DNA from: Streptococcaceae bacterium
GTDB taxonomy: Bacteria; Bacillota; Bacilli; Lactobacillales; Streptococcaceae
Assembly (NCBI GenBank): GCA_031254295.1
Contig: JAIRUS010000099.1
Location: forward strand, 1-61,689
Direction of reading: 5' to 3'
Length of the DNA stretch: 61,689 nucleotides
Shown: positions 1 to 61,689 of the stretch, in pieces
Layout: every line of letters starts with the position of its first letter
Numbering within the stretch: position 1 is the first letter of the stretch
Made by a program: the position numbers and the translations under genes
The notes under the pieces: generated by a model
The model's database searches: none
What the model was told of the DNA's origin: nothing
What the model saw: the letters and a program-made list of their open reading frames with translations, nothing else

Positions 1-243
1 GAGGTTTTCAAGGATCGTATGGAACGTGAGTACAACGCGGAAATCATCATGACGCCGATGGGCAACAAGACCGTGCGTTGGATAAGAGAAGATCAGCTCG
101 ATGAAAAAATGTCGAGCTCACGCAATATTTTGGCGCGTGATCGTTTTGATCATCCTCTCTTTCTTTTTGAAAATCAATTTGCGCTCAATTGGTTTGTGGA
201 TAAATACCCTGATGTTGAGCTTATGGAGCAGTTTTCAGTATAA
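1..243 (+). CDS. prfC: Peptide chain release factor 3, C-terminal fragment (5' end outside window)
   Basis: The reading frame is open from base 1, so the listed ATG at 19 is internal and the gene enters from the left. The 80 visible residues match the C-terminal end of bacterial RF3, the GTPase that recycles RF1/RF2 from the ribosome after peptide release. Recognisable stretches are [18 protein letters not shown] and the [20 protein letters not shown] region, followed by the final [15 protein letters not shown] segment. The G domain lies outside the window. The gene ends with TAA at 241-243. Assignment is from memory of streptococcal/lactococcal RF3 sequences; the fragment is short but distinctive. 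Confidence 0.85.
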
Positions 244-327
244 GAGTTGAAAATGTGATTTCCTGAAAGGCGCATAGAGCTGAGAGATCGGGCTCACGTC
301 TTATTTTCTAAAAATTTTCAGAAAGTA

Positions 328-336
328 TGTTATAAT
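328..336 (+). promoter_or_regulatory. Extended -10 promoter upstream of the DEAD-box helicase gene
   Basis: TGT-TATAAT gives a consensus extended -10 element. No convincing -35 box is visible. A hairpin starts about 15 bases downstream, near the expected start of the transcript, so the leader would be about 215 nt long. Confidence 0.5.
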
Positions 337-350
337 GGTCTAACTTCAAC

Positions 351-379
351 AAAGCGGAAGAAGATTTTTCCGCTTTTGT
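351..379 (+). terminator. Hairpin AAAGCGGAA/TTCCGCTTT after prfC and after the promoter
   Basis: A perfect 9-bp stem (351-359 with 368-376) encloses an 8-base loop and is followed by a short T-containing run. It could terminate prfC, or act as an attenuator in the helicase leader because it lies just downstream of the extended -10 at 328-336. The T-tract is weak (TTTTGTT). Confidence 0.5.
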
Positions 380-518
380 TATGACTATGTTTCAAAGTTA
401 GATGATTTTGAAATAACTCTAATGAACAAGTCAAAGCTTTGCTTAGCAGGCTCTCGAGCGCTGCCGAAAAATTTTATTTTTATCTAAATTCAAGGCTTTT
501 TCTATGTTCTCCAAATAC

Positions 519-538
519 GGTAGTGTAATTACACTACC
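519..538. promoter_or_regulatory. Perfect 20-bp palindrome just before the cshA ribosome binding site
   Basis: GGTAGTGTAATTACACTACC is perfectly self-complementary with no spacer. It ends 21 bases before the ATG of the helicase and about 10 bases before the AAAAGGA ribosome binding site. It may be an operator for a dimeric regulator or an RNA structure affecting ribosome access. The binding protein is unknown. Confidence 0.5.
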
Positions 539-559
539 ATGCAATAGAAAAAGGAAATA

Positions 560-2206
560 ATGACAACATTTAAAGAACTTGGCCTTTCAGAAGGTACACT
601 TGAAACACTTGCAGCAATCGGTTATGAGATGCCAACGCCGATTCAGGAGCAGACAATCAAGCTTGCCCTTGCAGGACATGACGTTATCGGACAGGCCCAA
701 ACTGGTACAGGAAAAACGGCTGCTTTTGGCTTGCCAACGATTGAAAAAATCGTTCCAGGTGCAGGTTTGCAAGCGCTGATTATCGCCCCAACACGTGAAT
801 TGGCAGTACAAAACCAAGAAGAACTTTTCAAGTTTGGTAAAGATAAGAAACTTAAAGTCCGTATCGTTTTCGGTGGTAGCTCTATTGAGCGTCAAATCCG
901 TGATCTTAAATCTGGGGCAGAAATCGTCGTAGGAACTCCTGGACGTATGGTAGATTTGATTAAGCGTAAAGCACTTGATCTTTCAAAAATCACAACTTTG
1001 ATTCTTGATGAGGCTGATGAGATGCTAAACATGGGCTTTTTGGATGATATCGAGTTCATTATCGCAAAAACTCCAGAGGAACGTCAGACTTTGCTTTTCT
1101 CTGCTACAATGCCAGATGCTATCAAGAAAATTGGCGTTAAATTTATGCGCGATCCTCAACATATCAAGGTCAAGACTTCTCAAATGACAGCAGATCAAAT
1201 TGAGCAATTTTTTATCAAGACAAAGGATTTTGAAAAGTTTGACATTTTGACACGACTTCTTGATGTGCAAAAGCCAGAGTTGGCAATCATCTTTGGACGT
1301 ACAAAGCGTCGTGTGGATCAATTGACACGTGGACTTAAAATTCGTGGATACCGTGCAGAAGGCATTCATGGCGATTTGGATCAATCAAAGCGTTTGTCAG
1401 TTTTGAAAGATTTTAAAGCGAACCATCTTGATATTTTAGTTGCGACGGACGTAGCGGCGCGTGGCTTGGATATTTCAGGCGTGACGCACGTTTATAACTA
1501 TGATATCACCCAGGATCAAGAGTCCTATGTTCACCGTATTGGACGTACAGGGCGTGCAGGTAAGAGTGGAGTCTCAATCACTTTTGTAACTTATAATGAG
1601 ATGGGCTATCTGCGTGCAATCGAAAACCTGACAAAACGTGAAATGATAGGCATGAAGCCACCAACTAAGGAAGAAGCCTACGCTTCAAGTCTTGCGGATG
1701 CAAAAAATTCTGTAAATCGTGACCTGACTGATCCAGAATTTGCTGGTAAGTTAGCTAAGTTTGATAAAGATGTAGATGCACTTCTTGGGGAATTTGATGC
1801 ACGTCAAATTGCAGCATTGCTCCTACAGGGACGTGTCAAAGATCCAGATACACAGGAAAAAGTTGATATCCCAGCTGAGAAACCATTGCCAGCTAATGGG
1901 GGTGATCGTTTCCGTAGTTTCGGTAATAACCGTGGCGGTGGTCGTGGAAACGGAGGCTCTCATAACCGTGGTGGCAATAGTCGTGACCGCGATCGTCGTG
2001 ATGGTGGCCGCAATCGTGATGATCGTCGAGGAAATGATGACCGCCGTGGTGGCTATCGTGGCAAGAATGATCGTAATAAAGATCAAGGCTACAAAGTTGA
2101 GCGAAAAAACGATGGCAAGCGTAATTTCAGCAAAAAACCAAATAATAAAATTAAACAGCCTGGTGGTAAAGGTGGTTTTGTAATGCGTGAGCGTGGAAAC
2201 GACTAA
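560..2206 (+). CDS. cshA: DEAD-box ATP-dependent RNA helicase (CshA/DeaD type)
   Basis: An RNA helicase expected to act in RNA turnover, ribosome assembly and growth in the cold. The 548-residue protein shows the Q-motif region near the N-terminus, Walker A AQTGTGKT (about 46-53), PTRELAVQ, the DEAD box (about 150-153), SAT, and HRIGRTGR (about 325-332). The C-terminal tail from about residue 455 is rich in Arg, Gly, Asp and Asn (RGGG, RDRR, DDRR repeats), the usual low-complexity RNA-binding tail of Gram-positive CshA. The start at 560 follows an AAAAGGA ribosome binding site with correct spacing. It has its own leader with a hairpin and a palindrome, and a terminator follows it, so it is probably monocistronic. 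The overlapping ORFs inside its tail are shadows. Confidence 0.95.
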   Translation: MTTFKELGLSEGTLETLAAIGYEMPTPIQEQTIKLALAGHDVIGQAQTGTGKTAAFGLPTIEKIVPGAGLQALIIAPTRELAVQNQEELFKFGKDKKLKVRIVFGGSSIERQIRDLKSGAEIVVGTPGRMVDLIKRKALDLSKITTLILDEADEMLNMGFLDDIEFIIAKTPEERQTLLFSATMPDAIKKIGVKFMRDPQHIKVKTSQMTADQIEQFFIKTKDFEKFDILTRLLDVQKPELAIIFGRTKRRVDQLTRGLKIRGYRAEGIHGDLDQSKRLSVLKDFKANHLDILVATDVAARGLDISGVTHVYNYDITQDQESYVHRIGRTGRAGKSGVSITFVTYNEMGYLRAIENLTKREMIGMKPPTKEEAYASSLADAKNSVNRDLTDPEFAGKLAKFDKDVDALLGEFDARQIAALLLQGRVKDPDTQEKVDIPAEKPLPANGGDRFRSFGNNRGGGRGNGGSHNRGGNSRDRDRRDGGRNRDDRRGNDDRRGGYRGKNDRNKDQGYKVERKNDGKRNFSKKPNNKIKQPGGKGGFVMRERGND

Positions 2207-2228
2207 TATAAGCAGTAAATGCTGGATT

Positions 2229-2265
2229 GAAAGTCATGTCTGTGAGGATATGGCTTTCTTTTTTT
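2229..2265 (+). terminator. Intrinsic terminator of cshA
   Basis: The stem GAAAGTCAT/ATGGCTTTC (one G-T pair) is followed directly by a run of seven T. Confidence 0.85.
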
Positions 2266-2325
2266 GAAAAAAGTTTGAGTACAATTTGTTATCCAAACAT
2301 TCTGCTATAAAGTGCAATGTCCGTA

Positions 2326-2390
2326 TTACGCTATCTATGCTGTCCGTTTTGACTATCTGCTAAAGCAAATGTCAAAAAGGCAAAGCGTAA
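2326..2390. repeat. Intergenic hairpin repeat with GCTAAAGC apex, upstream of priA
   Basis: Outer arms TTACGCT/AGCGTAA enclose an inner hairpin (TTTTGAC ... GTCAAAA) whose apex is TGCTAAAGCA. The same GCTAAAGC apex recurs in several gaps of this window (14368, 16097 on the minus strand, 25098, 53049). It is probably a member of a dispersed palindromic repeat family. Confidence 0.5.
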
Positions 2391-2476
2391 ACGGCCAAAC
2401 GGAAGCCACTATGGTGGCCTTCCTAGCACTCTCATTAGTAAAATGTTGCAAAAGTATCGTTTGCAATATTTTACGT

Positions 2477-2482
2477 TATAAT
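2477..2482 (+). promoter_or_regulatory. -10 element TATAAT six bases before the priA start codon
   Basis: TATAAT ends at 2482 and the ATG is at 2489. Transcription would start at or next to the A of the ATG, giving a leaderless mRNA. No Shine-Dalgarno sequence precedes the ATG. The -35 box is not obvious. Confidence 0.5.
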
Positions 2483-2488
2483 AAGACG

Positions 2489-4849
2489 ATGAAAAAAATT
2501 GCGCAAGTCATAGTGGATATTCCCTTGTTACAGACGGACAAACCTTTTTCATATCTGCTTCCAGCTGAATTTTCAGAACTGGTTTCGATTGGAATGCGCG
2601 TCCATGTTCCTTTTGGAAAAGCTGGGCGGCTTGTGCAAGGGATTATCGTGTCATTGCTTGAAAGCGACGAAGTAGATAATGAGTCATTTAATAATACTGA
2701 ACTAAAAGAGGTGGCAGAGCTTTTGGACGCTGAGCCAGTCTTATCTGAGGAGCAATTGTCTCTGGCTGATGAGATGCGTCATCATATTTTTTCTTATAAG
2801 ATTTCGTTGCTAAAAGCCATGCTTCCAAACCTCTTAAATTCAAAATATGATAAGGTCTTGACAAGGGACAATGGAGAATCAGAACGCTGGTCAAATTTAT
2901 CCGCAGAGCAACAATTGACAGCCCTGAAAGATTTTCGGGCTGGTAAGTTAGAGATAAAGTATCTGGCAGAATCTAAAGAAAATCGTAAATTTGAAAAGTT
3001 TGTAATTCCAGATTGGGCAGCTCTTGAGAAATATGAACCAGGGAAAGCCGCTAAGAAAAGGGTAGAGTTCAGGGAAATTTTACTTGAGACGGATCGAAAA
3101 TTGCCAATGGCAGAAGCTGTTGCCTTAGCTTCGCGTCCGATTGTCAATTTCTTTGCTGAAAAAGGATTGATCAAGATTGAAGAAATCGAAGTTTCTCGTA
3201 TGGCTGAAGCCTTTGCAGATGTAGAGCCTGACGAAGCGAAAGAGTTAACGCAAGAACAGCAAGTTGCTTTTGATAGAATCATGGCTGAAGGGACTGAGAA
3301 AGCATTTTTACTTGAAGGAGTGACGGGTTCAGGTAAGACAGAGATTTATTTACAAGTCATTGCTGAGACAGTTGCAGCAGGCAAAAATGCGATTATGTTA
3401 GTACCAGAAATTTCTCTTACGTCACAGATTGCCAGACGATTCATTGCTCGCTTTGGAAATGAAGTCGCCTTACTGCACTCTCGTTTATCTGATGGTGAAC
3501 GCTATGACGAATGGCGTCGTATCAAAGCGGGGAAAGCCAAAATCGTAGTTGGAACGCGTTCGGCGATATTCGCACCGCTAGATAACATTGGTGTTGTAAT
3601 CATTGATGAGGAACATGACTCGAGTTATAAGCAGGAGTCAAGTCCACGTTATCATGCGCGTGATGTTGCGCTCTGGCGGGCGAAATATCATCAGGCAAGA
3701 TTGATCTTAGGATCGGCTACACCAGCTCTTGAAACGCGTGCGCGTGCAGAGCGAGGGCTGTATAGTTTACTGCGTTTGGATAAACGCGCTAATCAGCAGG
3801 CAGAGCTTCCAGAGGTTGAAATCATTGACATGCGTCAGAATCTCAATGACAAGTCAGCAAATTTTTCAGCAGTTCTTTTAGAAAAAATTTCTGAGAAAAT
3901 GGCTAAACGAGAACAGATTGTGCTAATGTTGAATCGCCGTGGCTATTCGTCATTTGTGATGTGTCGTGACTGCGGTTTTGTAGTGAAATGCCCAAATTGT
4001 GATGTCGGCTTGACGCTCCATATGGATACGCGAACGTTGAATTGTCATTATTGTGGACATAGAGAGGGAATTCCTCAGTCCTGCCCTAATTGTAATTCGC
4101 GTGAGATTAAGTATTATGGCTCTGGCACTCAAAAAATTGAAGAAGAATTGATGAATCTCTTACCAAATGTCTCAATAATTCGGATGGATGTGGATACAAC
4201 CTCTCGTAAAGGGTCACATGATAAGTTGCTTGACGCTTTTGGTCGAGGAGAAGCGGACATTCTTCTCGGGACACAGATGATTGCCAAAGGTCTTGATTTT
4301 CCAAATGTTACCTTGGTTGGTGACATCAATGGCGATACAGGTTTAAATTTACCTGATTTTCGTGCGAGCGAACGAACTTTTCAACTTTTGACACAGGTTG
4401 CAGGACGTGCGGGGCGTGCAGAGAAAAAAGGCGAAGTTTTGATACAGACTTTTAATCCGGATCATTATGCTATTCAGTTAGCTGCTCAGATGGACTATGA
4501 GGCTTTCTATCAGACGGAGATGCGCTTTCGTAAAAGATTGGCTTACCCGCCATATTTTTATACGGTGCAACTCGTCGTGTCCCACAAGGACGAAGATACA
4601 GCAATCAAAAAAGCCTATGAAATCATGAGCTTACTTCAGAAAAACCTGACTGAAAAATCAAAGCTTTTAGGACCGATTGCGCGCCCTATTGCAAGAACGC
4701 ATCAATTTTATCATTATCAAATTCTTGTAAAATATAGATTTGAAGATAGGTTAGAAGAAGCATTAAACGAAGTTTTGGATTTGACACAAAATCCTGAGAA
4801 TAAAGAACTTCGAGTCATTATAGACTCTGAACCTATGAACTTCGTATAA
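2489..4849 (+). CDS. priA: Primosomal protein N' (replication restart helicase PriA)
   Basis: Superfamily 2 helicase that reloads the replisome at stalled forks. The start was moved from the ORF-track position 2312 to the ATG at 2489 (MKKIAQVIVDIPLL), because the upstream 59 residues are low quality and overlap a hairpin repeat; the resulting 786 residues fit PriA. Visible features are the N-terminal DNA-binding domain, Walker A GVTGSGKTEIY at about 280, DEEH (DEAH-type) box, LGSATPALET, and a zinc-binding insert with paired cysteines (CRDC, CPNC, CHYC, CPNC) around 490-540. The first gene of the block priA-fmt-rsmB-stp-pknB. In streptococci gmk and rpoZ usually precede it; here they do not. 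Confidence 0.95.
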   Translation: MKKIAQVIVDIPLLQTDKPFSYLLPAEFSELVSIGMRVHVPFGKAGRLVQGIIVSLLESDEVDNESFNNTELKEVAELLDAEPVLSEEQLSLADEMRHHIFSYKISLLKAMLPNLLNSKYDKVLTRDNGESERWSNLSAEQQLTALKDFRAGKLEIKYLAESKENRKFEKFVIPDWAALEKYEPGKAAKKRVEFREILLETDRKLPMAEAVALASRPIVNFFAEKGLIKIEEIEVSRMAEAFADVEPDEAKELTQEQQVAFDRIMAEGTEKAFLLEGVTGSGKTEIYLQVIAETVAAGKNAIMLVPEISLTSQIARRFIARFGNEVALLHSRLSDGERYDEWRRIKAGKAKIVVGTRSAIFAPLDNIGVVIIDEEHDSSYKQESSPRYHARDVALWRAKYHQARLILGSATPALETRARAERGLYSLLRLDKRANQQAELPEVEIIDMRQNLNDKSANFSAVLLEKISEKMAKREQIVLMLNRRGYSSFVMCRDCGFVVKCPNCDVGLTLHMDTRTLNCHYCGHREGIPQSCPNCNSREIKYYGSGTQKIEEELMNLLPNVSIIRMDVDTTSRKGSHDKLLDAFGRGEADILLGTQMIAKGLDFPNVTLVGDINGDTGLNLPDFRASERTFQLLTQVAGRAGRAEKKGEVLIQTFNPDHYAIQLAAQMDYEAFYQTEMRFRKRLAYPPYFYTVQLVVSHKDEDTAIKKAYEIMSLLQKNLTEKSKLLGPIARPIARTHQFYHYQILVKYRFEDRLEEALNEVLDLTQNPENKELRVIIDSEPMNFV

Positions 4850-5090
4850 CTGATATGTCATATATAAGGTTTAGAGTAGTAGGGTTTATAGCATATCTGA
4901 CTGCAGAGGATAGAGTAGCTAAATGCCTTAGCATTTTTAATGCTTTAGAGCAAATGGACTGCGTCAAACTCCTCTAATCCCTATGCTTTATGTGAATCAA
5001 GGTCTGTATATGATTAGCTAGAGTGGAATTGTGTATTTAGATGTATAAAGCTATAGAGGTATAGAGGTATAGAGGTGTAAAAGAGGAAAA
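4850..5090. other. priA-fmt intergenic region with degenerate hairpin repeat
   Basis: No gene is visible. The segment around 4920-4975 contains GCATTTTTAATGC and the stretch GCAAATGGACTGCG, which resembles the arms of the dispersed hairpin family (CAAAT next to GCAGCGC). Two AGAGTAG motifs also occur. It is probably a decayed intergenic repeat. Confidence 0.4.
5052..5075 (+). repeat. fmt: Three tandem TATAGAGG units just before the fmt ribosome binding site
   Basis: TATAGAGG is repeated exactly three times, ending 15 bases before the fmt ATG. It borders the AAGAGGAAAA ribosome binding site. Copy-number change would alter the leader but not the reading frame. Confidence 0.7.
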
Positions 5091-6056
5091 ATGAAAACAA
5101 AGATTATATTTATGGGGACGATTAATTTTTCGGCGACAGTTTTGGCGGGCTTATTGGCTGATGAACGTTATGAAATTATAGCTGTTACGACGCAGCCAGA
5201 TCGTAAAGTGGGACGTAAGCAACTATTGACTGCAACACCCGTCAAAGAGTTGGCACTCCAGCAGAGAATTCCTGTCTATCAACCTGAGAAACTTTCAGGT
5301 TCAGATGAAATGGCTGAGCTTATGCAACTTGGCGCGGATGGAATCGTCACGGCGGCTTTTGGTCAGTTTCTACCAACAAAATTATTAAACTCCGTGAAAT
5401 TTGCAGTCAATGTACACGGCTCTCTTCTTCCTTGGGGGCGTGGTGGTGCACCAATTCAACGGGCATTGATGGCAGGATATAACGAAATTGGCGTGACAAT
5501 TATTGAAATGGTAAAGGCTATGGATGCTGGCCGTATGCTTGGTCAACGTGCGATTCCAGCTTTGCCAGAGGATAATTCGGGGACAATGTTTGAAAAACTA
5601 GCTGTACTTGGACGTGACCTTCTCTTGGAATGTTTACCAGGCTACTTAGATGGTAGTTTGATACCGGAAGTTCAAGACGAGGAAAAAGTAGTGATTACAC
5701 CAAATATTGCAGCAGATGAAGAAATCATTGACTGGGAAAAGTCGGCTGTTGAGATCAATAATCTCATACGTGGGCTTTCACCTGCTCCAGCGGCTTATAC
5801 ATTTTTGAATGGGCAACGTTTTAAAATCTATGAGGCCAAAGTTGTCGGTGATTCAGATGGAGATGAAATTCAAAAGCAGACAGCCCAAGTGGGTGAAATC
5901 ATTGAGCGAACTAAAAAATCACTAAAAATTGCAACAGCCAAAGGGCTACTTGAACTCAAAAAAATTCAACCGTTTGGAAAGGCGCAGATGTCAGTTGCGG
6001 ACTTCTTAAACGGAGTAGGCCGTGACCTTAAAATTGGAGATAAATTTGGAAATTAA
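5091..6056 (+). CDS. fmt: Methionyl-tRNA formyltransferase
   Basis: Formylates initiator Met-tRNA using 10-formyl-THF. The 321-residue length is normal. The N-terminal formyltransferase domain begins [12 protein letters not shown], and the catalytic region reads VNVHGSLLP (conserved Asn and His near residues 106-108) followed by GAPIQRA and the MDAG motif. The C-terminal OB-like domain begins near residue 205 ([20 protein letters not shown]). The ATG follows AAGAGGAAAA. Translation of rsmB begins before fmt ends, so the two are coupled. Confidence 0.96.
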
Positions 6057-7365
6057 AAATCAAAATAGAACTGAAAATCCACATCTACAGTTTAATGCAC
6101 GTCGGGTGGCACTTGAAGCTCTGACAGATGTTTTTGTGAAAGATGCATATGCTAACATCGTACTTGACGACCTGTTAGAGGAATCCCAGCTTTCAGAAAT
6201 AGATCGCAACTTCGTGACGGCCCTTGTATATGGGACAATTTCCAAAAAATTATTGCTTGAGCATTATCTGAAGCCTTTCCTTAAAGGGAAGACCAAGGCT
6301 TGGGTGCGGTATTTGCTTGAGATGACGGTTTATCAGTTGGTTTTTATGGACCGTGTACCAACTTCAGCTGCGGTTGATGAGGCAGTAAAACTTGCCAAAC
6401 AGCAAGGGGGACAACAGACGGCGAATTTTGTAAATGCAGTGTTACGAAATTTTAGCCGAGCAAATATTGAAGAAAATCCACCAAAAGATTTTGGGACTAA
6501 ATATTCAATTCCAGATTTTTTGGTGCAAAAGCTTATTAAACAATTAAGTAAAGAACGTGCGGTCAAAATTTTTGAAAGCCTAAATGAGCCAAGTCATGTG
6601 AGTTTACGGGTCATTGATTCAGAGGTTAGAGAGTCGGTCACGCTTCAAGATTGCCGTCCATCAGAGCTTTCTCCAGTTGGAATGATTGCCAAGTCTGGGA
6701 ATTTTTCATCGACTAAAGAGTTTCGTGAGGGAAAAATTACGATCCAAGATGAATCGAGTCAGTTGGTAGCAGAACTTTTAGCTACGGAACCAAGTGATAA
6801 GGTTTTGGACGCTTGTGCAGCGCCAGGGGGCAAAACTTGCCAGATTGCGCAATATCTGGAAGATGGAAAAGTTACAGCTCTTGATCTTTATGACCATAAA
6901 CTTAGATTGATTCAAAAAAATGCTAAGCGTCTTCATGTTTCTGACAGAATCAAAACAGAGAAGCTTGATGCGACAAAAGTAAATGAACATTTTGGCCAAG
7001 AAGTATTTGACAAAATTCTTGTTGATGCGCCTTGTTCAGGGCTCGGATTGATGCGTCGTAAGCCAGATATTAAATACCGTAAAGAGGCAACAGACTTTGA
7101 AAATCTACAAAAGATACAGCTTGGCATCTTATCATCTTGTGCAGAAAGCCTTAAGAAAAATGGTATAATGATTTATAGTACCTGTACACTAGCGGATGAA
7201 GAGAATTTTGAAGTTGTTTCAAAATTTCTGACTGCACATCCAGATTTTGTGCAAATTCCGTTAACACATGACAAGCCAGAGATTTTGAAAGATGGCTGTA
7301 TTTATATTACACCAGAACAATTTCACACAGATGGCTTTTTCATTGCAAAGTTTAGGAAAATTTGA
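6046..7365 (+). CDS. rsmB: 16S rRNA (cytosine-967-C5)-methyltransferase RsmB (Sun)
   Basis: Two-domain m5C methyltransferase: an N-terminal NusB-like RNA-binding domain (about 20-150) and a C-terminal SAM-dependent domain. Visible motifs are [11 protein letters not shown] (SAM binding), VDAPCSGLG (motif IV Cys) and [11 protein letters not shown] (motif VI catalytic Cys). The ORF track starts at a GTG (6022). I prefer the TTG at 6046, because GGAG lies six bases upstream, which gives about 439 residues and an 11-base overlap with fmt. The exact start is uncertain, the function is not. Confidence 0.93.
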
Positions 7366-7381
7366 AATAAAGGATTTCTAC

Positions 7382-8131
7382 ATGGAATATCAGATTCTCT
7401 CAGATATCGGCGCACGCCGTAAATCAAACCAAGATTATGCTGGCAGCTTTTTAAATCAAAAAGGTGAGCGTCTTTTCTTGTTGGCTGATGGCATGGGTGG
7501 GCATCGCTCGGGCGATGTGGCCTCAAAGCTCGCAGTTGAAGATATCGGTGCCGTCTGGGAACAGACGGCTTTTGAAGCAGACGTAGATATTGAAACGGTT
7601 GAAGCTTGGATGCGTCGTCAAGTTTTAGTTGAGAATGAAAATATTGCAAATCTTGGCAAACTTGATGATTATAAAGGCATGGGAACAACTCTTGAAATGC
7701 TATTTATTGGCAAGGGACATGTGATTCTTGGACATATTGGAGATTCTAAGAGCTTTTTGGTACGCAATCAGCAAATTGTACCTTTGACGCGCGATCATTC
7801 CTTAGTACAAGAGTTAGTTGAAGCAGGACAGATTACAGTAGAAGAAGCCCAGACACATCCTCAAAAAAATATTATCACGCGTAGTCTGGGGCAGACGAAG
7901 GAAGCCATTCCAGATACTGAGAGTTTTACCTATGCCACTGGTGATTATATTTTGATTAATTCAGATGGTCTTACCAACATGGTTTCAACAAGTGAGATTC
8001 TTGAAATTCTAAACACAGGCGACGAGTTGGCTTATAAGACAAGCGCCTTGATTAATCAAGCAAATGCAAATGGTGGCTTGGATAATATCACAGTTATCTT
8101 GATAAAGTTTGATGGAGGTGATTTTAGATGA
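7382..8131 (+). CDS. stp1: PP2C-family Ser/Thr protein phosphatase (Stp1/PppL)
   Basis: Metal-dependent phosphatase that reverses the phosphorylation made by the adjacent PASTA kinase. The start was moved to the ATG at 7382 ([18 protein letters not shown]), which follows AAAGGA and matches the family N-terminus; this gives 249 residues. PP2C motifs include [17 protein letters not shown] (metal-binding Asp), [20 protein letters not shown] and GGLDNITVI. The stop overlaps the next start as ATGA, so phosphatase and kinase are translationally coupled. Confidence 0.96.
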
Positions 8132-9819
8132 TTCAAATAGGATATCTTTTTGCAGATCGCTATCAAATCATCAAAGAAATCGGTCGTGGGGGTATGGCTA
8201 ATGTTTATCTTGCGACAGATAATTTTCTTGATAATCGTCCTGTAGCAGTCAAAGTATTGCGACCAAACTTTGAAAATGATGTACTTGCGATTGCACGATT
8301 CCAGCGCGAAGCTTATGCGATGTCAGAGCTTGCCCACCCCAATATAGTTGGGATCCTTGACGTCGGCGACTTTGAAAATCAGCAGTTTATTGTGATGGAA
8401 TATGTAGACGGGATTACACTCAAGCAATATATCAAACGTAATGCACCGATTGGAAATTCAGACGCTGTTGAAAAGGCTTCGGGTATTTTGTCTGCCATGG
8501 CGGTGGCTCATAATCGGGGGATTATCCATCGTGATATAAAACCGCAAAATATTTTGATTTCAAACACAGGCGAGGTCAAAGTTACAGATTTTGGAATTGC
8601 TAAAGCATTAGGAGAAACTTCGTTAACCCAGACAAATTCGATGTTTGGATCAGTACACTATCTCTCACCAGAACAGGCTCGAGGTGCTAACGCAACCGTT
8701 CAGTCAGACATTTATGCGATTGGGATTATTCTTTATGAAATGCTCACAGGACGAGTGCCATATGATGGAGACTCGGCTGTTTCAATCGCACTAAAACACT
8801 TCCAAGAACAACTTCCCTCAGTTATTAATCAGAATAGTCAGGTTCCCCAAGCGCTTGAAAATGTTGTTATTCGTGCTACAGCTAAAAATATTAAGTATCG
8901 TTACGTTTCAGCTATTGAAATGATGTCAGATCTTGAGACTTCTTTATCTTTAGATCGTCGTGGTGAGCAAAAAATTGTACTGCCAAAAGATGATATCGGT
9001 TCAGTTGCCAAGGCACCTGTCATGATTTCGGATACCCAAGAGTTGATTCGCCAAGTAACAAATTCACCAAAACAAGACTCAAAAGCAGCTTATCCACCTA
9101 GCCAAGGAGCCAGACCAAACACGAAGTCAGATGTCGTAGCGTTAGAGGCAGCAGAGGAGAATCCGAAAAAGAAAAATACGGGTAGAATCATTATAGTTAT
9201 TGTAATTCTCCTGGCGCTTATCGGGGGAGGTATAGGTACCTATGCACTCTTGAATTCTGGGACATCAACTGTCATCGTACCAGATGTTACAGGTATGACT
9301 AAAACTACAGCTGAAAATACTTTGACAAATGCTGGACTAACGATTGGTAGTGTATACGAGGAATATAATGACAGTGTTGCTTCTGGCGTGGTAATCAAAA
9401 CTGATCCGACGATGAATAGCTCGGTTACTAAAGGGAATAAGGTAGCATTATATATTTCTAAAGGGAAGAAAACTGAGACTGTTACAGAAGCTACAATGCC
9501 AACTTTTATGTCTGGAAATTTATCAACAATGAAATTATCTGAGGTTAAGGCTGATTTACAAAATCAAGGAGTGCCTGTAGCAAACATCACGGTTGAGTAT
9601 ATACCAACTACTGATAAAGGAAGTGATGGCTATGTTATAGATTCAAATATTGCTCAGGGAACAAAGTTTAATGCGACAAATACTCAAATTGTTTTGAAAG
9701 TTATGCAATACACGGCTCTAAGCTCTAGTACAACAGCGAGCAGTTCAACAGCTTCGAGCTTTTCAAGCTCAGCTCCAACTTCAAGTAGTTCGGCTCCAAC
9801 TCAAAGCACATCTAATTAA
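8128..9819 (+). CDS. pknB: Membrane Ser/Thr protein kinase with PASTA domains (PknB/StkP)
   Basis: Hanks-type kinase sensing cell-wall status. Cytoplasmic kinase domain 1-270: GRGGMANVY loop, invariant Lys42 (VAVKVL), HRDIKPQN at about 134, DFGIAKA at about 154. A single membrane segment lies at about 352-374 ([17 protein letters not shown]), followed by extracellular PASTA repeats. One clear unit begins IVPDVTGM (about 381-449) and a second more divergent one runs at about 455-530. The C-terminal 30 residues are almost entirely Ser, Thr, Ala and Pro, an unusual exposed tail that could be a glycosylation or wall-spacer segment. Only two PASTA units are recognisable. Confidence 0.95.
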
Positions 9820-9836
9820 TTGTCAAACTAAAGAAA

Positions 9837-9935
9837 GTATGATAGACTATAAGCGTAGTTTTCTACAACTCTTTCTTGGTTCGGCGCTGCCAACGTCATA
9901 CTCAGATTGAGCATAAAATTTAAGGAGAGTATCTA
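9837..9935 (+). promoter_or_regulatory. rpsO: Structured rpsO leader, possible S15 autoregulatory region
   Basis: AGTATGA (9837) can pair with TCATACT (about 9896-9902), enclosing inner arms AAGAAAG/CTTTCTT. S15 is known to repress its own mRNA by leader binding in several bacteria. The specific S15 site has not been identified here, and the promoter is unclear. Confidence 0.35.
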
Positions 9936-9938
9936 CTC

Positions 9939-10208
9939 ATGGCAATCTCAAAAGAGAAAAAAAACGAAATCATCGCAGAATACGCACGTAAAGAAGGTGA
10001 CACTGGTTCACCAGAAGTACAAGTTGCTGTACTTACTTGGGAAATCAATCACTTGAACGGTCACATTCAATCACACAAAAAAGATCACGCGACATATCGT
10101 GGTTTGATGAAGAAAATTGGTCGTCGTCGTAACCTTCTTGCTTATCTTCGTAATAAAGATATCGCACGTTACCGTGATCTCATCGCGAAACTTGGACTTC
10201 GTCGTTAA
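9939..10208 (+). CDS. rpsO: 30S ribosomal protein S15
   Basis: The 89-residue protein is full length for S15, a primary 16S rRNA-binding protein of the platform. Signature segments are [40 protein letters not shown] and [13 protein letters not shown]. The ATG follows AAGGAGAG. The last 37 bases of the coding sequence plus the stop are duplicated further downstream (10334-10374), beyond an inserted palindromic element. Confidence 0.98.
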
Positions 10209-10215
10209 TTTTGGA

Positions 10216-10241
10216 AGCCTCCCTTTGTTGGGGGGCTTTTT
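10216..10241 (+). terminator. Intrinsic terminator immediately after rpsO
   Basis: AGCCTCCC pairs with GGGGGGCT and is followed by TTTT. It lies between the two copies of the rpsO tail. Confidence 0.85.
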
Positions 10242-10252
10242 ATGTTAGAGTA

Positions 10253-10333
10253 GGAAAGATATCTCTAAGCGCTGCGATTTGTCTTGCAGCTTAAGCTGTA
10301 TAGAACAAATGGTCAGCGCTAAGATCTATCTTC
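10253..10333. repeat. Imperfect 81-bp palindromic repeat between the duplicated rpsO tails
   Basis: Left arm GGAAAGATATCTCTAAGCGC pairs imperfectly with a right arm ending GATCTATCTTCC. The inner arms are GCGCTGCGATTTGT and ACAAATGGTCAGCGC, and the centre is CAGCTTAAGCTG. The inner arms match those of the element at 14329-14411, so this is another member of the dispersed hairpin family. Confidence 0.7.
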
Positions 10334-10374
10334 CCGTGATCTCATCGCGAAACTTGGACTTCGTCGTTAATTTT

Positions 10375-10403
10375 AAAAAGTCTCCAATAACTGGAGACTT
10401 TTT
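10375..10403 (+). terminator. Second terminator downstream of the duplicated rpsO tail
   Basis: AAAAAGTCTCCA/TGGAGACTTTTTT is a strong hairpin with a T-tract. It is probably the ancestral rpsO terminator. Confidence 0.85.
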
Positions 10404-10490
10404 TGTTATGAAAGGAAACTTTTAGTAATTGGCGCTTGGCGAATGGTTAAGCTGGATTTATAATCGATTTTATTTAATCTGTTCAGCAGC

Positions 10491-10518
10491 TTGCGATGTA
10501 AAAATAATTTGGTATAAT
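10491..10518 (+). promoter_or_regulatory. Promoter of the Spx-family gene
   Basis: TTGCGA, 16-base spacer, TATAAT, with TGG forming an extended -10. It lies 29 bases before the start codon. Confidence 0.65.
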
Positions 10519-10547
10519 AAAGCCAGTATTTAGAAAGTACGGAATAT

Positions 10548-10964
10548 ATGGTAGAACTTTATTTATCACCAAGCTGTACCAGTTGCCGTAAGGCGCGTTC
10601 TTGGTTGAGTAGTCATAAGGTTGATTACAACGAGCACAATATTTTCACACAAGCGCTCTCTGCTGAGGCGCTACGAGATATTTTGTCAAAGACTGATAAT
10701 GGTACAGATGATATCATCTCAATGAGATCAAAGATTTTTCAGAAACTGAAAGTTGACGTAGAGTCTTTATCTATTAATGAATTGATTGGCTTAATCGAAA
10801 AGTATCCTTCTTTATTGCGTCGTCCAATTATCTTAGATGATAAACGCCTACAGATTGGCTTCAATGAAGACGATATTCGTGCTTTTTTGCCACGGGATTA
10901 TCGTCGTGTTGAGATGGCAGCTTCAAAAGAAGAAAAAGATGACGATAGTAATAATGAATTATGA
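10548..10964 (+). CDS. spx: Spx/ArsC-family transcriptional regulator
   Basis: Spx proteins bind the RNA polymerase alpha subunit and redirect transcription under thiol and wall stress. The 138-residue protein begins MVELYLSPSCTSCRKARSWL with the redox CxxC motif at Cys10-Cys13. The RRPIILDDKRLQIGFNEDDIRAFLPR segment is the typical ArsC/Spx C-terminal half. Lactococci carry several Spx paralogs (including SpxB and TrmA), and the sequence alone does not say which one this is. It has its own promoter; the start codon has only a weak ribosome binding site (CGGAAT). Confidence 0.85.
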   Translation: MVELYLSPSCTSCRKARSWLSSHKVDYNEHNIFTQALSAEALRDILSKTDNGTDDIISMRSKIFQKLKVDVESLSINELIGLIEKYPSLLRRPIILDDKRLQIGFNEDDIRAFLPRDYRRVEMAASKEEKDDDSNNEL

Positions 10965-11019
10965 AGCCTCAATCAATGAGATAGATACTTTTGAGTAAGG
11001 CAGAGAAAGGTGATATGGT

Positions 11020-11271
11020 ATGGCTGAGAATTACCACTATCCACTTGATTTATCTTGGACTGCAACAGAAATGGCGATTGTGATTGCCTTTTTTAATCAA
11101 GTTGAAGCCTACTATGAATCAAAAATTGATAAAAATAAATTCCTATCTAGTTATAAGGAGTTCAAAAAAATTGTGCCTTCGATAAGTCAGGAAAAACAGC
11201 TTGACCGTGAATTTGAGAAGGTTTCAGGTTATTCGACTTATCGGGCATTAAAAGGCGTACAGTCAAAATAA
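11020..11271 (+). CDS. UPF0223 family protein (YktA-like)
   Basis: This 83-residue acidic soluble protein begins NYHYPLDLSWTATEMAIVIAFFNQVEAYYE and ends SGYSTYRALKGVQSK, which I recognise as the UPF0223 family of Firmicutes. The function of the family is not established. The start follows AAAGGTGATATGGT. It sits between spx and murA with a short gap before the murA promoter. Confidence 0.8.
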   Translation: MAENYHYPLDLSWTATEMAIVIAFFNQVEAYYESKIDKNKFLSSYKEFKKIVPSISQEKQLDREFEKVSGYSTYRALKGVQSK

Positions 11272-11303
11272 AAGCTTATAATTGTTTTTTTAAAATTAAC
11301 TTG

Positions 11304-11312
11304 TGATATAAT
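11304..11312 (+). promoter_or_regulatory. Extended -10 promoter of murA
   Basis: TGA-TATAAT at 11304-11312. A TTGTTT at 11282 is a possible -35 with a long 19-base spacer. Confidence 0.55.
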
Positions 11313-11367
11313 CAAATATTGCTATATGGAAAATAGATTTTAATCCCAAAAGGAGCTAATCCAATTC

Positions 11368-12666
11368 ATGGAAGAAAAAATAATTGTAAAAGGTGGGCAT
11401 ACACGCCTAACAGGTACAGTCGAAATTGAAGGCGCAAAAAATGCTGTTTTGCCACTCTTGGCTGCTACAATCTTGGCCTCAGAAGGCGAGACCGTGTTGA
11501 CAAATGTCCCGATCCTTTCAGATGTTGAAACAATGAGTAGTTTGGTAAATAATCTCGATATCCCTCTGGAATTTGATCGCACAAAAAAAACGATCAAAAC
11601 TCAGGCTTCAGAGAATATAAAATCAAAAGCACCTTATGAGTTCGTTACAAAAATGCGCGCGTCTATTGTCGTGATGGGACCAATTATTGCACGTAATGGT
11701 CGTGCTTTCGTTGCCCTACCTGGAGGATGTTCAATCGGCTCACGTCCAATTGATTTGCATTTGCGCGGTCTTGCTCAAATGGGCGTGACAATTACTCAAA
11801 AGAATGGCTACATTGAAGCGTTGACAAACCATCTTGTGGGAGCGGATATTTATCTTGATTTCCCATCTGTTGGCGCAACTCAAAATTTGATGATGGCCGC
11901 GACTTTAGCTGATGGTATGACGACAATTGCTAATGCTGCCAAAGAGCCAGAAATTGTTGATTTGGCTAATCTATTGAATAAAATGGGTGCAATCGTTCGT
12001 GGCGCTGGAACGGATACAATTCGTATTCAAGGTGTTGAAAAAATGCACGGTGCGAAACATTCAGTTGTACAAGATCGTATCGAGGCAGGAACTTTCATGG
12101 TCGCATCTGCGATTACAGAAGGAGACATTCTGATTGCAGATGCAATTTCAGAACACAATCGTCCTCTGATTTCTAAACTTTCTGAGATGGGTGTAAAATT
12201 TATCGAAGAAGATGAAGGACTTCGTGTTATCGGTCCCAAGCGTTTGAAAGCGACAGCGGTCAAAACAATGCCACATCCAGGCTTTCCAACTGATATGCAG
12301 GCTCAGATGACAGTTGCACAAGCAGTAGCAGATGGTGAGTCTGACATGTATGAAACTGTCTTTGAGAATCGTTTCCAACATCTAGTAGAAATGGCGCGTA
12401 TGGGCTTGGAAACAGAAATTTTGGGTAACCGTGCAATCATTCAAGGAAATGATCATTTGCAAGGAGCTGAAGTGAAGTCAACTGACTTGCGTGCAGCCGC
12501 GGCTTTGATTCTTGGTGGGCTTGTGGCTGAGGGAGAAACAACAGTTACAAAACTTCATCATCTAGATCGCGGTTACTGGCACTTTACTGAAAAGCTTTCT
12601 GCTCTAGGAGCCGATCTTGAGCGTGTGCCAATGGAAGACAAATATAAAATCCCTGGAAAAGCTTAA
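11368..12666 (+). CDS. murA: UDP-N-acetylglucosamine 1-carboxyvinyltransferase (MurA)
   Basis: First committed step of peptidoglycan precursor synthesis: transfer of enolpyruvate from PEP to UDP-GlcNAc. The 432-residue protein begins [20 protein letters not shown] and has the paired EPSP-synthase-like domains. The substrate-binding Lys-Asn pair is in [12 protein letters not shown], and the catalytic cysteine is in [12 protein letters not shown] (about residue 121), the fosfomycin target. Streptococcaceae usually have two MurA enzymes; I cannot tell which this is. The start follows AAAAGGAG. Confidence 0.95.
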
Positions 12667-12690
12667 CCCAAAATTGTAAAGAGTTTAATG

Positions 12691-12730
12691 AATAGGCGAC
12701 TGTAAGCTATTGCTAAAGTAGCCTATTTTT
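12691..12730 (+). terminator. murA terminator
   Basis: AATAGGC pairs with GCCTATT, followed by TTT. The loop contains TTGCTAAAG, close to the apex of the dispersed hairpin repeats. Confidence 0.7.
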
Positions 12731-12797
12731 AATATCTAGAAATATTTGAAGGACTTAATCTAAACAAAAAGTAATTCGTGACTTTAGCCGTTTTTTC

Positions 12798-12826
12798 TTG
12801 AAAAAAGCGTGAGTTTATGGTATTCT
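12798..12826 (+). promoter_or_regulatory. Promoter of tig
   Basis: TTGAAA, 17-base spacer, TATTCT, with TGG directly before the -10. Confidence 0.7.
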
Positions 12827-12897
12827 GAACAGGTACGAAATTTTCGGATTACGACATTTATAAAATTAATAAAATGCATGACATTAAGGAGAATCAC

Positions 12898-14181
12898 ATG
12901 ACAGCAACTTTTGAAAAAACAGGTGCAACTACTGGTACTTTGACATTTTCAATCAATCAAGATCTTCAAAAGAAAGGTCTTGATGCGGCTTTCAATAAAC
13001 AAAAAGGCAAAATCACAGTGCCAGGCTTCCGTAAGGGCAAAATTACACGTGAAATGTTTAACCGTATGTTCGGTGAAGAAGCACTTTATCAAGATGCTGT
13101 AAATGAAGTTCTTGAAGAAGCGTTTGTCGCGGCTTTGACTGAGACTGGTGTTGAATCAGTAGCTCAACCACAAATTGATATCAAATCAATGGATAAGGGT
13201 GCTGATTGGGAACTCACTGCAGTTGTAACAACTAAACCAGAAGTCAAACTTGGCGAATACAAAAAACTTGAAGTTTCTGTAGAAGTAAACAAAGAAGTTA
13301 CAGATGCAGACATCGAGGCGCGTTTGACAGCAGCCCAAAGCCGTATGGCTGAGCTTGCTCTTAAAGAAGGCGCCGCTGAAAATGGTGATACAGTAGTCAT
13401 TGACTTTGCTGGTTCCGTTGATGGTGTTGAATTTGACGGTGGTAAAGGAAGCAACTATAGCCTTGAGCTTGGTTCAGGTTCATTTATTCCAGGTTTTGAA
13501 GATCAATTGATTGGCTCAAAAGCTGGTGATGAAGTTGAAGTAAAAGTTACTTTCCCAGAAGATTATCAAGCTAAAGATCTCGCAGGTAAAGATGCGATCT
13601 TCGCAACTACTATTCACGAAGTTAAAGCTAAAGAAATTCCAGCACTTGATGATGAGCTTGCAAAAGACATCGACGATTCAGTTGAAACATTAGACGAGCT
13701 TAAGGCTAAGTACAAAGAAGAAATCACAGCTAACAAAGAAGAAGCTTATAACGAAGCTGTTGAAGCAGCTGCTATCGAAGCTGCAGTTGCGAACGCAACA
13801 ATTGATGATATTCCAGAACCAATGCTTCATGATGAGATTCATCGTGCGATGAATGAGTTCCTTGGTGGTATGCAACAGCAAGGCATCTCACCTGAGATGT
13901 ACTACCAAATCACAGGTACAACAGAGCAACAAATGCATGACCAATACGCTCAAGAAGCAGAAACTCGTGTGAAGACAAACCTTGTGATTGAAGAAATCGC
14001 TAAGGTTGAAAACTTCACAGTTGCGGCAGACGAGATCGAAGCAGAAGTAGCTGAGCTTGCTGGTCAATACAATATGCCACTAGACCAAATCAAACAACTT
14101 CTTCCAACAGCAATGCTTGAACACGATATCAAGATGAAGAAAGCTGTTGATGTAATTACAGAATCTGTAAAAGTAAAATAA
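12898..14181 (+). CDS. tig: Trigger factor (ribosome-associated chaperone and prolyl isomerase)
   Basis: Binds nascent chains at the ribosome exit. The start was moved to the ATG at 12898 ([17 protein letters not shown]), preceded by TAAGGAG, giving 427 residues. The N-terminal ribosome-binding domain contains the signature GFRKGKI. An FKBP-like prolyl isomerase domain runs at about 150-245 ([31 protein letters not shown]), followed by the helical chaperone domain. It is monocistronic, with its own promoter and terminator. Confidence 0.96.
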
Positions 14182-14197
14182 ATTCTATAAGATAAAT

Positions 14198-14226
14198 AAA
14201 AATGTACCTAAGAGGTACATTTTTAT
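14198..14226 (+). terminator. tig terminator
   Basis: AAAAATGTACCT/AGGTACATTTTT with a short loop and T-rich tail. Confidence 0.85.
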
Positions 14227-14271
14227 TTTACTGAAAATAAGCAAATACTTTACCAAAAAATATTTAAAATA

Positions 14272-14280
14272 TGCTAAAAT
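14272..14280 (+). promoter_or_regulatory. Extended -10 promoter for the folate transporter leader
   Basis: TGC-TAAAAT. Transcription would begin just before the truncated riboswitch copy at 14294, so both riboswitch-like segments lie in the same leader. Confidence 0.55.
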
Positions 14281-14293
14281 AGAACTATTCATA

Positions 14294-14332
14294 CAGAGTA
14301 GGGTAAGTGTGTTAAGTGCTATGAGACGGGAT
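14294..14332 (+). repeat. Truncated 5' half of a THF riboswitch, interrupted by a palindromic repeat
   Basis: CAGAGTAGGGTAAGTG, GTTAAGTG and GAGACGGGAT match the 5' half of the intact riboswitch at 14448-14487 at nearly every position. The 3' half is missing, and a hairpin repeat begins at the GGGAT. Confidence 0.75.
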
Positions 14333-14411
14333 TACTGCTACTTAGTGCAGTCCATTTGTACTAAGTCGCTAAAGCGACAAGCCAAATTGCAGCGCTTAGA
14401 AGCAGTATCCT
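14329..14411. repeat. Palindromic intergenic repeat inserted after the half riboswitch
   Basis: Outer arms GGATTACTGCT/AGCAGTATCC, inner arms CTTAGTGCAGTCCATTTG/CAAATTGCAGCGCTTAG, and apex GTCGCTAAAGCGAC. The inner arms match the element after rpsO (10253-10333). Confidence 0.75.
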
Positions 14412-14447
14412 CACTTCTTAATTTGTATGATAACAAATATACTCAAA

Positions 14448-14540
14448 CAGAGTAGAGTAAAGTGCGTTAAGTGTTATGAGACGGGATGTTGCTCATAGAC
14501 GAAGCTGGTTTTCCAGCGCGGTACTTGCTCGCGTCCGCTG
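14448..14540 (+). promoter_or_regulatory. Tetrahydrofolate (THF) riboswitch
   Basis: The segment contains the conserved blocks of the THF riboswitch (folT motif) in order: AGAGTAGA, GCGTTAAGTG, GGGATGTTG, ACGAAGC, GCGCGGT and GCGTCCGCTG. It precedes a folate-family ECF substrate component, the usual target. A downstream CTCTCC(TTTT) segment can pair with the AAGGAG ribosome binding site of the gene, so control is probably translational. The family assignment is by recalled consensus; the gating model is inference. Confidence 0.85.
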
Positions 14541-14647
14541 TAAAAAATATTGAATCTATTCCATAAAACATTTTCTATCAAAGGATAAATGATTGTGGAG
14601 GAAGTCTCTCCTTTTGCAGCTCACTTCAAAAATAGAAGGAGCTTTTT

Positions 14648-15199
14648 ATGTTCAAAAATTTTCGCATGGCGAAGCCTAGTCTTCGTCTCACTGTTCTGCT
14701 GGCAGTTTTTATTGCCCTAGGTATTATCGTTGGGAACTTTTTAAGCTTTGGCACAAATATTATGCAAGTAAGCTTCAGTTTTATTGTAAATTCAGTTATG
14801 GGAGCTTTTGCAGGTAGTTTGTGGACTGGTTTAGCAATGGGAATCGCGGATGTTGTCGGAACTTTAATGTTTGGGCATTTTGGATATTTTCCAGGCTTTA
14901 CTTTTTCAGCTGTAATTGTCGGAATTCTTTATGGTCTTTTCTTCTTTAGAAAGAAATTGGCTTGGAGCTCATGGAAAGATTGGTTATATGTACTTGTTGC
15001 GATGACTGTGATTATGCTCGTTGACACTGTATTCTTTAATACATTATGGGTGTCTATGCTTTTCCCACATCATGCTTTTAAGATATATTTGATGGCTCGC
15101 CTTCCTTTACTTTGGCAGATTCCTCTTCGTACAGTCGTGGTGATGCTGATAATTCCAGCACTTCAGAGAATACCTTCTATCAAAAAAATCCTTCTGTAA
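14648..15199 (+). CDS. folT: ECF transporter substrate-binding component, folate family (FolT-like)
   Basis: This hydrophobic 183-residue protein has about six membrane segments and is the expected size for an S component. Such proteins pair with the EcfA-EcfA'-EcfT energising module to import vitamins. The N-terminal region LRLTVLLAVFIALGIIVGNF, the MQVSFSFI and FSAVIVGILYG segments and the GxxxD-type region (GIADVVGTLMFG) fit the folate-family S components. The THF riboswitch in the leader strongly supports folate as substrate. The ATG follows AGAAGGAGC. Its stop codon lies inside a terminator shared with the convergent proC. Confidence 0.88.
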   Translation: MFKNFRMAKPSLRLTVLLAVFIALGIIVGNFLSFGTNIMQVSFSFIVNSVMGAFAGSLWTGLAMGIADVVGTLMFGHFGYFPGFTFSAVIVGILYGLFFFRKKLAWSSWKDWLYVLVAMTVIMLVDTVFFNTLWVSMLFPHHAFKIYLMARLPLLWQIPLRTVVVMLIIPALQRIPSIKKILL

Positions 15200-15214
15200 T
15201 TAGAAGGATTTTTC
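15183..15214. terminator. Bidirectional terminator shared by folT and proC
   Basis: AAAAATCCTTCT/AGAAGGATTTTT has runs of T in both directions. The folT stop (15197-15199) and the proC stop (15200-15202) sit side by side in the loop. Confidence 0.9.
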
Positions 15215-15979
15215 TTTTTTGATTGTTTCGTCAATTGCAGAGATGATAGCAGCGTTAAAGCCGTGATTTTCTAAAGCAATAATACCGGCAATTGTTGTGC
15301 CACTAGGACTGGCTACTGAGTCGGCCAAGGCTTGAGGGTGCATTCCAGATTTTATAACATTTTCAGCTGATCCCAGAACGGTCTCAGCCACGATTTGAGT
15401 GGCGATTTCCTTTGAGATACCATGAAGCACGCCAGCCCGTGCCATTGCATCAATAAATATATAAATATAAGCAGGGCTTGAACCAGCCAATGCCCCAAAA
15501 GTCATGAAATCTTTCTCAGAAATCTCAAAAACTGAACCAACTTGCTCAAAAAGAGATTTTACATAGAGATAGATTTCGTCTGAGACTTTGTCATTGCGGA
15601 CGATGGCGCTTGTTGAACGTTGGATAGCAGCGTTGACATTTGGCATGGCACGCACAATTGACTGATTTTGAGCTGTCAATGCTGTGAGTTCTTCAAGTTT
15701 GATACCTGAAGCAATTGAGACTAGAGTTTTTTCAGGAGACAACTCTGCTTTAATTTCTGCTAAGATATCAGGGAGAATTTGAGGTTTGATAGACAATATA
15801 ATAACATCAGCCAATTTAGCTAGTTCAGTATTTGTCTTAACGGCTTCTACGCCGAGCTTGTCTGCCATGGCTTGGGTCTTTGTAAAATCACGTCCTGAAA
15901 TCATAATTTCAGACTTGTTGGAAAGGCCAACAATGATTGCTTGCGCCATTTTTCCGACGCCAATAAATCCTATTTTCAT
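15200..15979 (-). CDS. proC: Pyrroline-5-carboxylate reductase
   Basis: Last step of proline synthesis, NAD(P)H-dependent. The 259-residue protein begins with the Rossmann motif MKIGFIGVGKMAQAII. It contains VILSIKPQ, VSIASGI and RAMPNVNA, and ends in the conserved proline-rich dimer region ALAGSSPAYIY and VASPSGTTIAGI. The gene runs convergent to folT and shares its terminator. Upstream on the minus strand a TGT-TAAAAT lies about nine bases before the ATG, so the start may have a very short leader. Confidence 0.95.
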   Translation of the reverse strand: MKIGFIGVGKMAQAIIVGLSNKSEIMISGRDFTKTQAMADKLGVEAVKTNTELAKLADVIILSIKPQILPDILAEIKAELSPEKTLVSIASGIKLEELTALTAQNQSIVRAMPNVNAAIQRSTSAIVRNDKVSDEIYLYVKSLFEQVGSVFEISEKDFMTFGALAGSSPAYIYIFIDAMARAGVLHGISKEIATQIVAETVLGSAENVIKSGMHPQALADSVASPSGTTIAGIIALENHGFNAAIISAIDETIKKEKSF

Positions 15980-16079
15980 TCTTAAATTTTAACATAAAAT
16001 AGTATAAAGAGCATTACGCGCATTTTCGCAGATGATGTCAACTGCGTAGTCTATACCACAGATGTCCTTTATAGCTAGT

Positions 16080-16120
16080 CGCTGCAATTTACCTGCAGCT
16101 TTAGCTGAAAGGCATTTGAC
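16080..16120 (-). repeat. Dispersed hairpin repeat, minus orientation
   Basis: On the minus strand it reads CAAATGCC, then CAGCTAAAGCTG, then AAATTGCAGCG. This matches the apex and right arm of the element at 14329-14411. Confidence 0.6.
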
Positions 16121-16227
16121 AAAATCGGGAATGGGTAGAGGAAAAGCTGTTGGACTCACTTTTGTTATAAAAATGATAACAATTAAAGCAATATACACCT
16201 CAAAAAATGTGAGTGTGGTATAGAACG

Positions 16228-16261
16228 AAAAAATGGATTCCGCAAAATGAATCCATTTTTT
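16228..16261. terminator. Isolated bidirectional terminator before the LXG promoter
   Basis: AAAAAATGGATTC/GAATCCATTTTTT with an 8-base loop. No adjacent gene explains it; it may insulate the LXG operon. Confidence 0.75.
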
Positions 16262-16320
16262 ATTACGATATTCAAAATTTTATATATGGAAATTTTGTTA
16301 AGGTCGGTTGTAGAAACGTT

Positions 16321-16350
16321 TTGGAAAAATAGTATAAAAAATAGTATAAT
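16321..16350 (+). promoter_or_regulatory. Promoter of the LXG module
   Basis: TTGGAA, 18-base spacer, TATAAT. The first gene starts 31 bases further on after GGGAG. Confidence 0.55.
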
Positions 16351-16381
16351 GGCTTTAACATAAATAACAAGGGAGAATTTT

Positions 16382-16654
16382 ATGGTAACAGGGAAAATAA
16401 ACTCAAACACTGTTGATGCTCAGGAAGCGATTACCGAACTTGTAGGTGTTGAGGCTTCAGGACTTTCAAATCAATCTGTAAACTTTGGTTCGAGCAACGT
16501 GCCAAGCGTGCTCGCAGGACAAACTTTGTCGAATCAGTTGATGTCTGATGTTTCAAAAGTTGTAGCGTGCGTTTTAACTCAGGCGAATAAATTTCCAGAG
16601 TTAGCTAATGCGATTGAGGAGCGTGATATGGATGCGGCTAGGAGGTGGAACTAA
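16382..16654 (+). CDS. Small helical type VII secretion partner (TIGR04197/DUF3130-like)
   Basis: This 90-residue protein lacks a signal peptide and is predicted to be mostly helical (VDAQEAITELVGVEASGLS, then LSNQLMSDVSKVVACVLTQANKFPELANAIEERD). It resembles the short WXG100-like SACOL2603/DUF3130 family encoded directly upstream of LXG toxins, whose members act as targeting partners for T7SSb substrates. The start follows AAGGGAGAATTTT. Its stop overlaps the next start as TAATG. Family placement is from pattern and context and needs an HMM search. Confidence 0.7.
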   Translation: MVTGKINSNTVDAQEAITELVGVEASGLSNQSVNFGSSNVPSVLAGQTLSNQLMSDVSKVVACVLTQANKFPELANAIEERDMDAARRWN

Positions 16655-17301
16655 TGCCTTGGATAAAGACAATGTTTGAGGGACTCAAAGGCTTGGTAGA
16701 TGCGACAGATGATGAAATTCGTCAATGTGCTATTACTTATAACCATCTTTACAGAGATTTAACCGAAGAAGAAATTCAGCAATACATCAAAGATTATAGG
16801 TTAGCAGAGAAGAAAAAACTTGAAACTGAAACAAAGGGTTCATATAATTCTTACGTAGTTATTGCGCTTGATGACGACGCTCAAAAATCAAACTCTAAAA
16901 CTAGAACAGAACCTACTACCAATTTTTCATCTTCTAAATTGAAATCGAAAGACCAAAGCGCTGATAAGCGTGCTGAATATGCTCAAAAAATTATGTTCAA
17001 GGAACAGGAAATGGATGACCTCGGACAGCTAGAGCGAAATTTTGAAAACAGGAATGATAAATTCATTTCCAATACTAATCGCGTTTTTGAGGAGTTTGAG
17101 GAATCTTTTCATGAAGGAAGTTCGTATTCTTCTCAACAGTCTCGTTGGCAACAGTCGGTCGTTCAAGATGTCTATCATCACATGAAATCTCTCGCCGAAC
17201 AACAAAATGAAACAATGAAAAACTCTTGCCAAGTCGCTCGAATTGAAATTGAAGACAAAATAGAAGCTCTCCATAAAGACAGGAACGCTTTGCCATGGTA
17301 G
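16654..17301 (+). CDS. LXG-associated helical protein, second secretion partner
   Basis: The start was moved from the GTG at 16645 to the ATG at 16654, because AGGAGG lies eight bases upstream; this gives 215 residues. There is no signal peptide. The middle (about 75-115) is polar and low complexity. The C-terminal half, about 120-215, is a long charged helical region (LERNFENRNDKF, FEEFEESFHEG, QDVYHHMKSLAEQQ). Position between a DUF3130-like gene and an LXG gene matches the Lap/DUF3958-type partners described for streptococcal LXG effectors, but this protein is about twice the usual size of those. Function is inferred from context only. Confidence 0.6.
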   Translation: MPWIKTMFEGLKGLVDATDDEIRQCAITYNHLYRDLTEEEIQQYIKDYRLAEKKKLETETKGSYNSYVVIALDDDAQKSNSKTRTEPTTNFSSSKLKSKDQSADKRAEYAQKIMFKEQEMDDLGQLERNFENRNDKFISNTNRVFEEFEESFHEGSSYSSQQSRWQQSVVQDVYHHMKSLAEQQNETMKNSCQVARIEIEDKIEALHKDRNALPW

Positions 17302-18737
17302 TTTACGATAGTGGCGACTCAGATATACTCATTCAAGCGATGACGACTAATCTGAATAGTGCCAAAGCAATTTTTAATCGCTTGTGTCGGGGCAGTGTCC
17401 ACTTGATAGAGGTCATCAACTCAGGTGTTCTTTCAGGTGCTGCCTACACTGCGGGTAAAGAATTATTCGTGACCTATATCAATCCTATGCTTCAAAAGTT
17501 GTCACAAGCTATTAGTGATATTGAATCAGACCTTGAGGCTTACCGCAGTGCTGATAATATGGTACGCCAATATGAAAATCATTTAGATGAAGCTCTGTTA
17601 AAGAAACAGCTTAATGCAACAAAAGAATTGATTCGTCTATTACAACAGAAAATTGATGACGATGAAGACTTGATGAAAAATCTTCAAGCGGCTGCGAGTG
17701 GAGATTTTAGTAAAATTGCAGCAAATATGGCAGAGATACCAGGCTTGCAAGAACAACTTGATAATTTAGAGCAAGTTAAAACGATGTATGAGCAGGAACT
17801 TGTGGCACTTGCAACTTTTGTGAGTAGCACTACACCTCTATTCACAGATAGCTTGCAGGCTTTCAAGTATGCCATGCAGGGTGTGGATATTATCAATCAA
17901 AGCCGAGCAAATTTTGATGGTCAAATTACATTTCCAGCTGGCGCAGATATGAGTTGGTCATCTCATTTGACTGGCGAGAAATTTAGTTCAAAGCTTGATT
18001 TTGATACTACGAATTCTAAACTTAACACAAAAGGAATGAATTCAAAAGAATCTGCGGAATATAAAGACTCAGTAACTACAGTATTGACAAATTTAGAAGA
18101 GCAAGGCTGGAGCTCAGAAGCCCTGAAAGCATATGTGGCCTACATTAACAAGGTGGCTGGTAAATACAAAGGTTTAGATTTAAGCAAATATATGCTTGGG
18201 GTTGTGCCTGCGACGGGTTCAATACTCGGTTTGTTTGACAGTCAAGGAATAAGCAGCGCTGATGATGTTAATACCAAAGTTCTATCTGTTAGTGATATTC
18301 TGAAAGATGCAGCTCCAGGGGAAAAAACAGCAGGAAAAACTGAACAATGGGAAAAATCGGGTTCTTATGAAGAGGCAAAAAATGATTTTGATAGTTTACA
18401 ACCGCAGAATGTAAAACCGTTTACTAATGTTAAGAATGGAATTACTGGAGAGGCGGGTACATTAAGTGATGGTCAATATGTTATTGTAAGGACGGGTAGT
18501 AGTGATACTCGACCAACTTTACAAATACAAAAGGAGGTAGGTGGGAAAGGACAATTTGAAATTCGATATGGGGAGAAAGTTTCTGATAGTTTTGATTTAC
18601 CCAAAACGCCTGAGATACCAGATATATCAGAAGAACCAACTGTCTCAGAAATACCAGCTATACCAGATGAGCCAATTACGCCAGATGAACCAGTTGATCC
18701 AGATATACCATTTGATTATTCCCTTAATCAGGAATAA
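17295..18737 (+). CDS. LXG-domain polymorphic toxin (type VII secretion effector)
   Basis: This 480-residue protein overlaps the preceding gene by 7 bases. The N-terminal 200 residues form an LXG-like helical domain, with the signature region NSGVLSGAAYTAGKELF and long coiled-coil-like helices. A spacer follows, then a C-terminal domain around residues 345-420 (DFDSLQPQNVKPF, GTLSDGQYVIVRTGSS, RPTLQIQ, FEIRYG). That domain looks like a small beta-rich toxin domain found at the ends of polymorphic toxins; its activity is not known to me. The last 45 residues are a Pro/Glu/Ile-rich tail. No T7SS core genes are in the window, so the module would rely on machinery elsewhere. Confidence 0.78.
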   Translation: MVVYDSGDSDILIQAMTTNLNSAKAIFNRLCRGSVHLIEVINSGVLSGAAYTAGKELFVTYINPMLQKLSQAISDIESDLEAYRSADNMVRQYENHLDEALLKKQLNATKELIRLLQQKIDDDEDLMKNLQAAASGDFSKIAANMAEIPGLQEQLDNLEQVKTMYEQELVALATFVSSTTPLFTDSLQAFKYAMQGVDIINQSRANFDGQITFPAGADMSWSSHLTGEKFSSKLDFDTTNSKLNTKGMNSKESAEYKDSVTTVLTNLEEQGWSSEALKAYVAYINKVAGKYKGLDLSKYMLGVVPATGSILGLFDSQGISSADDVNTKVLSVSDILKDAAPGEKTAGKTEQWEKSGSYEEAKNDFDSLQPQNVKPFTNVKNGITGEAGTLSDGQYVIVRTGSSDTRPTLQIQKEVGGKGQFEIRYGEKVSDSFDLPKTPEIPDISEEPTVSEIPAIPDEPITPDEPVDPDIPFDYSLNQE

Positions 18738-18761
18738 GCATAATAGAATTGGAGACATAGA

Positions 18762-19283
18762 ATGAAAGACGAAGAAGTAAACTGGGAAAAGTGGGAGCCC
18801 ACAGCTATTCCAGATGATGGAGGTAGATATATTATAAAAAGTTATCATTTTACTGGTGATGGAAAAGATAAAATCATTTTGGAAAATGAAAAATATCAAG
18901 TTGAAATTTTATTTAATGATTATACTTTAGCCACAAGAATTACAGAAGATGGTGATAGATTCATGGGGGGAGATCAGCCGTTAGCCATTGGAAAAAGCGA
19001 GTTTATTTTTAAAGGAAAAAATTCGGAGTTTGCACGTTGGTTTGTTTCAGAAGGCGTTGCTTGGAGTGTAGAAAATCTTGTACATTTTTGTATTACTGAC
19101 ACTTATGTTATTCTTGATATTTTAGATTCAAAAGATAATGTTCCAACAATCACGATTACAAAAATTGAAGATAATAAGAAATTATTAGGAAGTTCTGATA
19201 AAATGGAATTTTCCAAAGCTGACTTTGAAGAATTTCAAGACTGGAAAGCAGAAAGAGATAAAGCTGCAGAGTGTGGATTTTGA
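18762..19283 (+). CDS. Probable immunity protein for the LXG toxin
   Basis: This acidic 173-residue soluble protein has no signal peptide and lies 24 bases after the toxin gene. The sequence is beta-rich in the middle (DKIILENEKYQVEILFNDYTL) with a charged helical end (FSKADFEEFQDWKAERDKA). I do not recognise the family. The call rests on position and size, which are typical of immunity genes. The ATG follows TTGGAGACATAGA. Base composition is more AT-rich than the housekeeping genes, consistent with horizontal transfer. Confidence 0.6.
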   Translation: MKDEEVNWEKWEPTAIPDDGGRYIIKSYHFTGDGKDKIILENEKYQVEILFNDYTLATRITEDGDRFMGGDQPLAIGKSEFIFKGKNSEFARWFVSEGVAWSVENLVHFCITDTYVILDILDSKDNVPTITITKIEDNKKLLGSSDKMEFSKADFEEFQDWKAERDKAAECGF

Positions 19284-19310
19284 AAAATACAATATTAGAG
19301 TAAACTGATT

Positions 19311-19348
19311 AAAAAAGGGATTATCCAAAGCTGGGTAGTCACTTTTTC
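19311..19348 (+). terminator. Terminator of the LXG operon
   Basis: AAGGGATTATCCA pairs with TGGGTAGTCACTT (G-T pairs, one mismatch), followed by TTTTTC. Confidence 0.7.
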
Positions 19349-19727
19349 TTGTTATCTTTTTTGAGCTCCTCCAGAGGACTTTTAAACTCATGTGCTTGGA
19401 TAAAATTTCCGCCAAGATGAGAAAGTTGTTTCTCCCTGTACACTCTGGATTGAATTATCAGTCCCCAAGAGATTTTGAAAGGATAATTTTTTAATTTCTC
19501 TTAACCTATAGTTTAGTTTTTAGTGGACTTTCTATAAAATTATATACTTTACTGTCTATGATTCTAGGATAACATCATACCCTCAGTGAGGAGATAGAAA
19601 TAGGAGCTAGATTCCAAAATGGAAAGCTGGAAATCTAGGGGATTCGTGGAGTATAGAGGAGCAAACAGGAAATAGGGACTTGTGTTATAATAAGAAAATA
19701 GTTATATATTTTAGAATCGGAGTAGGT
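19349..19727. other. Gap before glmU
   Basis: No gene is visible. It contains a hairpin AGATTCCA ... TGGAAATCT (about 19610-19638) and the glmU promoter near its right end. The rest is AT-rich sequence without clear structure. Confidence 0.45.
19683..19691 (+). promoter_or_regulatory. Extended -10 promoter of glmU
   Basis: TGT-TATAAT, 36 bases before the chosen glmU start. Confidence 0.6.
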
Positions 19728-21101
19728 ATGAAGAAATTTGCAATTATTTTAGCGGCTGGACAAGGCACGCGTATGAAGTCGGATTTACCAAAAGTTTTGC
19801 ATAAGTTGGCAGATAAGCCAATGGTAAGTCATGTCCTAGATAATTTCAAAAAGTTATCACTTGATGAAACTTTTGTGGTGGTAGGTTTTGGATCTGATAA
19901 GGTCATTGAAGCATTACCAGAAGATGTTCGTTATGTTGAACAACTTGAGCAAAATGGGACTGGGCATGCAGTGGGTATGGTACGTCCCTTGCTTGGTACC
20001 GTAGAAGGTATGACAATCGTAGCTTATGGAGACATGCCGCTGATTACAGCAGAATCTTTACAGAAGCTGATGGATTTTCATGAGGAATCAGCTTCTACAG
20101 CGACTGTTCTAACAGGTATTGCGACAAATCCGTTTGGCTATGGCCGTATTATCCGTGAAAATGGCGAAGTGACAAAGATTGTTGAGCAGAAGGATGCAAC
20201 GGATGATGAGAAGGCAGTCACAGAAGTGAATACAGGTATTTACGTCTTTGATAACCGTAAAATGTTTATGGCCTTGTCGCAGCTTAAAACAGACAATGCT
20301 CAAGGTGAACTCTACTTGACAGACGTTGTTGAAATCTTAAAAAATGCTGGTGATAAAGTTTCTGCTTATACTTTAGAAAATTTTGATGAGAGCCTTGGGA
20401 TCAATGACCGTGTTCAATTGGCACAGGCAGAGAAAACCTTGCGAGCTCGGATTAATTTGACGCATATGTTAAATGGCGTAAGCTTGATCAATCCTGAAAC
20501 AACCTATATTGGTGCAGACGTCGTGATTGGCACTGACACTGTAATTGAAGGCAATGTCACAATCAAGGGGAAAACTACAATTGGGCGCAAATGTCTGATT
20601 ACAAATGGTTCACGTATTGAAAATTCAATGATTCATGGTCGCGTAACGATTAATAACTCGACAGTTGAAGGAAGCACGATGGAGCTTGATTCAAACTGTG
20701 GTCCCTATGCTCATCTGCGTCCTGGGACAGTCCTTCATGAAGATGTACATATTGGTAACTTTGTCGAGGTGAAAGCCTCAAGCCTTGGGCGTGGGACTAA
20801 AGCAGGTCATCTGACTTATCTTGGTAACACAGTGGTTGGAGAAAAAGTCAACTTTGGTGCTGGTACCATTACGGCAAACTTTGACGGAAAAAATAAATTC
20901 CAAACGGAAATTGAAGATTTTGCCTTTATTGGATCAAACTCAACTATTATTGCGCCTGTACATATTGGTAGAAATGCAGTCACAGCAGGTGGCTCTACAA
21001 TTACGAAGAATGTTGCAGATGACAGTGTGGCGATTGCGCGTGGCCGTCAAGTAGATAAGATTGGGCTTGCAAAAAAGATGCCACATTATCGTGGTGAGTG
21101 A
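19728..21101 (+). CDS. glmU: Bifunctional GlcNAc-1-P uridyltransferase / GlcN-1-P acetyltransferase
   Basis: Makes UDP-GlcNAc for peptidoglycan and surface glycans. The start was moved to the ATG at 19728 (MKKFAIILAAGQGTRM), preceded by CGGAGTAGG; the upstream 16 codons overlap the promoter. The protein has 457 residues. The N-terminal pyrophosphorylase domain carries LAAGQGTRMKS, YGDMPLI and TEVNTGIYVF. The C-terminal half is a left-handed beta-helix with hexapeptide repeats (IGADVVIGTDTVIEGNVTI) and the GAGTITANFDG acetyltransferase region. First gene of the block glmU-nudF-macP, conserved in streptococci. Confidence 0.96.
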   Translation: MKKFAIILAAGQGTRMKSDLPKVLHKLADKPMVSHVLDNFKKLSLDETFVVVGFGSDKVIEALPEDVRYVEQLEQNGTGHAVGMVRPLLGTVEGMTIVAYGDMPLITAESLQKLMDFHEESASTATVLTGIATNPFGYGRIIRENGEVTKIVEQKDATDDEKAVTEVNTGIYVFDNRKMFMALSQLKTDNAQGELYLTDVVEILKNAGDKVSAYTLENFDESLGINDRVQLAQAEKTLRARINLTHMLNGVSLINPETTYIGADVVIGTDTVIEGNVTIKGKTTIGRKCLITNGSRIENSMIHGRVTINNSTVEGSTMELDSNCGPYAHLRPGTVLHEDVHIGNFVEVKASSLGRGTKAGHLTYLGNTVVGEKVNFGAGTITANFDGKNKFQTEIEDFAFIGSNSTIIAPVHIGRNAVTAGGSTITKNVADDSVAIARGRQVDKIGLAKKMPHYRGE

Positions 21102-21195
21102 TAGAGTAGAAATAGTAGAATAATATCAATATTTAAAATGAAATGATAGGAAAATTTTGATTTATTTTCAAAATTTTCTTTTTTAGAGGATAAAC

Positions 21196-21753
21196 ATGGA
21201 CTTCACAGAAAAAACAGTTTCAACAAAAGAAATTTTTAAAGGCCGAATCATTGAGGTAAAAGTCGATGAGGTCGAGCTTCCAAATGGGCTAGGTCGCCAA
21301 GAGCGCGAATTAGTCTTCCATCCAGGCGGTGTTTCGGTGCTTGCAATTACAGACGATGAAAAAGTAATCCTTGAACGTCAGTTTCGTAAGCCTCTAGATA
21401 AGGTGATTTATGAAATTCCAGCCGGAAAATTAGAGAAAGGAGAACGTTCAAATCTTGAAGCTGCGATTTTACGTGAGCTAGAGGAAGAAACAGGCTATAC
21501 AGCGGCCAAAATAGTCAAAGTAGCAGAGTTTTATGTTTCGCCTGGATTTTGTAATGAAATCAATATCCTTTTTGAAGCAAAAAAATTAACAAAAGTTCCA
21601 AATCCCAAACCAGCTGACTATGGAGAACTGATTGAAGTTGGAGAATACAGTTTTGAAGAAGTTCAAGCGTTGATAAAGGCTGGAGAGATTCAAGATGCGA
21701 AGACTTTAATTGCGCTTCAACATTGGGAATTAACTCGTTTAAGAAATAAATAA
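21196..21753 (+). CDS. nudF: Nudix hydrolase, ADP-ribose pyrophosphatase type
   Basis: This 185-residue enzyme hydrolyses ADP-ribose-like nucleoside diphosphates. The Nudix box is visible as GKLEKGERSNLEAAILRELEEETGY with its conserved Gly, Glu and REL..E.GY residues, preceded by EIPA, the mark of the ADPRase subgroup. The start follows TTAGAGGATAAAC. The gene lies between glmU and macP as in streptococci. Confidence 0.92.
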   Translation: MDFTEKTVSTKEIFKGRIIEVKVDEVELPNGLGRQERELVFHPGGVSVLAITDDEKVILERQFRKPLDKVIYEIPAGKLEKGERSNLEAAILRELEEETGYTAAKIVKVAEFYVSPGFCNEINILFEAKKLTKVPNPKPADYGELIEVGEYSFEEVQALIKAGEIQDAKTLIALQHWELTRLRNK

Positions 21754-21754
21754 T

Positions 21755-22039
21755 ATGGCAAAAAAACCACTTTTAACAGATGACATTGTTGATCAGGCAC
21801 GTTTAAAGCGTGCCCGACTTGAAGAAGACATTCGTCGAGGGCTAGAAGAAGACACAGAGCTTGCACGCAAATATGATGAGGAAGAAAAGCGCTTGCAAAA
21901 GCACGCTATTTACAAGAGCCGACGGATTGAAAATGCAAAGACCCAGCAACGCGGCCGACATTTACTCAGGTATCTATTTATCCTCTGGGCTATATTGATT
22001 GGGATGATTGCTTGGATTATTTTTAGCCCTTGGTCATAA
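21755..22039 (+). CDS. macP: MacP-like membrane-anchored cofactor of a class A penicillin-binding protein
   Basis: This 94-residue protein has a charged cytoplasmic N-terminus (KKPLLTDDIVDQARL) and the conserved segment YKSRRIENAKTQQRGRH. One C-terminal membrane span follows (LLRYLFILWAILIGMIAWIIF). This architecture and its place directly after nudF match pneumococcal MacP, which activates PBP2a. It starts one base after the nudF stop and has little ribosome binding site of its own, so it is probably translationally coupled. Assignment is by synteny plus motif. Confidence 0.75.
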   Translation: MAKKPLLTDDIVDQARLKRARLEEDIRRGLEEDTELARKYDEEEKRLQKHAIYKSRRIENAKTQQRGRHLLRYLFILWAILIGMIAWIIFSPWS

Positions 22040-22058
22040 AATCCTAAAAAGGAGACAT

Positions 22059-22382
22059 ATGGATCAACTAAATGTAAAAATTGATCGCCCAGTTGGCTTT
22101 AGCCATCACGGAACAGTATATCCAGTCAATTATGGTTTTGTTCCAGATGTAATTGGTGGCGATGGCGAAGAGCAGGATGTATATGTACTATCAGATTTGC
22201 CAGAAAATCAACAAGCTCTTGAAACATTTACTGGAAAGCTAATTGCGATTATTCATCGTGCAGATGACGTGGAAAGTAAATGGGTAGTGACCTCTGAAAA
22301 AGAAAGCTTTAGTGCAGAGGAAATTATGAAGCGCGTGAAGTTCATGGAGCGATATTTTGATAGCAGTATAGAGATGCTCTAG
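22059..22382 (+). CDS. Small inorganic-pyrophosphatase-like protein
   Basis: The start was moved to the ATG at 22059 (MDQLNVKIDRPVGF) behind AAAAGGAGACAT, giving 107 residues. The N-terminal half resembles soluble family I pyrophosphatase: HHGTVYPVNYGFVPDVIGGDGEEQDVYVL, including the metal-binding Asp residues of the GDGEEQDV segment. It is much shorter than the usual 170-180 residues, but comparable short forms exist in lactic acid bacteria. Whether it hydrolyses pyrophosphate is uncertain. It lies 20 bases after macP. Confidence 0.7.
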   Translation: MDQLNVKIDRPVGFSHHGTVYPVNYGFVPDVIGGDGEEQDVYVLSDLPENQQALETFTGKLIAIIHRADDVESKWVVTSEKESFSAEEIMKRVKFMERYFDSSIEML

Positions 22383-22468
22383 AAAATAAGGATACTCTGT
22401 TTTCCCCTTTATGTCCATTGCTAGAGAAGCAAGGATGTTTTATAAAACAATAGAAAGTAATTTATCTT

Positions 22469-23149
22469 ATGAAAATCGGAATAATTTGTGCACTGGACGA
22501 AGAACTCAAAGTCCTTATAGAAAATCTTGACAACGCAGGCGAACAGACACGTTTTGGCTATATTTTTCATACAGGATTTATTGGCAGGCATGAACTAGTG
22601 CTTATGCGCTCAGGTATTGGTAAGGTCATGAGTGCGATTGCAGTTTCTCTATTGGCAGAGATTTTTGAAGTTGATGCCATCATAAACTCTGGGTCAGCTG
22701 GCGCACTAGATGCTTCGCTTCAGATTGGAGATGTAGTCATTGCAGACCGTTTGGCCTATCATGATGTAGATGTTACGGCTTTTGGCTATCAATTTGGGCA
22801 GATGGCACAACAGCCCTTGTATTATGAATCAAGCAAGTATTTTATCTCTGAGTTAAAAAAAGTTATATCAGAGCCGAAAATTGGCCTCGTTACAAGCTCA
22901 GATAGTTTTATTGCAGATGAGCGCAAGATTGCCGAGATTAAGTCGCACTTTCCAGATGTTTTGGCTGTAGAAATGGAGGGTGCGTCAATTGCCCAAGCCG
23001 CCACAGCTCTAAAAAAACCTTTTGTGATTATTCGCGCAATTTCTGATACTGCGCAGCACGACGCGAATATCAAATTTGATGAATTTATTGTCGAAGCAGG
23101 TCGCCGGTCAGCTGAGGCATTGGTGAAACTTTTAGAAAATATGATTTAA
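22469..23149 (+). CDS. mtnN: 5'-methylthioadenosine / S-adenosylhomocysteine nucleosidase
   Basis: Cleaves MTA and SAH to adenine plus the thioribose, part of methyl-cycle recycling and AI-2 precursor formation. The 226-residue protein begins MKIGIICALDEELKVLI and contains MRSGIGKV, NSGSAGAL, the VEMEGASIAQAA motif (catalytic Glu) and IRAISDTA with the catalytic Asp. Length is normal. The ATG has only a weak upstream purine run (GAAAGTAA). Confidence 0.95.
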   Translation: MKIGIICALDEELKVLIENLDNAGEQTRFGYIFHTGFIGRHELVLMRSGIGKVMSAIAVSLLAEIFEVDAIINSGSAGALDASLQIGDVVIADRLAYHDVDVTAFGYQFGQMAQQPLYYESSKYFISELKKVISEPKIGLVTSSDSFIADERKIAEIKSHFPDVLAVEMEGASIAQAATALKKPFVIIRAISDTAQHDANIKFDEFIVEAGRRSAEALVKLLENMI

Positions 23150-23279
23150 AACTTTGAAGCTTTTAGTTTTCTTCTCACCTGACGTACAATGTTGGCTCAG
23201 AACAGAAGATTAAGAGTTTTTCAGTTGCAACTTTGTAGCGAATTAGCTTTTGTTTTAGAAAATTTTCTGAAAATTACGT

Positions 23280-23285
23280 TATAAT
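23280..23285 (+). promoter_or_regulatory. -10 element of pepC
   Basis: TATAAT 31 bases before the start codon. The -35 region is not clear. Confidence 0.5.
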
Positions 23286-23316
23286 ATTAACAATACAAAT
23301 ATAGAAAGAAGTTAAA

Positions 23317-24633
23317 ATGACAGAATTAGAAAATGATTTTACTCAATCACTTTACGATAACTTTGCAGCAAATCCAAAATATCGTGCGGTTGAAAATGCT
23401 ATTACGAAGAATGGTTTGTTGAACGCTTTAGAGCGCCGATCTTCACATGCAGAGAACATTCCAGAGTTTTCTATTGATCTTACGAAAGATCCAGTATCCA
23501 ATCAGAAGCAATCAGGACGTTGTTGGATGTTTGCCGCCTTGAATACTTTCCGTCATAAGATGATCAAAGGGCTGAATCTTGGGGATTTTGAGCTTTCACA
23601 GTCTTATACATTCTTCTGGGACAAGTATGAAAAGTCAAATTGGTTTTTTGAAATGCTGATTTCAAATCCAGATATGGACGATCGCAAGCTCAAGTTTCTT
23701 TTGACAACTCCCCAAGGAGATGGCGGACAGTGGGATATGATTGTGGCTATTTTCCAAAAATATGGTGTCGTGCCAAAAGCTATTTATCCTGAATCTGTTG
23801 CCTCATCGGCATCACATGAGCTAGATCAGTATCTTGATAAATTGCTTCGTCAAGGCGCTGAGAAACTTCGTTTGGCTATGAAGAAGTCAGAAGATGTCGA
23901 AGCTTTACGCAAAGAGCTTCTTCAAGAAATCTTTAATTTCCTAGCTGCAACTCTTGGCTTGCCACCACTACAGTTTGACTTTGCTTTCAGAGACAAGGAC
24001 GGTAAGAATTTGACAAAGTTCTCAGGCACAGCAAAAGACTTCTATGAGCAGTTTGTGGGTGTTGATTTGAACGAATATGTTTCTATCATCAACGCACCTA
24101 CGGCAGATAAACCTTACAATACTTCATACACTGTCGAATTTCTCGGCAATGTCGTAGGGGCACGCCCTGTAAGACATTTAAATGTTGAAATGTCTCGCTT
24201 CAAAGAACTGGCTATTTCGCAAATGCAACAAGGAGAATCTGTTTGGTTCGGCTGTGATGTTGGCCAAGTCTCAAATCGCAAAGATGGACTTCTTACACTT
24301 GATGCCTACGACTTTGACTCAGCTCTTGATATAAGCTTCACTCAGGGTAAAGCGGCAAGACTTGACTATGCTGAGAGTCTGATGACCCATGCGATGGTCT
24401 TGACAGGTGTTGATTTGGACGAAAACGGCAAATCAACAAAATGGAAGGTTGAAAACTCATGGGGCGATGACGTCGGCAAGAAAGGCTATTTTGTAGCTTC
24501 GGACGAGTGGATGGATGAATTTACCTATCAGATCGTTGTACGTAAAGAATTTCTCACGGCTGCAGAGTTAGCTGCCTATGAAGCAGAACCGAAAGTTCTC
24601 CTTCCGTGGGATCCAATGGGGGCACTGGCTTAA
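23317..24633 (+). CDS. pepC: Aminopeptidase C (bleomycin hydrolase family cysteine peptidase)
   Basis: A cytoplasmic broad-specificity aminopeptidase typical of lactic acid bacteria. The 438-residue protein carries the papain-fold catalytic triad: Cys69 in SGRCWMFAALN, His near 358 in MTHAMVLTGV, and Asn near 379 in VENSWG. The N-terminus (LYDNFAANPKYRAVENAITKNG) and the C-terminal blocking arm are present, so the gene looks complete. It has its own promoter. The start follows GAAAGAAG. Confidence 0.96.
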   Translation: MTELENDFTQSLYDNFAANPKYRAVENAITKNGLLNALERRSSHAENIPEFSIDLTKDPVSNQKQSGRCWMFAALNTFRHKMIKGLNLGDFELSQSYTFFWDKYEKSNWFFEMLISNPDMDDRKLKFLLTTPQGDGGQWDMIVAIFQKYGVVPKAIYPESVASSASHELDQYLDKLLRQGAEKLRLAMKKSEDVEALRKELLQEIFNFLAATLGLPPLQFDFAFRDKDGKNLTKFSGTAKDFYEQFVGVDLNEYVSIINAPTADKPYNTSYTVEFLGNVVGARPVRHLNVEMSRFKELAISQMQQGESVWFGCDVGQVSNRKDGLLTLDAYDFDSALDISFTQGKAARLDYAESLMTHAMVLTGVDLDENGKSTKWKVENSWGDDVGKKGYFVASDEWMDEFTYQIVVRKEFLTAAELAAYEAEPKVLLPWDPMGALA

Positions 24634-24675
24634 GTGCTTATCTTATGAAGCAGAGTAGGAAATTTCATGACTATT

Positions 24676-24684
24676 TGCTATAAT
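24676..24684 (+). promoter_or_regulatory. Extended -10 promoter of the candidate antisense RNA
   Basis: TGC-TATAAT. Transcription would start near 24691 and end at the terminator 24764-24792. Confidence 0.55.
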
Positions 24685-24690
24685 ATTTCT

Positions 24691-24790
24691 GTTGAGAAGA
24701 GCACCGAAAAAAGCCTGTGACGTCAATCACAGGCGTGTTCAAAAATTCTCTGCGGAAGGTGGGACGTTAGTCTAAGTGACTAACGTTTTT
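24691..24790 (+). ncRNA. Candidate structured RNA, possible type I antitoxin
   Basis: A roughly 100-nt transcript lies between an extended -10 promoter and an intrinsic terminator, with no plausible ORF. It folds as a long hairpin: GAGAA and GAGCAC on the left pair with GTGTTC and TTCTC on the right, around the inner stem GCCTGTGA/TCACAGGC. It is complementary to the 3' end of the minus-strand transcript that carries the 36-codon ORF, overlapping by about 80 nt. This is the geometry of bsrG/SR4 or txpA/RatA type I units. No known RNA family was recognised. Confidence 0.5.
24707..24734 (-). terminator. Minus-strand terminator of the small ORF transcript
   Basis: On the minus strand GCCTGTGA pairs with TCACAGGC and is followed by TTTTTT. 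Confidence 0.75.
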
Positions 24791-24792
24791 TT
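24764..24792 (+). terminator. Plus-strand terminator of the candidate antisense RNA
   Basis: ACGTTAGTC/GACTAACGT followed by a run of seven T. The 3' end of the minus-strand ORF lies within this stem. Confidence 0.8.
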
Positions 24793-24877
24793 CATGCCAG
24801 ATGCGTCGAACTTCAAGATTAATCTTACTAACCTTGACAAGGTCAAGAAAGATTTGAATGATTTCGAGTATCTCCAT
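24767..24877 (-). CDS. Candidate 36-residue small peptide (possible type I toxin)
   Basis: Too short for the ORF track. It starts with ATG at 24877, has GGAAAGGTG five bases upstream as a ribosome binding site, and ends with TAA at 24767. The peptide begins MEILEIIQIFLDLVKVSKIN and ends RRIWHEKNVSHLD, an amphipathic hydrophobic helix followed by a charged tail. The ribosome binding site (CTGCGGAAAGGTG) is complementary, with one bulge, to CACCTTCCGCAG at the 3' end of the same transcript. Such long-range occlusion is typical of type I toxin mRNAs. I do not recognise the peptide family. Confidence 0.45.
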   Translation of the reverse strand: MEILEIIQIFLDLVKVSKINLEVRRIWHEKNVSHLD

Positions 24878-24994
24878 GCGCACCTTTCCGCAGGGAGCGG
24901 ACGATCCGTCATATTACATAGCTCCCTTACTTTTTTAGAGTTTGGTGAAGTTGCCGCAGAACGGATTTGAACACAGAGTTTTTTTAGACTCTTA

Positions 24995-25000
24995 ATTATA
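24995..25000 (-). promoter_or_regulatory. Possible -10 element for the small peptide transcript
   Basis: TATAAT on the minus strand about 120 bases upstream of the small ORF. No convincing -35 is seen. Confidence 0.35.
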
Positions 25001-25082
25001 TATACGTAAATCCTCTGATTTGTTTCAGTATATTGTAGTTTTTGAATATTTAAGAAGTGCAAACTTCTTTGAATTTGCTACC

Positions 25083-25118
25083 CATTTGCTGTGTATTGCT
25101 AAAGCGATAACGCAAATC
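25083..25118. repeat. Dispersed hairpin repeat with GCTAAAGC apex
   Basis: CATTTGC ... TATTGCTAAAGCGATA ... GCAAAT, matching the inner part of the elements at 14329 and 16080. Confidence 0.55.
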
Positions 25119-25186
25119 ATACGCAAAATCCCCTGATTTGTTTTGTTGGTAGGGAAAAATGTTCGGCATTTAGAGGAGTGTTTTTT

Positions 25187-25237
25187 ATGTCAGAAGTGTC
25201 GGATAGCGTGGATATGGATTTACTTAATAGACTTTGA
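25187..25237 (+). CDS. Possible 16-residue peptide or gene remnant
   Basis: AGAGGAGTG lies seven bases before an ATG that opens a 16-codon frame (MSEVSDSVDMDLLNRL) ending in TGA. The ribosome binding site is good, but the ORF is too short to judge. It may be the start of a decayed gene. Confidence 0.2.
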   Translation: MSEVSDSVDMDLLNRL

Positions 25238-25290
25238 GTTGCTTCAATACTAGATATAGTGCGTCGAGGGAAATAGGTGAGCAGAGTGTC

Positions 25291-25319
25291 TTGACAAAAA
25301 CTTCCTGCTATGTTAATAT
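25291..25319 (+). promoter_or_regulatory. Strong promoter of the surface-protein locus
   Basis: A perfect TTGACA, 17-base spacer, TAATAT with TGT before it (extended -10). It lies 109 bases before the first gene. Confidence 0.75.
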
Positions 25320-25364
25320 TGTGTATTATTTGCGTTAACTAAGTGTAATGTAGTATTATGAGCT

Positions 25365-25393
25365 TTCAAATAATTTGAATCCTTAATTATAAT
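25365..25393 (+). promoter_or_regulatory. Palindromic operator candidate and second -10 before the surface locus
   Basis: TTCAAATAATTTGAA is a perfect 15-base palindrome. TATAAT follows at 25388, exactly 17 bases after the TTCAAA half, so the palindrome would cover the -35 region of a second promoter. The regulator is unknown. Confidence 0.45.
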
Positions 25394-25427
25394 TGGGAAA
25401 TTTGACTAGAGGGATGATTGTAAACAG

Positions 25428-26267
25428 ATGGTGAAGATACAGAAAAAAAATAAAGCGACGAAAAATAAAAAAATAAAAAAAACTGTAGTGCAATCAGCTA
25501 TGATATTTTCAGTTGCTCTTGGCACTACAGTTGTTTTGGGACAAAGGCAAGTGTTTGCTGATTCTACAGCGGCGGTTGATCCATCTGCTTCACAGATTCA
25601 AAACGATATCATGTTGGGGAGTTTGGCGGGCGATGCAAACAGCTTGGCAAATGCAGCGAGCTCTAATGTCGCACAGTCTGCTCAAAGTCAAGTAGCAAGC
25701 CCAGTTCAAAGCGCCGCAACAAGCTCTAGCGCGACAACCTCATCAGCCGCTTCTGTCAGTCAGAATGCGCAAAGCACGACAAATTCGAGTCAAACTCAGG
25801 CCAGCAAAGCTGCAACCAGTCAAGCGACAACAGGCGCGACAGCCAACGGTACGTCAGCGACTTCTGAGGGCAGCACAAGTGCTGGTGAAAATAAAGTGGC
25901 AGCGACAAGCTCAAGTACTGCAAAAGCAGCAAAGCCATCAAACTCAGGTTTTTCATTGACAAATATGCTGAGTAACTTGTCAAATCCAAATTCGAATTCA
26001 AAAAAATCAACTGGAAATTCTCTCTGGGTGATGGGGACGGTGATTGTTCTCGGAGCAATTGCAGTCTTCTCGACGATTGCCTATAGTGCTGTTAGAAACT
26101 TAAAAGGGCGAGGTCAACTCAGAGGACTGTTCATGAGCCTGAGATCAATGAGTTTTAGAAAAAGTGAATCAAGACACGGTCGACCCAAAAAGAAAGTGAA
26201 GCAAAAAAAGAAGGCTGAAGCTGAATCTGATACGAAAAAAGTTTCTTCAGATATTGCATGGCTATAA
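25428..26267 (+). CDS. Secreted Ser/Ala/Thr-rich type I membrane protein with basic cytoplasmic tail
   Basis: This 279-residue protein is first in the surface locus. It has a strongly basic N-terminus and a signal peptide (SAMIFSVALGTTVVLGQRQVFA, cleavage near residue 45). A 130-residue stretch of Ser, Ala, Thr, Gln and Asn follows. One membrane span lies near 203-226 (MGTVIVLGAIAVFSTIAYSAV), then a 50-residue tail rich in Lys and Arg (RPKKKVKQKKKAEAES). Predicted topology is outside-to-inside with a basic cytoplasmic tail. It has no LPXTG. The family is not recognised. Context suggests an organiser or accessory factor for the surface proteins downstream; an acidic cytoplasmic protein two genes on could be its partner (inference). 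Confidence 0.7.
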   Translation: MVKIQKKNKATKNKKIKKTVVQSAMIFSVALGTTVVLGQRQVFADSTAAVDPSASQIQNDIMLGSLAGDANSLANAASSNVAQSAQSQVASPVQSAATSSSATTSSAASVSQNAQSTTNSSQTQASKAATSQATTGATANGTSATSEGSTSAGENKVAATSSSTAKAAKPSNSGFSLTNMLSNLSNPNSNSKKSTGNSLWVMGTVIVLGAIAVFSTIAYSAVRNLKGRGQLRGLFMSLRSMSFRKSESRHGRPKKKVKQKKKAEAESDTKKVSSDIAWL

Positions 26268-26300
26268 AAGCTCTACAAAATAAGGAATTATAAGTTAAAG

Positions 26301-28865
26301 ATGAAAAAAAATAAAAATCCACAAATAACAAACTTTAGAAGCTGGAAGTCGGGTAAAAGCTGGCTGTATGCAGCAGGCTTGTCTATAACAATGGTTGGCG
26401 GACTTGCGACAGTCACGAGAGCTTCTGCTGACAGCACTTCTGGCGGAGTGACGACAGAGTTACAGCTTGCCTCTCTAGCGACGACAGCCGCAATAGTCTC
26501 ATCACAAGCAGCCCCCTCAGTGTCAACAGTTGCCAGCGCGAGTTCGGTCTCAGTAGCACTAAGCTCAAACAGCCTGCAAAGTGCTTATCAGAAATTTGAC
26601 CTTGTATTGGCGCAGGCGACGACATTGGCAACAACGTCAGTAACTTCAAGTGCCGTAGCTGTTACAAGCACGGCGGCGACTACTTCAAGTTCGCTTTCAG
26701 CCTTGAATGTTTCATCGCTTGCGAGTGAGGTTGGTTCAGCCTATAACACGACCCTTGGGTCATTTGTGTCAAATACAGTCTCAACGATTGGGGTGGTCAA
26801 TGTCATCAATCAAATCACCAATCTTGTGAGTCAGGCGGCGCCATACCTTGCCTCTGTTCCAGGTGCTACAGGTATTACCAGTACAATCACAGGCGTGGTG
26901 TCTGGCGTTAAAAATGTACTGCAGATGGCTTCAGTTCTCGGTCTGTCCCCAGATGTCATCAACAACATGGTAGCCTCAGTCATCAATGGAGGTATCAACA
27001 CAATCGGTACGATGCTCCAGTCGGGTCTGAGTCCGATCCTCCAACAAATCCCACTCATCGGTGCGCCAATCGTGAACCTGCTCAACCCGATTCTGTCAAA
27101 CTTATCTGGGATTAGCCCAGCCAGCCTCGTAGCGAGCCTAGCCAATGCGGCAGGTTTGACCTCAGTTTTAGATGGTCTCTCTGGCCTGATAAATACTTTG
27201 GAGCCAGGAGTAGTCGCAGGGCTCCAAGGAGTGGTTGATACATTGACAGGCGTTTACAATATGGTGAACTCAATCGTCACACCTATCGGCGGTTTTATAT
27301 CAGGTCTTTTCGCACCAGTTCAAAATCTTCTCTCAGGAGTTATCTCGACGATTCAGTCGGCTCTAGGATTGGGAGGAACGACCTCGAGCACAGCTAGCTC
27401 TGCTACAAGTAGTGCGACGAGTTCGACCAACTCGACAACAAGCTCAGTTGCTTCATCGGCGTCATCAGCAACGTCATCATCTGCTGCAAGTAGCCAAGCT
27501 AGCAACGTCATGGTAGTGGGCAATACAATCATCACACGAAACAGTATCTGGAAAGCCACTGATAACTTCGTACTGGCGACAACAGACGGTACAAACGTCT
27601 CACTCGCGGACATCTCGGTAGCAGGCAAGGTCAATACAAAAATCCCAGGAACCTATGCAGTCACATACACCTTTAAAGATAAGTACAATAAGGCCTTTAT
27701 AACGACTGCGACCGTTTCAGTTGTCAATCTGGGAGATCCGTCTCTGGACTCTGGGACATTCCTCAATGTCCGACACACGACAGCAGATGATAACACGGCA
27801 GGTTCAGTCATCACAAAAAACACTATCGTCCTGCGCAACTCGACTTGGGCAGCCAGCGCAAATCTAGTCTCAGCCACAAGCTCGACAGGGAGTCCAGTCG
27901 CCACAACAGATATGTACACAGTGGGTAAAGTTCTCACGACGATTCCAGGGACATATAACGTTGTCTATTTCTTTACAGATGCAGCGACAGGTAAAGTCAT
28001 CAAAAACACAGCGGCCATCACGGTTTTACAGGAGACAGATAGCGCCTCAGCGCTTGCCAATGCGCAGCTTGCGAAAAGTCAAGCCTCAGCAGCGATTACG
28101 TCAGATACAGCCGCAATTGCCAGCCTGAATAATCAACTGGCAAATCTCACAGGTGTCCAAAGTGATCCAACGACGACCTTTACATCGACGACAAACTATC
28201 CAAGCGTACAGACAGTGACAGTACCAGCTGTAGCAGGGAGCTTCACACCAGATCTAGCAAAAATCAACACGTATTTCCTGCAGTATCTCAATGAGCTGAA
28301 AACTGCTAATGGCCAAGCGACAGTGAGTTACTCAGCGAGCGAGCAAGCATTTGCTCAGCAGCGTGCCCAAGCCATTGTGGCAAGCTTTAGTCACGATGGG
28401 TCTAACGGCTCCACAGAAAATATTGGAGCTTCAGGAAATATCATCTCGACCTTTAAATCAGATCAAGAGATTGCCTACTATATGTTGATGGACTGGTACG
28501 ATGAGACAAGTAATCCTGAAGCCCTTGGCGCAGGACATTATGGACACCGTGCCAACCTCATCTATGGTGGCCCAAGCGTAGGAATTGGTTATCTGAGCCT
28601 AGCAACACCAGACTCTGGGGGATTTGATGAGTACCATGCCATGGAGGCGCCGCAATATACAAACGCGACACTCTATAACGCAGCCGTTGCGATGTCAAAC
28701 AGCACAACAGATCCGCAGTCAATCCCGTTGCCAAAAGTCTTGTTCAACTATGTAGACAGTGCGACCTATAACAATCTCACAAGTCAGATCGAGGCGATGA
28801 CAGCCGACCTAGCTGCGAATCAAGCAAAGCTCGCCGCAGCAAATAGTACACTTTCAGCGCTTTAA
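26301..28865 (+). CDS. KxYKxGKxW-signal secreted protein with Ig-like domains and C-terminal CAP domain
   Basis: An 854-residue exported protein. The N-terminus NFRSWKSGKSWLYAAG carries the KxYKxGKxW-type signal motif, with a likely cleavage after RASA near residue 46. A Ser/Ala-rich segment leads into a long hydrophobic, Gly/Ile/Leu-rich helical region (about 155-355). A Ser/Thr linker follows, then two bacterial Ig-like domains (about 410-475 and 505-578; IPGTYAVTYTF and IPGTYNVVYFF), a short coiled coil, and a CAP/SCP domain at about 650-800. The CAP signatures are SFSHDGS, TENIGASG and GHYGHRANLIYG. There is no wall anchor. The CAP domain suggests a wall- or host-directed function, but its activity is unknown. 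Confidence 0.85.
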   Translation: MKKNKNPQITNFRSWKSGKSWLYAAGLSITMVGGLATVTRASADSTSGGVTTELQLASLATTAAIVSSQAAPSVSTVASASSVSVALSSNSLQSAYQKFDLVLAQATTLATTSVTSSAVAVTSTAATTSSSLSALNVSSLASEVGSAYNTTLGSFVSNTVSTIGVVNVINQITNLVSQAAPYLASVPGATGITSTITGVVSGVKNVLQMASVLGLSPDVINNMVASVINGGINTIGTMLQSGLSPILQQIPLIGAPIVNLLNPILSNLSGISPASLVASLANAAGLTSVLDGLSGLINTLEPGVVAGLQGVVDTLTGVYNMVNSIVTPIGGFISGLFAPVQNLLSGVISTIQSALGLGGTTSSTASSATSSATSSTNSTTSSVASSASSATSSSAASSQASNVMVVGNTIITRNSIWKATDNFVLATTDGTNVSLADISVAGKVNTKIPGTYAVTYTFKDKYNKAFITTATVSVVNLGDPSLDSGTFLNVRHTTADDNTAGSVITKNTIVLRNSTWAASANLVSATSSTGSPVATTDMYTVGKVLTTIPGTYNVVYFFTDAATGKVIKNTAAITVLQETDSASALANAQLAKSQASAAITSDTAAIASLNNQLANLTGVQSDPTTTFTSTTNYPSVQTVTVPAVAGSFTPDLAKINTYFLQYLNELKTANGQATVSYSASEQAFAQQRAQAIVASFSHDGSNGSTENIGASGNIISTFKSDQEIAYYMLMDWYDETSNPEALGAGHYGHRANLIYGGPSVGIGYLSLATPDSGGFDEYHAMEAPQYTNATLYNAAVAMSNSTTDPQSIPLPKVLFNYVDSATYNNLTSQIEAMTADLAANQAKLAAANSTLSAL

Positions 28866-28913
28866 GTGAAAGATAAAAATAAAATTCAAGTCAAAATGGA
28901 AGGGGATTGAGAC

Positions 28914-30461
28914 TTGCAAGAAGACATAAACGCAAATAATACGATGAAAATTGGGCTTGAAGGCTTTGAAGTTGTCTCCGTCCCTGATGGCATCCTAAAA
29001 AGGCAGCAAAATCAACTCCAACGATGTCGTTATTTGATGAATCTCTTAGAAAAAGAAATTACAAATACAAAGGCACTTTTAGATTTTGATAATGGAAAGA
29101 AAAAAGACCAAAGCTATTTTCAAGATTTTCTTTTTCAAAAGGGTTTGCATGAGCTTTACCGCTCAGCTCTATTGGCAGCAGAATCACAGATACAACCACT
29201 GGACTATATCTATCAAGCTGAACTGAAAGAAAAAGAAGTTGAAAAGCAACATCAGGCGATAGCTGCTCAAACAGCCAACACAACCGACAAAGCTGACAAA
29301 GAAAAATCTCAGGCCAGAGAAATCTCCGAGCGCACAGCGTTGAACTCAGAGCAGGAGGTTGAGTCTGAGCGTATCGATCAAGCCAGTGCCAATCTAAAAG
29401 AGCTCCATCAGCTCATGGACGAGATTGAGTCATCGCCTCTACTTGATAGCTTTGTTGACAGCCAAGCTATCAACAAAGGAGATGACAAGGGGCAAGAAGA
29501 TAAAGCGGAGGAAATGGATCAAGAACAGTTCATATCTGAGGCAGATGCCATGCTCCAAGAACTCCTCCAGCAGACAGAGAGAGATTCACAAGCAGCAGAA
29601 GCAAACGAGCAAGAAACGCAAGCGACAATGGAACAGACCAGTAGCGAAAACTACTCAGAAAAAATCCACTCTATGAGTGCCTCATTGAGTGAACTGACAT
29701 TGACAAACCCACTGAGCTCAGAGGCCCTCGCCAAAGAATGGCTCACAGGAATCCAATCTCTCGTCGTAGGCACTCCGTTTGAAAATAGCCTCCATGATCT
29801 TGAACAAATAGATGTCCTCCTCGAGAATATTGGAGGAGGACAAACCAGTTTTGCTCAATCGAGTGCGCACTCGCTCTACAAAGAGGTTGAAAAACCAATC
29901 ATGTCCGACTCTCTGTCACTATCAGATTCTTCTCATACCCTGCAGACATTGCAGGAGGAAGAAGCCTCACTCAGTCTGTCTGAGCTCTCTGAATTCAATG
30001 AAGAGATGGATAGAAAAATCTCTGTAGAAAGACCCGACCTCGCAGATCTTGGTGAAGACGGAGGAACAGATGAGACGAGTGGTGAGACTAAAAAAGATGA
30101 CAGCCTAGAGCCGTCACAGACAGCAGAGGAGCTGACAAGTCAGTTCCTTGCGAGCGTTCAATCCATGGCAGAGAACGAAGAGCTGAAAAGTCAGCTTGCC
30201 TCGCTCAGTAGCTCGCAGAGTGAGATCATGCAGCAGCAGTCAGACTATGCAGACTTCATGATGAATCTCGGCCAAGATATGGCAACAGTCAACATAGGAG
30301 ACTTCCTCGACTTTGACTCCTCCGCGAATAAACAGGCGGATCCCTTGTTCACAGAAAGAGAGCGACTCAACGATCTTCAAAAATATTTTGAAGAGTTGGA
30401 TCATGAGCGAACACTAAAACAGGCAAATCAAAAAAATAAAAAAAGAAGATGGGCTAAATGA
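28914..30461 (+). CDS. Large acidic cytoplasmic protein of the surface locus, unknown function
   Basis: 515 residues starting at TTG (28914), with GGAAGGGG upstream; an in-frame ATG at 28944 is the alternative start. It has no signal peptide and no membrane span. The first 110 residues are helical and mixed in charge (RQQNQLQRCRYLMNLLEKE). The rest is extremely rich in Glu, Gln, Ser and Asp with repeated helical segments, and the last 15 residues are basic (QANQKNKKRRWAK). I do not recognise it. A cytoplasmic acidic protein inside an operon of exported low-complexity proteins could be a chaperone or scaffold, perhaps contacting the basic tail of the first gene product (inference). The end overlaps a small ORF as ATGA. 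Confidence 0.75.
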   Translation: MQEDINANNTMKIGLEGFEVVSVPDGILKRQQNQLQRCRYLMNLLEKEITNTKALLDFDNGKKKDQSYFQDFLFQKGLHELYRSALLAAESQIQPLDYIYQAELKEKEVEKQHQAIAAQTANTTDKADKEKSQAREISERTALNSEQEVESERIDQASANLKELHQLMDEIESSPLLDSFVDSQAINKGDDKGQEDKAEEMDQEQFISEADAMLQELLQQTERDSQAAEANEQETQATMEQTSSENYSEKIHSMSASLSELTLTNPLSSEALAKEWLTGIQSLVVGTPFENSLHDLEQIDVLLENIGGGQTSFAQSSAHSLYKEVEKPIMSDSLSLSDSSHTLQTLQEEEASLSLSELSEFNEEMDRKISVERPDLADLGEDGGTDETSGETKKDDSLEPSQTAEELTSQFLASVQSMAENEELKSQLASLSSSQSEIMQQQSDYADFMMNLGQDMATVNIGDFLDFDSSANKQADPLFTERERLNDLQKYFEELDHERTLKQANQKNKKRRWAK

Positions 30462-30619
30462 TACTTATGATACTTTTCATTTACTTCATGACTCAGAGCC
30501 TAAAAGATGGTATCGGACGACACGACTCCCTCACATGGCCCCAAGTCAGAGTAAATGCGCCAAACATTAACTCGATATCCTACATAAGAATAAGAAAAAA
30601 AGCAAAGGAGACAAGATAA
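30458..30619 (+). CDS. Candidate 53-residue small protein, overlapping both neighbours
   Basis: Below the ORF-track cutoff. It starts in an ATGA overlap with the preceding stop and ends in a TAATG overlap with the next start, filling the gap exactly. The peptide has a short hydrophobic N-terminus (MILMILFIYFM) and a polar basic C-terminus (IRIRKKAKETR). Against it, the codon use is unusual for the region (many ATA and AGA) and the ribosome binding site is weak, so translation would depend on coupling. Real or coincidental is undecided. Confidence 0.35.
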   Translation: MILMILFIYFMTQSLKDGIGRHDSLTWPQVRVNAPNINSISYIRIRKKAKETR

Positions 30620-30915
30620 TGAAGTCCAAAGCCTACGTCAAAACAACAGACACAAAAATTACTGAAATGTCTGCGTGGTTTGCAGCTTCAAACTTTATCG
30701 AGGCGATAAATTCGCAAGGTGAAAAGGTCGAAAACGACGAGATAAGTGTGAGTGGAAAGGTAAATCCACATCTAGCTGGAGATTATCATATCATCTATAG
30801 CTTTACTGATCCTTATCTAGGAGAAATAGTCGAAGGTCATGCGACCGTCACAGTGCTGTCAGCAAAAAGTAAGATAAGTAAGACAGCCAAGGCCTCAATG
30901 AGCCTAAAAAAGTAA
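30619..30915 (+). CDS. Stand-alone bacterial Ig-like domain protein without signal peptide
   Basis: 98 residues behind AAAGGAGA with good spacing. Apart from a few terminal residues the protein is a single Ig-like (Big_3-type) domain: TKITEMSAWFAASNFIEAI, ISVSGKVNPHLAGDYHIIYSFTD, HATVTVL. It has the same layout as the C-terminal domains of the flanking exported proteins, yet no signal peptide is visible. It might be a cytoplasmic decoy or chaperone, a reservoir cassette for recombination, or the broken end of a former adhesin gene. The last is less likely given its good ribosome binding site and intact frame. Confidence 0.65.
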   Translation: MKSKAYVKTTDTKITEMSAWFAASNFIEAINSQGEKVENDEISVSGKVNPHLAGDYHIIYSFTDPYLGEIVEGHATVTVLSAKSKISKTAKASMSLKK

Positions 30916-30943
30916 ATTATTAATTAGTTTGGATAAAAATAGT

Positions 30944-33313
30944 ATGTCACAACACAACACAACACAACACAACACAACACAACACAACAACTTCAAAGTA
31001 TGGAAGTCAGGAAAGAACTGGCTTTATAGCTCAACAGCTCTTGCAATAACTGCAGGTGCTATCGGACTTGGTTCAACAAAGGCAAAAGCTGACGTCGCCT
31101 CAGATATCCAAAGTCAGATTGCGTTGACATCAATGTCGAACGACATTGTGAATACGCCTGCCGTAGCTTCTACAGCACCTGTATCAGCAGTAGCGAAGAC
31201 AGCTGCAACTGCAACGATGAGTTTGGCTTCAACATCAGCAGTTGCTTCATCTGTTGCAGCTCCATCTTCAGCTGCTCCAACTGAAATCTTATCAGGATTG
31301 CAAACATTGATGAGTCAAGTATCAAGTGCAAACGCAGTATCTCCAGAGGCTGGGTCATCATACACTGCAATGCTTCAGTCACGTCTTTCAAGCTATGCAT
31401 CGACTTCTGAATATGCAAGTAATTTCAGCGCCTTGACAAATGGTGTGAGCCATGTAGCAAGTAATGCTGCTCTTACATCAGAAGCCGCAGGTTACTCATC
31501 AGCTGCAGAGATGCTCACTTCTGGATTCTCAGACTTGTCTTCAGCAGTCTCTGCAGGAACAGTTGATTCTTACGTGAAAGCTAAAGTAAGCTCAATGGCA
31601 GCGACATCTAGTGGTGTAGCACAATTGTCAGACTTTGTCAGTGCGATGTCAACCTATCTGGCGGCTCCTTCGACAACTTCGTATGCAGAAACAGTTGCTT
31701 CGATGGCAGTAGATAAGGCACAAGCACTAGGCAATCAAAGCCTTGTTGCAGTATTTACCCTCTGGAAGGAAAATGCTTCATCTTATACTACAGCTGGAGT
31801 AGATGCATTGACAGCAGCTAAGTCAGCATTGTCTTCACAGGATAGCGCACTTGCAGGACAGATTATGCAAGAGGTGGGAGAGGCTTATAAAGCAGCTCAT
31901 CCAGCAGCTAAAACCCTTGGAGCGAAAACACTGGCAGGGGCAACGCTCAGTAGCTCTGATGCCTACTATAGTACGATTAACCCTCTACAAGCCTTGGCTT
32001 TGACGGCTTTACCTACACTTATCGCCACAATTGGCGGTGTCGCTGTCGGAGAGCTTATCGCGACAATTACAATTACAGCATTTACTGCCGTAGCTAACGT
32101 TGTTGCGGATGTTGTCATGTTAATCCCTAACATGATGCCAGTTGTAGATTGGTTCTTTGCGGCTGTTAATCCGATTGGTGCGACAGCATTTGGAGGAATA
32201 ATCGGTGGTATTCTCTTTGGTGTCGGTGGCGGAATGATCACAGCAGGTCTTTTGGGACTAGCAGCGGGAGATAGCGTTAATAATACTTTTGTAGCACCTG
32301 CTCTAGGTATAGATATGACAAATCCTGCTAACGTAAACATGATCAGCATGATTGACTTAGGTGTAGGACTAGGTGCAGCAGTAGTTGCAGGTACTTCAGC
32401 AGTCCTTGGCGGTGTTGCTGTTGTGGGGATTGCAGAAGTAATTGCGGGTGGAACTGGCTTAGGTCTAGGTGCACTCTCAACTATTCCATTCCTTGGCGCG
32501 ATTTTGAACCCTATTGAAAATCTAATTGCTTGGGTACTCATGCAAATCCCAGGACAGATTGCAGGTGGTATTTTTGGTGCTATAGGTGGTCTTGTAGGTG
32601 GTGTCGCTGGAGGTATGATCACATACGCACTTGCTAAGACTGGACTTTTAGGTCAGCTTTGGAACTTCATTGGTGGCGTTGTGAATAGTGTTCTATCTCA
32701 GACTGTTATCGACAATACCGTAAAAACAGGTGTTATCGCTTTAAATAACGCAACAGTTGCCTATGGTGGAACTTTCTCTCCAGGTAAACTTTTGATCAGT
32801 GCGACTTCTGCGAGTGGTGTTGCAATCGCAACAACTGCTATCACAGTCAAGGGAGCAATCAATACAAAGGTTCCTGGTACATACGTTTATCAATACTCAT
32901 TTATAGATCCAACAAGCGGTGCAACAGTATCAAACTCAGCTCTCGTCACAGTAACAGCCAAAGGAGCCGCAACAGCAGGTGCAATGTCACTGACAGCACA
33001 AACTAACGCAGCAACTGCGACAAGCAAAGCAACAGTCACAGTTAAAGATCTGACTGTATCAACAGGTTCAATCTGGACAGCGAAGTCAGCTTTCGTCTCA
33101 GCCACTGACTCGACAGGCGCAGCCGTAGCTGTCTCAAATATCCAAGTGATTGGCCGTGTAGACACACGCACACCGGGTGTATACCCAGTGATTTATAGCT
33201 TTACAGATGCGACGACTGGTGCAGTAGTTACAAAAACTGCTCTTGTAACAGTCAAAGCACAAACTCAAACAGCTACGGCAACTCTCTATCAAGGAGCTGT
33301 TGCTATGGCATAA
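30944..33313 (+). CDS. KxYKxGKxW-signal surface protein with hydrophobic Gly-rich core, paralog 1 (repeat-tract gene)
   Basis: The ORF track starts at a TTG; I use the ATG at 30944 (789 residues), which lies ten bases after a weak GGAT. Eight CACAA units follow the start codon and encode QHNTT repeats. The signal region is KVWKSGKNWLYSSTALAITAG, with cleavage near AKA-DV. Next come an Ala/Ser-rich helical region (about 50-340) and a very hydrophobic segment (about 345-585) full of GxxxG-type patterns (GGIIGGILFGVGGGMI, GGLVGGVAGGMI). Two Ig-like domains close the protein, ending LYQGAVAMA. There is no LPXTG. The protein resembles the next two ORFs over both ends, with a divergent middle. Confidence 0.8.
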   Translation: MSQHNTTQHNTTQHNNFKVWKSGKNWLYSSTALAITAGAIGLGSTKAKADVASDIQSQIALTSMSNDIVNTPAVASTAPVSAVAKTAATATMSLASTSAVASSVAAPSSAAPTEILSGLQTLMSQVSSANAVSPEAGSSYTAMLQSRLSSYASTSEYASNFSALTNGVSHVASNAALTSEAAGYSSAAEMLTSGFSDLSSAVSAGTVDSYVKAKVSSMAATSSGVAQLSDFVSAMSTYLAAPSTTSYAETVASMAVDKAQALGNQSLVAVFTLWKENASSYTTAGVDALTAAKSALSSQDSALAGQIMQEVGEAYKAAHPAAKTLGAKTLAGATLSSSDAYYSTINPLQALALTALPTLIATIGGVAVGELIATITITAFTAVANVVADVVMLIPNMMPVVDWFFAAVNPIGATAFGGIIGGILFGVGGGMITAGLLGLAAGDSVNNTFVAPALGIDMTNPANVNMISMIDLGVGLGAAVVAGTSAVLGGVAVVGIAEVIAGGTGLGLGALSTIPFLGAILNPIENLIAWVLMQIPGQIAGGIFGAIGGLVGGVAGGMITYALAKTGLLGQLWNFIGGVVNSVLSQTVIDNTVKTGVIALNNATVAYGGTFSPGKLLISATSASGVAIATTAITVKGAINTKVPGTYVYQYSFIDPTSGATVSNSALVTVTAKGAATAGAMSLTAQTNAATATSKATVTVKDLTVSTGSIWTAKSAFVSATDSTGAAVAVSNIQVIGRVDTRTPGVYPVIYSFTDATTGAVVTKTALVTVKAQTQTATATLYQGAVAMA
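30948..30987 (+). repeat. Pentanucleotide repeat (CACAA)8 directly after the start codon
   Basis: Eight perfect CACAA units begin two bases after the ATG. A pentamer gain or loss shifts the frame. Both alternative frames reach a stop within about 25 codons of the tract, before or within the signal peptide. Confidence 0.9.
33041..33265 (+). repeat. C-terminal Ig cassette, copy 1 of 3
   Basis: Nucleotide sequence nearly identical to 35362-35587 and 37849-38074. The encoded domain (GSIWTAKSAFVSATDSTG ... VIGRVDTRTPGVYPVIYSF) differs at only a few residues. Confidence 0.85.
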
Positions 33314-33336
33314 ATAAACAAAGGAAAATTTAATCT

Positions 33337-35628
33337 ATGAAGACGAAAGAAACTCAAATCAAGAACACAGCTTTTCGTGCTTGGAAGTCAGGCAAGAACT
33401 GGCTCTACACTTCGACTGCTTTTGCAGTTACAGCAGGTGCTATCGGACTTGGCGCTACAAAAGCAAAAGCTGATGTGGCATCAGATATCCAAACACAAAT
33501 TGCTTTGGCCTCTATGTCAAACGAAGCGGCTACAACACCGGCAACTATAGGTTCTACAGCGCCTGTATCAGCTGTAGCGAAAACTGCTGCGACAGCTTCG
33601 ATGAGCCTTGCGTCAACAGTATCGACCTCATCTGTAGCGACAGCGTCAATGACAAGTCTTGACGCTTCTGCAACAGCAGAGCTTTCATCAGCTTTTGACT
33701 CATTGATGTCAGCATCGCCAGAGTTGGCTTCGTTGAGCACAACGCTTAACTCATACTTCTCAGCGAATCCATCTGCGATGGATTCATTGGGCAGTTCGAT
33801 GACATCGATGGTATCCGCAGCCAATGACCTTGCAAGCTCAGCGATGAGTTCATTTGCAGCGAACTCATCTGCGATTGCCTCGATTAATTCAGTGCTTGAT
33901 AACTCAATGGCAGCTGTAAACTCATTGATGACTGAGCTTTCATCAGAAACAGCCGCCATCTCAAGCTCTCTGGCGTCAACAGTAGGAGACTCAGCCGCGA
34001 TTGCCTCATCTATGGCAGCTCTTTCAAGTATTGCAGATTTGACAACAGCCTTGTCAAATGCGATTGCAAAACCTGACTCTGCTACACTCTCAGCTTTCTC
34101 AGAGGCTTATGCAGCAGCTAAGACATCTCCTTTGCTTACGTCTTATGTTGCAGGCATTTCTAAGACTTTGGCTGCGACCTCTACAACGACGACAACGACA
34201 AGCTCAAATCCACTTGATTTCTTGGGCGGTATCACGGGTACACTTTTCAATGCAATTAGTGGTATTGTCGGCTTCTTGAACCCTGTAAATCTATTGGGTG
34301 GTCTCTTGACTCCTCTCCTTGGCATGGGACAAATTGGTCAGTTTGCCGCTTCACTTATTGGATCTGTTGTGACCAGTACAGTCCTAGGCGTGGCGGCGAC
34401 AGGAGTAGGTGCGCTTGGAGCCAATCTTATCTCGCTTATTCCTGCAGTTGCCTCAGGTACACTTTGGGGATTGATTCCAATTCTTGGTCTGGTTACGAAT
34501 GGTATTACAACAACAACGGGATTAGGATGGATTGGTGGTATAGCTGGTTGGCTTTCTGGTTCTGTTGGTGCAGCCGTAGGTGGCTATTATGGTGGAACGT
34601 CTATCCCAGGTATGGCAGATAGCTCAGGACACGTGAGTAATATTGTAGGGCTTACCTCCCTAGGAGCAGCACTCGGTGGTGTTGTAGGCACAACTCTGGC
34701 ACAATGGATTGTCACATATCCATTAGCGCATATCATGGCGATTCCAGGAGCTTTATTTGCAGTTGCAGGTATTATTGGTACGATTTCAACCTTACTTAAC
34801 TTTGTTGTTCCATTATATGCTACTTGGTGGACACCTCTGTTAGATACAATATCTTCAGCAGTGGGTACACCTATTGGCGCAATTATTGGTGGTACGATTG
34901 GTGGGGCGCTTGGATTTATACTTGATACGGTAGGAATTCAGCTTAATCTTCCAGATGCTGCAACTCTTGTAAAAGATGTCGCAAGCTTACCAGGTATTTC
35001 TGACCTTCTCCAAACAATCGTGACAGTGACAAATACAGTACCAGCAGTGACTGGCGCTATCACGCTAAGTGATGCGACTGTGGCTTATGGTGGTACATTT
35101 GTACCATCTAAGTTGTTTAGCTCAGCTAAAGATGCTGCAGGCAATGCCGTTGCCGCTTCATTGATTACCGTTACAGGAACTATCAATACAAAAGTTCCAG
35201 GTAAATATGTCTATAAATATTCATTTGTAGATCCATCAAATGGCGCAACGGTGACAAACTCAGCAATCGTAACTGTTGCAGCGAAGACTGCTACAGCAGG
35301 TGCGATGACACTGACAGCTCAAAGCCAAAATGTAGTCAATACAGGTCAAGCCTCAGTAACAGTCAAAGACTTGACAGTATCAACAGGTTCAATCTGGACT
35401 GCGAAGTCAGCTTTTGTCTCAGCAACTGACTCGACAGGTGCAGCCGTAGCTGTCTCAAATATCCAAGTCATCGGTCGTGTAGACACACGCACACCAGGCG
35501 TCTATCCAGTCATCTATAGCTTCACAGACGCAGCAACAGGAGCAGTGATTACAAAAACTGCCCTCATCACAGTTAAGGCTCAAACTGTAACAGCTAATGT
35601 TTATCCAACAGCTGTTGCATTGGCATAA
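33337..35628 (+). CDS. KxYKxGKxW-signal surface protein, paralog 2 (no repeat tract)
   Basis: 763 residues behind AAAGGAAAA. The N-terminus FRAWKSGKNWLYTSTAFAVTAG matches the paralogs, but the short tandem repeat after the start is absent, so this copy should not be phase variable by that route. An Ala/Ser/Met-rich helical domain (about 50-285) is followed by a hydrophobic Gly-rich core (about 290-545; IGGIAGWLSGSVGAAVGGYYGG, GAIIGGTIGGALGFI). Two Ig-like domains come next, ending YPTAVALA. No wall anchor. The gene starts 24 bases after its neighbour, in the same orientation. Confidence 0.82.
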   Translation: MKTKETQIKNTAFRAWKSGKNWLYTSTAFAVTAGAIGLGATKAKADVASDIQTQIALASMSNEAATTPATIGSTAPVSAVAKTAATASMSLASTVSTSSVATASMTSLDASATAELSSAFDSLMSASPELASLSTTLNSYFSANPSAMDSLGSSMTSMVSAANDLASSAMSSFAANSSAIASINSVLDNSMAAVNSLMTELSSETAAISSSLASTVGDSAAIASSMAALSSIADLTTALSNAIAKPDSATLSAFSEAYAAAKTSPLLTSYVAGISKTLAATSTTTTTTSSNPLDFLGGITGTLFNAISGIVGFLNPVNLLGGLLTPLLGMGQIGQFAASLIGSVVTSTVLGVAATGVGALGANLISLIPAVASGTLWGLIPILGLVTNGITTTTGLGWIGGIAGWLSGSVGAAVGGYYGGTSIPGMADSSGHVSNIVGLTSLGAALGGVVGTTLAQWIVTYPLAHIMAIPGALFAVAGIIGTISTLLNFVVPLYATWWTPLLDTISSAVGTPIGAIIGGTIGGALGFILDTVGIQLNLPDAATLVKDVASLPGISDLLQTIVTVTNTVPAVTGAITLSDATVAYGGTFVPSKLFSSAKDAAGNAVAASLITVTGTINTKVPGKYVYKYSFVDPSNGATVTNSAIVTVAAKTATAGAMTLTAQSQNVVNTGQASVTVKDLTVSTGSIWTAKSAFVSATDSTGAAVAVSNIQVIGRVDTRTPGVYPVIYSFTDAATGAVITKTALITVKAQTVTANVYPTAVALA
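35362..35587 (+). repeat. C-terminal Ig cassette, copy 2 of 3
   Basis: Same domain as at 33041 and 37849, with mainly synonymous differences. Confidence 0.85.
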
Positions 35629-35650
35629 AAATATAAAAAGGATTTATGAC

Positions 35651-38116
<2,466 letters not shown>

Positions 38117-38166
38117 GTTTCTAAATTATTAATAAATAGAAAAATAAAAAGGAAAGCAATTAATTT

Positions 38167-41064
38167 ATGAATAAATTTAATTCATCAGACGACTCAGCCT
38201 CTAATAAGAACACTAACTTCCGTACTTGGAAGTCAGGTAAAAACTGGGTCTTCTCATCAGCACTTTTGACATTTGCAATGGTTGGTGGCTCACTTAAAGC
38301 GAAAGCCGATGTGGCAACTACAACACCCGCAACAGCCCAAGTAGCACAAACTGCTACACCAACTTCGGCTGTGGCAAGCTCTACAGCCGCTTCAACAGTT
38401 GCTGTCTCATCTGTTGCAGCGTCTTCATCAGCAGTTGCGATGACACTTGCTGCCATCTCATCTACTGCAACAAGCTACACTGGTACAAATGCACAAGGTA
38501 GCGCCGTAACTATCACAGTTACAAACCCAACTTTCCCAGTAGGTGATTCATTTGCCCCTGTACAAGGTGACCAAGTAACTGTTGCGAATGGCACAGCAAC
38601 TTATCAAGGTGTGACATTTACGATTGATAATCCGAATGCAACAGCTACTGACTTTATCCAAATCGTAGGTGTAAACGGCAGCACATCAACAGCTACAGCT
38701 GGCAACACATATACAATCGACTGGAACTATGATGCAGCGCCTGGCACGATGAATGAAGTTATCGTACCATTGACACAAACTGTTACAATCGGTGCCGCTA
38801 CAAACACAGCAGTTAGCTCAGCGACATCTACAGCAGGCTCAGCTACTACAGCCGCCTCAAGCGCAGCAGGTAATGTTGTCTTGGCTTCATCATTTGCAAC
38901 AAACGCTGGAGCTGACGCAACACTTGCAAGCTCATACGCAGCAAACGCAAGTTCGTCTACAGTATTGACAAGCTCGTATGCCACTCAATACCCATCAGAT
39001 AGCGTATTGGCATCTGCTAACGCAGTCGCAAACTCTGCAAATACTGTGGCGCAATCTGCCAAGGCAGTTGCTTCAACAGCTGCATCAGATGCATCTTCAG
39101 CAGTCGCAGTCGCAAACTCAGCAGCACAAGTAGCTGCTAGCCAAGTTTCACTTGCAAACTCAGCACTTTCTGACATGATTGCTAACCCTAGCAATGCAGC
39201 ATCAGACACTGTAATCATTGACTCAGCAAATGCTATAGCTCAATCAGCTTCTGCTATAGCTTCAAGTGCAGCTACAGTTGCCTCATCAGATGCAGTAGTT
39301 GCCTCAAGCGCGAAAGATATTGCGTCATCAGCCGCTGCAGTCGCGTCATCAGCTGCAACATTGGCAACAAGCCAAGCCGCAACTGATTCAGCTTCAACAG
39401 TTGCTTCAACAGTTGCTTCATCAGTAGCTGCAACTTCAAGTTACTCAACAGATGCGTCTAAGTATGCTTCGCAAGCATCAAGCTCAGCAGACTTGACAAA
39501 ATCAGCCGCTTCAGCATATCCATCAGATGCAGTGATTTCATCAGCAAATGCTGTAGCTTCATCAGCAAACTCTGATGCACAGATTCAAAAATCTCTCGCT
39601 TCATCAGCAGTAGTTGCTGCCTCATCAGCAGCCACAGCAGGCGATAGCGCAGCACTTTCATCAGCTCTTACAGTTGCACAATCAGCTGCTTCACAAGCAT
39701 CATCAGATGCTGTTATCGCGTCATCAGCTGCAACATTGGCAACAAGCCAAGCCGCAACTGATTCAGCTTCATCTGTAGCTGCTGGATCAAGCTATGCTAA
39801 CAACGCTTCTAAGTATGCTTCACAGGCATCAAGCGCAGCAACAGTTACTAACTCAGCCGCTTCAGCTTACCCATCAGATGCAGTGATTTCATCAGCTAAC
39901 TCTGTAGCAAATTCAGCAAACTCTGATGCACAAGCTCAAAACTCTATCGCATCATCAGCAGTAGCAGCCGCTTCATCAGCCGCAGCAGCAGGCGACAGCG
40001 CAGGACTTTCATCAGCCCTTGCAATTGCTTCATCAGCTGCTGACGCAGCAAAATCTGATGCAGTTGTCGCAACATCAGCCGCATCAACAGCTTCTAATCA
40101 AGCAACTGCAAACAAAGCAAGCGATGCTTTTGACAACAGCGCCTCTGCTGTAGGTAGTGTTGTTTCAAATGCTAACGAAGGTGGACACATCGCCAGCGTT
40201 GCAAACACAACTGCAAACTCAGCAAGTGTAACTGCAAACAGCGCAAGCTCTATCGCATCAGTAGCAAGCTCACAAGCAAACTCAGCTTTCGATGCTATCC
40301 AAGTAGACGGTATCAAGTACTCATCAGACGCTATCGTACAACACTACGTAGCACAAGCTTCAAGCGCAACTTCAGCTACTAACAGCTATGCACTTGCAGC
40401 AAGCTCTGACGCATCAACAGCAAGCTCACAAGCAACTAACGTATCACTAGCAAACTCAATTGCTTCATCAGCTACATCAGTTGCAAACAGCTATGCTTCA
40501 CTTGCCAACTCAGCAATCCTTGCAAACAGTCCTAAGGCTGCTTCATACATTGCGATGGCACAAAGCGCAGCTGTAACAGCAAGCACTGCAGGTTCTATCG
40601 CTAGCTTTGACGCATCAATCGCATCATCTGCTGCAACTAAGGCAATGAGCGAAGCTGTAAGCGCAAGCTCAGCTGCAAGCCTTGTAAAAGGCTTTACATC
40701 AGCTGCAGATAGCTACGTCTCATCACAATACGGCTCAGCAGCTGCAAACAGCGCTGCAAGCTCTAACTACAACAACGGTCAAACAGACGGTTATGCAGAT
40801 GGTAGCAACGGTTCAGCTTGGAATCCAAAACAACCAAACAACCCAGATTACATGGCTGGCTACAGCAAGGGTTACCAATCAGGTATAGATGCACGTGCAA
40901 CACGTCTTACGGCTGGCAACACAGCTAAGACTTCTGCAAATCAAAAATCTCTACCTGATACAGGCGATGCATCATCAGCTCTTGCTCTTGAAGCATTTGG
41001 TGCGATGACACTTGCAGGCGCAGCTGTCCTAGGTCTTAAAAAACGTCGCAAAAACGAAGCCTAA
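38167..41064 (+). CDS. Ala/Ser-rich repeat surface protein with KxYKxGKxW signal and LPDTG wall anchor
   Basis: 965 residues; ATG behind AAAAGGAAAG. The N-terminus FRTWKSGKNWVFSSALLTFAMVGG is a KxYKxGKxW signal. A Ser/Thr/Ala segment and a beta-rich domain (about 95-215) precede 650 residues built from Ala, Ser, Val, Asn and Gln (repeats such as ASSAATLATSQAATDSAS). A C-terminal sorting signal follows: LPDTG at about 929, hydrophobic span, then KKRRKNEA. It is the only sortase-anchored protein of the locus and resembles serine-rich repeat adhesins, with Ala about as common as Ser. It is followed by a terminator and then two glycosyltransferase genes, whose most likely substrates are Ser/Thr-rich proteins like this one. 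Confidence 0.88.
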   Translation: MNKFNSSDDSASNKNTNFRTWKSGKNWVFSSALLTFAMVGGSLKAKADVATTTPATAQVAQTATPTSAVASSTAASTVAVSSVAASSSAVAMTLAAISSTATSYTGTNAQGSAVTITVTNPTFPVGDSFAPVQGDQVTVANGTATYQGVTFTIDNPNATATDFIQIVGVNGSTSTATAGNTYTIDWNYDAAPGTMNEVIVPLTQTVTIGAATNTAVSSATSTAGSATTAASSAAGNVVLASSFATNAGADATLASSYAANASSSTVLTSSYATQYPSDSVLASANAVANSANTVAQSAKAVASTAASDASSAVAVANSAAQVAASQVSLANSALSDMIANPSNAASDTVIIDSANAIAQSASAIASSAATVASSDAVVASSAKDIASSAAAVASSAATLATSQAATDSASTVASTVASSVAATSSYSTDASKYASQASSSADLTKSAASAYPSDAVISSANAVASSANSDAQIQKSLASSAVVAASSAATAGDSAALSSALTVAQSAASQASSDAVIASSAATLATSQAATDSASSVAAGSSYANNASKYASQASSAATVTNSAASAYPSDAVISSANSVANSANSDAQAQNSIASSAVAAASSAAAAGDSAGLSSALAIASSAADAAKSDAVVATSAASTASNQATANKASDAFDNSASAVGSVVSNANEGGHIASVANTTANSASVTANSASSIASVASSQANSAFDAIQVDGIKYSSDAIVQHYVAQASSATSATNSYALAASSDASTASSQATNVSLANSIASSATSVANSYASLANSAILANSPKAASYIAMAQSAAVTASTAGSIASFDASIASSAATKAMSEAVSASSAASLVKGFTSAADSYVSSQYGSAAANSAASSNYNNGQTDGYADGSNGSAWNPKQPNNPDYMAGYSKGYQSGIDARATRLTAGNTAKTSANQKSLPDTGDASSALALEAFGAMTLAGAAVLGLKKRRKNEA

Positions 41065-41117
41065 GAAATAGGTAAAATAAGTTTAATCTTTTATCTTTTA
41101 TAAAGACTAAGCGAGGG

Positions 41118-41139
41118 AAGTGGGAGTTATCCCACTTTT
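41118..41139 (+). terminator. Terminator of the surface-protein operon
   Basis: AAGTGGGA/TCCCACTT with a GTTA loop, then TT. Confidence 0.7.
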
Positions 41140-41203
41140 CCAACAGGGAGTTAATGCTTTCCAAAGTGAGAGGCTCCAATACCTCAACTTAACTCCTTGT
41201 TGG
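41140..41203. repeat. Inverted repeat after the surface operon
   Basis: CCAACAGGGAGTTAA (41140-41154) and TTAACTCCTTGTTGG (41189-41203) match at 14 of 15 positions around a 34-base loop. No T-tract follows. Confidence 0.7.
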
Positions 41204-41273
41204 AAGAGTAATCTTCAATCCTGTGTAGGTAAAGCACATAGGAAATTCTCTGAGGAAATTAGTCTTGATACGC

Positions 41274-41530
41274 TTATTTATAAATTCCCCTAAACTTATA
41301 TACACTTTATGAATTCCCCTAAAACTGATGAAAATGAACGCTAGAAACTTTCGTATATATTATTTATAGATTCCCCTAACTTTTATACATTTTATAAATT
41401 CCCCTTTAAAAATTTGTAAACTTCTTGTATATTTTATTTATAAATTCCCCTAAACTATATATGATATGTTTTATAAAGCTATATCATCAAAATTTGTAAA
41501 CTCGCTGTATATTTTATTTATAAATCCCTT
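41274..41530 (+). repeat. Six interspersed copies of TTTATAAATTCCCCTAAA
   Basis: Copies occur near 41276, 41306, 41362, 41391, 41435 and 41515, with small changes. Around the last two, a longer unit of about 42 bases (AATTTGTAAACTYS ... TGTATATTTTATTTATAAAT) is repeated at a period of 80 bases. The segment lies in the 570-base gap between the surface operon and the glycosyltransferases. No gene is visible in the gap. Confidence 0.7.
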
Positions 41531-41634
41531 TTCAACATACTTACTGTGTTACTACGTATTGACAGGTGCAAGTCCTGTCTTCCTCATTATTATTTATTAT
41601 CAACTAAAAAACTGGAAAGAAACAAGCAAAAAAT

Positions 41635-43164
41635 ATGAACTATTTTGTCAATGAAAATATCTTTTCAATGAACTCTGGAACAGAATTCTCCGCAATCAAA
41701 CGTATCCAGCTTTTTAAGAAAAATGGTATTCAAGCAAAAATCTTAACACGCAACTACAACAGCAACTTGATTGCTGACATGAAAAAAGCTGGGCTCGCAT
41801 CGGGTGATGTGCTCAGTATGTATGACTATTTCCAAGAGACAGTAGATGCACCAGAGCTAGACGCAAACTTGCGCTATGTTGAGGCAATTGATAAGCGCCG
41901 CTATCATATCGAGGGTGTTGATGCCAACGAATCACTGGTGCGCTATCATGGAGAGACTATCGCAAAGGTGCATGTTGCACCATCGACAGTTGGACTTGTG
42001 GGGACGATTGACTATTTTGATGTGGTGGGACAACTCACAGCACGAGATATCTGGGATCGTCGAGGTTTCAAGTCTTCGACACAGTATTTCCATCCAGATG
42101 GGCAGGCTGGCGCACAGATCTTCTATAATCTTGATGGACAACCAAAAATCGAGCTGACACGTATGAATATCCAAGGAACAGTTCGTGAGACGATGTGGAA
42201 ACTCCTTGATTACAAAGGTCGTGATCATGCTTTCCGCACAGAAAATGAACTCTTTACCTTTTTCATGTCTGAGTTAGCTCAGGCGGAGGACAGCGTCTTT
42301 ATCAACGATCGGACAAACCTGATCGAAGCTGTGGCACAGATTGACGGCGCAAGAGGCAAGTGGCAATATCTACACATGAGCCATGCCAAAAACCTCAGAC
42401 AAGCAGGTGCTGCACGCCAAGTCAATGAATTAGTAAAACCAGTTTTTACAGACTATCTATCTGCATTTGATGGCATCATCACGGCAACTATAGCACAAGC
42501 CGATGAGATTAGAGAAGTCTTTCCATTTAAACACGTGCTAGCCTTGCCTGACACCTTTGCAGAGAAGATTAACCTCAAAAAAGTCAGGAAAGCACGTCAG
42601 CTTGATACAATCACCTACCTTGGACGTATCTCAGGAGATAAAAAACCAGTGGATACGGTTGATATTTTCAGAATGGTGCATGAGCGTCTTCCCTATACAA
42701 AACTTGAGTTTTATGGCTATGCGACACCAGAGTCAGTCAAGCAAGAGGTAGAAAAAGAGATTGAAAAATCTGGACTAAAAGATGTTGTAACTTTTAAGGG
42801 TTATCAGGACGCAGAGAGCATCACAGAGGGCTTATTAAAGGGTGCAGTTCTTTTGAATACTTCTGAAAATGAAGCCTTTGGTATGCACATATTAGAGGCG
42901 ATGAACGCAGGTCTGCCTGTCGTGGCCTATGATGTAAAATATGGCGTAAAGGAACTTGTTCAAGAGGGACAAAACGGTGGCTTAGCGCCTTATGGTGGTC
43001 GTCTGATTGCGGCGCAAAAACTTGTTGATTTGCTTGAAAATCCAGAGCTTTGGTCAGAAATGTCAAAAGCAGCCGTAGAAACAGCGCTTCGCTACAATGA
43101 AAAATCAGCTTGGGCAAGTTGGAAAGCAACCAAAAAGCAGATTGAAAACATTTATATAGGATAA
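41635..43164 (+). CDS. Glycosyltransferase, DUF1975 plus GT4-type catalytic domain (first of a pair)
   Basis: 509 residues, no signal peptide. The N-terminal 200 residues (MNYFVNENIFSMNSGTEFSAI, VLSMYDYFQE, ARDIWDRRGF) form the DUF1975-like region of protein O-glycosyltransferases such as GtfA, SdgA/SdgB and TarM. The C-terminal half is a GT-B fold with LAYLGRIS-like TYLGRISGDKKP and an intact EX7E motif (EAFGMHILE, about residue 412). It probably adds a sugar, perhaps GlcNAc, to Ser/Thr of the exported proteins before secretion (inference). The chosen ATG aligns with the start of the second enzyme; its ribosome binding site is weak. It ends 3 bases before the second glycosyltransferase. Confidence 0.82.
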   Translation: MNYFVNENIFSMNSGTEFSAIKRIQLFKKNGIQAKILTRNYNSNLIADMKKAGLASGDVLSMYDYFQETVDAPELDANLRYVEAIDKRRYHIEGVDANESLVRYHGETIAKVHVAPSTVGLVGTIDYFDVVGQLTARDIWDRRGFKSSTQYFHPDGQAGAQIFYNLDGQPKIELTRMNIQGTVRETMWKLLDYKGRDHAFRTENELFTFFMSELAQAEDSVFINDRTNLIEAVAQIDGARGKWQYLHMSHAKNLRQAGAARQVNELVKPVFTDYLSAFDGIITATIAQADEIREVFPFKHVLALPDTFAEKINLKKVRKARQLDTITYLGRISGDKKPVDTVDIFRMVHERLPYTKLEFYGYATPESVKQEVEKEIEKSGLKDVVTFKGYQDAESITEGLLKGAVLLNTSENEAFGMHILEAMNAGLPVVAYDVKYGVKELVQEGQNGGLAPYGGRLIAAQKLVDLLENPELWSEMSKAAVETALRYNEKSAWASWKATKKQIENIYIG

Positions 43165-43167
43165 GTC

Positions 43168-44796
43168 ATGAAATTTTTTATTAATTCAAGCTTTAACAAA
43201 GCAAACTCAGGAATCGAGCACGCACAACTGAAACGTGCTGATCTTTTCCGACTACACGGCGAGCCATTCAAGCTCGTCTTTCGGGAGTGGAGCCCACGCC
43301 TGCATTACTTTTTGAGTGAGGTAGGAGTGAGTGCTGAGGAAACTCTCGGTATGTTTGATTATTTCCAAGAGGCCGAAGATGTTTCGGATATGGTCTTACA
43401 TGTCGGAGATTTAGATTTTGGCTATTCAGACATTGTCCTGACAAAGGACGAAGATACAGACTATCGCTACTCTGTATCTCGAGCCAGTGGTGGCTTTGTT
43501 GGGCGTGTCAATCTCTTTGCAGATACTGATGAAGAACGTGTCTCATCAGTTGAGTTGTTTGACGCTTATGGAAACCTCTATCGTGTCGACCATTATGACT
43601 TTAGAGGTTTCAAATCACTCGTCCAATGGTACACACCAGATAATAAAATCGGTACAGAAGTATGGTACACTGTCTCAGGCAAGCCAGTGCTTGAAACTTT
43701 CAATAAGTTTGATGGAACTGGCAACTATAGAAAAATGGGCTGGCGCCTGACAGATCAAAAGACGGGAGCAGTCTACTCATTTGCAAATATTGACGAGCTG
43801 ACAAAACACTTCTATAACTGCTTAAACGAAGACTACTGGTCAGACAAGGAGCTTAACATCTTTGTACTTGACAGGACACACTTAGGCGATTGGGCACTCA
43901 AAGAGCTCGATCGTCCATGCTATGTTGCCTTTCATCTGCATAACTCACACGCGGGTGATGCCAACGATGTCATGCACTCTGTCATGAATAACTTCTACGA
44001 GTATGGTTTGACAAATATTAACCGTTATGACGCCATCATCTCAGCAACGCCAAAACAGACCCATGACGTTCAGGCACGTTTTGCGCCAGAAAGCAAACTC
44101 TTTACGATTCCAGTCGGTGTAAATCCGCCTGAAGTGCTAGCACAAAAACCTATCTCAATGCTAAAGCGTAAAGCCCACAGTGTCCTCATGACCTGTCGTA
44201 TCGCCCCAGAAAAAGGTGTCGGTAAGGTGGCAGAAGCCATTGCCATCGCTCGTAAGCAGATTCCAGATATTACCTTAGATGCTTTTGGCTACATCGATCA
44301 CCGTGATAACGATGCTGCGAAGAAAGAAATCGACGCTGCTATTGAAAAATATAAACTTCCAGACGGCGTGATTAACTTGCATGACTACCTTGATAAAGAG
44401 GGTGTAGCACGTGAGCAGCAGTCTCATCAGGTTTATGCACTCATGTCAATCATGGAAGGCTTCAACCTAGCGCTTATGGAAGCCCAAGCCAACGGCGAGG
44501 TTACGGTTACAAACGACGTCAACTATGGACCGAATGACCTCGTAGTAAACGAAGAAAACGGCTATATCGTCGCCTACGACGGTATCGAAGAAATGGCAGA
44601 AAAATTTGTCGAGTTATTCAAAGACGACGACAAACTGCAAGAAATGTCAGACAAGGCCTATAAACTTTCAGAACGTTTCTCTGAGGAAAACGTGTGGCAG
44701 GCATGGCAGGAACTCCTAGATGATGCAAAGACTAAATCTTTCAGCTACATCAAAGATGCCAGCCAAGGATATGGTAATCAGGAAGTGAAGAAATAA
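43168..44796 (+). CDS. Glycosyltransferase, DUF1975 plus GT4-type catalytic domain (second of a pair)
   Basis: 542 residues, paralogous to the preceding enzyme. The start MKFFINSSFNKANSGIEHAQL and the YDYFQE-like MFDYFQEAED segment mark the DUF1975 region. The catalytic half has VLMTCRIAPEKGVGKV and the EX7E motif EGFNLALME (about residue 428). Because both paralogs keep EX7E, the pair looks more like staphylococcal SdgA/SdgB than the streptococcal GtfA/GtfB pair, where GtfB lacks it. Whether they work in sequence or as a complex is unknown. It starts 3 bases after its partner and ends before a terminator. Confidence 0.82.
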   Translation: MKFFINSSFNKANSGIEHAQLKRADLFRLHGEPFKLVFREWSPRLHYFLSEVGVSAEETLGMFDYFQEAEDVSDMVLHVGDLDFGYSDIVLTKDEDTDYRYSVSRASGGFVGRVNLFADTDEERVSSVELFDAYGNLYRVDHYDFRGFKSLVQWYTPDNKIGTEVWYTVSGKPVLETFNKFDGTGNYRKMGWRLTDQKTGAVYSFANIDELTKHFYNCLNEDYWSDKELNIFVLDRTHLGDWALKELDRPCYVAFHLHNSHAGDANDVMHSVMNNFYEYGLTNINRYDAIISATPKQTHDVQARFAPESKLFTIPVGVNPPEVLAQKPISMLKRKAHSVLMTCRIAPEKGVGKVAEAIAIARKQIPDITLDAFGYIDHRDNDAAKKEIDAAIEKYKLPDGVINLHDYLDKEGVAREQQSHQVYALMSIMEGFNLALMEAQANGEVTVTNDVNYGPNDLVVNEENGYIVAYDGIEEMAEKFVELFKDDDKLQEMSDKAYKLSERFSEENVWQAWQELLDDAKTKSFSYIKDASQGYGNQEVKK

Positions 44797-44810
44797 GTGA
44801 CACAAATCGT

Positions 44811-44841
44811 AAAAGCGTCAGATAAAATTCCTGACGTTTTT
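44811..44841 (+). terminator. Terminator of the glycosyltransferase pair
   Basis: CGTCAG/CTGACG with flanking A and T runs, ending in TTTTT. Confidence 0.8.
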
Positions 44842-44909
44842 ATGATGTCTTTTGTCACTTTTTACCGAAGTATTTCAGCTTAAACTGACTAATTGCTAAT
44901 TTTCGATTA

Positions 44910-44918
44910 TGCTATAAT
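44910..44918 (+). promoter_or_regulatory. Extended -10 promoter placed for a leaderless rlmB mRNA
   Basis: TGC-TATAAT ends five bases before the rlmB ATG (44924). Confidence 0.6.
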
Positions 44919-44923
44919 AAACT

Positions 44924-45664
44924 ATGCAAGAAAACGAAAACTCAGACTTAATTTATGGTCTTCATGCCGTCACAGAATCCCTTGTATCTGGACGCGTCAA
45001 TAAGCTATTTGTACAGAAAGATTTGCGAGGAAAAAATATTGATAAAATCAAAGATTTGGCACGGCAGAAATCTGTAAAAATTGACTGGTTAGATAAGACC
45101 GAATTATCCAAGATGACAGGAAATGGTGTTCATCAGGGATTCGGTGCCTTTGTTTCAGAGTTTGAGTATCAAGAGTTATCAGAAATATTGAAAAATCTTC
45201 AGGCCAAAGAGAGTGCAACAATTATGATTTTGGATGAGTTGACCGACCCTCACAATCTAGGCTCGATTGCGCGCACAGCAGATGCGACTGGTGTTGATGC
45301 GATTATCATTCCAAAGCATCGTTCGGTCGGAATCACACCAGTAGCTGTAAAAGCTTCGACAGGAGCGCTTCAGCATGTTCCAGTTGTGCGTGTGACAAAT
45401 CTATCTCAAAGCTTGGATAAGCTAAAAGAAGCAGGCTTTTGGATTTTTGGCACGGATATGAATGGGACATCTTATGATAAATGGAACAGTTCTGGAAAAG
45501 TTGCGTTGATTATTGGTAATGAAGGTCATGGCATCGGACAAAATCTCAAAAAGCAAGTGGATGAGATGATTACGATTCCTATGGTAGGACATGTTCAAAG
45601 CTTAAACGCAAGCGTTGCGGCCAGTATTTTGATGTATGAGATTTTTAGAAATCGGAGGTTTTAA
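44924..45664 (+). CDS. rlmB: 23S rRNA (guanosine-2'-O-)-methyltransferase RlmB (TrmH/SpoU family)
   Basis: Methylates 2'-OH of a 23S rRNA guanosine. The 246-residue protein has the N-terminal substrate-binding domain (DLIYGLHAVTESLVSGRVNKLFV) and the knotted SpoU domain with LDELTDPHNLGSIARTADATG, GNEGHGIG and IPMVGHVQSLNASVAASI, the three motifs of the family. No ribosome binding site precedes the ATG and the -10 lies directly upstream, so the mRNA is probably leaderless. Confidence 0.95.
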   Translation: MQENENSDLIYGLHAVTESLVSGRVNKLFVQKDLRGKNIDKIKDLARQKSVKIDWLDKTELSKMTGNGVHQGFGAFVSEFEYQELSEILKNLQAKESATIMILDELTDPHNLGSIARTADATGVDAIIIPKHRSVGITPVAVKASTGALQHVPVVRVTNLSQSLDKLKEAGFWIFGTDMNGTSYDKWNSSGKVALIIGNEGHGIGQNLKKQVDEMITIPMVGHVQSLNASVAASILMYEIFRNRRF

Positions 45665-45669
45665 TTTAT

Positions 45670-46539
45670 ATGACATTTCAAATTTTTACAGAGATAACAG
45701 CAGATTTGCCAACTGATTTGATTGATCAGTACAATCTTGAAGTTTTTGGCATGGATATTTCTTTAGATGGTGAAAATTTCCATACGATTGGACCAGATGC
45801 TATTGATGCAACAAATTTGATAAAAGCAATCAGCTCAGGCAAGAAAGTTCAAACAAGTGCCGTTCCAACTGGGATAATACAGGAAGCGTTTAAAAAATAT
45901 GTCGAGCTAGGCATGGAAATTTTGTATCTATCATTCTCTTCAGGGCTTTCAGGAACCTTTCAATCTGCCAATATAGCGCGTGATTTAGTTTTAGAGGAAT
46001 TTCCAAACGCTAAAATCACGATTCTTGATAGCCTTGCAGCAGCTTCAGGAGAAGGTTATCTAGTAGAAGAAGTCATGAAAATGCGCGATGCAGGAAAAAC
46101 AGTAGAGGAAGTTGTAGAGGCATTAAACGAAATTATTCCTAGACTGAAAAGCTGGTTCATGGTAGATGATCTCAATTTTTTGGCCCTTGGAGGCAGAATT
46201 TCAAAAACTGCTGCAGTTTTCGGATCAATGGTAAATATCAAACCAGTTCTTGATGTAGACCCAACTGGTCATTTGCGTGCTGTTGCAAAGATGCGTGGGA
46301 GTAAAAAAGCAATTGCCACACTGATACAAAATACAATAGAAGATTTTGATTTGGCTTTCCCCAAAATTATTGTGGCTTACTCAGGCGATTCAAGAGTCGC
46401 TGAAGAAGCTAAGCTTGCATTTGAAGCAGCACTTCCTGCGGTCACTGTAGTTACTAGACCTCTGGGGGCGGTTATCAGCGCTCACACAGGGAGTGGAACT
46501 CTAGCTATCTTCTCAGTTGGCAGAGAGAAAAGAAAATGA
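45670..46539 (+). CDS. DegV family protein (fatty-acid-binding)
   Basis: This 289-residue protein has the DegV fold and was probably co-transcribed with rlmB (5-base gap). Signature parts are TEITADLPTDLIDQYNLEV, the TSAVPTG motif, YLSFSSGLSGTFQSA, ILDSLAAASGEG and GGRISKTAA. DegV proteins bind fatty acids and, in several Firmicutes, act with fatty acid kinase FakA as FakB. No fakA is in the window. A strong terminator follows. Confidence 0.92.
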   Translation: MTFQIFTEITADLPTDLIDQYNLEVFGMDISLDGENFHTIGPDAIDATNLIKAISSGKKVQTSAVPTGIIQEAFKKYVELGMEILYLSFSSGLSGTFQSANIARDLVLEEFPNAKITILDSLAAASGEGYLVEEVMKMRDAGKTVEEVVEALNEIIPRLKSWFMVDDLNFLALGGRISKTAAVFGSMVNIKPVLDVDPTGHLRAVAKMRGSKKAIATLIQNTIEDFDLAFPKIIVAYSGDSRVAEEAKLAFEAALPAVTVVTRPLGAVISAHTGSGTLAIFSVGREKRK

Positions 46540-46557
46540 ATATACACAAAGTTCACA

Positions 46558-46612
46558 AAGCAAGTTTTTTGCCCACTGCAAAAGCGGCGAAAAAACTTGC
46601 TTTTTGTCTTTT
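46558..46612 (+). terminator. Terminator after the DegV gene
   Basis: AAGCAAGTTTTTTGCC pairs with GGCGAAAAAACTTGCTT, followed by T-rich sequence. Confidence 0.88.
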
Positions 46613-46691
46613 TTTTGTGTAAAATACAGGGTGAATATATTTTATTTGAAATAATGTGATTAACCCCAAGCATTAAGGAAGGAGCCATTTA

Positions 46692-48056
46692 ATGGCGAAA
46701 AATGGACTTTATACTGGAATAGATATTGGTACAAATACGATAAAAGTACTTGTAGCAGAGTATGTTTCTGGTGAAATGAATATTATTGGAAACGGTAATG
46801 CAAAAGCTGAAGGTCTGAGTAAGGGGATTATCGTCGATATTGAAAAGACGGCAATGTCTATTCGCAAGGCAGTAAATGCGGCTCAAGAAAAGGCGGGCAT
46901 TGTAATTGATACTGTGAATGTCTCTATCCCAGCCAATCAACTTCAAATCGAACCTTGCCAAGGTATGGTTCAATTTTCTGGCGGAAGCAAGGAAATTATG
47001 GACAATGACGTAGTAGAGGTAGTACAAAATGCCTTGATGCGTGGCCTCGTTCACGAGCGTGAAATTATCGCAGTTGAACCTAAAGAATTTGTAGTTGATG
47101 GCTTTTCAGAGATTTCAGACCCACGTGGTATGTTGGGTGTACGGCTTGAAATGAAAGGTATCCTCTATACAGGGCCAAAGACACTGATTCATAACATTGT
47201 AACGTCAATCGAGCGTGCTGGTTTTTCAGTCGGCAATATTGTAGTCTCATCACTTGCTCTCTCAAAAAGAGTTTTGTCAGAACAAGAACGTGAGTTTGGG
47301 ACAATCATGATTGATCTCGGCGCAGGACAAACTACAGTTTCAGCAGTAAAAGATGATAAGGTTCAATATGTAAACTGGCGCCCAGAAGGCGGAGATTACG
47401 TGACGAAAGATATTTCAGATATCTTGAATACGTCTGTAAAATCAGCTGAAGACATTAAACTTAACTATGGCGAAGCATCAACCGAACGCGCCAGTCGCGA
47501 AGAGTTTTTCTTAGTTGACATGGTTGGAAAGACAGACCCTGAGCAAGTATCAGAGTATTATTTGTCTCAAATCATTGAAGCGCGTGTTGCTCAAATCTTT
47601 GAAAAAGTACGCCAAGACCTTGAGATGAACCGCATGGATAGTTTCCTTGGAGGTGTTGTTCTTTTTGGTGGCGCTGCGGCGATGCCTGGTATTGTAGATG
47701 TAGCCACTCGAGTATTTGAGCAAAATGTAAGACTTTATGTTCCAACTGAAGTTGGACTTCGTAATCCAGCCTATTCTCAAGTTATTTCAATCGTAAGCTA
47801 TGTTTCTGGCAGAAGTGACATTGAAGTGCTTGTAACACGCGCGGTAATGGGCGATGTTCCAGCTACTCCAGTATATACAGCTACAGTAACTCCTGAAATT
47901 TCACAGCCAGTGGTGGCGCAGCCAACTACAGAATATTACGAGGAACCGATAGCCCAAGTTACACCTCTGACACAAACAAAAACAGAGTCAGAACCAGAAG
48001 AGAAGGAAGGATTTGTTGATCGCGTTCGTGGTATTTTAGCGAACATGTTTGACTAA
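46692..48056 (+). CDS. ftsA: Cell division protein FtsA
   Basis: Actin-like protein that tethers FtsZ to the membrane. The 454-residue protein shows the phosphate 1 motif [17 protein letters not shown] and the phosphate 2 motif [13 protein letters not shown]. The 1C-domain region follows phosphate 1 ([14 protein letters not shown]). The C-terminus has a variable linker and ends in the membrane-targeting amphipathic helix [17 protein letters not shown] behind AAGGAAGGAG. First gene of the division cluster; ftsQ and the mur genes are not adjacent. Confidence 0.96.
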
Positions 48057-48072
48057 AAAAGGAAGAAGACTA

Positions 48073-49317
48073 ATGGAATTTTCATTTGACACAGAAAGCA
48101 CAGCAGGAGCGGTCATCAAAGTAATTGGTGTCGGCGGAGGCGGAGGAAACGCAATCAATCGCATGGTTGAAGAAGGCGTTTCTGGTGTAGAATTTATTGC
48201 GGCGAATACTGATGTTCAGGCTCTTCGTTTGTCTAAGGCAGATCGGGTTATCCAAATCGGTCCTAAGTTGACACGTGGACTTGGCGCAGGCGCCAAGCCT
48301 GAAGTTGGACGCAAGGCTGCTGAGGAATCAGTAGAGCAAATCACAGAAGCACTTCGTGGTGCTGACATGGTATTTGTTACTTGCGGTATGGGTGGTGGCA
48401 CTGGGACAGGTGCTGCTCCAGTTATTGCGGGTGTAGCTCAAGAACTGGGTGCTTTAACAGTCGCAGTTGTGACGCGTCCATTTGGTTTTGAAGGTTCAAA
48501 ACGTTCATACTTTGCCACTCAAGGTATTGAAGACCTTCGCGAGAATGTTGACACACTTTTGATTATTTCAAATAATAATCTGCTTGAAATCGTTGACAAG
48601 AAGACACCTCTTTCAGAGGCTTTACGCGAAGCTGATAATGTACTGCGTCAAGGTGTACAAGGTATCTCTGACTTGATTACAAGCCCAGGTATGATTAACC
48701 TTGATTTTGCTGATGTAAAAACAGTAATGGAGAAACGTGGTGATGCCCTCATGGGAATCGGAACGGCACAAGGTGAAGACCGTGTTCTCGAAGCCACACG
48801 TAAAGCTATCTACTCACCACTCCTCGAGACAACCATTGAGGGAGCTGAAAATGTTCTTTTGAATGTAACGGGTGGTATGGATATGACCTTGACAGAAGCA
48901 CAAGATGCTTCTGAGATCGTCATTTCTGCGGCAGGTAATGACGTGAATATCTTGCTCGGAACATCAATTGATGAGACCTTGAAGGACGAAATTCGTGTTA
49001 CTGTTGTCGCTACAGGGGTATCACGTGAGGACGTGACACGTGTTTCTGGACTTGGTACTTCAACATCAAGCCATACGAATGCTTTTGATTCTACAATTCC
49101 AAATCGTCAAAAGTCAGTTCCAAGAAATGAGTTTGCTCAACAAGCTTCACAACCATCAGCTTTTGGTGATTGGGATATGCGTCGTGAAACTCCTTCAACT
49201 CCAACATCTCGTCCAAATGTTGGTGCGACACCAGCGACAAGTATCAACACATTTAATGGCTTCCAAAACACGCCTGATGATGATTTGGATACTCCGCCAT
49301 TCCTCCGCAATCGTTAA
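48073..49317 (+). CDS. ftsZ: Cell division GTPase FtsZ
   Basis: Tubulin-like GTPase forming the Z ring. The start was moved to the ATG at 48073 ([19 protein letters not shown]), preceded by AAGGAAG, giving 414 residues. Motifs are [13 protein letters not shown], the tubulin signature [18 protein letters not shown], and RPFGFEG. The C-terminal linker ends in the conserved peptide [13 protein letters not shown] that binds FtsA and SepF. It follows ftsA by 16 bases and precedes yggS. Confidence 0.98.
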
Positions 49318-49320
49318 TAA

Positions 49321-50007
49321 ATGTCATTAATGTCAGTCAAGGAAAAGATTTCAGCTGTAATAGATTCAGTCCATGCAGCAGAGAAATTATCTGGACGTGA
49401 AGTAGGTTCAGTCAAGATTATTGCAGTGACAAAATATCGTGATGCGGATTTTGCTAAAAATTTTCCAGAGAATGGAATATTTGATTTAGCAGAAAATCGG
49501 GTTGATAAACTCCAAGAAAAACAAAAAGTTTTAAAAGATTTTCCAGAAATTCGTTGGCATCTTATTGGGAGTTTGCAGCGTCGTAAGGTACGCACAATCA
49601 TTAATCAGATTGATACCTTTCATGCACTTGATAGTCTGCAGTTGGCAGAAGAAATTTCTAAACGTGCGCTTCACAAGATCAAATGTTTCCTTGAAGTGAA
49701 CGTTTCGGGTGAAGAATCTAAGCACGGATTTACTAGTTCAGAAGTTTTTGAGGCTGTCAAAGTAATTTCTACATTGAGCAATGTAGAAATTATTGGTTTA
49801 ATGACAATGGCACCTCTTGATGCAGATGATATAGATTTGCATAAAATTTTTTCGGAAACAAAAGAATTACAAGAACAAATAAAAGCGATGAATCTTGCGA
49901 ATATTCCTTGCACAGAACTTAGCATGGGAATGTCAAGAGATTACAAAATAGCAATTCAAGAAGGTGCTACAATGGTACGTATTGGTAGTAGCTTTCTAGA
50001 AAATTAA
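49321..50007 (+). CDS. yggS: YggS family PLP-binding protein (PLP homeostasis protein)
   Basis: This 228-residue alanine-racemase-fold protein binds pyridoxal phosphate without known catalysis and maintains vitamin B6 balance. Signature parts are VKIIAVTKYRDADFA (PLP lysine), FDLAENRVDKLQEK, WHLIGSLQRRKVR, GLMTMAPL, ELSMGMSRDYKIAI and MVRIGSSF. It starts 3 bases after the ftsZ stop and precedes sepF, as in other Firmicutes. Confidence 0.95.
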   Translation: MSLMSVKEKISAVIDSVHAAEKLSGREVGSVKIIAVTKYRDADFAKNFPENGIFDLAENRVDKLQEKQKVLKDFPEIRWHLIGSLQRRKVRTIINQIDTFHALDSLQLAEEISKRALHKIKCFLEVNVSGEESKHGFTSSEVFEAVKVISTLSNVEIIGLMTMAPLDADDIDLHKIFSETKELQEQIKAMNLANIPCTELSMGMSRDYKIAIQEGATMVRIGSSFLEN

Positions 50008-50031
50008 GAATCACGATTAAAGGAGCAAACT

Positions 50032-50643
50032 ATGGGTTTACGTGACCAGTTTGATAAATTAAGAAATTATTTCGTTGAAGATGACGACGAAGAATATGAT
50101 GATGATAATGTTGTCGAACAAATTTCAGTGCGTGAACCAGCCCCTCAGCGAGTTCAACCTGTTCAACCACAACGTCCAGTTGCCAGTCCATCAGTTGCAC
50201 CTCAACAACCTGTTCAACGTCCTGTTGCAGCAGCGCCTGTACATCGTCCAACTGTGGGATCAAATTCAGGTATGACTTCAGCTTATGTAAGTCAGGCTCC
50301 AACTCCTCAGGCTACTATGGTGACACGGACAAATACAGTTGCAAATGCTTCAGCTTCTAAAATAATGATGGCAGCTCCTCATGTGTATGCAGATATCATG
50401 GATATGGGAAAACAGCTTAAATCTGGAATCACTTTGATTGTAAATTTTAAGTATATGGCAGATCAACAGGCACGACGTTCAATTGATTTCCTAACAGGAG
50501 TAGCTTATATCCTCGATGGTGATATTCAAAATATCGGAGGACAATCATTCCTTGTTACACCAACAGGTGTCGATGTTGATGGAGCTAAGGAGAGTCTTCT
50601 GGCTTCTGGCGGAGCAGGCTTTGAAAGTTTTGATTTAACTTAA
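50032..50643 (+). CDS. sepF: Cell division protein SepF
   Basis: An FtsZ-binding membrane anchor. 203 residues: the N-terminal membrane-targeting helix (MGLRDQFDKLRNYF), a long linker of Pro, Gln, Val and Ala (about 40-110), then the globular SepF domain (ASKIMMAAPHVYADIMDMGKQL, VNFKYMADQQARRSIDFLTGVAY). ATG behind TAAAGGAG. The linker is longer than in Bacillus but similar to streptococci. Confidence 0.95.
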   Translation: MGLRDQFDKLRNYFVEDDDEEYDDDNVVEQISVREPAPQRVQPVQPQRPVASPSVAPQQPVQRPVAAAPVHRPTVGSNSGMTSAYVSQAPTPQATMVTRTNTVANASASKIMMAAPHVYADIMDMGKQLKSGITLIVNFKYMADQQARRSIDFLTGVAYILDGDIQNIGGQSFLVTPTGVDVDGAKESLLASGGAGFESFDLT

Positions 50644-50690
50644 GAGTTGATTGACTCTCCCTTGTCGTCATTTATAATAAATGATTGTTG

Positions 50691-50717
50691 AGAGGGCTAA
50701 TCTTAGCCTTCTTATTT
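50691..50717 (+). terminator. Hairpin between sepF and ylmG
   Basis: AGAGGGCTAA/TTAGCCTTCT with a 2-base loop and a poor T-tract. A TTTATAATAA sequence lies just upstream in a palindrome (TCATTTATAATAAATGA, 50669-50685) and could be a -10 for ylmG. Confidence 0.4.
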
Positions 50718-50736
50718 GTATTAAAGTAGGGTTTAT

Positions 50737-50994
50737 ATGACAATATATTACATTCTCAATTTTGTAAGTTTAGCGATTAGTATTTATACTTGGGTATTAT
50801 TATTTTACGCATTTCTTTCATGGTTTCCATCTATTCAACAATCAGCTATTGGACGATTTATTCATAAAATTGTTGATCCTTATCTAGGACTTTTTGATAA
50901 GATTCCGACGCGGTTCGGAATTTTTGACTTTAAAGTCTTTATCGGAATGATAGTTCTCTTAGCTGTACAGCGATTTCTATTCATCATTTTTTGA
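50737..50994 (+). CDS. ylmG: YggT/YlmG family membrane protein
   Basis: 85 residues with two membrane spans (NFVSLAISIYTWVLLFYAFLSWFP and FKVFIGMIVLLAVQRFLFIIF) and the family segment SWFPSIQQSAIGRFIHKIVDPYLGLFDKIP between them. It belongs to the conserved division cluster; the precise role is unclear, with links to division and envelope assembly. The start follows AAGTAGGG. Confidence 0.93.
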   Translation: MTIYYILNFVSLAISIYTWVLLFYAFLSWFPSIQQSAIGRFIHKIVDPYLGLFDKIPTRFGIFDFKVFIGMIVLLAVQRFLFIIF

Positions 50995-51045
50995 TGATAA
51001 AACTGTTGTATCGAATCAAAATATAAAGACAGTAGGGAGCTTATC

Positions 51046-51831
51046 ATAGATTTTATTTATCAGCATTTTGGGCCTTCTGAGCAAGAGTTTATTGATAAGG
51101 CACAAGACTGGGTGAGACAAGTTGAGGATAAAGGTTATCTTTATTTAACTTATTTTTTGAACCCACGAGAGCGAGAAATTTTAGAGAATGTGGCAAATGG
51201 ACATTTTTTAAAATTCTTTTTTTCTCCTAAAGAAGCAGAATATGCACGCGTGATTATTGCGCCAGATTATTATGAAAGTTCGTTAGAGGACTTTGAAATT
51301 AGTTTATTAGAGATTACTTATCCAAATAAGTTTGGGTCAATCAGTCATCGCCAGATTTTAGGGACTTTTATTCATGAGACTGGACTTCAACGTCGTGAGA
51401 TCGGAGATATAGTAACTGGCAACGGGAAAGCTCAGATTTATGTGAATTCAAAATTACGTGACTATTTTCTTGACAAAGTAAAAGAAATCAACCATTTAGC
51501 GCTGCGAATAAAAGAAATTCCTCTGTCAGAGCGTATTGAAGCAGAGGAAAAGTCTGAAACTCTGACTATTTTAGCGAGTTCGATGCGTTTGGATAAGATA
51601 ATCAGCGCTGGACTTACTATTTCTCGCAATTTAGCCGTAAATATGATACAATCAAAACGTATCAAGGTGAATTATACAGAGATGGAGCGAAATGACTTTA
51701 CTCTGCAAGATGGAGACTTGATTTCAATCCGAGGACATGGTAGGATTAAAATTCTCCGACAGCTTGGTTTAAGTAAAAAAGATAAAATTAAGGTTGAAAT
51801 AGAAAAAATAGACAACCGAAAAGGAAGGTAA
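51046..51831 (+). CDS. ylmH: YlmH-like S4-domain RNA-binding protein, probably starting at an AUA codon
   Basis: The ORF track starts at a GTG (51112), but homology to YlmH extends upstream: the frame reads (I)DFIYQHFGPSEQEFIDKAQDW, matching the usual IYQHF ... FID N-terminus. Between the in-frame stop at 50998 and 51112 there is no ATG, GTG or TTG. The only sensible start is the ATA at 51046, six bases after TAGGGAG. This gives 261 residues, the normal length. The C-terminal S4 domain is present (SSMRLDKIISAGLTISRNLAVNMIQSKRIKVN, DLISIRGHGRIKI). YlmH acts on the 50S subunit in ribosome quality control. Function is confident; the start codon is unusual. Confidence 0.88.
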   Translation: MDFIYQHFGPSEQEFIDKAQDWVRQVEDKGYLYLTYFLNPREREILENVANGHFLKFFFSPKEAEYARVIIAPDYYESSLEDFEISLLEITYPNKFGSISHRQILGTFIHETGLQRREIGDIVTGNGKAQIYVNSKLRDYFLDKVKEINHLALRIKEIPLSERIEAEEKSETLTILASSMRLDKIISAGLTISRNLAVNMIQSKRIKVNYTEMERNDFTLQDGDLISIRGHGRIKILRQLGLSKKDKIKVEIEKIDNRKGR

Positions 51832-51833
51832 AT

Positions 51834-52625
51834 ATGGCTCTTAATAGTTTAGATGTACAAAATAAAACCTTTAATGCGAAATTCCGCGGCTATGATCGCC
51901 AAGAAGTTGATGAGTTCTTAGAGATTATCATTCGTGATTACGATGAAATGACTCAAAAGATTAAAGATCAAGAGCGCGATATTAAAGCAATGCAAGAACG
52001 CTTGACTGATTTTGACAACATGAAAGATTCTTTGAATCGCTCAATTCTTGTAGCTCAAGAAACAGCTGATAATGTAAAGACACAAGCTGAGTTAAATGCT
52101 GGCCGAATCAATCGTGAAGCTGGCCAACGTGCCGATCAAATCGTTGATGCATCACATCGTGAGGCACGTCAAATCCTTCAATCAACTTATGATGAAGCAC
52201 GTCGTCTTGTCAATGAATCTGATGAATTGAAGCGAGGTATGCGTAGCTACTATCAACGTATTACAATGTTGATGGAAGGCCAGTTGGCGAATATCAAATC
52301 AAGTGACTGGGAAGAGATTCTTAAACCATCTCCTATATATGTAGGGGATACAGAAGAAAAGTTACGCGACATCATTGAGCATACAAATCAAAACTTTATG
52401 CCAATCAATGAAAAAGGTGAGGAAGTAGTTCGCGAAGGAGAAAAAGCTCCAGAGACGTTAGAGAGCTTTGCTAATGCTTTGAATCCTGAAACAATTACAG
52501 TCATGCCTGAAACTGTTGAGGTAAAGGAAGAACCAGAGACAGAGTCAGAAGTGACGAATCCTGAAAATGGAGAAAAGCCAGATCCGACGATTAATCTTGG
52601 TGGCACGATTAACTTTGGTAATTAA
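51834..52625 (+). CDS. divIVA: Septum/pole-organising protein DivIVA
   Basis: A coiled-coil protein that binds negatively curved membrane. 263 residues beginning MALNSLDVQNKTFNAKFRGYDRQEVDEFLE, the canonical lipid-binding N-terminal domain. Long coiled coils follow (about 30-165), then an acidic C-terminal tail (VKEEPETESEVTNPENGEKPD) and the end LGGTINFGN. It starts 3 bases after ylmH. It closes the division cluster before the ileS leader. Confidence 0.95.
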   Translation: MALNSLDVQNKTFNAKFRGYDRQEVDEFLEIIIRDYDEMTQKIKDQERDIKAMQERLTDFDNMKDSLNRSILVAQETADNVKTQAELNAGRINREAGQRADQIVDASHREARQILQSTYDEARRLVNESDELKRGMRSYYQRITMLMEGQLANIKSSDWEEILKPSPIYVGDTEEKLRDIIEHTNQNFMPINEKGEEVVREGEKAPETLESFANALNPETITVMPETVEVKEEPETESEVTNPENGEKPDPTINLGGTINFGN

Positions 52626-52739
52626 TTAAATAGTATTTTTCAGAACAACAATTTGGTTGAAACAGTATAGCAAATCTGGGATGTTGAAAGCCAGATAGTC
52701 ACTTGATCAAATTTATCATCTGATTTTTCTTAGGCTGAA

Positions 52740-52894
52740 TCAAGTAAGTCGAGGCGTCTTCCACGTTACGGATTTGAGATTTACACTGCGGTAATGCTTC
52801 GAGATTTGAGGCAGACAAGCCAGAAGTAAATGAATAAAGGTGGTAACACGGTTTTTCGTCCTTTCGATAACTGTTGTTGCGCCTTTTTGTTTTT
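52740..52894 (+). promoter_or_regulatory. T-box riboswitch controlling ileS
   Basis: The antiterminator is AAAGG-TGGTAACACGG-TTTTTCGTCCTTT, with the T-box bulge TGGT able to pair with the ACCA end of uncharged tRNA. The competing terminator pairs AAAGGTG-TAACA (52836-52848) with TGTTGCGCCTTT (52875-52886) and has a T-rich tail. An AGTAAG sequence near 52743 fits the start of stem I. The specifier codon is not certain; an ATT in GAGATTTGAG (about 52804) is a candidate for Ile. The next gene is isoleucyl-tRNA synthetase, which supports the call. Confidence 0.75.
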
Positions 52895-52903
52895 GTAAAA
52901 TAA

Positions 52904-53114
52904 GAGTTCCTGTGAAAGGCACATTACAGCGTTAGGCTCCTTTGCTGTATCCCATACTATCTTCGCCTTTGGCTACGCTGTCCACTCTGGTGGAGCTACT
53001 AAGAGCTTGCTACGAGCTGAAGCGCTAGCACCCTCTTATCGCTAAGTGGCTAAAGCCACAAGTCGAGTGGCATCTGCATTCGCCTGCCTTGTACTATGCC
53101 TTTTGCAGGAACTC
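52904..53114. repeat. 211-bp element with 18-bp terminal inverted repeats, between T-box and ileS
   Basis: The left end GAGTTCCTGTGAAAGGCA and right end TGCCTTTTGCAGGAACTC are inverted copies (16 of 18 bases). The interior has no ORF but contains hairpins, including GTGGCTAAAGCCAC with the apex found in other intergenic repeats here. It looks like a small non-autonomous (MITE-like) element. It lies inside the ileS leader. Confidence 0.65.
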
Positions 53115-53156
53115 TAATAAGCCAATAAACTACAAATAATAAAGGAAACAGAATAT

Positions 53157-55940
53157 ATGAAAATTAAAGATACTTTGAATCTTGGGAAAACTGAGTTTCC
53201 AATGCGTGCAGGGCTTCCGACTAAAGAACCTCTGGCACAAGAAAAATGGCAAGATGAGAAACTCTATGAACTTCGCCAAAAACTGAATGAGGGAAAACCA
53301 TCTTTTATGCTGCATGACGGCCCTCCTTATGCCAATGGAAATATCCACTTGGGACATAGTTTGAATAAAATTTCTAAAGATATCATCATTCGTTATAAGT
53401 CAATGTCGGGTTATCGTGCGCCTTATGTTCCAGGTTGGGATACACATGGCCTGCCAATTGAGCAACAATTAGCTAAACAAGGTATTAAACGCAAGGAGAT
53501 GTCTCGTCCTGAATATTTGGAGCTTTGCCGTCAGTTTGCCATGGGGCAGGTTGACACACAGCGCAAAGACTTTAAGACACTTGGTGTGCTTGGCGATTGG
53601 GAGCATCCTTATGTTACGCTACAACCTGAGTATGAAGCGGCTCAAATTCGTGTTTTTGGCGCAATGGCTGAGAAAGGCTATATCTATCGTGGTGCAAAGC
53701 CAATTTATTGGTCACCATCGTCAGAGTCAGCCTTGGCAGAAGCAGAAATCGAATACGCCGATGTAAAATCCCCATCATTGTACGTTGCTTTTAAGGTTGT
53801 AGATAATAAAGGGAAGATTCCTGCAGATACTGAATTTGTTATCTGGACGACAACAGTCTGGACTTTCCCATCTAACCGTGGTATCTTTGTTCATCCAGAG
53901 GTAACTTATGTGATTGTACAAGTAGCTGATCGTAAGTTTATGGTGGCTAAAGATTTGCTTGAAGATGCTGCAAGTAAGATTAATTGGGAATCTTATGACG
54001 TCGTCCAAGAGCTTCTAGGTAAAGAGCTTGAAGAAATGACAGCTCAACATCCATTTTATGATCGTACTTCTCTTGTCATGCTAGGAGATTATGTTGAGAC
54101 ATCTGCTGGTACGGGGCTTGTGCATAGCTCACCTAATCATGGTGAGGATGACTATTTTTATTCACGTAAATACAATCTTGACGTGATCGAAGATTTGGAT
54201 AATCAAGGACGTTTCAATGAGAATGCGCCAGGGATTGAAGGACTTTTCTATGAAGAGGCTATCCCAACGATTCAAAAATGGCTTGAAGAGAACGACAGAC
54301 TTCTGCATATTGAGTATTTTATCCATAGTTATCCACATGACTGGCGTACGAAAAAGCCAGTTATCTATCGTGCCTTACCACAATGGTTTGCCTCTATTGA
54401 CAAGTTCCGCGAGGATATTCTGACAGCCGTAGAAAATGTAAATTGGGTTGTTCCGTGGGGAAAGACACGTCTCTACAATATGGTAAGAGATCGTGGCGAT
54501 TGGGTTATCTCGCGTCAACGTGCTTGGGGCGTGCCATTGCCAATTTTTTACGCTGAAGACAGTAGTCCAGTTATCACAAAGGAGACGACTGAACATGTAG
54601 CAGAACTTTTTGCAAAATATGGCTCTAAGGTCTGGTTTGAACGTGAAGCGAAAGATTTGTTGCCAGAAGGTTTCACGCATCCAGCGTCACCAAATAATGA
54701 ATTTACTAAAGAAAATGATATCATGGACGTCTGGTTTGACTCAGGCTCATCATGGAATGCGGTATTGAAGGGACGTCCAGAATTGACCTTTCCAGCCGAT
54801 CTTTACCTTGAAGGCTCTGACCAATACCGTGGCTGGTTCAACAGCTCAATCACAACGTCAGTTGCTGTAAATGGAGTGGCGCCATACAAGTCAGTATTGT
54901 CACAAGGATTCGTACTTGATGGACAGGGGCGTAAGATGTCAAAATCGTTGGGAAACACAATTGTTCCAGCAGATGTGACGAAAAAATTGGGCGCAGACAT
55001 CTTGCGTCTATGGGTAGCTTCGGTTGATTATGAAGGCGATGTTCGTGTGTCTATGGAAATTTTAAATCAAGTAGCAGAGCAATACAAGAAGATTCGTAAT
55101 ACAACACGTTTCCTTTTAGCGAATACGTCAGACTTTAACCCTAAAGAAGATAGTATCGCTTTTGAGAATCTTCGAGCAGCTGATAAATATACATTAGTCA
55201 AATTTTCAAAGCTTGTGGAACGTGTGCGCAGTGCTTATACAAGCTATAACTTCATGTCCGTTTATAAGGAAATTACAAACTTCTTGAACGATTTGTCAGG
55301 ATTCTATATGGATTTTGCCAAAGACGTTGTCTATATTGAAGCTAAAAAATCAATTGAACGTCGTCGCATGCAAACTGTTTTCTATAAGATTTTAGTTGAT
55401 CTGACAAAGCTTCTAGTGCCAATCTTGCCTCATACGGCAGAGGAAGTTTGGTCATATCTTGACTTTGAAGATGAAGCTTTTGCTTATTTAACAGAGATGC
55501 CAGCAGCAGAGAAATACAACCTTAGAGATGAATTTGCAGAAAACTGGACTATGTTCATGGACTTCCGTGATAAAGCGCTCAAGGCACTTGAAAATGCGCG
55601 TGAAGCGAAGCTGATTGGACGCTCACAGGAGGCGTCACTTAAGGTTTATACAGATGAACCAACAAAAGTAATGCTCAAGGAAATTGATGAGAATTTGGCA
55701 CAACTTTTGATTGTGTCAGGCTTTAGTTTGGCAGGGGCAGAGGACTTTACAGCGCCGGAGGGAGCATTGCGTTTTGATGGTGTTGATATCTTAGTTGAAA
55801 AAGCAACAGGTGAGGTGTGCCAACGTTGTCGCCGAGTTGATGAAACAGTCGGTCATGATGATAAATTTGATATGCTCTGCTCACACTGTGCAGACATTAT
55901 CAAGTCTGAATTTCCAGAAATCACTACTTTTGAAGCATAA
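53157..55940 (+). CDS. ileS: Isoleucyl-tRNA synthetase
   Basis: Class I synthetase charging tRNA-Ile. 927 residues: HLGH (HIGH) motif in [14 protein letters not shown] near residue 60, KMSKS as [10 protein letters not shown] near 595, the editing domain between, and a C-terminal zinc site (CQRCRR ... CSHC). The ATG follows AAAGGAAACAG. Expression should respond to uncharged tRNA-Ile through the T-box upstream. A terminator follows. Confidence 0.97.
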
Positions 55941-55945
55941 AAGCA

Positions 55946-55973
55946 AAAAAGACGAATTTACTTCGTCTTTTTA
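55946..55973 (+). terminator. ileS terminator
   Basis: AAAAAGACGAA/TTCGTCTTTTT with a short loop. Confidence 0.88.
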
Positions 55974-55999
55974 TATTCGGACTTTGCGATTAAAAAAAG

Positions 56000-56008
56000 T
56001 GCTATACT
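56000..56008 (+). promoter_or_regulatory. Extended -10 placed for a leaderless coaE mRNA
   Basis: TGC-TATACT ends seven bases before the coaE ATG (56016). Confidence 0.55.
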
Positions 56009-56015
56009 ATAGTAT

Positions 56016-56606
56016 ATGAAAAAGGTCATTGGTCTAACCGGTGGGATTGCGACAGGAAAATCGGCGGTAACGTCGTTTTTACGTTCTCAAGGCTTTGTTG
56101 TGATTGATGCCGATGAAGTTGTACATGAGTTACAACAAGTTGGAGGACAGCTTTATGAATTGATTTTAGAAGAATATGGTTCAGAATATTTTGATAAAAA
56201 TGGACAGTTGAATCGAAAAAAACTGGCAAATTTAATCTTTTCAAATCCAGAGATAAATCAGAAACTTGGAAAACTCCAAAATAAAATCATTCGCGATGAA
56301 CTTTGGAGACGGCGAGAACATGTAGCGAGCCAGCAAGATGTATTTTTTATGGATATCCCCTTACTGATTGAAGAAAACTACGAAGATTTTTTTGATGAAA
56401 TTTGGCTTGTCAAAACGACAAATACTTTGCAAACAGAGAGGTTGATGAAGCGAAATTCATTGACTAAAAATGAAGCTATGGCAAGGATCAACTCGCAAAT
56501 GCCAATTGAAGAGAAAGTTAAATATGCCAATGTAGTTTTAGAAAACTCAGGAACTTTAGAAGAATTGCAAGCTCAGATCTTACAGCAAATCGAAAAATTG
56601 AAATAA
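56016..56606 (+). CDS. coaE: Dephospho-CoA kinase
   Basis: Last step of coenzyme A synthesis. 196 residues with the P-loop GLTGGIATGKSAV at the N-terminus, DADEVVHEL, the IPLLIEE motif and the nucleotide-contact segment ERLMKRNSLTKNEA. The ATG has no Shine-Dalgarno sequence and follows a -10 by seven bases, so it is probably translated from a leaderless mRNA. The next gene begins 20 bases after its stop and is probably co-transcribed. Confidence 0.95.
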   Translation: MKKVIGLTGGIATGKSAVTSFLRSQGFVVIDADEVVHELQQVGGQLYELILEEYGSEYFDKNGQLNRKKLANLIFSNPEINQKLGKLQNKIIRDELWRRREHVASQQDVFFMDIPLLIEENYEDFFDEIWLVKTTNTLQTERLMKRNSLTKNEAMARINSQMPIEEKVKYANVVLENSGTLEELQAQILQQIEKLK

Positions 56607-56626
56607 ATAAGGAAGGGAGAGATTTT

Positions 56627-57862
56627 ACGGAAAAAGAAAAAATTATAGACCAAAAGGTGAATTGGAAGAAAAACTTGATGATAACATGGTTAGGATGCTT
56701 TTTGACAGGGGCATCATCTTCTCTTGTCATGCCATTCTTGCCACTATATATTGAAACTCTAGGTGTAAAATCAGTCACACAGGCGACCTTTTATTCAGGT
56801 TTAGCTTTTGCAGCCACAACCTTGTCCTCAGCCTTAGTCGCTCCTATCTGGGGACGTTTGGCTGACTTACACGGGCGTAAGGTGATGATGGTACGCGCTT
56901 CTGCCATTATGACTTTGACTTTTGGTGGACTTGGTTTTGTTCCAAATGTTTGGATACTTTTATTATTACGTTTACTTAATGGTTTATTTTCAGGTTATAC
57001 TCCAAATGCAACGGCTTTGATAGCCAGTCAAGTGCCACGCGGTAAATCAGGCTATGCTTTAGGCACGCTCGCAACAGGCTTTACAGCTGGTGCTTTGATT
57101 GGCCCTCTGATTGGTGGTGCCCTTGCACAATTAGTAGGAATGCGTGAAGTTTTTTATGTCACAGGAAGTCTTTTGTTAGTGGTTACACTATTAACAATAT
57201 TTTTCGTTCATGAAGATTTTGAAACAGTTGAAAAAAGTGAGTTACTTTCTACAAGAGAAATTTTTGCTCGAATTCCAAACCGTCAAATTCTTTATGGTTT
57301 GTTTGTCACGAGCATGATTTTGCAAATTGCTACGCAGTCAATTGAGCCATTCGTAACACTATATGTGCGCTATTTGAGTCCGAGTTTACCAAATCTGGTT
57401 TTCTTCTCAGGAGTTATTGTTTCCTGTGTTGGCTTTTCGTCTCTGATGTCGTCAAGCGCATTGGGAAGGCTTGGTGATAAGATTGGGAATCATCGCTTGA
57501 TTTTGATTGGTTTAATCTGGACTTTTGTAGTGTATTTGCCCATGTCAATGATTCACAGTGCGCTAATGCTCGGTGTGTTACGATTTTTACTTGGCTTTGG
57601 AACAGGTGCTCTCATGCCCTCTGTCAATTCGCTTTTATCAAAAATCACACCCAAAGAAGGAATTAGCAGAATTTTTGCTTTTAATCAGACCTTTTCTAAT
57701 CTGGGAATGGTAGTAGGTTCACTTGTTGGATCAACCGTGGCGGGAGCATTTTCATTCCGAGCGGCGATTGTCGTAACGACGGGCTTTATCGTCATTAACC
57801 TGGTGTGGTCGCTGATTAATTTCCGTAAATATCTACGAAAAAGAAGCATTATAGAAGCTTAA
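56627..57862 (+). CDS. MFS multidrug efflux transporter (PmrA-like), probably starting at ACG
   Basis: A twelve-span major facilitator with the N-terminal segment WLGCFLTGASSSLVMPFLPLYIETLG, motif A-like GRLADLHGRKVMMV, and a second half-repeat GRLGDKIGNHRLILIG. It resembles pneumococcal PmrA, a drug exporter. The ORF track begins at GTG 56657, which lacks a ribosome binding site. Thirty bases upstream, in frame, ACG at 56627 lies seven bases after AAGGGAG and would give the N-terminus (M)EKEKIIDQKVNWKKN, 411 residues. No ATG, GTG or TTG lies near that site. Both starts are possible; I prefer ACG because of the ribosome binding site. Confidence 0.88.
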   Translation, partial: TEKEKIIDQKVNWKKNLMITWLGCFLTGASSSLVMPFLPLYIETLGVKSVTQATFYSGLAFAATTLSSALVAPIWGRLADLHGRKVMMVRASAIMTLTFGGLGFVPNVWILLLLRLLNGLFSGYTPNATALIASQVPRGKSGYALGTLATGFTAGALIGPLIGGALAQLVGMREVFYVTGSLLLVVTLLTIFFVHEDFETVEKSELLSTREIFARIPNRQILYGLFVTSMILQIATQSIEPFVTLYVRYLSPSLPNLVFFSGVIVSCVGFSSLMSSSALGRLGDKIGNHRLILIGLIWTFVVYLPMSMIHSALMLGVLRFLLGFGTGALMPSVNSLLSKITPKEGISRIFAFNQTFSNLGMVVGSLVGSTVAGAFSFRAAIVVTTGFIVINLVWSLINFRKYLRKRSIIEA

Positions 57863-57910
57863 GCAAGGCAGCATAGGCTTTGTATGAGCTTTAAGAATTT
57901 TTATCGAATA

Positions 57911-57919
57911 TGATATAAT
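57911..57919 (+). promoter_or_regulatory. Extended -10 promoter of ftsW
   Basis: TGA-TATAAT, with an AAGGA ribosome binding site and ATG further downstream. Confidence 0.6.
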
Positions 57920-57945
57920 AATCTATAGTTTTAAGGACTTTATCT

Positions 57946-59211
57946 ATGCAGCAGCCAAAAAAAATTAGTAAAAGCAATTTCTTAGATTATTCAATTCTAG
58001 TGCCATATTTGGCTCTGGCCATTTTTGGCTTGGTAATCATATTTTCAACTACAGTCCCAGACCAAATCGCAGTAGGAGCAAATATTTATAAACAGGTAAT
58101 TTCACAGTCGGCTTTTTTTCTATTGTCACTGGGGATGATGGTACTAATTTATCGTATTAATATTCGAACGTTTCAGCTAAATGCCTTGCTAGGAGTTTTT
58201 GTTATCATTGAGGGCATATTGCTCTTGGCAGCACGTTTTATTTTTAAGCCTGTAAATGGTGCCCATGGCTGGATTCCTTTGCCAGGTGGTTTTGGAACTA
58301 TCCAACCAGCCGAATTTTTGAAGGTATTCATTATTTGGTATATGGCTTTGATTTTAACTCGGAGACAAGAAAAGATTGCAGAGAAAGATTTAGCTGAACT
58401 TTTTCCTAAGAAAAATTTTTTTGCGAATCTTTTTACAGGCTGGCGACGTTGGATGTTGTTCTTGATTGGCGCTGTTGCAATTATGCCCGACCTTGGAAAT
58501 GCCATTATTTGTATCTTGATTGTGCTTATTTTGATTGGTGCAAGTGGGATTTCATATCGCTGGGCGAGTGGTGTGTTTAGAATCTCTGTCATCGTCTTTG
58601 GAGCTTTTGCGATTCTAGTTGTTTCTACAGCTGGGAATGTTATCCCAAGCTTTATGGGGAGTCTGCGCTATTTAAATAATCGCTTTATGGCTTGGGTGAA
58701 TCCTTTTGCGGGGCTTACTTCCTATGGTAAACAACTTGCGAATGCTTATTATGCTATCTCAAACGGTGGTTGGACAGGTCTTGGTCTAGGTAATTCAATT
58801 GAGAAAAAGGGCTATCTCCCCTTTGCTTCGACAGATTTTGTTTTCCCAGTTGTAATTGAAGAACTCGGAATTATTGGTGGATTTATTATCCTTGGTATTT
58901 TATTCTTCTTGATTTTACGCATCATGCTCGTTGGTATTCGTGCGCGTCACCCTTTTAATGCTTTTATTTGTATTGGGACAAGTACGATGTTACTCGTGCA
59001 GACCTTTGTAAATGTTGGTGGTGCGATTGGTTTGATTCCAGAAACAGGGGTCACCTTTCCCTTTCTATCACAAGGGGGATCATCATTGTTTGTTATCTCT
59101 ATTGCAATTGCCTTGGCTCTTAATGCCTCGGCTCATGAGAAATTGTTAGAATTAAGTGCAGAGAATCAACTATTATTGCAACAAAGGGAGCATTCAAAAC
59201 GCTGGAAATAA
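57946..59211 (+). CDS. ftsW: SEDS peptidoglycan glycosyltransferase FtsW
   Basis: Polymerises peptidoglycan at the septum together with a class B PBP. 421 residues, about ten membrane spans. The NGAHGWIPLPG ... IQPAEFLKV block and the C-terminal LIPETGVTFPFLSQGGSSL motif are diagnostic of SEDS proteins, and the NGAHGW form and N-terminal NFLDYSILVPYL match streptococcal FtsW better than RodA. The cytoplasmic tail is short and basic (EHSKRWK). ATG behind TTTTAAGGAC. Confidence 0.92.
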   Translation: MQQPKKISKSNFLDYSILVPYLALAIFGLVIIFSTTVPDQIAVGANIYKQVISQSAFFLLSLGMMVLIYRINIRTFQLNALLGVFVIIEGILLLAARFIFKPVNGAHGWIPLPGGFGTIQPAEFLKVFIIWYMALILTRRQEKIAEKDLAELFPKKNFFANLFTGWRRWMLFLIGAVAIMPDLGNAIICILIVLILIGASGISYRWASGVFRISVIVFGAFAILVVSTAGNVIPSFMGSLRYLNNRFMAWVNPFAGLTSYGKQLANAYYAISNGGWTGLGLGNSIEKKGYLPFASTDFVFPVVIEELGIIGGFIILGILFFLILRIMLVGIRARHPFNAFICIGTSTMLLVQTFVNVGGAIGLIPETGVTFPFLSQGGSSLFVISIAIALALNASAHEKLLELSAENQLLLQQREHSKRWK

Positions 59212-59263
59212 TGAAGAAGCAGTCGACGCTCGTTCTGATTGGATCCGAGCTACATTATTTACT

Positions 59264-59303
59264 AGAAAAAAAGAAGATAATTAAATCGTTATCTTCTTTT
59301 TTT
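59264..59303 (+). terminator. ftsW terminator
   Basis: AAAAAAAGAAGATAA/TTATCTTCTTTTTTT. The 62-codon ORF at 59211 runs through this stem and is not a gene. Confidence 0.9.
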
Positions 59304-59386
59304 CGTCGAAATATAAAAAGACAGTCACCGCTAAAGTGTTGTAGCTTCAATGTCCCCGTTCCGATTGAACCCAATCTACATTATTT

Positions 59387-59427
59387 AAAAAGAAGATAAA
59401 TATTTTTTATCTTCTTTTATTTTTTTA
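59387..59427. terminator. Second, near-duplicate terminator serving the convergent minus-strand gene
   Basis: AAAAAGAAGATAAA/TTTTATCTTCTTTTA with T runs both ways. Its left flank (CTACATTATTTA) repeats the flank of the first terminator. Confidence 0.8.
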
Positions 59428-59439
59428 TGTGGTGAAGGG

Positions 59440-59970
59440 TTAAATTTCAAAATATTGTTTTTTCAAGATCTGAGGATAGATGTTTTTCATATTTTCAAGG
59501 TCTTTCTTTTTTGATTCCATTTCATTTGTGATTATAACAGAGAAGTCCTCAAAGGTACGACGGGAATCACGGAAGATGTAGCCTCCGTTTCGTAAGTCGT
59601 CAGCGTCTTCAAAGACAGCCAGATGATTTGAGAGATTTTTGAAAAATTGATCCATAAAATAGATTGGCATATAAAGATTATGTAAAGAAGTGTAGTTTTT
59701 CAAATAATGATAATCTGCGAAAGCAACCTTGACATCTTCGCGTGGATCAACAAAATCTTTATCAGACTCAGAAACAGGACGATTGAGAATCTCGATAATT
59801 TTGATATTAAGCTGACGCCTCACCTCTATCTCCTTATGAAGCTTGATAGCCACAAGTTCCTTCTTGTAACGATTTTCATCATAACGTTTGTATAGGAAAA
59901 AGGATAAGATAAAAAGTGTGGTTGTAATAGCAAATCCGAGCAAAAATGAGATTAAAACTGAAATGTTCAT
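59440..59970 (-). CDS. Membrane-anchored protein of unknown function
   Basis: The ORF track starts at 60060, but the first 30 codons overlap a consensus promoter (TTGAAA, 17 bases, TATAAT). The ATG at 59970, six bases after the -10, is the better start, giving 176 residues and a leaderless mRNA. It has one N-terminal membrane span (SVLISFLLGFAITTTLFILSFFL), then a charged, mostly helical cytoplasmic domain. That domain includes DFVDPREDVKVAFADYHYL and DADDLRNGGYIFRDSRRTF. I do not recognise the family. It is divergent from clpP and convergent with ftsW. Confidence 0.65.
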   Translation of the reverse strand: MNISVLISFLLGFAITTTLFILSFFLYKRYDENRYKKELVAIKLHKEIEVRRQLNIKIIEILNRPVSESDKDFVDPREDVKVAFADYHYLKNYTSLHNLYMPIYFMDQFFKNLSNHLAVFEDADDLRNGGYIFRDSRRTFEDFSVIITNEMESKKKDLENMKNIYPQILKKQYFEI

Positions 59971-59976
59971 ATTGCC

Positions 59977-60005
59977 ATTATACAAGTCAAAGAGGAAAAT
60001 TTCAA
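59977..60005 (-). promoter_or_regulatory. Consensus promoter of the minus-strand gene
   Basis: On the minus strand: TTGAAA, exactly 17 bases, TATAAT, then GGCAAT and the ATG. Confidence 0.75.
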
Positions 60006-60041
60006 GGTCTTCTGTTATTATTTTGAATTTGATAACAAATC

Positions 60042-60071
60042 TTTGACCTTTCTTGACCAATAAGTTATAAT
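60042..60071 (+). promoter_or_regulatory. clpP promoter with CtsR operator
   Basis: TTTGACC-TTT-CTTGACC (60042-60058) is, on the other strand, GGTCAAG-AAA-GGTCAAA, the CtsR heptad repeat with 3-base spacing. It overlaps the -35 (TTGACC, 60043-60048), which stands 17 bases before TATAAT (60066-60071). Expected to be repressed by CtsR and induced by heat. Confidence 0.85.
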
Positions 60072-60106
60072 GAGGTTATCAAAATAAGAAAGTGAGAATT
60101 AAATTT

Positions 60107-60703
60107 ATGGCATTAATTCCTTACGTAGTCGAACAATCAAGCCGCGGAGAGCGTTCTTATGATATTTACAGCCGCCTTTTGAAAGATCGTATCATCATGC
60201 TTCAAGGTCAAGTAGAAGATGGAATGGCAAATGCAATTATTGCGCAGCTTTTATTCCTCGACGCACAAGATAATACAAAAGATATTTACCTTTACGTGAA
60301 CACTCCTGGAGGATCAGTTTCTGCAGGACTTGCAATTGTGGACACAATGAATTTTATCAAGTCTGACGTACAAACAATTGTTATGGGAATGGCTGCATCA
60401 ATGGGAACGATTATCGCATCAAGTGGTACAAAAGGTAAACGATTCATGTTACCAAATGCTGAATACTTGATCCATCAACCAATGGGAGGAACAGGACAAG
60501 GCACTCAACAGACCGATATTCAAATCATTGCGGACTCCATCAAAAAGACCCGTGATCGCCTTGAGAAAATCCTGTCAGATAACTCAGAAAAACCAATTGA
60601 ACAAGTTCATGAAGACTGTGAACGTGATCACTGGATGGACGCCAAAGAAACATTAGACTACGGCTTCATCGATGAGATTATGGAAAGAAACGACCTTAAG
60701 TAA
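60107..60703 (+). CDS. clpP: ATP-dependent Clp protease proteolytic subunit
   Basis: Serine protease forming the double-heptamer chamber used by Clp ATPases. The start was moved to the ATG at 60107 ([30 protein letters not shown]), giving 198 residues. The catalytic triad is visible: Ser in [16 protein letters not shown], His in [10 protein letters not shown], and Asp in the DRDHWMDA-like ERDHWMDA region. The NTPGG loop is present. Regulated by the CtsR site upstream; a GCCC-TTCG-GGGC terminator follows, which is also the first unit of a tandem array. Confidence 0.97.
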
Positions 60704-60707
60704 TAAA

Positions 60708-60733
60708 ACATGCCCTTCGGGGCATGTTTTATG
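60708..60733 (+). terminator. clpP terminator
   Basis: ACATGCCC-TTCG-GGGCATGT followed by TTT. The tetraloop is the stable UUCG type. Confidence 0.88.
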
Positions 60734-61031
60734 TCCGAGCTAAGAAACAAAAAAGCGAGGAACATAAGAAAAAACGTAGTTTTTTCTCATAGCCCTTCGG
60801 GGCATGTTTTATGTCCGAGCTAAGAAACAAAAAAGCGAGGAACATAAGAAAAAACGTAGTTTTTTCTCATAGCCCTCCGGGGCATGTTTTATGTCCGAGC
60901 TAAGAAACAAAAAAGCGAGGAACATAAGAAAAAACGTAGTTTTTTCTCATAGCCCTTCGTGGCATGTTTTATGTCTGAGCTAAGAAACAAAAAAGCGAGG
61001 AGATAAGGAAAAACGCAGTTTTTCTCTTTGC
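60712..61031 (+). repeat. Four tandem 80-bp units downstream of clpP
   Basis: Units begin at 60712, 60792, 60872 and 60952, exactly 80 bases apart. Each contains the GCCC-TTCG-GGGC terminator hairpin plus a second hairpin (GAAAAAAC-GTA-GTTTTTTC). Units 1 and 2 are identical, unit 3 has CCCTCCGGGG, and unit 4 has CCCTTCGTGG and further changes near its end. Confidence 0.93.
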
Positions 61032-61107
61032 CAACTGCGGAACCGTTTGTAAAAAGGTGTAAAAAGGTGTTTAATAGTTTTAAAATAAATAACAAAAAGA
61101 GAGGCTC
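61032..61107 (+). other. Leader of the gene at 61108
   Basis: Contains two copies of TGTAAAAAGG in tandem and AT-rich sequence; the promoter is not clear. The full non-coding stretch from 60704 is dominated by the 80-bp array. Confidence 0.4.
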
Positions 61108-61491
61108 ATGGATGATGAAACGAGACAATGTCTGTTAGAATTGCTTCTAAAAATTCAAGGGCTAGTTTTTGAATTCGGAGAAATTGATGATCATTCTAGA
61201 GCTTTGCTCCGGCAGTCTTCAAATAATTATCGAGACATTTTAAGCGATTTGGTTTTAGGAGTCCATGACTATATTATTCAGAGTTTAGACGAGAATGGTG
61301 AAGGAGCCTACAAACCTCCTGAACGGTTTATTAGGCTGTGGTTGACTATTCATGCAGTAATAAGGACAGATCCAACGGGTGGCCTTGATTCTGTCGATGT
61401 GCAAAATGCCATTGGTGAAGTTGCCATAGGAATATCGGGACAATACGGAGACGCAAAATCATTTGTGGATAAAGTCGACAGTATGAGGTAA
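61108..61491 (+). CDS. Hypothetical soluble protein, 127 residues
   Basis: The ATG follows AAGAGAGGCTC. The protein is mostly helical and mildly acidic, with no signal peptide or membrane span. Segments are RQCLLELLLKIQGLVFEFGE, HDYIIQSLDENGEGAYKPPERFIRLWLTIHAV and VDVQNAIGEVAIGISGQYGDA. I do not recognise the family. The next gene starts 2 bases after its stop and encodes a membrane-anchored protein, so the two probably act together. Confidence 0.65.
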   Translation: MDDETRQCLLELLLKIQGLVFEFGEIDDHSRALLRQSSNNYRDILSDLVLGVHDYIIQSLDENGEGAYKPPERFIRLWLTIHAVIRTDPTGGLDSVDVQNAIGEVAIGISGQYGDAKSFVDKVDSMR

Positions 61492-61493
61492 AT

Positions 61494-61689
61494 ATGAAAA
61501 AACGAATAAAACTTATTTTAGGTATTGGGATTTCACTTATATTATTTATAGGAGGAGCATTAATAATGATACAGAAAACACCCTTTGATATTTTCTTGAC
61601 GCATGATTTTACAGGAAAGCAAGAGGAGAAGGATAAACAAATTCGATATTATGAAACGGAAATTGCTAAAAAAGTCAAGCAGGAATTCC
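61494..61689 (+). CDS. Membrane-anchored protein, N-terminal fragment (3' end outside window)
   Basis: The ATG follows TGAGGTAAAT, two bases after the stop of the preceding gene. 65 codons are visible: a basic start (MKKRIKL), one membrane span (ILGIGISLILFIGGALIMI), then a charged extracytoplasmic or cytoplasmic region (DFTGKQEEKDKQIRYYETEIAKK). There is no lipobox. The family is not recognised. Confidence 0.6.
   Translation, partial: MKKRIKLILGIGISLILFIGGALIMIQKTPFDIFLTHDFTGKQEEKDKQIRYYETEIAKKVKQEF

What the first reader, a model, noticed from the sequence alone, without database searches (positions are those of the whole stretch)
24676..25000. Candidate new type I toxin-antitoxin unit
A plus-strand promoter, 100-nt structured RNA and terminator converge with a minus-strand transcript carrying a 36-codon hydrophobic ORF with a good ribosome binding site. 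The transcripts overlap by about 80 nt at their 3' ends. The ribosome binding site of the ORF (CTGCGGAAAGGTG) is complementary to the 3' end of its own mRNA (CACCTTCCGCAG). Convergent 3' overlap plus long-range ribosome-site occlusion are both features of known type I toxins such as TxpA and BsrG, but the peptide is unfamiliar.
Basis: partly seen in the sequence, partly recalled or inferred. Interest (0 to 1): 0.62.

Follow-up and report, generated by a model that had tools for sequence, protein, structure and literature searches.

The report
Competence-timed small toxin with antisense RNA
This stretch of a Streptococcaceae genome carries a small self-locking toxin-like gene silenced by an antisense RNA; it belongs to an undescribed multi-copy family whose toxin promoter looks like the switch that turns on DNA-uptake genes, which would tie a bacterial poison to natural transformation.

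Summary
The window unit belongs to a family not found in Rfam, Pfam or NCBIfam. I curated 19 intact units in the window's genus and a second genus of the same family. All share: RNA II with an extended -10 vegetative promoter (23/23 pairs show compensatory change); convergent RNA I overlapping it by ~85 nt at the 3' ends; a hydrophobic peptide of 26-38 aa; and a 3' end complementary to the toxin ribosome site and to the 5' leader (cognate pairing beats swapped, 0/10,000 permutations each).

A leader ORF with its own ribosome site runs to or across the toxin start (Mok-like). And the RNA I promoter matches the competence (ComX/sigma-X) promoters of its own species: an exact 13-mer from one toxin promoter occurs six times in the 2.1-Mb genome, at that toxin, ssbB, comGA, dprA, radC and a secreted protein. 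The one near-complete genus member without comGA and dprA has no unit.

Best reading: a competence-induced, antisense-buffered membrane peptide. Toxicity and ComX dependence are inferred.

The parts
25001..25027 (-). RNA I promoter of competence (ComX/sigma-X, cin-box) type: TGAAACA-N14-CGTATA; a vegetative-looking TATAAT (25000-24995) lies just downstream
   Evidence: Best-scoring site of the whole window on both strands with a matrix trained on competence promoters (16.1, next 11.9); 3 of 1016 unrelated windows score as high
24954..24974 (-). RNA I 5' leader element, complementary to the RNA I 3' end
   Evidence: Inverted repeat I1; cognate pairing -24.1 against -12.1 kcal/mol mean with other units' 3' ends
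24922..24927 (-). Shine-Dalgarno AGGGAG of the leader ORF
   Evidence: Sequence
24772..24912 (-). Leader ORF (46 codons), overlapping the toxin start in another frame; Mok-like position
   Evidence: All 19 curated units have an SD-preceded leader ORF starting 30-44 nt before the toxin start
24882..24894 (-). Toxin ribosome site CTGCGGAAAGGTG
   Evidence: Cognate pairing to the 3' end -22.0 against -9.7 kcal/mol mean with other units' 3' ends
24767..24877 (-). Toxin ORF, 36 codons plus stop: MEILEIIQIFLDLVKVSKINLEVRRIWHEKNVSHLD
   Evidence: Translation; frame conservation
24735..24763 (-). RNA I 3' lock element (pairs with ribosome site and leader)
   Evidence: Swap test 0/10,000 permutations for both pairings
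24706..24734 (-). RNA I terminator hairpin and T run
   Evidence: Terminator scan
24676..24684 (+). RNA II promoter, extended -10 TGCTATAAT
   Evidence: All 19 units have an extended -10
24691..24793 (+). RNA II, antisense RNA (putative antitoxin); hairpins 24713-24734 and terminator 24764-24786
   Evidence: z = -5.1; 23 of 23 pairs with compensatory change over 21 sequences

Best explanation
A type I toxin-antitoxin-like unit of an undescribed family whose toxin is induced during genetic competence. (1) RNA II is made constitutively from a vegetative promoter [promoter shown by sequence; transcription inferred]. (2) When ComX/sigma-X is made, it transcribes the convergent RNA I from a competence promoter [promoter match shown; ComX dependence inferred]. 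(3) Full-length RNA I is self-locked: its 3' end pairs with the 5' leader and with the toxin ribosome site [pairing and its coevolution shown; effect on translation inferred]. (4) Ribosomes loading at the leader ORF run to or through the lock and couple into the toxin start, as in Mok/Hok [anatomy shown; coupling inferred]. (5) RNA II forms a ~85-bp duplex with the RNA I 3' end and removes RNA I, probably through RNase III as in TxpA/RatA; RNA II carries the same-sense copy of the ribosome-site element, so it cannot act by covering that site [inferred]. (6) When RNA I outruns RNA II in a strongly competent cell, a small membrane peptide is made that arrests or permeabilises the cell [inferred].
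For: Homologous units at different loci in the same genus and in a second genus. RNA II: all 23 pairs with compensatory change, covariation score 0.80 against 0.23 shuffled and at most 0.16 slid. Nineteen curated units with the same order of parts. SD:3'-end pairing own -19.5 against swapped -12.1 kcal/mol, leader:3'-end own -19.4 against -11.8, 0/10,000 permutations each. Peptide under frame-specific constraint. Exact TTTTTTACGTATA occurs six times in G000: one toxin unit plus ssbB, comGA, dprA, radC and a secreted protein. Toxin promoters carry their own species' competence-promoter variant (1/20,000 permutations). In 12 of 19 units at most 2 of 1016 unrelated windows score as high; RNA II upstream regions score low. 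G001 lacks comGA, dprA and any unit. Damaged copies keep RNA II.
Against: No expression or toxicity data. The window copy is not a typical member: promoter spacing 14 instead of 15, a TATAAT that could serve vegetative polymerase, and a less hydrophobic peptide (maximum 17-residue mean 1.53 against 1.9-3.0 in most others). Five to seven units have weak or lost competence promoters. RNA II binding would by itself free the ribosome site, so silencing must go through RNA decay, which is not shown. Distant candidates in another family of the order have vegetative-looking RNA I promoters. The G001 correlation rests on one genome.
Confidence: 0.72

Rival explanations
1. Same RNA circuit, but the peptide is not a toxin: a competence-induced small membrane protein (for shut-off, division delay or the uptake machinery) whose leakiness is suppressed by an antisense RNA.
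For: Competence-type promoter; no toxicity data; peptide constrained.
Against: Multiple cognate-specific copies per genome with fast-drifting pairing, irregular genomic positions and copies that lost the toxin half while keeping RNA II look like addiction modules rather than a conserved regulon gene.
Confidence: 0.15
2. A type I unit whose RNA I is transcribed by vegetative polymerase; the resemblance to competence promoters is incidental or only auxiliary.
For: TATAAT overlaps the site in the window; distant candidates in another family have vegetative-looking promoters; some units score weakly.
Against: A genome-wide exact search with the toxin motif returns competence genes; species-matched promoter variants; RNA II promoters of the same units do not score.
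Confidence: 0.1
3. RNA II is an activator, not an antitoxin: by pairing with the RNA I 3' end it frees the toxin ribosome site.
For: RNA II and the ribosome site compete for the same 3' segment.
Against: An ~85-bp duplex is a good RNase III substrate; known 3'-overlap systems repress (PMC4147584); damaged copies keep RNA II.
Confidence: 0.07
4. The window copy itself is a decaying, non-functional member of a real family.
For: Promoter spacing 14, low hydropathy and a tail longer than in most of the family.
Against: All parts present; its own lock pairing ranks first among 19 3' ends for both elements (-22.0 and -24.1 kcal/mol); best promoter score in the window.
Confidence: 0.15

Closest known systems
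TxpA/RatA and BsrG/SR4 (Bacillus subtilis type I systems)
   Same: Convergent RNAs overlapping at their 3' ends (75 and ~120 nt; PMC4147584), small hydrophobic peptide, ribosome site held in structure
   Different: No peptide or RNA family match; a leader ORF; ribosome site locked to the RNA's own 3' end with a leader competing for the same segment; competence-type toxin promoter; not seen on phages or plasmids
Hok/Sok (with Mok leader ORF)
   Same: Overlapping upstream ORF before the toxin and a 3' end that folds back on the 5' region (PMC4147584)
   Different: The antisense RNA covers the 3' end, not the leader-ORF start; peptide unrelated by profile search; Gram-positive hosts
Fst/par (pAD1) and Lpt, the known type I family of Lactobacillales
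   Same: Convergent promoters, small membrane-type peptide, ribosome site occluded within RNA I
   Different: Separate terminators rather than one shared terminator; RNA II carries the same-sense copy of the ribosome-site element instead of its complement; no PxxxG or tryptophan motif; no Rfam match
SprG1/SprF1 (Staphylococcus aureus)
   Same: Some units here could give two peptides from in-frame starts, as sprG1 does (PMC4147584); listed there as homologous to txpA/ratA
   Different: In-frame fusion is the minority state here (5 of 19), and there is no peptide family match
ComX (sigma-X) late competence regulon
   Same: cin-box-type promoter: TNCGAATA preceded by a T motif in streptococci (PMC13101493); here (A/G)CGTATA or a species variant with a T run
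   Different: The members I found described are protein genes for DNA uptake, recombination and lysis; I found no paper describing a type I toxin in it

Membership tests
Type I toxin-antitoxin system (general) | Short hydrophobic peptide ORF with ribosome site | tested here: met
   26-38 aa in 19 units, frame conserved
Type I toxin-antitoxin system (general) | Antisense RNA with its own promoter and terminator, complementary to the toxin mRNA | tested here: met
   Sequence level only
Type I toxin-antitoxin system (general) | Peptide toxic when expressed alone, neutralised by the RNA | not testable with these tools
   Needs expression in a laboratory strain
TxpA/RatA-BsrG/SR4 | 3'-3' overlap of about 75-120 nt | tested here: met
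   About 85-88 nt
TxpA/RatA-BsrG/SR4 | Homologous toxin or RNA family | tested here: not met
   No Pfam, NCBIfam or Rfam match above cut-off
TxpA/RatA-BsrG/SR4 | RNase III-dependent decay of toxin mRNA | not testable with these tools
   Needs an rnc mutant
Fst/par | Direct repeats making RNA II complementary to the toxin initiation region | tested here: not met
   The repeat is inverted: RNA II carries the same sense as the ribosome site; the RNA I 3' end is its complement (definition PMC7472228)
Fst/par | One shared bidirectional terminator | tested here: not met
   Two separate hairpins, 24713-24734 (RNA I) and 24764-24786 (RNA II)
Fst/par | PxxxG hydrophobic motif and conserved tryptophan | tested here: not met
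   No proline in the hydrophobic core of any of the 19 peptides
Hok/Sok family | Leader ORF overlapping the toxin start | tested here: met
   Out-of-frame overlap in 11, in-frame fusion in 5, end 4-5 nt before the toxin start in 3 of 19
Hok/Sok family | Antisense RNA targets the leader-ORF start region | tested here: not met
   RNA II is antisense to the 3' end
ComX (sigma-X) regulon | cin-box promoter as at late competence genes of the same species | tested here: met
   12 of 19 units clear, the window unit with spacing 14 instead of 15
ComX (sigma-X) regulon | Induction by ComX | not testable with these tools
   Needs RNA-seq or reporters on ComX induction

The most novel reading that the evidence does not exclude
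A selfish addiction family timed to transformation: toxin mRNA is made only while the cell is competent, the moment when recombination with donor DNA could replace the unit by an empty allele. Cells that lose the RNA II gene then are poisoned, so the unit guards itself, and perhaps its flanks, against being cured by natural transformation.
Probability: 0.2. Interest if true: 0.92.

Novelty: new variant of a known kind. Interest (0 to 1): 0.77.

Why it matters
Roles of chromosomal type I toxins are mostly unknown because their triggers are unknown. Here the sequence names a trigger, the competence sigma factor, which makes the role directly testable in transformable laboratory lactococci. It would add a peptide-toxin arm to competence beside the known lysins, and might bear on why many such strains are hard to transform. 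The RNA anatomy joins a Mok-like leader ORF and a coevolving 5'/3'/ribosome-site lock to a TxpA-like 3' antitoxin, a combination I did not find described.

Tried and rejected
Fst/par and Lpt membership: rejected (repeat orientation, terminators, motif). MITE or mobile palindrome suggested by the 21-bp inverted repeat 24735-24755/24954-24974: explained as the leader:3'-end lock. Plus-strand ORF over the toxin: its frame also scores as conserved, but it lies beyond the RNA II terminator, has no ribosome site, and mirrors codon-position-2 conservation. The leader ORF as the true N-terminus of the toxin: rejected, since it is fused in frame in only 5 of 19 units. A conserved hairpin over the leader-ORF SD: not significant (602/10,000). 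Search with the single window peptide: mostly chance matches. Plasmid, phage and viral-contig searches: no match. Genome contigs pattern scan: one hit, in a record titled Holosporaceae, probably a mis-binned contig. Weak model hits in other genera of the family (E 0.02-1): not followed, treated as chance. ComX presence by Pfam PF04542: found in G000, G002, G025 and G060 but also missed in G003, G004 and G043, so its absence from G001 says nothing.

Full report
WHAT IS IN THE WINDOW. Between pepC (23317-24633) and a cluster of surface-protein genes lies a two-RNA unit. RNA II (+, about 24691-24793) has an extended -10 (TGCTATAAT, 24676-24684), hairpins and a terminator; it folds 5 standard deviations better than shuffles. 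RNA I (-, about 24988-24706) carries the 36-codon ORF of the finding and ends at a hairpin plus T run that is, on the other strand, the first hairpin of RNA II. The ribosome-site/3'-end complementarity is present and partly used in the predicted folds. A second complementarity links the RNA I 5' leader (24974-24954) with the same 3' end.

IT IS A FAMILY. Blast of the unit against genomes of the same genus found one diverged relative at another locus, between a zwf-like and a pyruvate-oxidase-like gene of G004 (gene names by my reading of the flanks). A covariance model from the window RNA II alone then found further copies in the own genome and in G004. A six-sequence model extended this to two more genomes of the genus and to a second genus of the family, unnamed here; genome sizes are compatible with Lactococcus, but this was not verified. 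Over 21 RNA II sequences all 23 pairs show compensatory changes (92.2% of cells paired; covariation score 0.80 against 0.23 +/- 0.02 shuffled and at most 0.16 slid). No Rfam, Pfam or NCBIfam family matches above cut-off.

ANATOMY SHARED BY 19 INTACT UNITS. (a) RNA II with an extended -10 promoter in 19/19. (b) RNA I with a 5' leader element, then an SD and leader ORF, then the toxin SD and an ORF of 26-38 codons. (c) The leader ORF starts 30-44 nt before the toxin start and either runs through it (out of frame in 11, fused in frame in 5) or ends 4-5 nt before it (3). Its frame changes between close relatives (G025 fused, G049 not), so what is kept is the passage of ribosomes up to or over the toxin start, not a fusion protein. 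(d) The toxin SD region and the leader are each complementary to the 3' end of the same RNA. Exchanging 3' ends between units weakens the pairing from -19.5 to -12.1 (SD) and from -19.4 to -11.8 kcal/mol (leader), and no permutation in 10,000 did as well. The repeated motif itself drifts (CTGCGG, CGGTGA, TTGGTTATGG, CTCTGTAG) and the places drift together. (e) The peptides are hydrophobic with a polar, mostly basic tail. The window peptide and its G004 relative align without gaps (BLOSUM 35 against -21.5 +/- 14), and in six of seven near-neighbour pairs (not all independent) there are fewer amino-acid changes than random mutation would give at P < 0.05.

THE PROMOTER OF RNA I. Upstream of RNA I most units have GNNACA-N15-(A/G)CGTATA with a T run, unlike the RNA II promoters. 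Searching the own genome and G004 for TTTTNTACGWATA gave six sites in G000, all TTTTTTACGTATA, against 0 and 1 for the reversed pattern: one toxin unit (C143) and the upstream regions of ssbB, comGA, dprA, radC and a secreted protein (the first four confirmed by Pfam; the N-terminal part of the last had no Pfam hit). Streptococcal sigma-X recognises TNCGAATA with a T motif upstream (PMC13101493; PMC11288034). The comGA and dprA promoters of the other genomes show species-specific variants, such as GCGAATAATA in G002, ACGCATA in G003 and CGTATTA in G004, and the toxin promoters carry the variant of their own species: 72% against 57% identity in the 8-nt core, 1 of 20,000 permutations. With a matrix trained on competence promoters, the tested species left out, 12 of 19 toxin promoters reach scores met by at most 2 of 1016 unrelated windows; RNA II upstream regions score low. 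In the window the RNA I promoter is the best site of all 61.7 kb on both strands (16.1, next 11.9). A ComX-like sigma ORF exists in G000, G002, G025 and G060. G001, same genus and 99% complete, lacks comGA and dprA and has no unit; that is one case only.

POSITION AND DECAY. The pepC downstream region of eight relatives has no unit. Several copies have lost the 5' half of RNA I but kept RNA II wholly or largely (G004:C63, G000:C56, G003:C7, G000:C67), and G004:C38 has an insert between leader ORF and toxin; G004:C76 looks similarly interrupted. Retained antitoxin with broken toxin is the pattern expected if the toxin is harmful and the antitoxin useful.

BEYOND THE FAMILY. Two genomes of another family in the order (G502, G598) have probable distant units at E about 0.001-0.01: RNA II, SD-bearing leader ORF, SD:3'-end pairing and a hydrophobic ORF ending IIKKANHKD. 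Their RNA I promoters look vegetative. The tail similarity is partly forced, because it is encoded opposite the RNA II terminator.

HOW IT PROBABLY WORKS. Shown at sequence level: two promoters of different kinds, two convergent RNAs with ~85 nt overlap, the cognate lock, the leader ORF, the conserved peptide. Inferred: ComX makes RNA I in competent cells; RNA I is inert until leader-ORF translation or 3' trimming opens the lock; RNA II removes RNA I by duplex decay, because it carries the same-sense copy of the ribosome-site element and so cannot cover that site; excess RNA I yields a membrane peptide that arrests or permeabilises the cell. What this is for remains open: a threshold-gated arrest or lysis of competent cells, or a guard against loss by transformation.

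MEMBERSHIP. [quoted passage not shown] I file it as a new variant: an undescribed type I family with competence-type control. Literature searches found no earlier description; most subscription papers are not covered.

LIMITS. In silico only; genomes unnamed and partly drafts; the window copy is an atypical member (spacing 14, overlapping TATAAT, weaker hydrophobicity).

Noticed in passing
25118-25145 (-): A second copy of the 18-nt repeat that overlaps the RNA I promoter (25008-25025 and 25126-25143) carries another competence-promoter-like sequence (CAAAACA-N15-CGTATG), as if the promoter had been duplicated.
   Followed up: partly
L104 (G000:C20, upstream of position 3760): A secreted protein with an exact TTTTTTACGTATA promoter, otherwise shared with competence genes; possibly a competence-induced murein hydrolase.
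   Followed up: partly
L107 (G004:C11:14700): A TTTTTTACGTATA promoter in front of a KilA-N-like ORF in G004, an unexpected candidate competence gene.
   Followed up: no
L038/L076 (G000:C143:22386-23096): Two units of the family lie about 500 bp apart in opposite orientation; one has a perfect competence promoter, the other seems to have lost its own.
   Followed up: partly
window 14446-14542 (+): THF riboswitch, the only Rfam gathering-level match in the window.
   Followed up: no
window 26301-41064 (+): Run of large secreted surface proteins with Ig-like domains, KxYKxGKxW-type signal peptides, a CAP domain and an LPXTG anchor, next to the unit where relatives have an rRNA-methyltransferase-like gene after pepC.
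   Followed up: partly
window 60712-61023: Tandem array of 3.9 copies of an 80-bp unit (96% matches) after the last large ORF, near the contig end.
   Followed up: no

Follow-up and report, generated by a model that had tools for sequence, protein, structure and literature searches.

A probable AUA start codon in ylmH of one Lactovum species

In a genome of the lactic acid bacterial genus Lactovum, ylmH, which encodes a factor that assists ribosome rescue, appears to start at AUA, a very weak initiation codon. We consider this most probably (at about 0.6) to be a real, recent and tolerated weak start particular to one species, rather than a conserved regulatory device; the AUA codon of ylmH would then be a genuine but minor oddity, as is probably the case, with a one-base assembly error as the main rival explanation. 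The gene lies on contig C64 of a 2.12 Mb assembly (181 contigs, 2.95% contamination), and the nearest named relative of the genome is Lactovum miscens DSM 14925. The window, the whole stretch of DNA analysed, is this contig (61,689 nucleotides); a search of a phage collection gave no match.

Within the window, ylmH lies on the plus strand in the gene order ylmE–sepF–ylmG–ylmH–divIVA, and thus between ylmG and divIVA, as expected of this gene. The upstream neighbour, ylmG, is directly adjacent (50737–50994; YGGT family, Pfam PF02325, E = 1.1e-15), and divIVA follows directly downstream (51834–52625), an arrangement shared with L. miscens, in which the divIVA ortholog also adjoins ylmH. The original prediction, that ylmH starts at AUA, had pointed to an in-frame stop upstream, to a TAGGGAG six bases ahead of an ATA and to YlmH homology that precedes every standard start codon; all of these are read directly from the DNA. 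The stop is a TAA at 50998–51000, from which the ylmH frame is open between 51001 and 51831, with no ATG, GTG or TTG upstream of a GTG at 51112–51114. The Shine–Dalgarno sequence (51033–51039) is followed by the spacer CTTATC and then by the proposed AUA start (51046–51048), so that it is correctly spaced. Its predicted duplex with the general conserved 3′ end of 16S rRNA, used in place of the host's own sequence, has an energy of −7.1 kcal/mol, as compared with a median of −7.3 kcal/mol for 220 genes of the host genome. The site is therefore of ordinary strength, and the extended Shine–Dalgarno motif that is usual, though not strictly required, at AUA starts such as those of Staphylococcus aureus infC and ccpN is absent.

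Other near-cognate codons in the frame were rejected as starts: an ATC at 51043 is only 2–3 bases from the Shine–Dalgarno sequence and hence too close, an ATT at 51055 is 14–15 bases away and too far, and an ATC at 51010 has no Shine–Dalgarno sequence. A 10-codon ATG frame encoding MIKLLYRIKI (50994–51026) overlaps the ylmG stop as TGATG and terminates 19 bases short of the ylmH ATA; it has no visible Shine–Dalgarno sequence and is probably due to chance.

Read from the AUA, the gene (51046–51831) encodes 261 residues followed by a stop. Its product carries the YlmH_1st, YlmH_RBD and S4 domains in the expected order, each above the curated Pfam cut-off, and matches the solved YlmH structures 8s1p (Bacillus subtilis, on the ribosome; E = 1.2e-37) and 2fph (Streptococcus pneumoniae; E = 6e-35) from residue 3 or 4, counting the ATA codon as 1. 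The frame is intact, with 71% identity to that of L. miscens. The codons after ATA, GAT TTT ATT TAT CAG CAT TTT, give a protein beginning M-D-F-I-Y-Q-H-F, whose N-terminal numbering is that of B. subtilis YlmH, in which Asp3 and Gln6 touch helix H68 of 23S rRNA (PMC11317155); Gln6 is kept and Asp3 is replaced by Phe. No standard start precedes the GTG at 51112 in the frame, and it could be argued either that this GTG is the true start, giving a YlmH without its first 22 residues, or that the gene is decaying after a recent loss of its start. We regard both versions as very improbable. Initiation at this GTG would be served by a weak Shine–Dalgarno sequence (−3.4 kcal/mol at 10 bases, as against −7.1 kcal/mol for ATA); it would remove the conserved IYQHF and part of the YlmH_1st domain, which would then score 39.5 instead of 56.2 bits; and it would forfeit the B. 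subtilis-type numbering including Q6. Moreover, the residues lost are in the N-terminal region that contacts rRNA in B. subtilis, where a variant without residues 2–167 is inactive (PMC11317155).

Comparison with relatives supports the position of the start. The ATG of L. miscens ylmH (ATG GAA TCA ATT TAT CAA CAT TTT) shares an alignment column with the ATA, without a gap, and each of the 31 distinct relatives starts canonically no more than four codons from this column (27 ATG, 3 TTG and 1 GTG), while the present gene has none between −5 and +1 codons. The AUA thus stands where its orthologs start, in place of ATG, and no canonical alternative preserves the conserved N-terminus, which argues for an AUA start as judged from the sequence. 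The original prediction had held that ATG at this site in all relatives would refute it. This is largely what was found, L. miscens having ATG exactly there; nevertheless, an ATG in relatives cannot tell a species-specific mutation from an assembly error. A scan of named contigs returned L. miscens as the sole close relative and thus no second strain of the species.

AUA was found at the ylmH start in none of the congeners, and the conservation of a non-canonical codon that is usual, but not required, in regulatory cases is not seen among the 31 relatives. A search of 398 Lactobacillales genomes for GGAG-N4-9-ATH-N6-[IV]YQHF, a strict pattern that variants may escape, found no ylmH match besides this one; the other match, in genome G280, falls within the gene of a membrane protein that is unrelated. 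By this pattern, AUA, AUU or AUC is not a wider habit of ylmH in these genomes.

If the A at 51048 were a sequencing or assembly error, or the base of a minority strain, ylmH would start at ATG like the gene of L. miscens. This is a possibility to be taken seriously, though one that we consider distinctly the less probable. It draws on the uniformly canonical starts of the relatives near the site, on the Shine–Dalgarno sequence, which is average and without the extension typical of AUA starts, and on the state of the data: the AUA is known from one genome, in a fragmented assembly in which one plausible frame disruption was encountered. To set against this, a survey in which 229 genes were paired with their L. 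miscens orthologs, covering about 40% of the host genome (0.85 Mb of the host, partly masked, against 1.17 Mb of L. miscens), revealed ylmH as the sole clear start loss. Split frames were also rare, with one plausible disruption in ∼90 500 aligned codons (∼270 kb of aligned coding sequence); this rate, which counts split frames and not substitutions, makes an error at any given start codon unlikely.

In the host genome, a membrane protein gene on contig C62 (locus L166, minus strand, 16600–17412 of the reversed stretch) consists of two overlapping frames and is whole in L. miscens (L049); this points to a pseudogene or else to an error of assembly. Conversely, the L. miscens assembly (G001, L095:5357–6429) has in two pieces a plsX-like frame that is whole in the host genome (L140), and faulty sequencing of the L. 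miscens record is the likely cause.

That AUA can serve as a start in this genus is made plausible by infC, whose ATA or ATC starts throughout Lactovum are a firmer finding than the ylmH AUA. Placed by its homology with the mapped AUA start of the S. aureus gene, the infC start is ATA in three congeners (G001, L058; G002, L056; G004, L057) and ATC in a fourth (G003, L055). In the three with ATA, the sequence runs AAAGGAG, six bases, then ATA GCA AGA GAG/GAA, and the Shine–Dalgarno sequences of the congeners are strong and extended (−10 to −12.7 kcal/mol). In the host genome itself, infC (L059) is truncated where contig C20 ends, which leaves only the last part of the IF3_C domain. The pattern in the congeners suggests autoregulation of IF3 through AUA or AUC. 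Because infC of the genus starts at ATA or ATC, and because S. aureus has mapped AUA starts, initiation at AUA is plausible at ylmH as well. The description of AUA initiation in the original prediction as very rare is fair, though three such starts are mapped in S. aureus (PMC13009471).

In the reading that we prefer, an ancestral ATG would have become ATA by a single G-to-A change in ylmH of one Lactovum species. Ribosomes would bind at TAGGGAG, and the initiator tRNA (fMet, anticodon CAU) would start at AUA with a C–A mismatch at the third position, yielding the full-length protein in low amounts, perhaps between about a tenth and a third of those from AUG. Low levels of YlmH may be tolerated, since the consequences of losing YlmH in B. 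subtilis have been examined in strains from which trans-translation is missing as well (PMC11317155). As IF3 rejects weak pairs of this kind, YlmH synthesis should drop at high IF3, just as one would expect of infC in the genus. We believe it a long shot that YlmH synthesis is tied to IF3 through its AUA start in parallel with infC, such that both respond together when the fidelity of initiation falls. It is very unlikely, too, that AUA has been selected as a standing device coupling YlmH, which serves in ribosome-associated quality control, to the level of IF3. A role in translation is common to both genes, and infC of the genus likewise opens with AUA or AUC, as such a device would have it; yet AUA is found in no congener ylmH, nor does the strict pattern bring up a case among the other Lactobacillales genomes, and the extended Shine–Dalgarno motif is missing. 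A recent weak allele is favoured over evolved control because the codon is not conserved and the Shine–Dalgarno sequence is ordinary.

Should the recent weak start be real, ylmH would be added to the few bacterial genes that begin with AUA, and the two sister species would provide a natural ATG/ATA pair for gauging the cost of a weak start. Gene finders restricted to ATG, GTG and TTG would trim 22 residues from YlmH here.

In Escherichia coli, pcnB and infC have AUU starts that limit synthesis, and infC is sensitive to IF3. The ylmH start resembles these in being non-standard and differs in its codon, AUA rather than AUU; the E. coli cases have been demonstrated experimentally. Closer to hand, ylmH shares an AUA start with infC of its own genus, but the latter is a genus-wide feature with an extended Shine–Dalgarno sequence, as expected for IF3 autoregulation, whereas the ylmH AUA occurs in a single species. 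A handful of other genes in Firmicutes are already known to start at AUA, and ylmH would probably be an addition to them. In S. aureus, those of infC, ccpN and citZ have been mapped experimentally by Ribo-Ret, and reporters of tested AUA starts gave ∼10–30% of the AUG level (PMC13009471). The infC and ccpN sites carry extended Shine–Dalgarno motifs, and the ccpN AUA is conserved as far as B. subtilis, while that of citZ is limited to one lineage (PMC13009471). In contrast to infC and ccpN, the ylmH start has an average Shine–Dalgarno sequence, is not conserved and is known from sequence alone. Nevertheless, like all three S. aureus genes, ylmH belongs to a Firmicute and has AUA in place of AUG behind a properly spaced Shine–Dalgarno sequence, and like citZ its AUA is limited to one lineage.
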